From: Nitrospirota bacterium
Lineage (GTDB): Bacteria > Nitrospirota > UBA9217
Length of the DNA stretch: 37,450 nucleotides
Assembly (NCBI GenBank): GCA_029858565.1
Contig: JAOUEV010000035.1
Location: forward strand, 1-37,450
Direction: 5' to 3'
The notes beneath the pieces are model-generated. The model was not told the DNA's origin, did not search any database, and worked only from the letters and a program-made list of their open reading frames with translations. The translations under genes were made by a program, and so were the position numbers. Positions 1-37,450 of this stretch are shown piece by piece; the first letter of the stretch is position 1, and each line of letters opens with the position of its first letter.

Positions 1-11
1 CTGTGAGTGGA

Positions 12-106
12 TCAGTGACGAGAGACGAGCGAAAAGTGACGAGTGGCCATTCTCGCTCCTGAACTACATTTATTTCTCGTCTCTTGTCTCTCGTCGCTTG
101 TCTCTG
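12..106. repeat. Purine/pyrimidine GACGAG-rich inverted repeat
   Basis: A purine-rich stretch built from repeated GACGAG, GACGAGAGAC and GTGACGAG words (about 12-45) is followed by a pyrimidine-rich stretch built from the complementary words TCTCGTC, TTGTCTC and CTCGTCGC (about 69-106). The halves can pair imperfectly into a long stem. It lies just past the stop codon of the decayed minus-strand chemoreceptor gene, so it could act as a terminator or be a dispersed intergenic repeat. A similar arrangement occurs at 16,508-16,615. Confidence 0.5.
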
Positions 107-109
107 CTC

Positions 110-445
110 TTAAAACTTCTCGAACTCATGGTCCTTGGCGTCGGTCTTGCCGCCGCCGGGTTTGGTCATGTCCAGATGCACCCGCGGGCTTCGCGGTCCT
201 GGCAGCCACTTGGGCGATCTGGGACGGTTGAAATCATATCCGCAACCATGCCCGAGCGCTCCTCTTGACCCCTTTGGGCATTCTGCACATCAACAAGGTT
301 GTCTGCCCGTTTCTATTCCTCGTCCCTGCAACTTCCTCAAGTGAACCATCTGCCTGAACTGCGAGAACCGCAAGGAAAAAGTCTTGATAACGACACTGAA
401 CCCGAAATCAAGCTGTGGTCCGATACCAACTTCTCCGGGCTTCAT
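110..445 (-). pseudogene. Decayed methyl-accepting chemotaxis protein remnant
   Basis: No open frame spans this stretch, but pieces look like a broken chemoreceptor gene. An ATG at 445 has an AAGAAGG ribosome site and starts a short peptide (MKPGEVGIGPQ...). After a frame change this runs into a hydrophobic stretch (FFLAVLAVQ). At the other end the frame closing at 110-112 encodes a tail LDMTKPGGG...HEFEKF, a style of ending common in chemoreceptors of environmental bacteria. The middle is missing or frameshifted, because the remaining length (about 110 codons) is far below a chemoreceptor's usual 500 or more. It lies directly downstream of cheA on the same strand, where a receptor would be expected. 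The receptor assignment is inference from the tail and the position. Confidence 0.4.
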
Positions 446-499
446 AAAAGCCTTCTTACCTGACGCCTGCTTGGTTTCCGTTGGTGTTCAGATACTCCT

Positions 500-2662
500 T
501 TACTTGGAAGACGTGGCCTGAACCTCTTCCCGCTCCACACCCTGCACGAGCTTCAGCACGTCAAGTATCAGCGCAACGCTGCCGTCTCCGAGGATCGTGG
601 CGCCCGAGATCCCCTCGACTTTCTTATACATCTTGCCTAGGTTCTTGATGACCGTCTGATGGCCACCTACGATGTGGTCGACCACGAAACCCACGCGCAT
701 GTGCTCCACCTTGGCTATGACTACCTGTTCGATCTTCGGAGCGTCGCCGGGTATGGCGAATCGCTTTCGCAGCTTGATGTACGGCACCAGCTCACCCCGG
801 ACATTCAAAAGCGTCCGGCCGCTGGCCGACACCGCATCGCCGGCCTTCAGTTCGACGCATTCATCAACCAGCGAAAGCGGAAGCACATAATAGTCGCTGC
901 CAATACGCGTAAGGAATCCATCGATGATCGCCAGGGTCAGCGGCAGCGAAAGCGTAATGGTCGTCCCCTGTCCAGGCACGCTCACAATGTCTATCGTGCC
1001 CCGCAAAGCGTCGATCGCCTGCTTCACCACATCCATACCCACGCCGCGGCCCGACACGTCGGTGACCTGCTTGGCAGTGGAGAAACCCGGCAGCAGCACC
1101 AGCGAGAACAGGTCCTTTTGCGGCAGTGCCGCGTCAGCGGCGATCAGTCCCTTCTCGATCGCCTTCCTTCTGATTGCTTCGGCATTCATGCCACCGCCAT
1201 CATCTTCGATGCGGATCAGCACATGTGCGCCGGAATGCTCCGCGGTCAGCCGGATAGTGCCTTGGCGCGGCTTTCCTGCAGCCGCCCGGGTATCGGGCAT
1301 CTCGATCCCGTGATCAATGCAGTTCCTGATGAGATGCACGAGCGGATCATGCAGTTTTTCGATCACGGTCTTGTCCAATTCGGTTTCCGTGCCTTCCAGG
1401 AACAGATCCACGGACTTGCCGAGACTCTGTGAAAGATCGCGCACCACCCGCCGGTATTTGTTAAAGATCGTTCCGATCGGCATCATGCGGATGCTCATGC
1501 TGTTGTCCCGGAGCTCCGCGGTCAGCCGTTCGACCTCCTCGGCGATAGACAGCAGCAGTGCGCTGGTCCCTTCGGCCGCGATCTGGGACAACCGCGCCTG
1601 AACAGTGACGAGCTCGCCGACCAGGTCCACCAATTTGTCAAGCTTGTCGGAACGGACGCGGATGCTGGTCATTTCTTCCGTTTTCTGCCGCTCCCGCTGC
1701 AGCTCGCGCACATGCTGTTGTTCGGTCAGGGCCGCCTCAACCTTGTCGATGTTCACCAGGCCCCGCTCCACAAGGATCTCGCCGAGACGGCGCTGGTCCT
1801 GCATGACATCGTGAATATCGTCGTGATTCAGGTCGCCGCGTTCGACCAGCAGCTCGCCAAGCTTTTTGTACTCCATTTCTCCCGGCACTTGACCAGCTTC
1901 ATCAAGCGGCTCGATAGTCAGCTCGCTTACGTCCTGAACAAAGATGAACACATCCTTGATCGCATCGATGCCGCGGTCCGTGGTCAGAATAACATCCCAG
2001 TAGAGATGGCACTCTTCGGCGTTCAGCTTTTCGAGGTCCGGGATCTCCGAGAGCTGCGCCACAACCCGGCAGGGGCCGAGCGTTTTCAGCTCATCGATCA
2101 GGTTCTGGGGATCTGTGCCGGTCTGGAAGATCGTCGGTGAAGGCCGGAACCGGATGCGGTAGGTGACCTGTCGGACAGAAGACTTTTCCGAAACATCTGC
2201 CGGCAGCGGCGGAGCAGCGGCGGCTTTCTTCGCTGTTTTTGCTAGGCCTTCCGGAAGAAACCGCTGGACCTGCGAAACGATCTGATCGGTGATCTCTTGT
2301 TCCGCCGGAATGTTCCGGTAGTATCCATCGAACAATGCGGCGATCTGGTCCCTGGCCGCGAGCGTCAGATTGATGATCTCCTTGGTGACAGCGGTCTTAT
2401 CGTTCCTGATCGCGTCGTAAAGCGCTTCGACCTGATGGGCAAAATGCGAGACGTCATCGAATCCGCAGGCGCCGCCGGAACCCTTGATGGTATGGAGGGC
2501 GCGGAACACACGGCTGATAACGTCCTTATCGCGCGGCGATTCTTCGAGCGCCAGCAAGGCGTTCTCGAGCTCCGCCAGCAGATCATAGGCTTCGCTTTTG
2601 AACATCTCCCGCAGCACGTTCAGGTCAAAACTCTCATTCTGGTCTTGGTTCTGGTCGCTCAT
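500..2662 (-). CDS. cheA: CheA-type chemotaxis histidine kinase
   Basis: Cytoplasmic sensor kinase that autophosphorylates on a histidine and passes the phosphate to CheY. The 720 residues begin with an HPt domain whose phosphorylated histidine is H57 in the HTIKGSGG motif. A poorly conserved region (about 165-265) occupies the place of the CheY-binding P2 domain. Residues about 270-330 contain two copies of an LGE(L/I)LVERG motif, which is unusual for CheA and resembles the N-terminal modules of type II secretion ATPases. The dimerisation helices, the ATPase domain (HLIRNCIDHGIE, DDGGGMN and GRGVGMDVV boxes) and the C-terminal CheW-like domain follow. The start has a GGGAG ribosome site. It is the last intact gene of a minus-strand operon (CheZ-like, CheY, STAS, CheA). 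Catalytic residues look intact. Confidence 0.95.
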   Translation of the reverse strand: MSDQNQDQNESFDLNVLREMFKSEAYDLLAELENALLALEESPRDKDVISRVFRALHTIKGSGGACGFDDVSHFAHQVEALYDAIRNDKTAVTKEIINLTLAARDQIAALFDGYYRNIPAEQEITDQIVSQVQRFLPEGLAKTAKKAAAAPPLPADVSEKSSVRQVTYRIRFRPSPTIFQTGTDPQNLIDELKTLGPCRVVAQLSEIPDLEKLNAEECHLYWDVILTTDRGIDAIKDVFIFVQDVSELTIEPLDEAGQVPGEMEYKKLGELLVERGDLNHDDIHDVMQDQRRLGEILVERGLVNIDKVEAALTEQQHVRELQRERQKTEEMTSIRVRSDKLDKLVDLVGELVTVQARLSQIAAEGTSALLLSIAEEVERLTAELRDNSMSIRMMPIGTIFNKYRRVVRDLSQSLGKSVDLFLEGTETELDKTVIEKLHDPLVHLIRNCIDHGIEMPDTRAAAGKPRQGTIRLTAEHSGAHVLIRIEDDGGGMNAEAIRRKAIEKGLIAADAALPQKDLFSLVLLPGFSTAKQVTDVSGRGVGMDVVKQAIDALRGTIDIVSVPGQGTTITLSLPLTLAIIDGFLTRIGSDYYVLPLSLVDECVELKAGDAVSASGRTLLNVRGELVPYIKLRKRFAIPGDAPKIEQVVIAKVEHMRVGFVVDHIVGGHQTVIKNLGKMYKKVEGISGATILGDGSVALILDVLKLVQGVEREEVQATSSK

Positions 2663-2687
2663 AGGCCTGCTCCCTTGATCCCCGATC

Positions 2688-3038
2688 TTATCGTGTCTCC
2701 GCTTGCACGAGCCATAGACAGGTATACTTTCCGCTCTCCCTGCACCCGATGTGGCGCTGAAAGCCCGACTTCTTCAGTAATTCGAGAAACCGGTCCGGAT
2801 CACCGCTGACCGTGAACTGCTTGCCGCTGTCCGCCGCGGTCCGATGTGCCGAGCAAAGCAGCTGGAGAAACGCGATGTCCATGCGGCTGACGCTCTCGAG
2901 TCGTACCTGCAGAGCCGGTGCGACCCGCAGAGCGTTAAGCAGCGTTATTTTGATGCTGTTCACTGCGGAGACGGTCAGCTCCCCGCTCATTATGATCGTT
3001 TTCCCGTCGTTTGTGGTTTCTTCCCGGATATCGGCCAT
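2688..3038 (-). CDS. STAS-domain protein of the chemotaxis operon
   Basis: A 116-residue single-domain STAS protein, the fold of anti-anti-sigma factors such as SpoIIAA. The central segment RMDIAFLQLL aligns with the region that carries the phosphorylated serine in SpoIIAA, but here the position is not serine, so control by serine phosphorylation looks unlikely. The gene sits between cheY (10 nt upstream) and cheA (25 nt downstream) and has a GGGGGAG ribosome site. STAS proteins of this kind recur inside chemotaxis operons of environmental bacteria, where a role in arranging or tuning the CheA complex is suspected but not settled. Domain call firm, role inferred. Confidence 0.8.
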   Translation of the reverse strand: MADIREETTNDGKTIIMSGELTVSAVNSIKITLLNALRVAPALQVRLESVSRMDIAFLQLLCSAHRTAADSGKQFTVSGDPDRFLELLKKSGFQRHIGCRESGKYTCLWLVQAETR

Positions 3039-3047
3039 TGTCTCCCC

Positions 3048-3413
3048 CTACTTTACAAACTTCCGCACGACCTCAAGCAGCTTCTCCGGTGAGAAAGGCT
3101 TCACGATCCATCCGCTTGCGCCGGCAGCCCGTCCCTCCTGCTTTTTGGCCTCTTGTGCCTCGGTCGTCAGCATAACGATCGGCATGAACTTGTACGACGC
3201 CTTGTTCCGCAATTCGCGGATAAGGGAGATTCCATCCATTTCCGGCATGTTCAGGTCGGTGATCACCATGTCGACCTTCGCCCCTTCCAGCTTGACAAGG
3301 GCATCCTTGCCGTTCTCCGCAGTGACAACCTCGAAACCGGCGTCCTTCAAGGTGAACGAGATCAGCTGACGCATGGAAGCAGAATCATCAACAATCAGAA
3401 AGGTTTTTGCCAT
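3048..3413 (-). CDS. cheY: CheY-type single-domain response regulator
   Basis: A 121-residue receiver domain with no output domain. The acidic pair is D9-D10 (FLIVDDSASMR), the phosphoacceptor is D53 in ITDLNMPEMDG, and the conserved lysine is in WIVKPF. It should take phosphate from CheA and act on the flagellar switch or another motility target. I chose the ATG at 3413 because GAGGGGAGGGGGA lies immediately upstream; an in-frame ATG five codons earlier lacks such a site and overlaps the previous gene's stop. It lies between the CheZ-like protein and the STAS gene in one operon. Confidence 0.92.
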   Translation of the reverse strand: MAKTFLIVDDSASMRQLISFTLKDAGFEVVTAENGKDALVKLEGAKVDMVITDLNMPEMDGISLIRELRNKASYKFMPIVMLTTEAQEAKKQEGRAAGASGWIVKPFSPEKLLEVVRKFVK

Positions 3414-3424
3414 TCCCCCTCCCC

Positions 3425-4186
3425 TCATCCGTTGTTCGCTGCATCGTTTCGTTCCGCCTCTCCCGGCCGCTGAGGGCCGAACCCTGGTTCCCTGCTGCGC
3501 TGCTTGATGGTATCTATCTCGCGCAGCAGGTCCTCGATCTGTCCAATGACCTGTTCGATATGCTGCCGCGTGATGTCCTGGAACTGAAGGGACTCGATGA
3601 TCGCGTTGATATCGCCCGCCAGCATGTTCGTTTCGAGGGTAACGGCATCCAGCAAGGTCGTCACGTGGGCGTTCGCTCCCGCCGCGGTTCTTGCGTTGCG
3701 CTCCTGCTTATCGATGATCTCTCGGGTGGTCTGCAGCTGCCGCCTGGCACGGCCCGCAATGTTCATGAAACGTTCATTGATCGCCAGCGAAGCCTGCTCG
3801 GTCTGCTGTATGACCTGTTTCAGCTGATCGATCATCTGCTGCAGGCTTCTGTCCTTTTCACGAATAGGAATAGCGGCCATTTGCGTCGGACTGTTATGGC
3901 CGCTCTCGACGACAGGCCAGGCTCTGAGCCATTTCCTCACAAGAACGCCAACGGTGATCCAGCAAGGGATGAACAGCAGCATGCGCAGGAGGAGCGATTC
4001 TCCGATCAACGGTACCGCCGCGATCGTTGAAAGCAGTGCAATCTTCATCCATATGGAGTGCGGTGCATCATTCAATCGCTGCATAATACGGAAATACCGT
4101 TGGTAATATGGCCAGTCATCCTTACGCGGAGAGCTGGGCCGGAACAGCCGGAGCGGATTTGAAAAAAGTGTGCACCGATGCAACAT
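3425..4186 (-). CDS. Membrane-anchored CheZ-like protein
   Basis: A 253-residue protein with two hydrophobic segments (about 47-63 and 67-83) and a long helical cytoplasmic part (about 105-230). Its helix contains SLQFQDITRQHIEQVI. This resembles the CheZ active-site segment QDFQDLTGQ, whose aspartate and glutamine act in hydrolysing CheY phosphate; here they would be D204 and Q208. It is the first gene of the operon, directly before cheY, which fits a CheY-phosphate phosphatase tethered to the membrane. The same short motif also occurs in some receptor-like proteins, so a signalling helix without phosphatase activity is the alternative. The start is uncertain: ATG 4186 lacks a good ribosome site, and an internal ATG at 4084 is possible. 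Confidence 0.6.
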   Translation of the reverse strand: MLHRCTLFSNPLRLFRPSSPRKDDWPYYQRYFRIMQRLNDAPHSIWMKIALLSTIAAVPLIGESLLLRMLLFIPCWITVGVLVRKWLRAWPVVESGHNSPTQMAAIPIREKDRSLQQMIDQLKQVIQQTEQASLAINERFMNIAGRARRQLQTTREIIDKQERNARTAAGANAHVTTLLDAVTLETNMLAGDINAIIESLQFQDITRQHIEQVIGQIEDLLREIDTIKQRSREPGFGPQRPGEAERNDAANNG

Positions 4187-4496
4187 CAGAATATCGCTGC
4201 CACCTATGTATTATAGCAAAATATGCTCTGAATGTATTATTTTTCTGCGATTCCATGTTTATAAATCTCTTGAAATGTAACAGGAATATCGGGCGGCTTG
4301 CAGAACGGGCTGGCTGTAATTCTGGGTAACTTGGCGGTGTGAAATATGAGTCGGTTTTTCGTGCAGTCTGCGCTGCACTGCGGCCGGACCGGAGAGGTCA
4401 ATGCGTTCGCTTCGCAGAGTTCCTACCTCTCTAGCGAAGGCCTGGCAGGCAAGCGGTCAAAAGCGCGCGGTCATTCAAGAATATTAATCGGAAGGG
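4187..4496. other. Intergenic region without recognised gene
   Basis: About 310 bases between the 5' end of the chemotaxis operon and the stop codon of a universal-stress gene. The part near the operon is AT-rich and should hold its promoter, but I see no convincing -35/-10 or -24/-12 pair. I see no RNA gene or clear terminator. Confidence 0.5.
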
Positions 4497-5291
4497 TCAT
4501 GCGTTTCCGGTCTGGTGGATCAAAACAAAGGGCTGTGCCCTCTGGCGCGGCTCTTCAAGAAGAATGGAAGCCGCCTTGGAAAGCTCCGAGGGCGTGGCGC
4601 CGCCCGAGGGCAAGATAATAAGCGATGCGCCATGCTTCTCAGCGGACCGAAGGATCTCAATATCGGGATATCCGGAGCGGATCTCCTCGGAAGTCGCGAT
4701 CCTTTTTTCCGTCAACCCTTTTTTGAGAAACTCGACTGACGCTGCGGTCTCACTTTTCACTTTTTTCAGTTCATCCTTCTCTTCCTTGCTGTAAAGATGC
4801 TCAGGAACGATCCCGACAAGAATTACCTGCGAATTTGTTGCTAATGCCTCCGACGCGATCATATCGATATTTTCCAGGGCAGCGTTTGTGTTATCGACCG
4901 GCACGACCATGACACCCGGGATCATCATCACCGGACAGGCCAGATTGCCAAAGAGCTTCTTATACCGGGGGGGCGCAAGGGCAAGGTCAATGTTCTCGTC
5001 CCTGACAATTTGGTCGATCCTGGTCGCGGCATTTCCCTCTTCTGTGATGATCCGTGTAGCTGCGGCGCCGCCAAGCGCATCGACCATCTGCTTTGCCTCG
5101 TTTAACTGCAGGGCAGCCTCCCTGCGAGCAAGCTCTTCTGCCCTGGGCCCCCCTTCATAGTCTACAAAAAGACCGGGATCGAACACCTGGACTACAAATA
5201 GTTCTCCACCCTGGCCATTGACTTTTTTGAGCCCATAGGTAAGCGCCTTCTTGGCATGCACTGTTCCGTCGTAAGCAACAAGGATCTTCAT
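4497..5291 (-). CDS. Two-domain universal stress protein, degenerate
   Basis: A 264-residue UspA-superfamily protein. It opens with MKILVAYDGTVHAKKAL, the first strand and nucleotide-proximal loop of the family, and the length fits two Usp domains in tandem (about 1-130 and 131-264). Neither half shows the usual ATP-binding pattern G-x2-G-x9-G(S/T); the corresponding stretches read LAPPRYKKLFG and LPSGGATPSEL, so it may not bind ATP in the MJ0577 manner. The start at 5291 has an AGGAGG site eight bases upstream. It is a paralog of the gene at 6083-6511, with nearly the same first 25 residues. These proteins usually accompany stress survival or energy limitation. Confidence 0.85.
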   Translation of the reverse strand: MKILVAYDGTVHAKKALTYGLKKVNGQGGELFVVQVFDPGLFVDYEGGPRAEELARREAALQLNEAKQMVDALGGAAATRIITEEGNAATRIDQIVRDENIDLALAPPRYKKLFGNLACPVMMIPGVMVVPVDNTNAALENIDMIASEALATNSQVILVGIVPEHLYSKEEKDELKKVKSETAASVEFLKKGLTEKRIATSEEIRSGYPDIEILRSAEKHGASLIILPSGGATPSELSKAASILLEEPRQRAQPFVLIHQTGNA

Positions 5292-5300
5292 GATAGGCAC

Positions 5301-5481
5301 CTCCTAATAAAACAGGTAACATTATCAATAAGTTTAGAATGCCACGTAATGATGCGCTTATAACTTATTGAATATTAATAATTTAATTGTTTACTGCCAA
5401 TTCTTGCTAAATTTACCGCATGTTTAAAGTGCATCAACGTGATTGTGGCACAAATTATTCTTGTAAATCAACTAGTTATAA
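5301..5481. other. AT-rich intergenic region
   Basis: An AT-rich spacer upstream of the minus-strand universal-stress gene. It should contain that gene's promoter, but I could not single out a convincing one. No RNA gene, repeat or operator is evident. Confidence 0.4.
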
Positions 5482-5498
5482 CTGGCACAGCCATTGCT
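5482..5498 (+). promoter_or_regulatory. Predicted sigma-54 promoter, plus strand
   Basis: CTGGCACAGCCATTGCT matches the sigma-54 consensus TGGCAC-N5-TTGC, with exactly ten bases between the GG and GC dinucleotides. It points right, toward the small reading frame starting at 5543, placing the transcript start near 5510. Two sigma-54 activator genes lie elsewhere in the window. No activator-binding site was identified. Confidence 0.6.
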
Positions 5499-5542
5499 AT
5501 TCATATGTCGATACCAATACTTAAATTGCGAGGTACTGACAC

Positions 5543-5761
5543 ATGGACTCTGAACTGGCAATGGTTCTCAGAAATATGATCCTCTGTGGTGCCATCGTTT
5601 CTTCTGTTTCCTTTGTCCAGGAGTTGTCTGAGCTTGCTGTTCTACCTCTTCGAAAATTACTGCATCTTTTTCAAACCTGCTCGCAGGCACTTAAGGACCG
5701 GATGCGTAAAAGAAGAACTTCGGACTTCTGGGAAATCGATATGACCAAGTTTGAACCCTGA
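5543..5761 (+). CDS. Small hypothetical protein behind sigma-54 promoter
   Basis: A 72-codon plus-strand frame in a stretch with no minus-strand alternative. Three things favour it: a near-consensus sigma-54 promoter ends about 45 bases upstream, a GAGG ribosome site lies nine bases before the ATG, and the neighbouring genes all run the other way. The product has a hydrophobic N-terminal part (about 7-36, including MILCGAIVSSVSFV) and a short basic stretch (DRMRKRR) near residue 55, as in small membrane-associated proteins. I recognise no family. It could be a chance frame, with the promoter serving a non-coding transcript. Confidence 0.33.
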   Translation: MDSELAMVLRNMILCGAIVSSVSFVQELSELAVLPLRKLLHLFQTCSQALKDRMRKRRTSDFWEIDMTKFEP

Positions 5762-5771
5762 AAACATCCGC

Positions 5772-5975
5772 TCACGACAGCCGGGAAACTTCCACCAGAA
5801 TATACAGCAGCAGCGACATCGGTCCGTAGGTAACAACCATACTTGCGGCCTGCCTCACGAACGACCGCACCAGCTCGCCCCTTCCCATGAGCTCGGCAAC
5901 ATAGAGCGTTCCCGAGAATATCATTTGAAGCACCATAAAATAGGTTGTCTGCTGAAAAAGATGTTCCAGTTCCAT
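5772..5975 (-). CDS. Small membrane protein, unknown function
   Basis: A 67-residue protein with two hydrophobic stretches (about 11-30 and 45-62) separated by a short charged loop (GRGELVRS), so probably a helical hairpin in the inner membrane. The ATG at 5975 is preceded by AAGGAG at eight bases; a GTG three codons earlier is a poorer choice. It lies 107 bases downstream of a universal-stress gene on the same strand and may be transcribed with it from the sigma-54 promoter at 6567-6584. I recognise no family. Confidence 0.6.
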   Translation of the reverse strand: MELEHLFQQTTYFMVLQMIFSGTLYVAELMGRGELVRSFVRQAASMVVTYGPMSLLLYILVEVSRLS

Positions 5976-6082
5976 GTCCTTCACTCCTTCTTACCTGGAT
6001 AATTGAACCTCAAGAAATTCTGCAGCAGGCGATCAGGCGACCGCAAGCTCATCGTGGCCGCGCTGATCGCCCGGAAGATCAG

Positions 6083-6511
6083 CTACTTTGTCACGGTAAC
6101 CGCTGCCAGATCCAGGGTACCGGCCTCTTTGGCGAACTCGGAATCACCCAGCGCCTTGCGGTACTTGTTCACGATCGAGCGGAAGGCCGGCGGGCAGAGC
6201 AGAACATCCACCTTCTCGGCGCGCGCGAAATCGATGACCGCTTCGTTCGGATTCCCGTCTGTGCTGAACAGGCTTGCCGTGGCGCCGTTGCCTTTTTCAG
6301 CGATGATCGTCTTTGCTTCCGCGACAAAGCGCGCTGCTTCCGCACGGGCCGCGCTGATCGCGTTGGGTGTTACGTCGTAATCAATGAACTGCGGCGCATT
6401 GAACACATGGAGAGCGACCACTTCTCCGCCCTTCTCAACAGCCTTCTTCATGCCATACACCAGAGCTTCCTTTGCCTGCACAGTACCGTCATAAGCAACC
6501 ATGATCTTCAT
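6083..6511 (-). CDS. Universal stress protein, single domain
   Basis: A 142-residue UspA-superfamily protein beginning MKIMVAYDGTVQAKEAL, typical of the first strand and loop. Like its paralog at 4497-5291 it lacks the G-x2-G-x9-G(S/T) ATP loop; the matching region reads LLCPPAFRSIVNKYR. The start has an AAGGAGG site. About 56 bases upstream is a strong sigma-54 promoter, so expression should depend on an NtrC-type activator. The small membrane protein at 5772-5975 may be in the same transcript. Confidence 0.88.
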   Translation of the reverse strand: MKIMVAYDGTVQAKEALVYGMKKAVEKGGEVVALHVFNAPQFIDYDVTPNAISAARAEAARFVAEAKTIIAEKGNGATASLFSTDGNPNEAVIDFARAEKVDVLLCPPAFRSIVNKYRKALGDSEFAKEAGTLDLAAVTVTK

Positions 6512-6566
6512 TGTGATGCCTCCTTGAGCAAGATTTAAAGTAGTTGTACATTCTTGTCAGGATACA

Positions 6567-6584
6567 TTGCAGCTACTGTGCCAA
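6567..6584 (-). promoter_or_regulatory. Predicted sigma-54 promoter of uspA-like gene
   Basis: Read on the minus strand, TTGGCACAGTAGCTGCAA carries TGGCAC and TGCA at the right distance, with GG and GC separated by ten bases. The transcript would start near 6556, leaving a leader of about 45 bases before the ATG at 6511. This is among the better -24/-12 matches in the window. Confidence 0.7.
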
Positions 6585-6774
6585 AAATAAAACGTCATTA
6601 AATCAATGTATTGAGTGTTCAGGTGCAGTTCTTCTACTGCGACATTCCCTGCAAGAAAATACTGCGGTGGAGGCTAAAGCAACACTGATATAGGTCGCAA
6701 AGAGGCATACGTGCCAGGAGGGACGGTACTGTGGGTACTGCGTTCTGAGATTCTTGAGGAGTTGTGTGCTGGAC

Positions 6775-7905
6775 CTACTTCGCGGTACTCGACAAGGTCT
6801 TCGCTCCGGTCAGCTCCTGCATAAGGGTCTTGACCGTGACGATCTCCTGGATCCGCGACGCATTGGTCCCCACTGTGTAGAGAGGCTCTTCCACGTCGGA
6901 ATTGTAGCCTGCGGAGCTGAGCAGGCCGTTGCAGATGCAGAAGTGATGTTCATTGCTTTCTTTGGCCGGACACCGGGTGAACTTGCCTTCGGCATCCTTG
7001 AGCAGGACATATCCCTTGTCGCACTTCGGTTTGCGCTTGTGCTGCATGGCAGAAACGTACATCGGCGACTGCCTGATAACGCGGAAGGGAAGACCACAGG
7101 GAGATCCGGGGTCGTGAGCTAGTACGATATCCTCGGACGTGGCCCGGACAACGGCATCCTTGTATGCCTCAGTAGCGGAACTTTCCTCCGTGGCCAGGAA
7201 TCGCGTTCCCATCTGAACGCCATCGGCGCCCATGGCGAGAAAACGGAGGATATCTTCATGCGTATAGATCCCTCCGGCGACGATGATAGGAAAGTCGCCG
7301 AATTTCTTTGCCGCGTCCTTGACCTCGGGCAGAAGGTTCTCAAGCCGGTTCTCCGCAAGATCGGCCTGATCCATCCTGAAGCCGAGATGGCCGCCGGCAA
7401 GAGGGCCTTCGAGCACCACCGCATCGGGCCGAGCGCCCAAACGCTCCCACTTCTTACAGATGAGCTCAAGGGCCCGACCGGAAGATACGATCGGGATAAG
7501 GGCCGTGTCCTTTGCGGGCTGGATCGCAGGAAGCCCCAGAGGCAGCCCAGCGCCGGATATGATAGCATCTGCGCCTGCATCAAGCGCGCCCCTCACCGAA
7601 TCCTCATAATCACGGGCAAGGGCGCACATAATATTGATGCCCGCATATCCTCCCGAAGCCTTGGCCTGAGCGACCTCCGTATAGGCAGCCTCATAGGCAT
7701 TCACTTTTTTCCCGGTCCGCTTTATGACCAGCCGGTCAAGACAAGCGCTTGAAACGATGCCCATGCCGCCCTCGCGAGCCACGGCCTGAGCGAGAGGATA
7801 GAGGGAAACCCCGACACCCATGCCGCCTTGAATGATGGGATAGCGAAGTTTTTTCCCTTTGATCGTGAGAGGAGGAAGCGTTCCCTCCTGATTGGTTTTC
7901 AACAT
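6775..7905 (-). CDS. Nitronate monooxygenase-like FMN oxidoreductase
   Basis: A 376-residue TIM-barrel flavoprotein of the 2-nitropropane dioxygenase/nitronate monooxygenase family (COG2070), which oxidises alkyl nitronates or related substrates using FMN. Visible features are PIIQGGMGVGVS near the N-terminus, VVLEGPLAGGHLGF, IIVAGGIYTHEDILRFLAMGADGVQMGTRFLATEES for the FMN phosphate site, and a C-terminal part with several cysteines (KCDKG, RCPAKE, FCICNG) common to a longer subgroup. The open frame extends 38 codons further upstream, but the ATG at 7905 has a GGAG site and begins at the family boundary. The family also includes FabK-like enoyl-ACP reductases, so the substrate cannot be stated. 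Confidence 0.85.
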   Translation of the reverse strand: MLKTNQEGTLPPLTIKGKKLRYPIIQGGMGVGVSLYPLAQAVAREGGMGIVSSACLDRLVIKRTGKKVNAYEAAYTEVAQAKASGGYAGINIMCALARDYEDSVRGALDAGADAIISGAGLPLGLPAIQPAKDTALIPIVSSGRALELICKKWERLGARPDAVVLEGPLAGGHLGFRMDQADLAENRLENLLPEVKDAAKKFGDFPIIVAGGIYTHEDILRFLAMGADGVQMGTRFLATEESSATEAYKDAVVRATSEDIVLAHDPGSPCGLPFRVIRQSPMYVSAMQHKRKPKCDKGYVLLKDAEGKFTRCPAKESNEHHFCICNGLLSSAGYNSDVEEPLYTVGTNASRIQEIVTVKTLMQELTGAKTLSSTAK

Positions 7906-8188
7906 CCTGATCTCCTGCAACGTCTGCTGGATTGCTGCGGTACCGCAGATCTCAGTAGGACCTCGTTCCGCAGTGTCGCGCTTGAAATGACAACCTGCCA
8001 TCCTTAAAGCAGGTGGCATATGACGCCGATTCGGGCAACCCTGCCCTCCAACACCAGAGGCAAACTCATCAATTGCTGAAAGAACGAATTACAGAGGGAC
8101 AAGTCGCAGATGAGCGAATAGTGACGGTTCGGCAGTTGCTGGCAGGGGATCGCCCGTGCCATGAGCGCATATTAATTATAGAATGAAC

Positions 8189-8216
8189 ATTATACTGATT
8201 CTTTAGGAAATAGCAA
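8189..8216 (-). promoter_or_regulatory. Possible sigma-70 promoter for the flavoprotein
   Basis: On the minus strand TTGCTA is followed after 16 bases by TATAAT. It would give a long leader (about 280 bases) before the ATG at 7905, so it may serve the flavoprotein gene or be fortuitous. Confidence 0.35.
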
Positions 8217-8308
8217 GCCTTTCTGACTCTCAATTTCCGACTGTCAAGAAGCGTTTGTCAAATGGTGGTTCTGGTGAAATACCGCTACGAAGACGAAGCG
8301 GCGTCTAA

Positions 8309-8330
8309 TTACTTGTTATATAACAATTAA
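8309..8330. promoter_or_regulatory. Near-perfect palindrome, possible operator
   Basis: A perfect 14-base palindrome TTGTTATATAACAA (8313-8326) extends to 22 bases with a single mismatched pair. It stands alone in the long intergenic region and looks like a dimeric regulator's binding site. Which protein binds it, and which gene it controls, cannot be told. Confidence 0.4.
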
Positions 8331-8580
8331 GCAATATCCCCCGGTGCTGGCTATGGCAGGAAAACGTGAAAAGTCATGGTTACAACTTTCCCGGCGGTTA
8401 ACCCTAAATCAGTGCTGGACGAGCTTATCAGGGCCGGACTCCGGGAGGAGCGCAGTAATTCAGGATGATTGGCGCACGCGGCCGGAACCGTTGCCTGTTG
8501 GGAAGGTGCTTTGCGCGGGGGGCCGTCCGGTTCTGCGGCAACGCAGGTCCTCAACCGGATTCGATCCCGGCGGGCCGATC

Positions 8581-9958
<1,378 letters not shown>

Positions 9959-9966
<8 letters not shown>

Positions 9967-11446
9967 AGATCGGCAGCCTCACGGTAAATATCGTTCCCTT
10001 TCCCTCGGTACTTTCCACCTCGATCTCACCGCCGTGCTTTTTTATGATACCATAACTCACCGCAAGGCCCAAACCCGTACCCTTTGATGCCGACTTGGTC
10101 GTGAAAAAGGGATCGAAGATCTTGTGCAGATTGTCCGCCGGGATCCCTTTCCCGGTGTCGCGAAAAAGAATCTCCACATGCTTCCCCGCGGGGCGGGTCT
10201 TCACCTCGATGACTCCGGGCGGAGTGATCGCATGAATGGCGTTCAGGAGGATGTTCAGGACGACCTGGCCGAGCTGTGCGGGATCTGCGTAGACCTCGGG
10301 CAGGTCCGGAGCAAGGTTCATTAACAGATCGATACCCTTGAAAGCCTCCTGGGCAACGAGCGATTCCGCGATCTCGGTCACCGGCTGGTTGATATTGATC
10401 TTCACCGGCTTGATCACGCTCTCACGGCCGAAGTTCAGCAGCTGACGGACGATGGTCCGGGCCCGGTCGGTCTCCTTTACCATGAGCTTGAGCCGTCCAT
10501 GGCGCGGATCTTCGGGCGGGCACTGCTCGAGCATGAGGTTCGAGAAAGTGAGGACCGAGGTCAGCGGATTGTTGATCTCGTGGGCAATACCCGCGGCCAG
10601 TTTTCCGATCAGCGCGAGCTTTTCCGCGTCCACGAGCTGGGCCTGTTTTTCCCGCAATTGTTTGATGATCTCGTCCAGAGCGGTCATGGCCTGGTCCAGT
10701 TTGTCCTCCATCTGATTGAAGGACTCGGCAAGGGAGGCGATCTCATCCTCCCCTTTGACCTCGATGCTTTCCGAGAAATCTCCGCGGCTGATCTTCTTGG
10801 TGATCCGCTCCAGATCCTGGATCGGCGTTACGATGCTGTGGGCCAATTTAACGTTGATGATCGTTCCCAGGACCACGATCAGGCCCAGAGTGATGACCAG
10901 GAGCATTGAGGAAAACTGCAGGATGCGGGCAATGTCGCCACGCTCGGCGCGGGCATTTTCTTCGACATAGACCTGGACCTCCCGGGCCACCATGCGAAGC
11001 TGTTCCATAGCGGCAGGCTCCACGTTCTGTTTCGGCACCGCCTCTCCTCCCGACAAGGACCGTCCGTGTTGCAGCGCCCCGAACCGGGTGCGGACCTCGC
11101 CGAGCTTTCCGATTCGAAGTTCATAGTCCTCGATCAGCCGCATCATCTGTGCCGCGTGATCATCACCGATGTTCCGCCCCACCTCGCGGCTGATCTTGCT
11201 TATGGCGTCCTTCATCACCGTGAGATACTTCCTTATCTCTTCAAGACTGCCGGGATCGCCGTAGAGCAGATAGTTCTTTTCATAGCGCCGGACCTCGAGC
11301 AGGGTGTTGGTGATATCGTCGGCGGCTTCGAGGTGCAACAGATGGGTGCTGATGGTGTTCAGGTCCTTGTAGGCAAGGGCCCCGAACGCAATGGCAAAGA
11401 AGAGATAGAGCCCGAAGCCGAGGAATAGCTTGTCGCGGATCTTCAT
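9959..11446 (-). CDS. Membrane sensor histidine kinase with HAMP
   Basis: A 495-residue two-component kinase. Transmembrane helix 1 is about 7-27, a helical periplasmic sensor domain spans about 28-173, helix 2 is about 178-200, and HAMP about 201-255. A coiled linker precedes the phosphorylated histidine H289 in [16 protein letters not shown]. The ATPase domain has [19 protein letters not shown] and [13 protein letters not shown]. The NtrB-like H-box and the overlap with the sigma-54 regulator make it that protein's cognate kinase. The periplasmic domain resembles four-helix sensors, but its ligand is unknown. The start has no clear ribosome site, and a TATAAT lies only a few bases upstream, so a leaderless or very short-leader transcript is possible. 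Confidence 0.93.
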
Positions 11447-11474
11447 TGGAGGCTATTATAGCGTTTCTTCCCTT

Positions 11475-11511
11475 AAATAGAAAGAGGGGTCCGACAGATG
11501 TCGAACCCCTC
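11475..11511 (-). terminator. Rho-independent terminator of the GntR-TauE-Usp operon
   Basis: On the minus strand GAGGGGT (11,505-11,511) pairs with ACCCCTC (11,484-11,490), and an inner stem CGACA/TGTCG adds to it, followed by a T-rich tail (CTTTCTATTT). It sits 16 bases past the stop of the universal-stress gene at 11,527 and separates that operon from the kinase gene. Confidence 0.8.
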
Positions 11512-11526
11512 CTGGATGCCGCCCGT

Positions 11527-11970
11527 TCAGATCCAGCAAGGCTCCTTCACGACGTGTACACAGCATGGACTATGGCGCACGACACGGCTGGCCGTTCCGC
11601 CCAGCAGGAACCGCGGAGAAGCGGCCGTCCCCTTGCTGCCGATGATAATGAGGTCGATCTTCTCCCGTTCTGCGTAGTTCACGATCTCATAAGCTGTCGA
11701 CTCCGCGGTCGTCAGCACCGAACTCACATCCCTTGCACCGGCGGACCGCAGCGAGTCCGAACCCTTGCGGAGAATATCCTCTCCGCGTTTCTTCATGCTT
11801 TCCAGCAGCCGGTCACGGTCCGACGCGGACAGCTCAAGATCAATGTCCGCGACCGACGGGGTGACATGGATGATATAGGTCTTGGCATTCGCGGTCTTTG
11901 CGAAGTGCGCCGCGATCTTGAGGCTTTCCAGCGAGTGTCGGGACCCGTCAATGGGCACCAGAATCTTCAC
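11527..11970 (-). CDS. Universal stress protein, ATP-binding type
   Basis: A 147-residue single-domain UspA protein. It starts MKILVPIDGSRHSLESL and contains the nucleotide loop GSKGTAASPRFLLGGTAS, close to the G-x2-G-x9-G(S/T) pattern of ATP-binding members. The start is GTG with GGAGGT at the proper spacing, one base after the stop of the preceding membrane-protein gene. It is the last gene of the GntR-TauE-membrane protein-Usp operon and is followed by a strong terminator. Pairing of Usp proteins with transporters is common, and a role in gating or stress response of the exporter is a reasonable but untested guess. Confidence 0.9.
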   Translation of the reverse strand: MKILVPIDGSRHSLESLKIAAHFAKTANAKTYIIHVTPSVADIDLELSASDRDRLLESMKKRGEDILRKGSDSLRSAGARDVSSVLTTAESTAYEIVNYAEREKIDLIIIGSKGTAASPRFLLGGTASRVVRHSPCCVHVVKEPCWI

Positions 11971-11971
11971 G

Positions 11972-12688
11972 CTAGACCTCCTTCTTGACCTTTGCCTTCT
12001 TCATGGTGAGACCGATGCCTTCAAAGAGATAGAAGATCGCGAAGCCCCACCACATGGTGTAGGCCACATAGAAGAGGAGGAGGCCGATCATCATTCCCGC
12101 CTTTTCCGACACCTGCTGGCCTTCGATCTGGTAGAAGTTGTACGCAGGTTCGACAGCTTTTTTCATCACATCGGAGACGATCTTCGCCTCGGCGATCTTG
12201 CCCTGTTTCTTAAGCTCCTTGTCCATCCCCTTCAGGATGTTCCACCACGATGTCATGACCTCTTTCTCGTCAGTGGCATAGCGGCCGGACACCTTGGCTC
12301 CTTCGTTCTTGAACATGTCGTCGGAATCGGCCAGCACCTGGGAGAGTACCGTTCCCAGGCTCCCGTTGATCTTGATCTCCGGGCTCGCTGTCTCGGCCTT
12401 GGCGCCTGCCGTGGCCAGGAGCTTGAGAGCCAGCGGATTCATCTGATCCGGCTTGTCCAGCGTGATCACGACCGCTACATCAGTGGTCTTGAACTTCTCG
12501 TTGTTCTTTGCCACCGCAGGAATGAAGTAGGAAGAGCCTTTTGACAGCCTGTTGAACATGTCATCGGCGAACACCAGACCGTTCTTGCCTTCGCCGAAGA
12601 CCGGCGAGAAGATGAGGGCCAGCACGCCGAAGAACGTAACAGCGAGAAACGCACCGATACCCAATGCTTTTGTATTTTTCGCGGCCAT
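11972..12688 (-). CDS. Two-helix membrane protein linked to TauE-type exporter
   Basis: A 238-residue protein of no family I recognise. One hydrophobic helix near the N-terminus (about 10-29) may be an anchor or uncleaved signal. A soluble, mostly extracytoplasmic middle (about 35-195) is followed by a strongly hydrophobic aromatic segment near 205-228 (LLLFYVAYTMWWGFAIFYLF) and a lysine-rich tail (KKAKVKKEV). The start has AGGAGG seven bases upstream and lies three bases after the exporter stop, so production is coupled to the exporter. An accessory subunit that presents substrate to the exporter or regulates it is the likeliest role, by position only. Confidence 0.7.
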   Translation of the reverse strand: MAAKNTKALGIGAFLAVTFFGVLALIFSPVFGEGKNGLVFADDMFNRLSKGSSYFIPAVAKNNEKFKTTDVAVVITLDKPDQMNPLALKLLATAGAKAETASPEIKINGSLGTVLSQVLADSDDMFKNEGAKVSGRYATDEKEVMTSWWNILKGMDKELKKQGKIAEAKIVSDVMKKAVEPAYNFYQIEGQQVSEKAGMMIGLLLFYVAYTMWWGFAIFYLFEGIGLTMKKAKVKKEV

Positions 12689-12691
12689 GAT

Positions 12692-13939
12692 TTATGCCTC
12701 CTCCCTGAGAGCTTTCACGTTCGAAAAGAATTTGCTGAAGATCCAGAGCCCGAAGATCGCCACCACGATCCAGAACACCACGTTCCCGACCATTTCGATG
12801 CCGTTGATCGTTGACTTGGACAGGGAAATGTATTCAAGCTCGACCATCTTCTTGGGCAGCGTGGCAGCCCGGTTGATAAAACCGGCGATGATCGAGACCG
12901 CATAGAATCCGCGGATGTGAATGCCCTTTACCACCTTGGTCGTGAGCGCGCCGACCTGGATACCGATGAGCGAGCCGATCAGCATGCCCATGGCAAGGGT
13001 GTAGAACACATAGCCGTAGATCGCGTACTGGGCGATGGATGCGAGGCCGGCGGTGAAGATGATCTGCAGGATGTCCGTACCGACCGTGGTGGCAGTGGAC
13101 ACGCCGAAGGTGTACACGAACATGGGGAAGGTGATAAAGCCGCCGCCCACACCCATGATCGCCGCCAGGATGCCGACGATAACACCGCCCATTGCGACGA
13201 ACACGCCGGAAATCTTCTTGCCGCCTTCGACATAATCTTCGTCGAACTTGATCATCGGAGGAATGTTCATCTTCTGGAGCTTCAGAGCAAAGTCCGTGGT
13301 GCCTGCAGGTCCGCCGTGGGCATCGCCGCCGGCCGAGCCATGGCGTGACTTCCAGAAATCCATCAAGGCATAGACGCCCAGGAAGCCGAGCAGTATCGCA
13401 TAGACCAGGCTGATGAAGGCTTCGGACAGGATCGGGTCCTTGTCATAGAGCAGCCGGTTGATGGCCCCGCCGATGAAGGTGCCGCCGGCCGAGCCGACGA
13501 GGAAGGCCATCGCAAGCTTGGTGGACACATTGCCAAGCTTCTTGTGTACCGTGGTGCCCATGATAGCTTTGGCAAAGATATGGAACACGTCGGTGCCCAC
13601 TGCCAGGATTCCCTTGACGCCCGCGGCCATCAGCGCCGGAGTGATGATGAATCCGCCGCCCGCGCCGATGCAGCCGGTGATCAGGCCGGCAGCCAGCCCG
13701 ATAGCGATCGATACCATGAAAATATTGGTGGAATAGAACGCCGGAGCGTAAGCCGTTTTTCCGCCGAGCATGTTGCCCGCATCTGCGAACGATACCAGCA
13801 GGATGGGCAGCAGCATGAAAAACAATACCCAAAGCCGCTTCTTGTTCCTGATAATGCTCATTGACACTTCATAATCCCATTTGGCGTGCGCCATGGACGC
13901 CGACTTCATGAACTCATATGTGTTTCGCAATACACCCAT
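12692..13939 (-). CDS. TauE/SafE-family anion exporter
   Basis: A 415-residue polytopic membrane protein. Two copies of the family signature (GLAAGLITGCIGAGGGFIITP near 78-98 and GVIVGILAAIMGVGGGFITFP near 253-273) mark the inverted repeat of TauE/SafE permeases, and about eight hydrophobic segments can be counted. The family moves sulfite, sulfoacetate or other organosulfur anions across the inner membrane. A cytoplasmic N-terminal extension (about 1-33) and a hydrophilic insert near 195-245 make it longer than the usual 250-300 residues. The start has AAGGAGG seven bases upstream. It lies 30 bases after a GntR-family regulator and directly before the two-helix protein. Substrate unknown. 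Confidence 0.88.
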   Translation of the reverse strand: MGVLRNTYEFMKSASMAHAKWDYEVSMSIIRNKKRLWVLFFMLLPILLVSFADAGNMLGGKTAYAPAFYSTNIFMVSIAIGLAAGLITGCIGAGGGFIITPALMAAGVKGILAVGTDVFHIFAKAIMGTTVHKKLGNVSTKLAMAFLVGSAGGTFIGGAINRLLYDKDPILSEAFISLVYAILLGFLGVYALMDFWKSRHGSAGGDAHGGPAGTTDFALKLQKMNIPPMIKFDEDYVEGGKKISGVFVAMGGVIVGILAAIMGVGGGFITFPMFVYTFGVSTATTVGTDILQIIFTAGLASIAQYAIYGYVFYTLAMGMLIGSLIGIQVGALTTKVVKGIHIRGFYAVSIIAGFINRAATLPKKMVELEYISLSKSTINGIEMVGNVVFWIVVAIFGLWIFSKFFSNVKALREEA

Positions 13940-13969
13940 GTTCCTACCTCCTTGTTAGTTGTGCAAATC

Positions 13970-14713
13970 TTATGAGCCGAGCTGTTCCAGCTCGGTCTGC
14001 AGCTTGTATTTCCGGCCGCCGCCCATGATCCTCGTGTAGGCGATCGGCATACCGTCGACGCCCACCAGGAGACGATGGAGCATCAGCATGGACGAGCCGT
14101 TCCCGTCCCGCAGTATGGCCGCGGCATCTCCGGTCATTTCCGAGATCTCTATCATCTGCACGACCTTAAAGATCTTCCGGTCCGCCTGCTGCTGCATCAG
14201 TTCATAGAACGGTGTCTGGCAGACCTCAGCCTCATCGATCCCCGGCGCGGAGTTCATCGGGATGAATGATTCCTCGAGATAGGCCGGCTCCCCGTCCACC
14301 ACCCGCTTGCACAGGATATAGTAGACCGGTTCATCGGTCCGCAGGTGCGTTCGTACATCCTCGGGCGGCTCCTTCACCCCACGGACCAGCAGCTCTTTTT
14401 TCGCGACCACCCCCTCTCCAAAAATGTCCTCGGTCAGCCTTGTCTTCATGGTGATGCCGAGGTCCGGTGTTGTGCTGGTGACAAATGTCCCCTTGCCCTG
14501 TTGTTTTTTCAAATATCCGCTGCGCACCAGTTCCGTGATCGCCATGCGGACCGTTGCCTTGCTGACGTTATAAGCGCGGCACAGCTCGTCTTCTGTCGGG
14601 ATCTGCGAACCTGCTGGCCACTCCTTGCTCTCGATCTTGTCCTTGATGATCCGTTCCATCTGGACGTAGAGCTTCTGTTGACTATCTCTGTTTACGGTCT
14701 TTAGGGTTAGCAT
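13970..14713 (-). CDS. GntR/HutC-family transcription regulator
   Basis: A 247-residue repressor-type protein. The winged helix is at about 10-80 (AGSQIPTEDELCRAYNVSKATVRMAI...GYLKKQQGKGTFV), followed by a UTRA ligand domain (about 95-245, with EPVYYILCKRVVDGEPAYLEESFIP). HutC-type members sense small organic ligands. It is the first gene of the exporter operon and probably controls it. A short palindrome AAGAATATTTCTT lies immediately before the start codon (14,714-14,726) and could be its own operator. No strong ribosome site is visible. Confidence 0.9.
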   Translation of the reverse strand: MLTLKTVNRDSQQKLYVQMERIIKDKIESKEWPAGSQIPTEDELCRAYNVSKATVRMAITELVRSGYLKKQQGKGTFVTSTTPDLGITMKTRLTEDIFGEGVVAKKELLVRGVKEPPEDVRTHLRTDEPVYYILCKRVVDGEPAYLEESFIPMNSAPGIDEAEVCQTPFYELMQQQADRKIFKVVQMIEISEMTGDAAAILRDGNGSSMLMLHRLLVGVDGMPIAYTRIMGGGRKYKLQTELEQLGS

Positions 14714-14726
14714 AAGAATATTTCTT
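14714..14726. promoter_or_regulatory. Short palindrome at the GntR gene start
   Basis: AAGAATATTTCTT has 5-base arms AAGAA/TTCTT around TAT and abuts the ATG of the GntR-type gene. Its place suggests an autoregulatory operator, though such a short AT-rich palindrome can arise by chance. Confidence 0.35.
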
Positions 14727-14754
14727 CAGGTCGTTATAATGAATAATTCCGGTC

Positions 14755-14801
14755 AAAAAAACCCCGGGACATCTTCTGCTTATGCACATCAAGATATCCC
14801 G
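14755..14801 (-). terminator. Rho-independent terminator after the 48-codon gene
   Basis: On the minus strand CGGGATATCTT (14,791-14,801) pairs with AAGATGTCCCG (14,765-14,775, one G-U pair) across a 15-base loop, followed by GGG and seven T. It ends the transcript of the small gene at 14,860-15,006 and separates it from the GntR operon. A second inverted repeat GATCGGTC/GACCGATC lies between (14,817-14,844). Confidence 0.85.
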
Positions 14802-14859
14802 CAGGGTCGTGCAGTTGATCGGTCACTATCTCTGCGGACCGATCACGCGGCACAGGGAA

Positions 14860-15006
14860 CTATGCTTCGTTGGTCTTGAGCTGGTTTGCCAGCTCCTGCT
14901 CTGCGCTGTCCTGCATGGAGATCTTCTTTGCTGCATCGTATTCGCCAGCTTCTGCAAAAGTAATGGCAATCATCATGTCTTCGAGCACCTTGATAAGTTT
15001 CTGCAT
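14860..15006 (-). CDS. 48-residue conserved-looking small protein
   Basis: A complete small transcription unit. The ATG at 15,006 has a GGGAGG ribosome site six bases upstream, a sigma-54-like promoter lies about 40 bases further up, and a strong terminator follows. The product begins MQKLIKVLEDMMIAITFAEAG and is an acidic, helical, soluble protein with alanine- and glutamate-rich stretches. It has no signal peptide or membrane segment. I cannot assign a family. The position between a sigma-54 activator and the exporter operon, plus its own regulation, argues that it is a real regulated gene. An in-frame upstream extension to 15,072 exists but would cross the promoter. Confidence 0.75.
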   Translation of the reverse strand: MQKLIKVLEDMMIAITFAEAGEYDAAKKISMQDSAEQELANQLKTNEA

Positions 15007-15044
15007 GGCGACCTCCCTTTTTATAAATGCTGGTGCCATTACTA

Positions 15045-15062
15045 TTACAACATGCGTGCCAA
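15045..15062 (-). promoter_or_regulatory. Near-consensus sigma-54 promoter of the small gene
   Basis: On the minus strand TTGGCACGCATGTTGTAA has a perfect -24 element (TTGGCACG) and a -12 element TTGT in place of TTGC, at the correct spacing. The transcript would start near 15,034, 28 bases before the ATG at 15,006. Confidence 0.6.
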
Positions 15063-15187
15063 GTATCAACATGCTGATTAATAATATATAATTTGAATTA
15101 TGTTTATGATGGTGCAGTTATATGTTGCGGTTGTTGTTGAAAGAATTGGATGTAATTGAGGCGGGCGCAGTAAATTGTTGCTAGGGT

Positions 15188-16501
15188 CTATGCTGTGATA
15201 TGGTATTGCTTGATCTTGCGCTGAAGTTGCTGGCGGTAGATACCGAGGATGGTTGCGGCGCGTGATATATTGCCGCCTGATTCCCGGAGAGCTGCGGAGA
15301 TCGTTTCACGCTCGATATGGGAAATAGCGTCCTTGAGCCGCTGGGCAATGGCAGTGGACCTGCCCTTGGTCTCGCGGCTGGGCTGGACTGCACGAAGCGC
15401 CGGCGGCAGATCGGACGGAAGGACCTCCGAGGTGTTCGCAAATGAGATCGCCCGTTCGATGATGTTCTCAAGCTCCCGAACATTGCCCGGATAGTTGTGT
15501 TCCAGGAGGATGCTCAGCGCCTCGCCGCTGATGCATTTGATCATGATATCCTTGCGCTTCGGAGCGTGCTTCTGCACAAAATGCCGGGCCAGCAGGGCCA
15601 CATCCTCGATCCTGTCGCGCAGGGGAGGCAGATGGATATTGATCACGTTCAAGCGGTAGTACAGATCCTCCCGGAAGACATTTCGATGGCATGCGGTCTT
15701 CAGGTCCTTGTTCGTGGCAGTGATGAACCGGAGGTCCACGCGGATCTGACGCATGCCGCCGATGCGCATGATCTCGCCTTCCTGCAGCACCCGGAGCACC
15801 TTGGTCTGGAACAGCGGCGATACGTCGCCGATCTCGTCAAAGAACACCGTGCCGCCGTCTGCCTGCTCAAGCAGTCCTTTTTTCGTGTACTGGGCTCCGG
15901 TAAAGGAACCCTTTTCGAAACCGAAAAGTTCCGATTCCAGCAGGGTGTCTGGAATGGCCGTGCAGTTGATGGTCATGAAGGACTTTTCGTTCCGCGGGCT
16001 CCACCGGTGGATCGCGCGGGCGATCAATTCCTTGCCGGTGCCGCTCTCGCCGGTGATCAGCACATTCGACTCGCTGGCAGCGGCCTTCTTGATCAGCCCG
16101 AAGACCTCCTGCATTGCCGTGCTGTTCCCGATGATCTCGTCAAAGCCGTACTTGTGCGACAGGAGCCTGCGTTTGTGCTTGCCGATCGCCAGGGCGACCG
16201 AGTCCGTGGTGAGCGGCTTTTCAAGGTAATCGCTTGCCCCGAGCTTGAGCGCCTCTACGGCCCTGCCCAGATCAGGACGGGAGAATGCGATTACCGGCAT
16301 GGCGTGACGGGCATCAAGAAGCCGCTCCTGCCAGCCGTCGGTATCCAGGTCAAGGAATGCCGCATCGTGGTTCCCGGAAATCTCCGGAAGCCCCGGCTCA
16401 ATGATCTTCCCGCGGTCCTCGACCTCCGGTGCAAAGCCGGAGGACTTGAAAAGCGTGGCGATCTGCTTCGCCTCATCGGATATGATCAGGATGTTCAACA
16501 T
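15188..16501 (-). CDS. Sigma-54-dependent response regulator, NtrC family (second)
   Basis: A 437-residue activator with a receiver domain (about 1-110, phosphoacceptor in AAFLDLDTDG, lysine in LEKPL). The AAA+ domain shows GESGTGKE, the sigma-54 contact loop GSFTGA, TVFFDEIGDV and FREDLYYRLNV. A Fis-type helix-turn-helix closes it (NISRAATILGIYRQQLQRKI). The receiver is less typical than that of the regulator at 8581: its N-terminal acidic site reads ISDEA and the strand after the phosphoacceptor is short. The start at 16,501 (MLNILIISDE) fits the receiver boundary, but no ribosome site is evident; an upstream start at 16,525 adds eight residues. No kinase gene is adjacent, so it is an orphan regulator. 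Confidence 0.92.
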   Translation of the reverse strand: MLNILIISDEAKQIATLFKSSGFAPEVEDRGKIIEPGLPEISGNHDAAFLDLDTDGWQERLLDARHAMPVIAFSRPDLGRAVEALKLGASDYLEKPLTTDSVALAIGKHKRRLLSHKYGFDEIIGNSTAMQEVFGLIKKAAASESNVLITGESGTGKELIARAIHRWSPRNEKSFMTINCTAIPDTLLESELFGFEKGSFTGAQYTKKGLLEQADGGTVFFDEIGDVSPLFQTKVLRVLQEGEIMRIGGMRQIRVDLRFITATNKDLKTACHRNVFREDLYYRLNVINIHLPPLRDRIEDVALLARHFVQKHAPKRKDIMIKCISGEALSILLEHNYPGNVRELENIIERAISFANTSEVLPSDLPPALRAVQPSRETKGRSTAIAQRLKDAISHIERETISAALRESGGNISRAATILGIYRQQLQRKIKQYHITA

Positions 16502-16507
16502 GATTAC

Positions 16508-16615
16508 GTCAGCGACGAGCGACAAGTGACAGGAAGTAGACCTGAAGCGAGCTTACCTGGTCTCTTTTTTCCCGTCTTTCATCCCTCGTCCCACTTCTCT
16601 GGTATCTCTTCTCTC
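16508..16615. repeat. Second purine/pyrimidine GACGAG-type inverted repeat
   Basis: A purine-rich half (CAGCGACGAGCGACAAGTGAC at its start) is followed by a pyrimidine-rich half with CCTCGTCCC, TTCTCTCG and CCCGTC words, the same layout as 12-106. It fills the gap between the tandem universal-stress gene and the second sigma-54 regulator. The inner words GTAGACC and GGTCTC can pair. Confidence 0.45.
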
Positions 16616-16619
16616 GCAA

Positions 16620-17513
16620 CTACTCCCCCTTCACCACCAGTACGGCGCAGTTCGCGAGCACGATCACCCGCTCCGCAACGCTTCCCATGAGCAGGCGGTC
16701 CAGACCTGTGCGCCCGTGGCTGCCGACCACGATGAGGTCCGCTTTTGCGTCCTTTGCGGTCTCGATAATGGCGTCTGCCGGCTTGCCGGTCATCACAAAG
16801 GCCTTGACGTCAATACCTTCCTTCTGCGCGGCGTCCTTCACCGCCTTCGCGTTCTTCTCGGCCGCCTGCATCTCCGCGTCGGCGAGCTTTTCGCGCGAAA
16901 CGCTGGCAAAATCGATATCCGTTGGCGCGGCAAGCTCGGCCGGAACGACCGAAACAACCGTCAGCCTGCATTTGTTCCGCTTGGCAATGCCCAGCGCCTC
17001 TGACGCTGCCGCGACAGAGAACGGGGAACCGTCGGTCGCCACAACAACGCTCTTGAAATCCACCTGGGCGGCCCGGGGGACGACCAGGACATTGCAGGAT
17101 GCGTGACCGATGACCCTGGCCGTGTTGCTGCCCATGACCAGCCGCTTCAGACCTTTTCTGCCGCGCCGGCCCATGATGATCATGGAGGCCTTGGTCTTGG
17201 CTGCCTCATCGGTTATTACCTTGTATGCGTCCTCGCCATCAAAGACCGTGTATTCGCAGGCAACGCCCTCCTTCTTTGCTTGCGCCGCAACCTTCTCGAG
17301 ATTCTGGCGTGCTTCCTTCTCCTGCTTCTCAATGAACTGGGGCGCAAGAGCCTCGAACTCGGCGTTCACTTCCACGACCGATAGGGCGGTTAGTTTGCTC
17401 GAACACTGCTTGGCAAGGCTGATCGCTTCACGAACAGCACCCTCGCTGAACTCGGAACCATCGGTGGTCAATAGCAGTCTCTCGGTGTTAGTTATCGGAT
17501 AGATCTCAGCCAT
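16620..17513 (-). CDS. Tandem universal stress protein, two ATP-binding domains
   Basis: A 297-residue UspE-like protein with two full Usp domains (about 8-147 and 150-296). Each has a complete nucleotide loop: GRRGRKGLKRLVMGSN in the first and GSHGRTGLDRLLMGSV in the second, both matching G-x2-G-x9-G(S/T). The start has GAGGAGG eight bases upstream. A consensus-like sigma-70 promoter lies about 90 bases upstream, so this gene is expressed differently from the sigma-54-linked universal-stress gene at 6083. It is the last host-type gene before the accessory region. Confidence 0.92.
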   Translation of the reverse strand: MAEIYPITNTERLLLTTDGSEFSEGAVREAISLAKQCSSKLTALSVVEVNAEFEALAPQFIEKQEKEARQNLEKVAAQAKKEGVACEYTVFDGEDAYKVITDEAAKTKASMIIMGRRGRKGLKRLVMGSNTARVIGHASCNVLVVPRAAQVDFKSVVVATDGSPFSVAAASEALGIAKRNKCRLTVVSVVPAELAAPTDIDFASVSREKLADAEMQAAEKNAKAVKDAAQKEGIDVKAFVMTGKPADAIIETAKDAKADLIVVGSHGRTGLDRLLMGSVAERVIVLANCAVLVVKGE

Positions 17514-17603
17514 ATCAAAACCTCCTCAGATGTATTGTGAAAAGTAGTTTGTAAATTGACCGCAACAAAATGTAGCAGCAACAACTTTGATGCATCAATT
17601 GCT

Positions 17604-17632
17604 ATCATAGTATGATTTTATGGGACTGTCAA
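17604..17632 (-). promoter_or_regulatory. Sigma-70 promoter of tandem Usp gene
   Basis: On the minus strand TTGACA and TATGAT are separated by exactly 17 bases. It fits the gene starting at 17,513 and shows that host regulatory DNA extends to about 17,632, so an intact left transposon end should lie to the right of this point. Confidence 0.75.
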
Positions 17633-17992
17633 TGGCGGAAATGTATAGCAGGTTCTCTAAGGTCGTAACAGACGGGATGTGGGAAAAGACGCGGCAGCAT
17701 TAAGAGATCAACAATGGCTTTGTGCCTGAACAGATATATTGTCGACCTATGGAATAATAATTTGTCCGAGTGGCCATATATTTTATCAATAAATACACAA
17801 TTATTGAGATCACTAAGATGCATAAATTGGCGCGGCGTGTTATTGAGGAATCATAGTTTGTCGTACGATGATCTGAATAAACTGCAGATTCCAGGGCAAT
17901 GTACGATCAATAATGGGCGATCCCTTCGCCCTAATCCGCTTAATCCATCAGCTCTACCGATTGATTCCTGCCGCTAGTTAACTTAGGTTTCG
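17633..17992. other. Island junction: non-coding, possible left transposon end
   Basis: About 360 bases without a convincing gene, AT-rich in the middle. It holds three TTGTC words (17,739, 17,762, 17,858) and a hairpin GGGCGA/TCGCCC near 17,917-17,933 followed by two TAATCC words. If the Gabija genes are cargo of the transposon at 21,621-26,995, its left end belongs here. I found no good copy of the repeats seen at the right end; a TGT at 17,642 followed by TCTCTAAGGT shares only a short word with the right end. Confidence 0.4.
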
Positions 17993-18022
17993 TTGACATC
18001 TCTCGATAATTAGCCGTATAAT
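17993..18022 (+). promoter_or_regulatory. Consensus sigma-70 promoter of the Gabija genes
   Basis: TTGACA (17,993-17,998) and TATAAT (18,017-18,022) are both perfect hexamers, separated by 18 bases. The transcript would start near 18,029, about 48 bases before the first gene. No operator is obvious, so expression may be constitutive. Confidence 0.8.
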
Positions 18023-18076
18023 GGCGGCAACGGAAATTAATCCCGGACATACCGACATTCAAACTTCGACGCTTCC

Positions 18077-19846
18077 ATGCAAATCGTAAAGATCGAAATC
18101 CGCAACTTCAGATGTATTCAGCATGCCGTCATCCACCCGGTGAAAAACAGTGTCCTGCTCGGCCCGAACAATATCGGGAAAACGGCTATCCTGGAAGCCA
18201 TAAACCTCGCCTTGAATCCCGAGGCCGGAGCGCGCTGGAAAACCATTGATGAAAATGATTTCTATGAACGCAAGTATCTACCGGACGATGGCGGCGAAGC
18301 TCCGCATATACGAGTCGAACTGGTAATTGCAGGAATGAATGCCACGGATGAGGATGTATTCCGCGAAAACCTAGTGCCATGGAAACCCGAGCAGCAGGAA
18401 GTGATCGAGACGACGGAAGAAGGCGTTGACCCGTTCGCTGATGCGGTTTCCGCTATCCGGGTGTTCTTCGACGGTTGGTATGATGCGGAAGAGGATGAGT
18501 TCAAATCGGGGACCTTCTTCCTGCGCGCCAAGGATCTCAAGCGGGAAGAATGCCCAGCCTTCACCAAGCAGCAAAAGCGCCACATCGGCTTCCTTATCTA
18601 TAGAGATTTTAGAGCGCTCACTCGGCCAATCACGCTAGAGGCCGGCAATCTTTTTAGTACCCTGCTGCTCAGCCAGGAAGTTCGGCCGAAGCATTTCGAG
18701 GAGGCATTAGAAGGCGTTCGGAACGCCCTTGATCCGATGGTGCAAGAATCGGATTTCTCCGCGTTGCTCGCTTCTTACAAAGCGGAAGTGGAGCGTTTCC
18801 TGCCGCTGGCCGGCGATGAGCATCCTAGCTTGCGCTTCGAGCTTACCGATTCAACCCGGGACCAGGTCAAGTCGGCATCCCAGCTTTACGTTTCGTCCGG
18901 GTGCGGCAAACCGATACAAAAGATGGGGGCCGGATCGCGGAGCCTTTCTGTGCTGGCCATACTCACGCTCATCATGCGCCGGAGACAGGGAGGCATCTTA
19001 GCCCTCGAAGAGCCGGAAACATTCCTTTACCCTCACGCCCAGCGACGCGTCATTGATGAATGCTTGTCGCTTGCGTCACAGACGCTCATCACTACACATT
19101 CGCCTTTCGTCCTCGAACGGACGCCAGTCGAAGGCGTGGGGCGAGTGGAAAACCAGGCCGGTCAGGTCAAATGGCGACCCCTGACGACATCGAAGGTGAA
19201 GCAAATCAACCTGTACTCAAAACGGCTGAGGCAGGTTCATTGCGAGGCCTTGATGGGACGGGGCGTGATCGTCGTGGAGGGCGATTCCGACCGATGGTGG
19301 CTGATGGGAGTCAGCAACGCCATGAATAGCCAGGCCTGGAAGGGTCGGAAGCTAGAGGCGTTGGAGCTCCAAGGCATCTCGATAGTTAGCGCCGATACGA
19401 ACGGCGACATCCACAAGCTCTGCCAGTTCTTCTACGATTCAGGCTTGCGGACTATAGCGCTTTTCGACAATACAAGCGACCCTGCTTTTCTGGACGAAGC
19501 CAATACGGCGCCATATCCGAGTATCTTCCTCCAAGCCAGTGGCCTTGAAGAGGTGCTCTCCGAACGTCTTCATGTCGACTTGCTCCGGCAAATGCTTTCC
19601 AAGGCGCCTCACTCGCGGGCGGCATTGCTGGATGAGGCTGCGGCCAGTGGTCTTCCTGAAGCCGAGGTTAGGAATCAGAGCAAGGAGTTCCTGAAGACGA
19701 ATAAGGGATCAGGCCCTTTGCATTTTTGGCTGATCGAACAGGTCGAGGCCACTGGGTTCCCGGATGCTCTTTGCGCCGTATGCGATCTGGCTGCTGCATA
19801 CGCGGCACGCCATGAAGACGTTTACACTTGCACATTATTATGCTGA
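18077..19846 (+). CDS. gajA: Gabija GajA-like OLD-family ATPase/TOPRIM nuclease
   Basis: A 589-residue protein with an ABC-type ATPase split by an insert and a C-terminal TOPRIM nuclease. Walker A is GPNNIGKT (29-36), the signature GAGSRSL (284-290), Walker B ILALEEPE (307-314), and the H-loop TTHSPF (339-344). TOPRIM acidic residues appear in VVEGDSD (E401, D403, D405), VSADTNGD (D440) and ALFDNTSD (D464). In Gabija, GajA is a nucleotide-sensing nicking endonuclease assembled with GajB. Length (Bacillus GajA is about 580) and the adjacent UvrD-like gene both fit. There is no clear ribosome site at the ATG. OLD nucleases also occur alone or with other partners, but the pairing makes Gabija the best call. 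Confidence 0.88.
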   Translation: MQIVKIEIRNFRCIQHAVIHPVKNSVLLGPNNIGKTAILEAINLALNPEAGARWKTIDENDFYERKYLPDDGGEAPHIRVELVIAGMNATDEDVFRENLVPWKPEQQEVIETTEEGVDPFADAVSAIRVFFDGWYDAEEDEFKSGTFFLRAKDLKREECPAFTKQQKRHIGFLIYRDFRALTRPITLEAGNLFSTLLLSQEVRPKHFEEALEGVRNALDPMVQESDFSALLASYKAEVERFLPLAGDEHPSLRFELTDSTRDQVKSASQLYVSSGCGKPIQKMGAGSRSLSVLAILTLIMRRRQGGILALEEPETFLYPHAQRRVIDECLSLASQTLITTHSPFVLERTPVEGVGRVENQAGQVKWRPLTTSKVKQINLYSKRLRQVHCEALMGRGVIVVEGDSDRWWLMGVSNAMNSQAWKGRKLEALELQGISIVSADTNGDIHKLCQFFYDSGLRTIALFDNTSDPAFLDEANTAPYPSIFLQASGLEEVLSERLHVDLLRQMLSKAPHSRAALLDEAAASGLPEAEVRNQSKEFLKTNKGSGPLHFWLIEQVEATGFPDALCAVCDLAAAYAARHEDVYTCTLLC

Positions 19847-19852
19847 TCCGTT

Positions 19853-21526
19853 ATGTTCACCCCGACCCCTGAGCAGCGCACCGTCATCGATACTGCCAAT
19901 TCGGCCATGGTCATTGCCGGCCCTGGCACCGGGAAGACGCGGACTGCGATTGAAAAAGCGAAACTGTATTGCAGCCGCCTGGATGCCCAGAAAAGGCAGA
20001 AAGTCCTTTTCTTATCATTCTCCAATTCGGCCGTCCGCCGTTTGTCAGAGGCGGCCGCGGTCAATTTTTCCGCCCGGGATCGCCGCCATCTCCGTTTTGC
20101 CACGTATCATTCGTACGCGGCGGAATTACTGAGGCATTACGGGCGATTTGTCGGATTGCCGCCAAAGATCCAGATAATGGACACGATCGAGCAGGCGTTG
20201 ACTCTGCTTGAGATGTCGATAGATTTCACGGCCGATACGAGGGATGAAGTGCTGAGGTCGCTCGCGAGGCAAGGCCGGCTGGGATTCGATGTTCTCATCC
20301 CGTTGACCATAAGGCTGCTCGAAAGCGCTCCGACGCTGAGACGTATCGCCACTCGCTGCTACCCGCTCGTGATCGTCGATGAATTCCAGGACACGAGCGA
20401 ACATCAATGGCGCCTCCTGCAATTGATCGGAGCGGACACCCAGGTTCTCGCCTTCGGAGATCCGAATCAGATCATCTACTCGTCGTTGCATGGCGCAACA
20501 GTTAAACGCTTCGAGCAGTTCCAGTCCTGGAAGATGATCGAGCCGCACGGATTTTCCCGCCATAATTATCGCTGTGAGCAGACAGACATCCTGGGTTTTG
20601 CCGAAGCGCTGCTGTCAGCTTCGCCGTTCACTCCTCCGGAAAAGTCATCGATGCAGATCTTCAGACTCCAATACCGCCCTCAACTGCGTTCCGCCCTGGC
20701 ACTCATTTGGAAAGCCATTCAGGAACAAGGAGGGACCGCCCCCACCGTCGGGATCATAGTGCCTTCAAACGCGATAGCGGACGAGATTGCTGTGGCATTG
20801 CGGAACCCGCCTGCAGAAGCGCAGGTGAAGATCAAAGTGTTCGCGAAGCAGATAGCCGATGGCGCTGCTTATGACGCGGTCATCCTGGCAGTATTGGCAC
20901 TTCGGGACTATTCGCATACGCGCTCACAAGCGTCTCTTCGCAAATTCGCGATGGCGCTACATGCGATGGACATACATTGGAACCGCAGGAAAAAAATGAC
21001 CCTGAAGAGCGTCAATCAGTTGGAGAAGTCATTGGCCAAGATATTGTCGGATGGCAGTTCCAGCCTTTCGGCGCTGGCGGCAAGACTGCTTTCGATTGCA
21101 GATGTCCGCGAGATTGTACCAGCGTTTGTGGCTGCTATCGGTGGGGTCCAGGAATGCGAGGTTGCCTGCCGCCGAATTGCATCGCATGGGAAATTGCCGC
21201 TTCCACATGTAGATACCGGCCAACAGCTCGAACTATTCGATCTCATGCGTCAATCAAGAACGGTAAGAGGGCTGGAAGGGTATGAGATAGGGGCGGCAAA
21301 AACGGAAATAATCACTTACCATCGCGCTAAAGGCCGCGAATTTGATTTCGTATTGATGTTGGTCGATCCTCGGAGCGAGAGCTCGAAGACGCCCATTGAT
21401 GAATTGCGTCGTCTTTACTATGTTTGTGCGACTCGTGCTAGGAGGTGGCTTGGCCTGATCTGTTACCAAAACGATATCGGCCGGGTGCTCGGCCCTGTGC
21501 TCTCACCGGCTACGAATCAGCGCTAA
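19853..21526 (+). CDS. gajB: Gabija GajB-like UvrD/Rep superfamily helicase
   Basis: A 557-residue superfamily 1 helicase beginning six bases after gajA. Motif I is AGPGTGKT (22-29), motif II VIVDEFQDTS (173-182), motif III FGDPNQIIYS (201-210), a motif IV-like region follows, motif V is TYHRAKGREFDFV (488-500), and motif VI RRLYYVCATRARRW (519-532). In Gabija the helicase-like partner binds the GajA tetramer and is thought to be stimulated by DNA ends released by GajA. It is somewhat longer than the Bacillus protein (about 490). Lacking its own ribosome site, it is probably translated by coupling. After the stop only 95 bases separate it from the facing tniQ gene. Confidence 0.87.
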   Translation: MFTPTPEQRTVIDTANSAMVIAGPGTGKTRTAIEKAKLYCSRLDAQKRQKVLFLSFSNSAVRRLSEAAAVNFSARDRRHLRFATYHSYAAELLRHYGRFVGLPPKIQIMDTIEQALTLLEMSIDFTADTRDEVLRSLARQGRLGFDVLIPLTIRLLESAPTLRRIATRCYPLVIVDEFQDTSEHQWRLLQLIGADTQVLAFGDPNQIIYSSLHGATVKRFEQFQSWKMIEPHGFSRHNYRCEQTDILGFAEALLSASPFTPPEKSSMQIFRLQYRPQLRSALALIWKAIQEQGGTAPTVGIIVPSNAIADEIAVALRNPPAEAQVKIKVFAKQIADGAAYDAVILAVLALRDYSHTRSQASLRKFAMALHAMDIHWNRRKKMTLKSVNQLEKSLAKILSDGSSSLSALAARLLSIADVREIVPAFVAAIGGVQECEVACRRIASHGKLPLPHVDTGQQLELFDLMRQSRTVRGLEGYEIGAAKTEIITYHRAKGREFDFVLMLVDPRSESSKTPIDELRRLYYVCATRARRWLGLICYQNDIGRVLGPVLSPATNQR

Positions 21527-21620
21527 TTGGAATGAGTAGCAGATATAATCAGTTTAACTGGAAGGAATCGGTGTGACCCATCCAACAGGTATTGTCCGGG
21601 ATCTGCAATGAAATCAGCGA

Positions 21621-23003
21621 TTATCGCTGTCGCCCTCTATCTTCTTGACTACTCCGAATTACTTCTTCGCAGATCGCGTGACACGCTAATTTGTTTTTAC
21701 CTTTGATTATTAGTAGATTACCTCCTAGTCTCTCTCCGACCAATCTTGTTGTCGGCTCTATCCCTTCTGACATTAACTTCGCAGCGCATTGACGAAACAA
21801 GTCATACCTCTGTTCGACCATACTCTTTTGTTTAGAGGTTCTGTAGGCTTGGTTGCGTTGAAGAATTCTTCTTTCAATATCTGGATAATCCCGCCTAAGT
21901 CTGCGTCGACCCATACCTATTTTCGCCACTGCAGAAGTTAAGCTTATTGGATGAATGTCGGTAAGTAGAGCTTCCAATCGTCTTTTTACAACGTTCTTAC
22001 TAAGCTTTCGTCGTTTATTCGTTCGAAATGGCTTTTGTGTTCTGTCTTGGATGTCTAGTGTAATCTCTCCAAACGCGACTCGATCACCCAGCATCACATC
22101 AACCATGGAACATTGGAATGTCAATGCAATTTCAACAATTTGATATAAAGAAGGGAGGTGAGTCCGATGGATCCAATTATGTAGCGATACTTTATCGATG
22201 TGTAGCATTTTTGCGAATGCCGTCGCATTCCCTTTAGCAAAATATCGTACAGCATTATTGAGAAATACGTCAATTCCATTGGTTCCTTCTTTCAATCTTT
22301 CTATATCAGTCAACATATCCCCAACAATTTGCGCGCGCTTAATTTCCCTCTGCGAAGCAGCTGTTGTCATGTTCATGCTGGTTTCGACAAGCGGCCGACC
22401 GCAAGAGCTACATATCCCGGGCAAGTATATTTTGGCTGGTTTTACCTTACTGAAGTTTGACTGTGAGTCTTCATTATTACAAATGCAATTACTGACTAAA
22501 TTAACTCCATGTTTTGGACATACACTCACAGCGGCTATTTCCCATAAAAGATGTCCGTATACCCGACCATCACGTGCCGCTTCTGAAAAACACAGGGGAC
22601 ACCATCTCTTCATGTCGATCATTAGTCGCTTCGTACTGGTATATGGCCTTAAAGCAGTGAGCGTTAAATCGTCAAGACCCGCTTGCCCTGTGAGGCTACT
22701 TAAGAGTTCAGCCCACTTCTCAGGGACAGCGCCAATTCCGTTGAACAGCGGAAGATTCCACTCCTGGAAGTTATGCCCAAAGCGTTCTAATCCTAATCGC
22801 GGAATAATTATGTCCTTTGCCATGATCCTTGGAGAAACATGGTGCATATGGGCAAGTGTGAGGTAGTAGCTTCTGAGACTTTCGCAATGTGGTGTCCCTG
22901 CCCCAAGGGGTTTTAATGACGCTAAAACTGACCTCTGAGGTATCACTGCAGACGGATCTGTTCCCACTAGTTCGTAAATTTCTTGGCAACCCATTATCGG
23001 CAC
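21621..23003 (-). CDS. tniQ: TniQ/TnsD-like target-selection protein
   Basis: A 460-residue TniQ-family protein. The hallmark zinc site is WCPLC (C135, C138) with VCPKH (C162, H165); further cysteines follow in CICNN and GICSSCG (C198, C201). A helix-turn-helix appears near 265-300 (KMLHIDKVSLHNWIHRTHLPSL) and a second near 355-375 (SAVAKIGMGRRRLRRDYPDI), as in longer TnsD-like members that read a fixed attachment site. It should bring TnsC to the target. The frame can begin at GTG 23,003, with AAGG nearby, or at ATG 22,994, which overlaps the tnsC stop by one base. No Cas protein is nearby, so DNA-sequence targeting is more likely than RNA guiding. Confidence 0.85.
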   Translation of the reverse strand: MPIMGCQEIYELVGTDPSAVIPQRSVLASLKPLGAGTPHCESLRSYYLTLAHMHHVSPRIMAKDIIIPRLGLERFGHNFQEWNLPLFNGIGAVPEKWAELLSSLTGQAGLDDLTLTALRPYTSTKRLMIDMKRWCPLCFSEAARDGRVYGHLLWEIAAVSVCPKHGVNLVSNCICNNEDSQSNFSKVKPAKIYLPGICSSCGRPLVETSMNMTTAASQREIKRAQIVGDMLTDIERLKEGTNGIDVFLNNAVRYFAKGNATAFAKMLHIDKVSLHNWIHRTHLPSLYQIVEIALTFQCSMVDVMLGDRVAFGEITLDIQDRTQKPFRTNKRRKLSKNVVKRRLEALLTDIHPISLTSAVAKIGMGRRRLRRDYPDIERRILQRNQAYRTSKQKSMVEQRYDLFRQCAAKLMSEGIEPTTRLVGERLGGNLLIIKGKNKLACHAICEEVIRSSQEDRGRQR

Positions 23004-24079
23004 GCTACCTTTTCGCTAGTGCGAGATTCAGCATTAAGACTTCCGGAACCAAAAATTGCCTTTGCTATATTCTGTTCTCCCTTCAGCGTTTCTTCAAGGA
23101 TGCGCGCAATCTGTCCTTCGGTAAGAAGGGCCTTGAATAGACACTTATCAGTCCATCTCCCCTTATTCCGGACTGCAAACGTTAGCATTCTTTGAAGAGT
23201 GTCTTTAAGAATACCCACACATCCAACGCATGCATACTGAAGTTCATCGGACATTTCTGTCAAATCCGGGATTCCTTTAAGCGGAAAGTACTCCTGAAGC
23301 GTGCCCAGACTATTTCTGAATGCCTTCTTGTCCGCATCATTACCAGTACCGCTTAAGTATCTCTGAAAGTGTACGATAGCGCATCGTCTCGCGAACTGCC
23401 CACTCAACGTCATTAGCTCATAGAGATCATAGGAACCTATTAGAGCCAGGGTCAAATTTACTCCCTTGAGTTCTGTCAGCGCTTTTAAAGCATCCATATG
23501 AACAAGTCGGTCATTCTCATTGGCACCTCTTATGAGGTGAACAACCTCATCAACAACAACCAGAAGCGTGCGCCTAAACCGAAGTGCATCTTCAATGGCC
23601 ATACGAAGTCCAGCCACAGTGCTCCCCGCTGTAACGGATTTTACAGACATACGACCGTCCTGAAGTCGGGTCTCCTGCTTCTTATCCATAAGAGGCTCTT
23701 TAAGTAGCCGCCCTAACTCGATATAGAAAATTCGCCAGGAGAATCTTTTCTCACCGGATGCGGGAGCTGAAATGTATATTGCCGGAATAAAGCTTAAATC
23801 ATTCACCAATTCAGACTTATGTGCTTTGATTATCTCTTCCACAAGTGATTCGCCAAGCGTTGTCTTCCCCGCACCTGTAGGACCAATCAATAAAGCTATA
23901 TCTGTTCCGGATCCTGGCAACATCATGGTTTCTAAATCATCACGAACGGTTGTTACTCTGGGGTGCTTCACCCGGACTCGATAGAAATAGGCTAGTTTCT
24001 CATCATCAGAGAGCAACATTGCCTGCTCAGGGGTCATGATCTTTGGGTTAATGTTAGGATCTATCTTAGAATAATCCAT
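22994..24079 (-). CDS. tnsC: TnsC/TniB-like AAA+ transposition regulator
   Basis: A 361-residue AAA+ ATPase that links the target-selection protein to the transposase. Walker A is GPTGAGKT (66-73), Walker B TLLVVVDEVVHL (D177, E178), a sensor region LALIGSYDL lies near 211-219, and basic residues follow at FARRCAIVHFQRY. The open frame runs further upstream, but the ATG at 24,079 has GGAGG and overlaps the end of tnsAB by 14 bases, so I use it. The tail (about 340-361) is short and serine-rich. It is the middle gene of the tnsAB-tnsC-tniQ operon. Confidence 0.88.
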   Translation of the reverse strand: MDYSKIDPNINPKIMTPEQAMLLSDDEKLAYFYRVRVKHPRVTTVRDDLETMMLPGSGTDIALLIGPTGAGKTTLGESLVEEIIKAHKSELVNDLSFIPAIYISAPASGEKRFSWRIFYIELGRLLKEPLMDKKQETRLQDGRMSVKSVTAGSTVAGLRMAIEDALRFRRTLLVVVDEVVHLIRGANENDRLVHMDALKALTELKGVNLTLALIGSYDLYELMTLSGQFARRCAIVHFQRYLSGTGNDADKKAFRNSLGTLQEYFPLKGIPDLTEMSDELQYACVGCVGILKDTLQRMLTFAVRNKGRWTDKCLFKALLTEGQIARILEETLKGEQNIAKAIFGSGSLNAESRTSEKVACR

Positions 24080-26813
24080 ATTCAGATTCTTCCTCCTCGG
24101 GTGTATTTGCGGAGCAAGATTGCGCCAAAGATAAGGCAGGTTTCGATAACGATGGTAGCTGTATGCCGGAGGAATTGGCCGAATTTTTCTGATCTTGGGT
24201 TTCAATATTCTCAATTGCCATCATTCCCAGATGCCCATAGACTATCAAAGCTTCTCTATGCTGCTCTCTCAGCCGTTCGTCAAAATTCTTGGCATCCATG
24301 ACCCTGAGCCAGTCCGCAACGCGCTCGGGAGACAGTTCTTTCTTCTTTACGTTGTGCTTTTTTGCAAGCTCGTCAAATGCGTAGCGCAACTCTATCCTGC
24401 TAAGACGACGAAGACGCCATACCAACTTGGACTCGCACTGTTGCCACTCATTGTTCACAAGTGCATAAACGTACCTCACATCCCATGGATCAATTCTGAT
24501 TTCGACTGGCTTCTTATGTAAGCCTGCCGTCGACAAGGTATTATTCCAATACCAAATGTTGTTTATCTTGACACCGCGCTGACCATCAACGACGCGGCTT
24601 CCCGTGGCATCGGGAGCAGGGCATGTTTCGATCCGAAACGTTCGGTCGAAGCGAACGATACGGTGAAGGCGCATTCCGGTTTCAGCCATTCTTCTAAGAA
24701 AATGCTTTACTGGTTCTTCTCCGTGTGCCGGATGATTTTCCGTTCCATAGAGTTTTTCAAAATAGAAATCTAGCGCTCCATGCAACGCAGGCAATGTCCA
24801 TTCGACAAAGTTCTTGGGATTGACGGACTTTGTGATCATCCGGAGGTGTTTCCGCAGTTGAGTATTTCCACTAAGATTATGAATTAACTGTGACTGGGTT
24901 ATTCCGAAGAGACGTTCAATCACAGCACCATGGCGTGGTTCACCTGCCGGGCGATATCTGATACTACAGCCGTATAAACGACAAACACGTTTGAACGCTC
25001 TCGATTTGAATTCTTTCCCATTGTCGACAACTATCATATCCGGCATCCGACCGTGTCTACGAACAATATCCCGAAGTAACATCATGCATGACTTATAACT
25101 GGCCTGTTCAAAGGATAGATAGAAACCTACTACGTTACGTGATTCGGCATCGATTGCCAGTGAAAGCCAGACCGTCCATTTGGATCTCTTCAAGTTCGGC
25201 GAGCACAGCAATATTTCCAGCGGTGTGTGATCAAAATGTACATACTGAAAAGGACGAACACCATGAATATGCTCATCCAGTTTCAGGTACCAAACAATGG
25301 GTTGAAGCTGATAATGTGACCGTTTGCCTTTCCGCTTACGAACCGACGTAAGTCTATCGATCTCTTTATTACATGTTTTTTGCGAACAGACTTTGACACC
25401 CGCAGATTGACAAGCTTCGAGCACCAGCGTGTATGCCATCTTCTTGTTTATGTTTGTAGCGGTGTTGAATTTGTTCACGACAATTGATTTTATGATATCG
25501 ATTAGAATTTGAGGAATTTTCCTCTCGCGGTTCCCGCAATTCTCGTAATTTGGAACAAGGGCCATATTTTGGTCCAGTACATTTTCGCCCGCTTCCCTAA
25601 TGGCTTGTCTATATCTCTGCAAAGTACGTTTTGATACTGTTACGAGCTCTGGTGCAGTGTCAGAATATTCCAGTTGTTGTGCTCTACGGAGTGCCCAGTC
25701 CATTTCTTTAGGCGACAATGAAGCTGGCGACTCAGTTGTTATTTCACGATTAGGAGATATTATGGACAGCTTTCCTGCCGCGTATTGCTTTTCCAAAACT
25801 TCAAGTGAAAGCTCGGTAGTACCATCGTCGGCCGATAACATTACTGATTTCTGTCCAACAAGAGCGATCGTATAAGTTTTGCCGTCGTAATTTACTTCAG
25901 TCCCAACGGTAAATGAGACATCTAATCTAGACGTCTCATCATCATCCCTTGAATCTTCAATTCGCTGATAGAAAGCGAGTGTAGTTTTATCTCGATAAAC
26001 GCGGGCGCTATCCGTTTCGGAGATATCATCATTCATTATGTCAAAGGCTATGTGCCCATCGACTATCGCCTTGTATATATCATCGGCAGACACACGCGCA
26101 GAGGGATCTACGTCATGCTCGTCTTCCGCGGCTATCGCATCTTTACCACATGCCGAGTATTTCAACAGTTCCCCTATCGTGGCCACTGCATTTTCGGCAA
26201 GAATGTCATGGATAAGATCTATTTTCTTTTGATCAACGGGAATGCAGGATGGGGAATAGTAATCGGATAGAAACTCAAGGTTGCTGACATACTGTCGCGG
26301 ATGCTCATCCGATGAACGAAGGCGATAGGTTATGCCTCTATCGGAAAGAAATTCTTCAACTGCCGGAAAACGCCACTCTCCATTTTCCTTTACGAATCTT
26401 CCCGGGTACTTTGAAGCGAGTTTCTCGAGTCTCTTTTCTTGCCGCCACTCTTCGATAAGTATCTGGTCATCACGAATAATAAGAAAATCCGGTGCGTGTT
26501 GTATTCTTGTTTTTTGGGCTCCGCCGTTAATAGGAAGGATAAGATCAAGGTAACAAGGTTGGGGATAGTATTCGATTACATGCGAATCATGTTCATATTG
26601 GATTACTGCAGGAAACTCCACGGTCCTGCTTTCCGTGCCGATGTGCATATCCCGACCCATTTTCTTGCTTGCGTACAATGTGATCACATTGCCGGAATTA
26701 GATTTTATATCTCTGACAGGAGATTCTCTTCTTGCCTTTTCAACGAGACGTCTACCTTCGGGAGGAGTGCCAAGTCTATCAAATAACAAATTAAGATCAG
26801 TAATGGTCATCAT
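24066..26813 (-). CDS. tnsAB: TnsA-TnsB fusion transposase of a Tn7-like element
   Basis: A 915-residue protein joining a TnsA-like endonuclease region to a TnsB/Mu-type transposase. The TnsA-like part (about 1-190) has E61 in GTESRTVEF, D109 in HAPDFLII, and ILIEEWRQEKRL where TnsA normally shows its catalytic lysine motif; a winged-helix-like segment follows (SDRGITYRLR...). A region near 365-500 has helix-turn-helix character. The DDE core has D528 (HFDHTPLE), D597 (VVDNGKEF) and E633 (VIERLFG), giving D,D(35)E. A Mu-type beta-barrel (about 735-800) and an acidic tail close it. The ATG has AAGGA at seven bases. The fusion should cut both strands at the ends if the TnsA part is active, giving cut-and-paste transposition. 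Confidence 0.87.
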   Translation of the reverse strand: MMTITDLNLLFDRLGTPPEGRRLVEKARRESPVRDIKSNSGNVITLYASKKMGRDMHIGTESRTVEFPAVIQYEHDSHVIEYYPQPCYLDLILPINGGAQKTRIQHAPDFLIIRDDQILIEEWRQEKRLEKLASKYPGRFVKENGEWRFPAVEEFLSDRGITYRLRSSDEHPRQYVSNLEFLSDYYSPSCIPVDQKKIDLIHDILAENAVATIGELLKYSACGKDAIAAEDEHDVDPSARVSADDIYKAIVDGHIAFDIMNDDISETDSARVYRDKTTLAFYQRIEDSRDDDETSRLDVSFTVGTEVNYDGKTYTIALVGQKSVMLSADDGTTELSLEVLEKQYAAGKLSIISPNREITTESPASLSPKEMDWALRRAQQLEYSDTAPELVTVSKRTLQRYRQAIREAGENVLDQNMALVPNYENCGNRERKIPQILIDIIKSIVVNKFNTATNINKKMAYTLVLEACQSAGVKVCSQKTCNKEIDRLTSVRKRKGKRSHYQLQPIVWYLKLDEHIHGVRPFQYVHFDHTPLEILLCSPNLKRSKWTVWLSLAIDAESRNVVGFYLSFEQASYKSCMMLLRDIVRRHGRMPDMIVVDNGKEFKSRAFKRVCRLYGCSIRYRPAGEPRHGAVIERLFGITQSQLIHNLSGNTQLRKHLRMITKSVNPKNFVEWTLPALHGALDFYFEKLYGTENHPAHGEEPVKHFLRRMAETGMRLHRIVRFDRTFRIETCPAPDATGSRVVDGQRGVKINNIWYWNNTLSTAGLHKKPVEIRIDPWDVRYVYALVNNEWQQCESKLVWRLRRLSRIELRYAFDELAKKHNVKKKELSPERVADWLRVMDAKNFDERLREQHREALIVYGHLGMMAIENIETQDQKNSANSSGIQLPSLSKPALSLAQSCSANTPEEEESEYGLF

Positions 26814-26890
26814 TTTCCGGTCCTTTTCAGTTCTGGCAGATCAGGCATATATTTCTACGTCTTATCTCAAAAACCGGGGGCAAGGTTCTT

Positions 26891-26995
26891 AATTCGGACC
26901 ACTCCCAGTTACCCCAGGCTCCCCTCAGATACATCAGCTAATTCGCGCCACAGTCCAACCATATCGCCAACGAGCCACTTTAGAGATAGTTAACA
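26891..26995. mobile_element. Predicted right transposon end with three TnsB-like sites
   Basis: Three direct repeats upstream of tnsAB share, on the minus strand, the core GTGG-Y-N-CG followed by AATTA-like bases: GTGGCTCGTTGG (26,967-26,978), GTGGCGCGAATT (26,940-26,951) and GTGGTCCGAATT (26,891-26,902). They are spaced 27 and 49 bases apart, as TnsB sites at Tn7-like ends often are. Outside the outermost copy the minus strand begins TGTTAACTATC at 26,995, and TGT is the usual terminal triplet. The position, just outside the transposase gene, is where the right end is expected. The exact terminus is inferred, and no matching left end was found. Confidence 0.55.
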
Positions 26996-27224
26996 TGTCA
27001 TTGTGGCTAGTAATAGCTAGCAGAAATATATAATAAATACTAGTTATTGTCAAACAAAATAGCATCTACTCTTTAACTTGTTAAAAAGAAAGCTTTTTAT
27101 TCCAATTTCAATGTCAGTTACTGGGTATAAATGGCACTTAATGATGGGAATATATTGTACTAGCTCCCTTTTATTGGAAGTAAATACATGCTAATCCAAA
27201 TATTATTTACAAAGGAAGGAACTT
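26996..27224. other. AT-rich spacer before the XRE regulator
   Basis: Strongly AT-rich non-coding DNA between the proposed transposon end and the regulator gene. It contains small inverted repeats (GCTAG...CTAGC near 27,006-27,021 and AAAAAG/CTTTTT near 27,085-27,099). These could be operators for the adjacent regulator. No promoter stands out. Confidence 0.4.
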
Positions 27225-27932
27225 ATGTTAAAGTTGAAAATGCTGAGAATCGCCAGGAAATTCTTCGGATACACACAGGAAGAACTCGCAGAAAAGATTG
27301 GAACCAGTCAGAAATATTATACGCAGATTGAAAACGGGCTATCGAAGTCAAATCCGATCATCAGCAAGCTCGCAGGAATCCTTAACATCAAAGAATCCTT
27401 TCTAGGCTCATCCGGAGAATACATTGAGTATCCGTTTCTCTCCGACTTTTACACCTTCTGTTTAACTGATAAGGAGATATTTGAACTTTACAAGAATATT
27501 TCAGAGTATGTATGCTCGCCGTCTGAATTTATAGACATCGTCTTTCTTCTCATTCGCCCATCCTTAATTCGTGTTGCGCCAACGCTAAGTGGTTACCCAG
27601 TTATCTATTTCGCCATAAGAGACGATAGAGACACGGTATTTCTCTTTAGGAGAAAAATACGGACTAGGCGCCTGGCAATAGCAAACAAACCTCGCAATGA
27701 CAATAAGGAAATAGAAATCCGTTCATTTGCGCGGGTTGATTCCTTTCGCGTAATGCTACACAGCTTGCCAGGTACGTATATATTGGAGTCGACCAGAATG
27801 ATTTCAGATGAACTTCACAAACAAATCGAAGATGGATCTGTTTCAAGAAACGATATTGTGCAGCTATTTCCCGATGCAAAGTATTTCCAGGGCCAATATC
27901 TAGCGCATACGAAGATAAGAAGTCGACGCTAG
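27225..27932 (+). CDS. XRE-type helix-turn-helix regulator, long C-terminus
   Basis: A 235-residue protein with an N-terminal XRE/Cro-like DNA-binding domain (about 5-60, GYTQEELAEKIGTSQKYYTQIENG) and a C-terminal region (about 70-235) that I do not recognise. The C-terminus is rich in aromatic and basic residues and lacks visible catalytic motifs. The start has AAGGAAGGA at the right distance. The gene is clearly more AT-rich than the three genes after it, so it may have a separate origin. It ends 15 bases before the methyltransferase-like gene and probably regulates the block, as controller proteins do for restriction-modification systems, where methylation must come before cutting. Confidence 0.75.
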   Translation: MLKLKMLRIARKFFGYTQEELAEKIGTSQKYYTQIENGLSKSNPIISKLAGILNIKESFLGSSGEYIEYPFLSDFYTFCLTDKEIFELYKNISEYVCSPSEFIDIVFLLIRPSLIRVAPTLSGYPVIYFAIRDDRDTVFLFRRKIRTRRLAIANKPRNDNKEIEIRSFARVDSFRVMLHSLPGTYILESTRMISDELHKQIEDGSVSRNDIVQLFPDAKYFQGQYLAHTKIRSRR

Positions 27933-27947
27933 TTTTCGGACTTGCCC

Positions 27948-28598
27948 ATGAACCTGATCAAGTCAAAACAACGTATCGCGGATCACGGGGAGGTATTTAC
28001 CCCCGCGTGGATGGTCGATGCAATGCTCGACCTCGTTAAGGGCGAGACCGAGCGCATTGACGCCCGTTTCCTGGAGCCGGCGTGCGGGAGTGGGAACTTC
28101 CTCGTACGCATTCTACAGCGCAAACTCACTGCCGTCGAACTCAAATACGCGAAGTCCGACTTTGAAAAGCGACACTACGCACTTCTCGCTGTGATGTGCA
28201 CTTACGGGATTGAGCTTCTGCCGGATAACATCGCCGAGTGCCGCGCAAACATGCTCGAAATCCTTGCCGACTACCTGAATCTCGACGAGTCGGATGACCT
28301 GTATCGAGCCGCCTTCTATGTGCTATCGCAGAACCTCGTCCACGGCGACGCCCTGAAGATGCGGGCCAGCGATGACCAACCGATCACTTTTGCGGAATGG
28401 GGATACCTCGGGAAGGGGAAGTTCCAGCGCCGCGATTTCCGTTTGGACGTGCTGACGGGGGCGTCAGCTTATAGCAGGGAGGGCGATCTCTTTGCCAACC
28501 TGGGTAAACACGAGATCTTCACGCCGACCAAGACCTACCCGCCGATGACGGTGAGCGAGCTTGCCGCTAACGGCGGTGCACCGAAGGAGTCAGTATGA
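27948..28598 (+). CDS. Half-length adenine methyltransferase-like protein, no NPPY
   Basis: A 216-residue protein with the front part of a gamma-type N6-adenine DNA methyltransferase. It has DHGEVFTPAWMVDAMLDLV (motif X, about 12-30), the SAM-binding FLEPACGSGNFLV (motif I, about 41-53), a motif II-like stretch LLPDNIAECRANM, and NLVHGDAL (motif III-like). The catalytic motif IV (NPPY) is absent, and the protein instead ends in a unique tail with HEIFTPTKTYPPMTVSEL. It probably binds SAM but cannot methylate alone. It overlaps the next methyltransferase by four bases (ATGA). ATG 27,948 is preferred over TTG 27,942. It may be a partner subunit or a SAM-sensing component. Confidence 0.75.
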   Translation: MNLIKSKQRIADHGEVFTPAWMVDAMLDLVKGETERIDARFLEPACGSGNFLVRILQRKLTAVELKYAKSDFEKRHYALLAVMCTYGIELLPDNIAECRANMLEILADYLNLDESDDLYRAAFYVLSQNLVHGDALKMRASDDQPITFAEWGYLGKGKFQRRDFRLDVLTGASAYSREGDLFANLGKHEIFTPTKTYPPMTVSELAANGGAPKESV

Positions 28599-30194
28599 CA
28601 GGCCAGGCCCTCTTTGCGCTTCGTGGCAGGAATCCGGATGTGCTGACCTGCATTGCGAACCTCTCGAACGATGAGGTGTTCACGCCTCCTGAATTCGCGA
28701 ACAGGATGCTGGATACCCTTGCCGAGGCGTGGGCGGCCAACAGCAAGGGCGCGAACATCTGGGCGGATAGTTCGGTGAAGTTCCTTGACCCGTGCACGAA
28801 GTCCGGCGTTTTCCTCCGTGAGATCACCAGCCGACTCAATAAAGGCCTGGCAGACGAGATCCCAAACCTCGAGGACCGCGTCAATCACATCCTAACGAAA
28901 CAGGTGTTCGGCATCGGAATCACGCATCTTACGAGCCTGCTTGCACGCCGGAGTGTGTATTGCTCGAAGCACGCAAAAGGCAAACACTCCATCACGAAGT
29001 CCTTCCGTAGCGACGAAGGCAATATCTGGTTCAAACGAACCGAACACACTTGGGTTGATGACAAGTGCGAGTACTGTGGCGCAAGTAAAAAGGCCCTTGA
29101 CCGTGGTGAGGGTCTTGAAACTCACGCATATGCGTTCATCCACGCCGACAATATCAAGGCCCGATTTACCGAGTTGTTTGGAGGCACTATGCAATTTGAC
29201 GTAGTCATTGGTAATCCCCCGTATCAGTTGGATGATGGCGGTTATGGCACGAGCGCAGCTCCGATCTATCAGCTGTTTGTCGAAAAAGCCCTTGAGCTCG
29301 ATCCACGCTACGCCGTGTTCGTGACGCCTTCAAGATGGATGGCTGGGGGAAAGGGGCTCGACAAGTATCGTGAGCGTATGCTCTCCGACAAGCGTCTTCG
29401 AAATATCGTAGACTATCCGAAGCTTTACGAAGGCTTCCCGGGGGTGAAGATTCGCGGGGGCATCTCTTATTTTTTGTGGGAGCGGGAGCACAAAGGCCCG
29501 TGCGAAGTTCAGACGATTTGGGACGGTCAGCCGACGGGACCAGCAGTTGCACGCTATCTCGATGCGTATGACATCTTGGTGCGGCGCAACGAGGCGGTCC
29601 CGATCCTGGAGAAGGTCAGAGCGAAGAGCGAGCAGACACTCGACACACGTGTTTCAAGCGGAAAACCGTTCGGATTACGCACATTCTTTCATGGCAAGCC
29701 AGCCGCAAAAGGTCTCAAGAAACCGGTGAAGCTCTTCGGGTCACAGAAGATCAGCTGGGTGGAGCGGTCTGCAATCACCGTGAATCCCACGTGGATAGAC
29801 GAGTGGAAAGTACTTATGACGGCTGTGCAGGGAACGAGTGCGGCGGTTGAAACCAAGTTCCTCAGCAAGCCCATCATCGCTGAACCGGGCACGGCCTGTA
29901 CTGAGACCTACCTTGTTGCTGGCCACTTCGACAATGAGACGACAGCAACCAACTACGCAAAGTATCTGCGCACCCGGTTTCTTCGTTTCCTGGTCTCCCT
30001 ACGCAAAGCTACTCAGCACGCCACTCGCGACGTATATGCCTTTGTCCCTGACTTGCCGTTGGACAAAGAGTGGACCGACGCTAAGCTCTACAAGCGTTAC
30101 GGCCTGACCAAGGAAGAGATCGCCTTTATTGAGTCGCAAGTCGCTGAGCACGACAGCGAGCTGTTTGAGGAAGGCATTGCCGACGAAGGTGGCG

Positions 30195-30202
<8 letters not shown>
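28595..30202 (+). CDS. Eco57I-like N6-adenine DNA methyltransferase
   Basis: A 535-residue methyltransferase. Motif X is NDEVFTPPEFANRMLD (25-40), motif I FLDPCTKSGVFL (63-74; the usual GSG is replaced by TKSG), and the catalytic motif IV VVIGNPPYQLDDGG (203-216). Between I and IV lies a cysteine/histidine cluster (C123, H125, C158, C161), perhaps a zinc ribbon. Residues about 300-500 should hold the target-recognition region, and the tail is acidic (EEGIADEGGDE). It overlaps the half-methyltransferase upstream by four bases and the helicase downstream by eight. It is probably the modification enzyme of a restriction-modification system. Confidence 0.83.
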
Positions 30203-32732
<2,530 letters not shown>

Positions 32733-32922
32733 AGGGCTTCGATCGGAGATAGGCGCAGCGAACATCTGAAATAGATATTTCTACTCAGGTCGGCAGGTTC
32801 CACTTGCTCGACTTCACCTATTTACTTCACGGGACGAATTGTCAGCGGCATTACAATAGACTGTTTGTTTATTATACATGAATATTGGGGTGGGCAGCGG
32901 CCACTACCATCCAGCCCGTCAG

Positions 32923-32937
32923 GAGGCCGCAGGCCTC
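32923..32937. terminator. Short GC hairpin between converging genes
   Basis: GAGGCC-GCA-GGCCTC is a perfect six-base-pair stem in the 217-base gap between the converging helicase and carbamoyltransferase genes. It may work as a terminator in either direction, but no good T-tract follows. The rest of the gap shows nothing recognisable. Confidence 0.4.
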
Positions 32938-32949
32938 TCTATCCAGTCG

Positions 32950-34602
32950 TTAGACTTCCCTCATTACGCGAAGGGGCGTCACATTCACGCTAGCTATAGG
33001 CTTTGGCGTGCTTAAGTATGCCTGATAACTGCTCGACGACCTTAAAAGATAGCTTCGCCCTTCAATCACAAAGCCATCTAATTTCTGCTTTACGACATAT
33101 GATGATAGATCATCTATCTTGTTTATAAATCCTCTACCATTGAAGTTCAACGAGGTGTTGCACAAGACACCGTAACCAGTACGCGCCTTGAATGCGATGA
33201 GCAAATTGTACAAGCTTCGGTTGGTCGCAGACGACACTGTCTGAATACGGGCAGTCCTATTCACGTGAGTAACAGCCGCCAGCGCATTCGTTCTTACACT
33301 ATACGTATAAAGCATATGCGGACTCGCGTGGTCGCAGCCAAACCACCGCACAGCATCTTCTTCCAAGCAAACAGGAGCAATCGGACGGAATTGCTCACGC
33401 TGCTTGATCTCATTTAACCTCGCTCTGGTGTTATCACGGAATGGTGCCGCAAGAATTGAACGGTTGCCCAAGGCCCGAGGACCGATTTCATATTTGCCGC
33501 TCACCCATGCCAGAATGAGGTCATTGGCCAACATGTCTGCAATCATTTCATCATCAGCCTCGTAAAGATCATACTGCGACATATCGAAAGACCAAGTCGT
33601 GTCGAAGCTAAGGCCTGAATAGACGTTCCAATCAATTTTTGGGTTCCCCGTAAAATGGAACTGGGCGTCGATCGCTGTCCCGATCGCAGAACCTGAATCG
33701 TTTGCAACAGGCGGCACGAAGACCTCGGGAAAAAGGCCTGATTCCTTCCACTTGGTATTCCAGTCGCAATTCAGGCCACATCCACCTGCAATAATCAGCG
33801 GCATTCTTTTCTTCATGTTCGCTTTCGCGAATTGATAAAATATATCAAAGATCTTGTTGCTAAAAATACCTGCGAAGTTGCGAAATTCTGGATCATCTAC
33901 GCCCACATTATGGTACGGCAAATGGCTCGTGTCTCCGTGCGCGGTCAGTTCGAGGTGCGGGCAGTCTTGCAGCAGAAAGTCGATCAACTGTTTCTCGTCA
34001 GCTGAGGGAGTGCTGCGAACGGAAAATGAGGCTAAAGCCATGAGCTTCCCAGCGTCGGCAAACCGAGAAAAGGGTGAATTCTTAGGAAATGCTGGATCGG
34101 CCAAGCCGTAGAGCAGGGCATACCGATGCCCAGGCTCATGCATGACATCTGCAAGTAATGTGATGTTCAGCTCAGAATCGATTTCGTAAAAGGCGCCAAT
34201 CCCCCCCTCCCATGTCAACCCATAGCATGGTGTGCCCTTAGGCAGGTTTGACATACCGAAAGCGCAAAGAAGGTGTGATCGTTCGTGCGAAGACGAGAAG
34301 TACACTATTGGTTTTCCCAGAAGGCGCCGTTGGCCAGTGACAATGTCGTTCTTCAACACGCCACGGTACCCGGCAACAATGCGCGAGCCGGTGACGCTGT
34401 CGTCGCACGGCCACCAACCGCCCGTACAGAGAACATCGGGCACTTCTTCGAGTTCGCCAAGAATGTCGACGACATCATGGCTGGATATAGGTGAGTGTCG
34501 ATAATGTGAGTTCTTCTCCGACTCTATCGAAAATCGTAAACGAGCATCCTTTAGATAGGCGATGCCCCCGTCATGGCCGGGGTTATACGAGAGAATATTC
34601 AT
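32950..34602 (-). CDS. NodU/CmcH-family carbamoyltransferase
   Basis: A 550-residue O-carbamoyltransferase that would use carbamoyl phosphate and ATP to carbamoylate a sugar hydroxyl. It shows the N-terminal ASKHA-like start MNILSYNPGHDGGIAYL, the metal-binding HERSH (H106, H110), AGGCGLNCDWN near 285-295, and the YrdC-like C-terminal signature EIGPRALGNRS. The expected metal-site aspartate region reads GLTWEGGIGAF, with E132 instead. I chose the ATG at 34,602, which has GGAG eight bases upstream and lies five bases after the stop of the glycosyltransferase fusion, so the two are one operon. Relatives act on Nod factors and antibiotics; the context here is a surface glycan. Confidence 0.87.
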   Translation of the reverse strand: MNILSYNPGHDGGIAYLKDARLRFSIESEKNSHYRHSPISSHDVVDILGELEEVPDVLCTGGWWPCDDSVTGSRIVAGYRGVLKNDIVTGQRRLLGKPIVYFSSSHERSHLLCAFGMSNLPKGTPCYGLTWEGGIGAFYEIDSELNITLLADVMHEPGHRYALLYGLADPAFPKNSPFSRFADAGKLMALASFSVRSTPSADEKQLIDFLLQDCPHLELTAHGDTSHLPYHNVGVDDPEFRNFAGIFSNKIFDIFYQFAKANMKKRMPLIIAGGCGLNCDWNTKWKESGLFPEVFVPPVANDSGSAIGTAIDAQFHFTGNPKIDWNVYSGLSFDTTWSFDMSQYDLYEADDEMIADMLANDLILAWVSGKYEIGPRALGNRSILAAPFRDNTRARLNEIKQREQFRPIAPVCLEEDAVRWFGCDHASPHMLYTYSVRTNALAAVTHVNRTARIQTVSSATNRSLYNLLIAFKARTGYGVLCNTSLNFNGRGFINKIDDLSSYVVKQKLDGFVIEGRSYLLRSSSSYQAYLSTPKPIASVNVTPLRVMREV

Positions 34603-34606
34603 AATG

Positions 34607-36775
34607 CTAGCTCCGTTGCCGATTCGCTTCCAGCGCAATCGATCTTATGAAAGTGGTTGTTGGGAGTCGTCGGCTGGTCAGCCGACCGGCAAGCTCTTTG
34701 GAGCGTGATGGCCAAGCGTTTACATGGAGGGCCATCGGAAGATGGGGAATCGGTGTAGGTTCCCAATCAGCACGCCTATGAACTAGACGATTGTCAACAA
34801 ACCAGCGAATCTCGCTCGGCCCCCATTCTATCGCGAACCGATGGTCAGATTCTGATGCGTCAAAACCAAGGTCGATATAGCTTGCTGCACCTCTATATCC
34901 GTAGTCAAACTTCGCTCCCTCGCCACCAGGATTGTAAAAGACATTGACCAAGAGACGATCTGTTCGATTTCCCGCAATTTCGATATCAATTTCCTGCCTC
35001 GGTGAATCGCGATGGAGAAAGAACCCGGTAACCACACCGGGTACGTTTGACGCCTTAAGGATTGCCTCAAAGCTTCCGAATAAGTATCGGTCGCGACTTG
35101 TTAACGATGCAGCGCTATATTCTCGAACACCTAGGGATTCTCTCCTTATACTGAGCGCAGCCCCGATCCCAGAACGAAACTCGACGTTTGAGGGACGAAA
35201 CAACGCCAGGTTGTCTGTGAAGGTATCGTCTCGCAGAAGCCAACGACTTGTGTCGAGAAGTTCTAAGGAGTCGTTAATTCTAACGGGAGTTGCAGCGCTC
35301 GATGCTGTCCCATTTGTCGGGACGGATCGAATGCCTTGCCACCACTGACGGGGCTCAACAACCCATGGAGACTTATCGCGTTTCGTCGTCTTGCAGCTTA
35401 GGATTGGACACGCTTCGATGGGTCCTCCGATGAGCTGTCTCTGGCCAAGGTCAGTGAGATTAGGAAAGGAACAGGCTGGCGGCGCGCAGCTAAGGTGTTC
35501 ACAAACGACATGCCATTTATTGGATGCTTCTGAATGAAGAACGGCAATATCGGCGCCTTTGAGATCACCGGCAATATTTAAGTCAGAGAAGTCTTCAATT
35601 CTAGCCTTGCCAGTGGTGATTATAAACTTAGCTTGGGGGTAACGCTCCCTGAGCTCTCGGACTTTGCCTGCCAGCAATCTGATGTTTACATATGCGTCAA
35701 ACACCCGATCACCGTGCCCTGCCAAAAGCTGCTCAAGCTCAGGACCGGGAAGCGCCTGGAGGTCACTACAGCATCTGTATCCAAGCATGGAAAGGGCCAT
35801 TGCGAGTGATGTAAGACCAGAACCTTCGGGTCCAAAAGCAAACACAGGCCCCTCAGTTGGACGACCGTGGAACAGAGATGCCGCTTCACTGGTGATAGCG
35901 CCAATTTTGGTAAGAGCGGGGAGTATTGAATACGAGTTGGTGGAGCTAGCATCGCGTCGCTGACTAATAATAGACCGTCTTGTCGCGAATACATCCAACA
36001 CATCGAACTGGTGGTTTATCCAGAGGTCCACTGGCCCACGACAGGGGAGGAGTCGGAGTAGCTTTTTAGCGCCTTCGCGGGAAAGAACGTATCCAGACAA
36101 GTGCCAGAGTCCACGCACAGGACGGTAAACGTTATCTGAAAGAAAGGTCTTCGGGGCACCGTGCTTCACTTCTACATATGACACGTAGAGGATGTCGAAA
36201 TTGCCAAGCCTGTCTCCATTGGTCTTGATTTCGCCCCACGCTTGATCCAGATGTGAAGAAAAATTGGATTGGAACCACACGTCGTCCTCAAGGATGAGCA
36301 CATGCTCATGTTTACCAGCCGCGATCTGTCTCCATACGTTGATGTGTGAGCGAGCGATCGCAACCTCAGGTCGACTCATTCGAATCGGAGAATTCAGTTC
36401 AAGCCGTGTGGGGAGAGTTAGCGGTTGGGGCTCCACGAAGAGCTGCTCTCCAAGTGTATAGATTGGATCAATGTCGGCATCTTTAAGAGGCTCCTGCGTG
36501 AAGTCCTTAGCATCAACGGCGGCAGACCGCTCAGCAAGATACCAGAGTTCAGCCCCCGACCAATCTAACACGTGTCTTAGCTCCTGCTCCAACTCGGCCC
36601 AACGAGTTGGTTCGCGATTAAGATTGATGGCGTAAATGCGCTCTATCCGCGGCCGTTCCTTTGTATTCAAGTGGCCGAATGCTTGACATCTTTTCTTCGG
36701 AAGCAACCTCCGACATTTCATCGCGATGCGAAACAAGAACTTCGAAGGTGCGCGCCAGGGAGAGGCGAGGTTCAT
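34607..36775 (-). CDS. GT25 - sulfotransferase-like - GH16 fusion protein
   Basis: A 722-residue protein with three recognisable parts. Residues about 43-290 are a GT25 (LPS-type) glycosyltransferase: RIYAINLNREPTRW at the start, then VLILEDDVWF with the EDD metal site (163-165). Residues about 308-450 begin VFAFGPEGSGLTSLAMAL, like the 5'-phosphosulfate loop of sulfotransferases, and continue with KFIITTGKARIED; the region is short and may be inactive. Residues about 505-718 are a GH16 jelly roll with QEIDIEIAG, matching the EIDIE catalytic pattern (E595, E599), and DASESDHRFAIEWGPSEIRWFVDN. There is no signal peptide, so it is probably cytoplasmic. A GAGGGGG site precedes the ATG. It may build, sulfate and trim or transfer one glycan. 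Confidence 0.8.
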   Translation of the reverse strand: MNLASPWRAPSKFLFRIAMKCRRLLPKKRCQAFGHLNTKERPRIERIYAINLNREPTRWAELEQELRHVLDWSGAELWYLAERSAAVDAKDFTQEPLKDADIDPIYTLGEQLFVEPQPLTLPTRLELNSPIRMSRPEVAIARSHINVWRQIAAGKHEHVLILEDDVWFQSNFSSHLDQAWGEIKTNGDRLGNFDILYVSYVEVKHGAPKTFLSDNVYRPVRGLWHLSGYVLSREGAKKLLRLLPCRGPVDLWINHQFDVLDVFATRRSIISQRRDASSTNSYSILPALTKIGAITSEAASLFHGRPTEGPVFAFGPEGSGLTSLAMALSMLGYRCCSDLQALPGPELEQLLAGHGDRVFDAYVNIRLLAGKVRELRERYPQAKFIITTGKARIEDFSDLNIAGDLKGADIAVLHSEASNKWHVVCEHLSCAPPACSFPNLTDLGQRQLIGGPIEACPILSCKTTKRDKSPWVVEPRQWWQGIRSVPTNGTASSAATPVRINDSLELLDTSRWLLRDDTFTDNLALFRPSNVEFRSGIGAALSIRRESLGVREYSAASLTSRDRYLFGSFEAILKASNVPGVVTGFFLHRDSPRQEIDIEIAGNRTDRLLVNVFYNPGGEGAKFDYGYRGAASYIDLGFDASESDHRFAIEWGPSEIRWFVDNRLVHRRADWEPTPIPHLPMALHVNAWPSRSKELAGRLTSRRLPTTTFIRSIALEANRQRS

Positions 36776-36803
36776 TCATCCCCCTCGATATGTTCGTGGT
36801 TTA

Positions 36804-37450
36804 TCATTCTCGATAGCCTCGGCAATTCGAAAGCCTCCAGTTCCTGGGGTCATTCCTATAACTGAGCTGCCATCTGCTTTTGGCAATATTTTCCCATTCA
36901 CACAGCACGAGCAGGGACTGTTCGATTTCGTCGCTCTCAGTTGCAGCGTCATATATCGATTTGGTGAGATTCCCGGGGCCAGTCGTCGATTGGATTTCAG
37001 GCAAGCCGTTCGTCACATCTTTTTCAAGAGATCGGGTGGCTTGATCGAGTGCGCGCTCTATGAGGGGATGGCCGCTGCAAGCAATTAGCGGATTGTTGTT
37101 AAAGTAGAAGATCCAGCTCGGGGCGTTTGCTCCTGGCTTAGCGAAGAGCGATGGAGGCACCATCATATTCGTCGCCATATCATAGCATAGAGGTTGAATT
37201 TTTAACCGACTATCACAGAAGAGGTGTTGGATTTGAGACCCATCGTACACATCATCAGCATCTATGTAGCAGCCACCCTCCACGAGGATATAGCAGAGTC
37301 GAAAGTAGTCTGACTGCATTGCCGGGTGATAGCACTTGTCGTAGGCCCGTTTGTGCCGTGGGCTCAGTCTTCGACAAATAAAATCTCTTGCTTGGTGCTT
37401 GTCGAAAAGGAGTCTCTCAACGCCCTGTTCCTCTGTCCTCCTCCATGTTT
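36804..37450 (-). CDS. GT32-like glycosyltransferase, 5' end beyond window
   Basis: The minus-strand frame stays open to the window edge, so the N-terminus is missing. The visible 215 residues include RLSPRHKRAYDKCYHPAM, then SDYFRLCYILVEGGCYIDADDVY, the conserved segment of GT32/OCH1-type transferases whose DAD/DxD residues hold the metal and sugar nucleotide. An ATG at 37,319 lies inside this conserved helix and is not the true start. A later segment has SGHPLIERALDQATRSLE and TTGPGNLTKSIYDA, both typical of the family's C-terminal half. It ends 28 bases before the GT25/GH16 fusion gene and is part of the same surface-glycan operon. Confidence 0.82.
   Translation of the reverse strand, partial: TWRRTEEQGVERLLFDKHQARDFICRRLSPRHKRAYDKCYHPAMQSDYFRLCYILVEGGCYIDADDVYDGSQIQHLFCDSRLKIQPLCYDMATNMMVPPSLFAKPGANAPSWIFYFNNNPLIACSGHPLIERALDQATRSLEKDVTNGLPEIQSTTGPGNLTKSIYDAATESDEIEQSLLVLCEWENIAKSRWQLSYRNDPRNWRLSNCRGYRE

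What the first reader, a model, noticed from the sequence alone, without database searches (positions are those of the whole stretch)
34607..36775. Three enzymes in one chain: GT25, sulfotransferase-like and GH16
One 722-residue frame joins a sugar transferase (EDD at 163-165), a P-loop region like PAPS-dependent sulfotransferases (GPEGSGLTSL) and a glycoside hydrolase with the EIDIE catalytic pattern. I know of no described enzyme with this order. A cytoplasmic GH16 joined to a transferase could be a transglycosylase or length-setting module for a sulfated polysaccharide. The domain calls are seen in sequence; the joint function is inference.
Basis: partly seen in the sequence, partly recalled or inferred. 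Interest (0 to 1): 0.72.

Follow-up and report, generated by a model that had tools for sequence, protein, structure and literature searches.

The report
Mobile sugar-enzyme cassette in defence islands
A three-part protein (sugar transferase, dead sulfotransferase remnant and intact sugar-cutting enzyme) travels with a second sugar transferase, and often a carbamoyl transferase, on plasmids, prophages and defence islands of at least 19 bacterial phyla, which suggests an undescribed antiviral system built from sugar enzymes.

Summary
The 722-aa frame is real and is no assembly artefact: 79 full-length sequences (the window's included) keep the same domain order. The GT25 and GH16 calls hold; EDD (163-165) and the GH16 residues E595, D597 and E599 are invariant in 79 of 79. 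The middle is a sulfotransferase relative (Sulfotransfer_4 in 73 of 73 members), but its PAPS signatures are lost (basic residue of the 5' loop absent in 78 of 79; 3' Arg/Ser not conserved), so "sulfated polysaccharide" is not supported. The larger finding is the surroundings. The gene belongs to a cassette: a GT32-type glycosyltransferase directly upstream in 80 of 81 loci and a NodU/TobZ-type carbamoyltransferase in 36 of 59. It occurs in at least 19 phyla, on conjugative plasmids, E. coli ICEs and three prophages. Neighbouring genes match 169 and 272 PADLOC families; control genes from the same genomes match none. In the window it lies beside Gabija and a restriction-modification system. 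No PADLOC model matches the window's cassette proteins, and no paper in the held library describes it. Most likely it is an undescribed anti-phage glyco-enzyme module. Defence activity and substrate are inferred, not shown.

The parts
34607..36775 (-). Fusion protein GT25 - pseudo-sulfotransferase - GH16, 722 aa
   Evidence: 79 full-length sequences
36026..36637 (-). GT25 domain (residues 47-250)
   Evidence: Pfam PF01755 E 5e-13; procollagen galactosyltransferase 1 matches residues 134-262
36281..36289 (-). EDD motif (residues 163-165) of the GT-A fold transferase
   Evidence: Invariant in 79 of 79
35426..35854 (-). Degenerate sulfotransferase (pseudo-sulfotransferase) domain, residues 308-450
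   Evidence: Sulfotransfer_4 in 73 of 73 members; fold search best whole-fold TMq 0.54 to Schistosoma sulfotransferase, E 0.03; PAPS motifs lost
35804..35833 (-). Remnant of the 5'-phosphosulfate loop (GPEGSGLTSL, residues 315-324)
   Evidence: Canonical [KR][ST]G in 1 of 79
34694..35137 (-). GH16 domain (Pfam match, residues 547-694; whole domain about 495-718)
   Evidence: Pfam E 2e-27; own-genome search; structure TMt 0.85 to lichenase
34979..34993 (-). GH16 catalytic motif EIDIE (residues 595-599)
   Evidence: E595, D597, E599 invariant in 79 of 79
36804..37448 (-). Upstream GT32-type glycosyltransferase (Gly_transf_sug, DXD), cut by the contig end
   Evidence: Pfam PF04488 E 7e-6; present upstream in 80 of 81 loci; contig ends at 37450
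32950..34602 (-). Downstream NodU/TobZ-type O-carbamoyltransferase, 550 aa
   Evidence: Pfam Carbam_trans_C E 7e-54 and Carbam_trans_N; NodU NCBIfam 2.6e-70, below cut-off; found in 36 of 59 loci with room
27225..32732 (+). Neighbouring restriction-modification cluster (HTH, Eco57I-type methylase pieces, T5orf172-ResIII helicase)
18077..21526 (+). Neighbouring Gabija system (GajA, GajB)
   Evidence: PADLOC GajA E 3e-116, GajB E 5e-81

Best explanation
The frame is the core protein of a mobile, defence-island cassette: GT32-type glycosyltransferase, then the GT25/pseudo-sulfotransferase/GH16 fusion, and often an O-carbamoyltransferase. The two transferases most likely add sugars to a hydroxyl acceptor in the cytoplasm, the GH16 domain trims, releases or transfers that glycan, the dead sulfotransferase domain binds a ligand or the substrate without sulfating it, and the carbamoyltransferase caps a hydroxyl group where present. 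The most likely benefit is protection against phages or rival mobile elements. Shown: architecture, conserved catalytic residues of GT25 and GH16, loss of PAPS motifs, operon linkage, cross-phylum transfer, mobile-element and defence-gene surroundings. Inferred: catalytic activity, substrate, order of steps, and anti-phage effect.
For: GT gene upstream in 80 of 81 loci, 76 with a gap of at most 60 nt and many overlapping by 4 nt. Distances of fusion and GT correlate at rho 0.90, fusion and carbamoyltransferase at 0.80, and the three domains among themselves at 0.87-0.89, so the set is inherited as a unit. Homologues fall in 19 named phyla and need 26 label changes on the tree, with up to 82% identity between phyla; none in 60 relatives of the window's genome, although the left half of the contig is native. 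Carriers: conjugative IncC, IncFII and Sphingomonas plasmids, an ICE in E. coli, and three prophages. In L089 the cassette follows the terminase and portal genes and a methyltransferase, the side of gpQ where P2-like phages carry their antiviral hotspot (PMC9122126). The four nearest genes on 80 loci match 169 PADLOC families in 114 proteins and 272 in 121; 109 control proteins from the same genomes match 0. Defence-type neighbours include Gabija, OLD, type I R-M, GmrSD/DUF262, Shedu, Abi, ABC-three-component and multiubiquitin/ThiF genes.
Against: No phage-resistance experiment exists. Defence neighbours show that the cassette lives in variable islands, which also hold metabolic cargo, and many neighbours here are ordinary genes. 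PADLOC counts are families, which are redundant, not genes, and the library gives some false matches (NtrC-type regulators match RtcR). The control regions are core-like chromosome rather than other islands. None of the enzyme activities is a known defence mechanism.
Confidence: 0.58

Rival explanations
1. A mobile surface-glycan modification (serotype conversion or superinfection exclusion): the enzymes decorate a lipid-linked or cell-surface glycan so that phages or conjugating plasmids no longer recognise the cell.
For: GT25 is best known from LPS synthesis; prophages and plasmids often carry such genes; the N-terminus is a conserved basic amphipathic-looking helix with a 'RRLLP' end that could sit on the inner membrane.
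Against: No membrane protein, flippase, polymerase or export signal travels with it; GH16 is cytoplasmic; carriers include Gram-positive, Chloroflexi and candidate-phylum bacteria that share no LPS.
Confidence: 0.2
2. Biosynthesis of a small carbamoylated glycoside (an antimicrobial, signal or protective metabolite) as plasmid or island cargo.
For: TobZ and NodU carbamoylate a small aminoglycoside and a lipo-oligosaccharide; carbamoyltransferase is optional as in tailoring steps.
Against: No scaffold-making enzyme, transporter or self-resistance gene is conserved; neighbours differ from locus to locus.
Confidence: 0.12
3. One reading: a transglycosylase or length-setting enzyme of a sulfated polysaccharide.
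For: GT25 and GH16 in one cytoplasmic chain; the closest GH16 models include ExoK of the succinoglycan cluster and the Crh transglycosylases.
Against: PAPS-binding residues lost in nearly all homologues; no polysaccharide genes nearby; strewn across phyla without a common polysaccharide.
Confidence: 0.03
4. Ordinary mobile-element cargo of unknown metabolic use; defence association is only because all cargo collects in islands.
For: E. coli ICE also carries UbiD/UbiX and glyoxalase genes beside it.
Against: Independent linkage to defence genes in many unrelated islands, the prophage position beside the portal gene, and 0 PADLOC matches in control genes.
Confidence: 0.07

Closest known systems
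GT25 glycosyltransferases (PF01755; LgtB-type LPS transferases, procollagen galactosyltransferase COLGALT1)
   Same: Whole Pfam domain with EDD motif in a predicted GT-A fold
   Different: Fused to a pseudo-sulfotransferase and GH16; not in an LPS cluster
GH16 beta-glucanases (lichenase BglS; ExoK; Crh transglycosylases)
   Same: Complete jelly roll, ExDxE catalytic motif invariant, TM 0.85 to lichenase 3i4i
   Different: About 25-30% identity; no signal peptide; C-terminal part of a cytoplasmic fusion; far below the equivalog cut-offs of BglS and ExoK
Sulfotransfer_4 sulfotransferases (Schistosoma SULT-OR, SgdX2)
   Same: Homologous core and C-terminal 'W..LC..L....P...P' segment
   Different: Helical lid deleted and PAPS residues lost; only 1 of 79 keeps [KR][ST]G
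NodU/TobZ O-carbamoyltransferases, including the phage 5-hydroxymethylcytosine carbamoyltransferase (PMC8670742)
   Same: N- and C-terminal carbamoyltransferase domains, HxxxH in 41 of 42
   Different: Below the NodU equivalog cut-off; no thymidylate-synthase-type hydroxymethylase nearby, so no sign of hmC as substrate
Known defence systems of PADLOC-DB
   Same: Same neighbourhoods: Gabija, R-M, OLD, Shedu and others
   Different: No PADLOC model matches any of the window's three cassette proteins at E <= 0.01

Membership tests
GT25 | Pfam domain above gathering cut-off | tested here: met
   49.8 bits vs 24
GT25 | Acidic metal-binding motif conserved | tested here: met
   EDD 79 of 79
GT25 | Sugar transfer activity | not testable with these tools
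   Needs enzyme assay
GH16 | Domain above cut-off and jelly-roll fold | tested here: met
   96.6 bits vs 22; TMt 0.85 to 3i4i
GH16 | E-x-D-x-E catalytic residues | tested here: met
   79 of 79
GH16 | Hydrolase or transglycosylase activity on a beta-glucan | not testable with these tools
   Substrate unknown
PAPS-dependent sulfotransferase | Homology to the sulfotransferase core | tested here: met
   Sulfotransfer_4 in 73 of 73; PDB profile hits E 3e-5
PAPS-dependent sulfotransferase | 5'-phosphosulfate loop with catalytic Lys/Arg | tested here: not met
   Basic residue absent in 78 of 79
PAPS-dependent sulfotransferase | 3'-phosphate Arg ... Ser pair | tested here: not met
   Arg at 389 in 2 of 79; position 397 unconserved
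NodU/TobZ O-carbamoyltransferase (gene 32950-34602) | Both domains present, HxxxH motif | tested here: met
NodU (equivalog) | NCBIfam equivalog cut-off | tested here: not met
   237.8 vs 1000 bits
Anti-phage defence system | Enriched beside known defence genes in unrelated genomes | tested here: met
   169 and 272 PADLOC families vs 0 in control; control not island-matched
Anti-phage defence system | Carried by mobile elements, sparse and horizontally transferred | tested here: met
Anti-phage defence system | Matches a catalogued system | tested here: not met
   No PADLOC hits to cassette proteins
Anti-phage defence system | Protects cells from phage | not testable with these tools
   Needs phage challenge

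The most novel reading that the evidence does not exclude
A new class of antiviral system that works by glycosylating (and optionally carbamoylating) a phage or host target inside the cell, with a built-in glycosidase that reverses or transfers the mark and a dead sulfotransferase domain that acts as ligand sensor.
Probability: 0.3. Interest if true: 0.88.

Novelty: categorically new. Interest (0 to 1): 0.72.

Why it matters
Carbohydrate-active enzymes are not known, to me or in the held literature, as the core of a bacterial antiviral system. A cassette conserved across at least 19 phyla, including Gram-positives and candidate phyla, must act on something nearly all bacteria or their phages share, so finding its substrate would reveal either a new defence chemistry or a widely shared glycosylated target. 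It is also a clean case of a sulfotransferase fold reused without its chemistry. The copies in E. coli ICEs make it directly testable with standard laboratory phages.

Tried and rejected
Assembly fusion of separate genes: rejected, since closed plasmids, E. coli chromosomes and dozens of independent assemblies carry the same frame. Active sulfotransferase: rejected on motif loss. Exported GH16: rejected, no hydrophobic N-terminal stretch. A third gene replacing the carbamoyltransferase in loci without it: clustering of neighbours found none recurring in more than 8 of 87 loci. Occurrence in sequenced phages: none in the GenBank phage set, but three IMG/VR prophage contigs. Weaker viral GT25 matches L092-L121 cover only part of the query and were not used. 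Literature searches with domain names, carbamoyltransferase and defence terms gave nothing on this cassette. Phage DNA-modification reading (carbamoylated hmC, PMC8670742): kept only as a distant analogy because no hydroxymethylase is linked.

Full report
OBSERVATION. Window 34607-36775, minus strand, is one open frame of 722 aa from an ATG. Pfam finds GT25 at residues 47-250 (E 5e-13) and GH16 at 547-694 (E 2e-27), both above their cut-offs, and Sulfotransfer_4 at 311-388 below its cut-off. The closest solved GH16 relatives are lichenases, 6.7e-17 for 3i4i, and human procollagen galactosyltransferase 1 matches the GT25 part.

FAMILY. tblastn on plasmids gave nine full-length homologues: Citrobacter freundii IncC plasmid 59%, Rhizorhabdus wittichii RW1 58%, Klebsiella michiganensis 48%, four Aliarcobacter plasmids 44%, Sphingobium 37%, Rhizobium leguminosarum 38%. 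A scan of one genome per GTDB species found 148 relatives, of which the best 80 were kept; most of these cover the whole query at 41-82% identity. No homologue occurs in 60 relatives of the window's genome, although a CheA gene at the other end of the contig is 72-75% identical to that of the nearest relatives, so the contig is native and the island acquired. On a tree of 73 sequences in 19 named phyla, 26 label changes are needed and several phyla are split by well supported branches. Many of these records are metagenome bins that may be misbinned, but isolates from Pseudomonadota, Bacteroidota, Actinomycetota and Campylobacterota are among them.

DOMAINS. Among 79 full-length sequences the GT25 EDD (163-165) and the GH16 residues E595, I596, D597 and E599 are invariant. 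AlphaFold2 on 73 sequences gives mean pLDDT 84 and pTM 0.76; the GH16 part aligns with lichenase 3i4i at TM 0.85 of the target. The middle domain alone gives pLDDT 81; its best whole-fold matches are Schistosoma sulfotransferases (TMq 0.54, probability 0.99, E 0.03), though Foldseek gives no match below E 0.001. Homology is carried by sequence: all 73 members match Sulfotransfer_4 and the profile hits solved sulfotransferases at E 3e-5, with the '..W..LC..L....P...P' segment aligned. However, the basic residue before the [ST]G of the 5'-phosphosulfate loop is absent in 78 of 79, position 389, which aligns with the 3'-phosphate Arg, is Arg in 2, and the Ser partner is not conserved (requirement of these residues is established knowledge of the family). 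Two divergent members, Sphingobium and Rhizobium, have lost the loop altogether. Yet other positions of the domain (MLGYRCCSD, DAYVN, W421, P433, P438) are nearly invariant, so the domain is kept for something other than sulfation, most likely ligand or substrate binding (inference).

CASSETTE. A GT32-type gene (Gly_transf_sug; PGAP name 'glycosyltransferase family 32 protein' in E. coli) lies directly upstream in 80 of 81 loci with room, 76 with a gap of 60 nt or less, and a NodU/TobZ-type carbamoyltransferase lies in 36 of 59 loci with room on both sides, usually downstream. In the window the order is GT (36804-37448, cut by the contig end), fusion, carbamoyltransferase (32950-34602). Pairwise distances of fusion and GT correlate at rho 0.90, fusion and carbamoyltransferase at 0.80, and the three domains among themselves at 0.87-0.89, so the fusion is old and moves as a unit.

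SURROUNDINGS. The window's contig right half holds Gabija (18077-21526), a TniABQ-type transposition module (21621-26813), a restriction-modification cluster (27225-32732) and then the cassette. Elsewhere the cassette sits on conjugative plasmids near DUF262, Abi, Shedu, RES/Xre and multiubiquitin/ThiF genes, in an E. coli ICE with an ABC-three-component system, and in three prophages. In prophage L089 the order is scaffold (reverse), terminase, portal, DNA methyltransferase, GT, fusion, carbamoyltransferase; Rousset et al. place the antiviral hotspot of P2-like phages between gpA and the portal gene gpQ (PMC9122126), so the cassette lies on the hotspot side of the portal gene. Scanning the four nearest genes at about 80 loci, 114 proteins matched 169 PADLOC families and 121 proteins matched 272 at E <= 1e-15; 109 proteins from random core positions of the same genomes matched none. 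Limits: PADLOC families are redundant, a few matches are spurious (NtrC-type regulators), the number of matching genes is not reported, and the control is chromosome background, not other islands.

MECHANISM. Shown: architecture, catalytic motifs, loss of PAPS motifs, linkage, transfer, neighbourhoods. Inferred: the fusion is cytoplasmic (no export signal), so both transferases and GH16 act on an intracellular glycan. The breadth of hosts argues against any clade-specific polysaccharide. The most economical reading is a glyco-modification module for defence: GT32 and GT25 build a short glycan on a hydroxyl of a phage or host molecule, GH16 trims or transfers it, and carbamoylation caps it. NodU/TobZ relatives can act on nucleic acids (5-hydroxymethylcytosine carbamoyltransferase, PMC8670742), but no hydroxymethylase is linked here. 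I put defence at 0.58, surface modification at 0.2, small-molecule synthesis at 0.12.

NOVELTY. No PADLOC model matches the window's cassette proteins and no paper in the held library mentions the combination. That library lacks bioRxiv preprints and most subscription journals, and PADLOC-DB dates from 2023, so a recent description could have been missed. If the defence reading holds, the chemistry is unlike any catalogued system.

Noticed in passing
window:18077-21526: Gabija system (GajA and GajB) on the plus strand, about 11 kb from the cassette.
   Followed up: partly
window:21621-26813: Tn7/Tn5053-like transposition module TniA, TniB, TniQ on the minus strand between Gabija and the restriction-modification cluster; ends and cargo limits not determined.
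   Followed up: no
window:27225-32732: Restriction-modification cluster with an HTH gene, split methylase pieces and a T5orf172-ResIII protein; the methylase appears to be in two overlapping frames (27942-28598 and 28595-30202).
   Followed up: no
L004:15001-19781: In Rhizorhabdus wittichii RW1 an IS4-family transposase gene splits the carbamoyltransferase while GT and fusion remain open, which fits the carbamoyltransferase being dispensable.
   Followed up: partly
L006:14089-14938: In Aliarcobacter butzleri p83 the GT gene is broken into two frames, whereas A. cryaerophilus pCNAC48 (L139:9093-9938) has it whole.
   Followed up: partly
L050, L054, L055, L057, L059, L066: Here the carbamoyltransferase lies upstream on the opposite strand instead of downstream, a second arrangement also seen in prophages L090 and L091.
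   Followed up: partly
window:34607-36775 residues 335-336, 425: A Cys-Cys pair (76 of 79) and Cys425 (77 of 79) in the dead sulfotransferase domain are nearly invariant without an obvious role.
   Followed up: no
window:8581-9966 and 15188-16525: Two NtrC-type sigma-54 regulators match PADLOC RtcR models strongly, a false positive to keep in mind when counting PADLOC hits.
   Followed up: no
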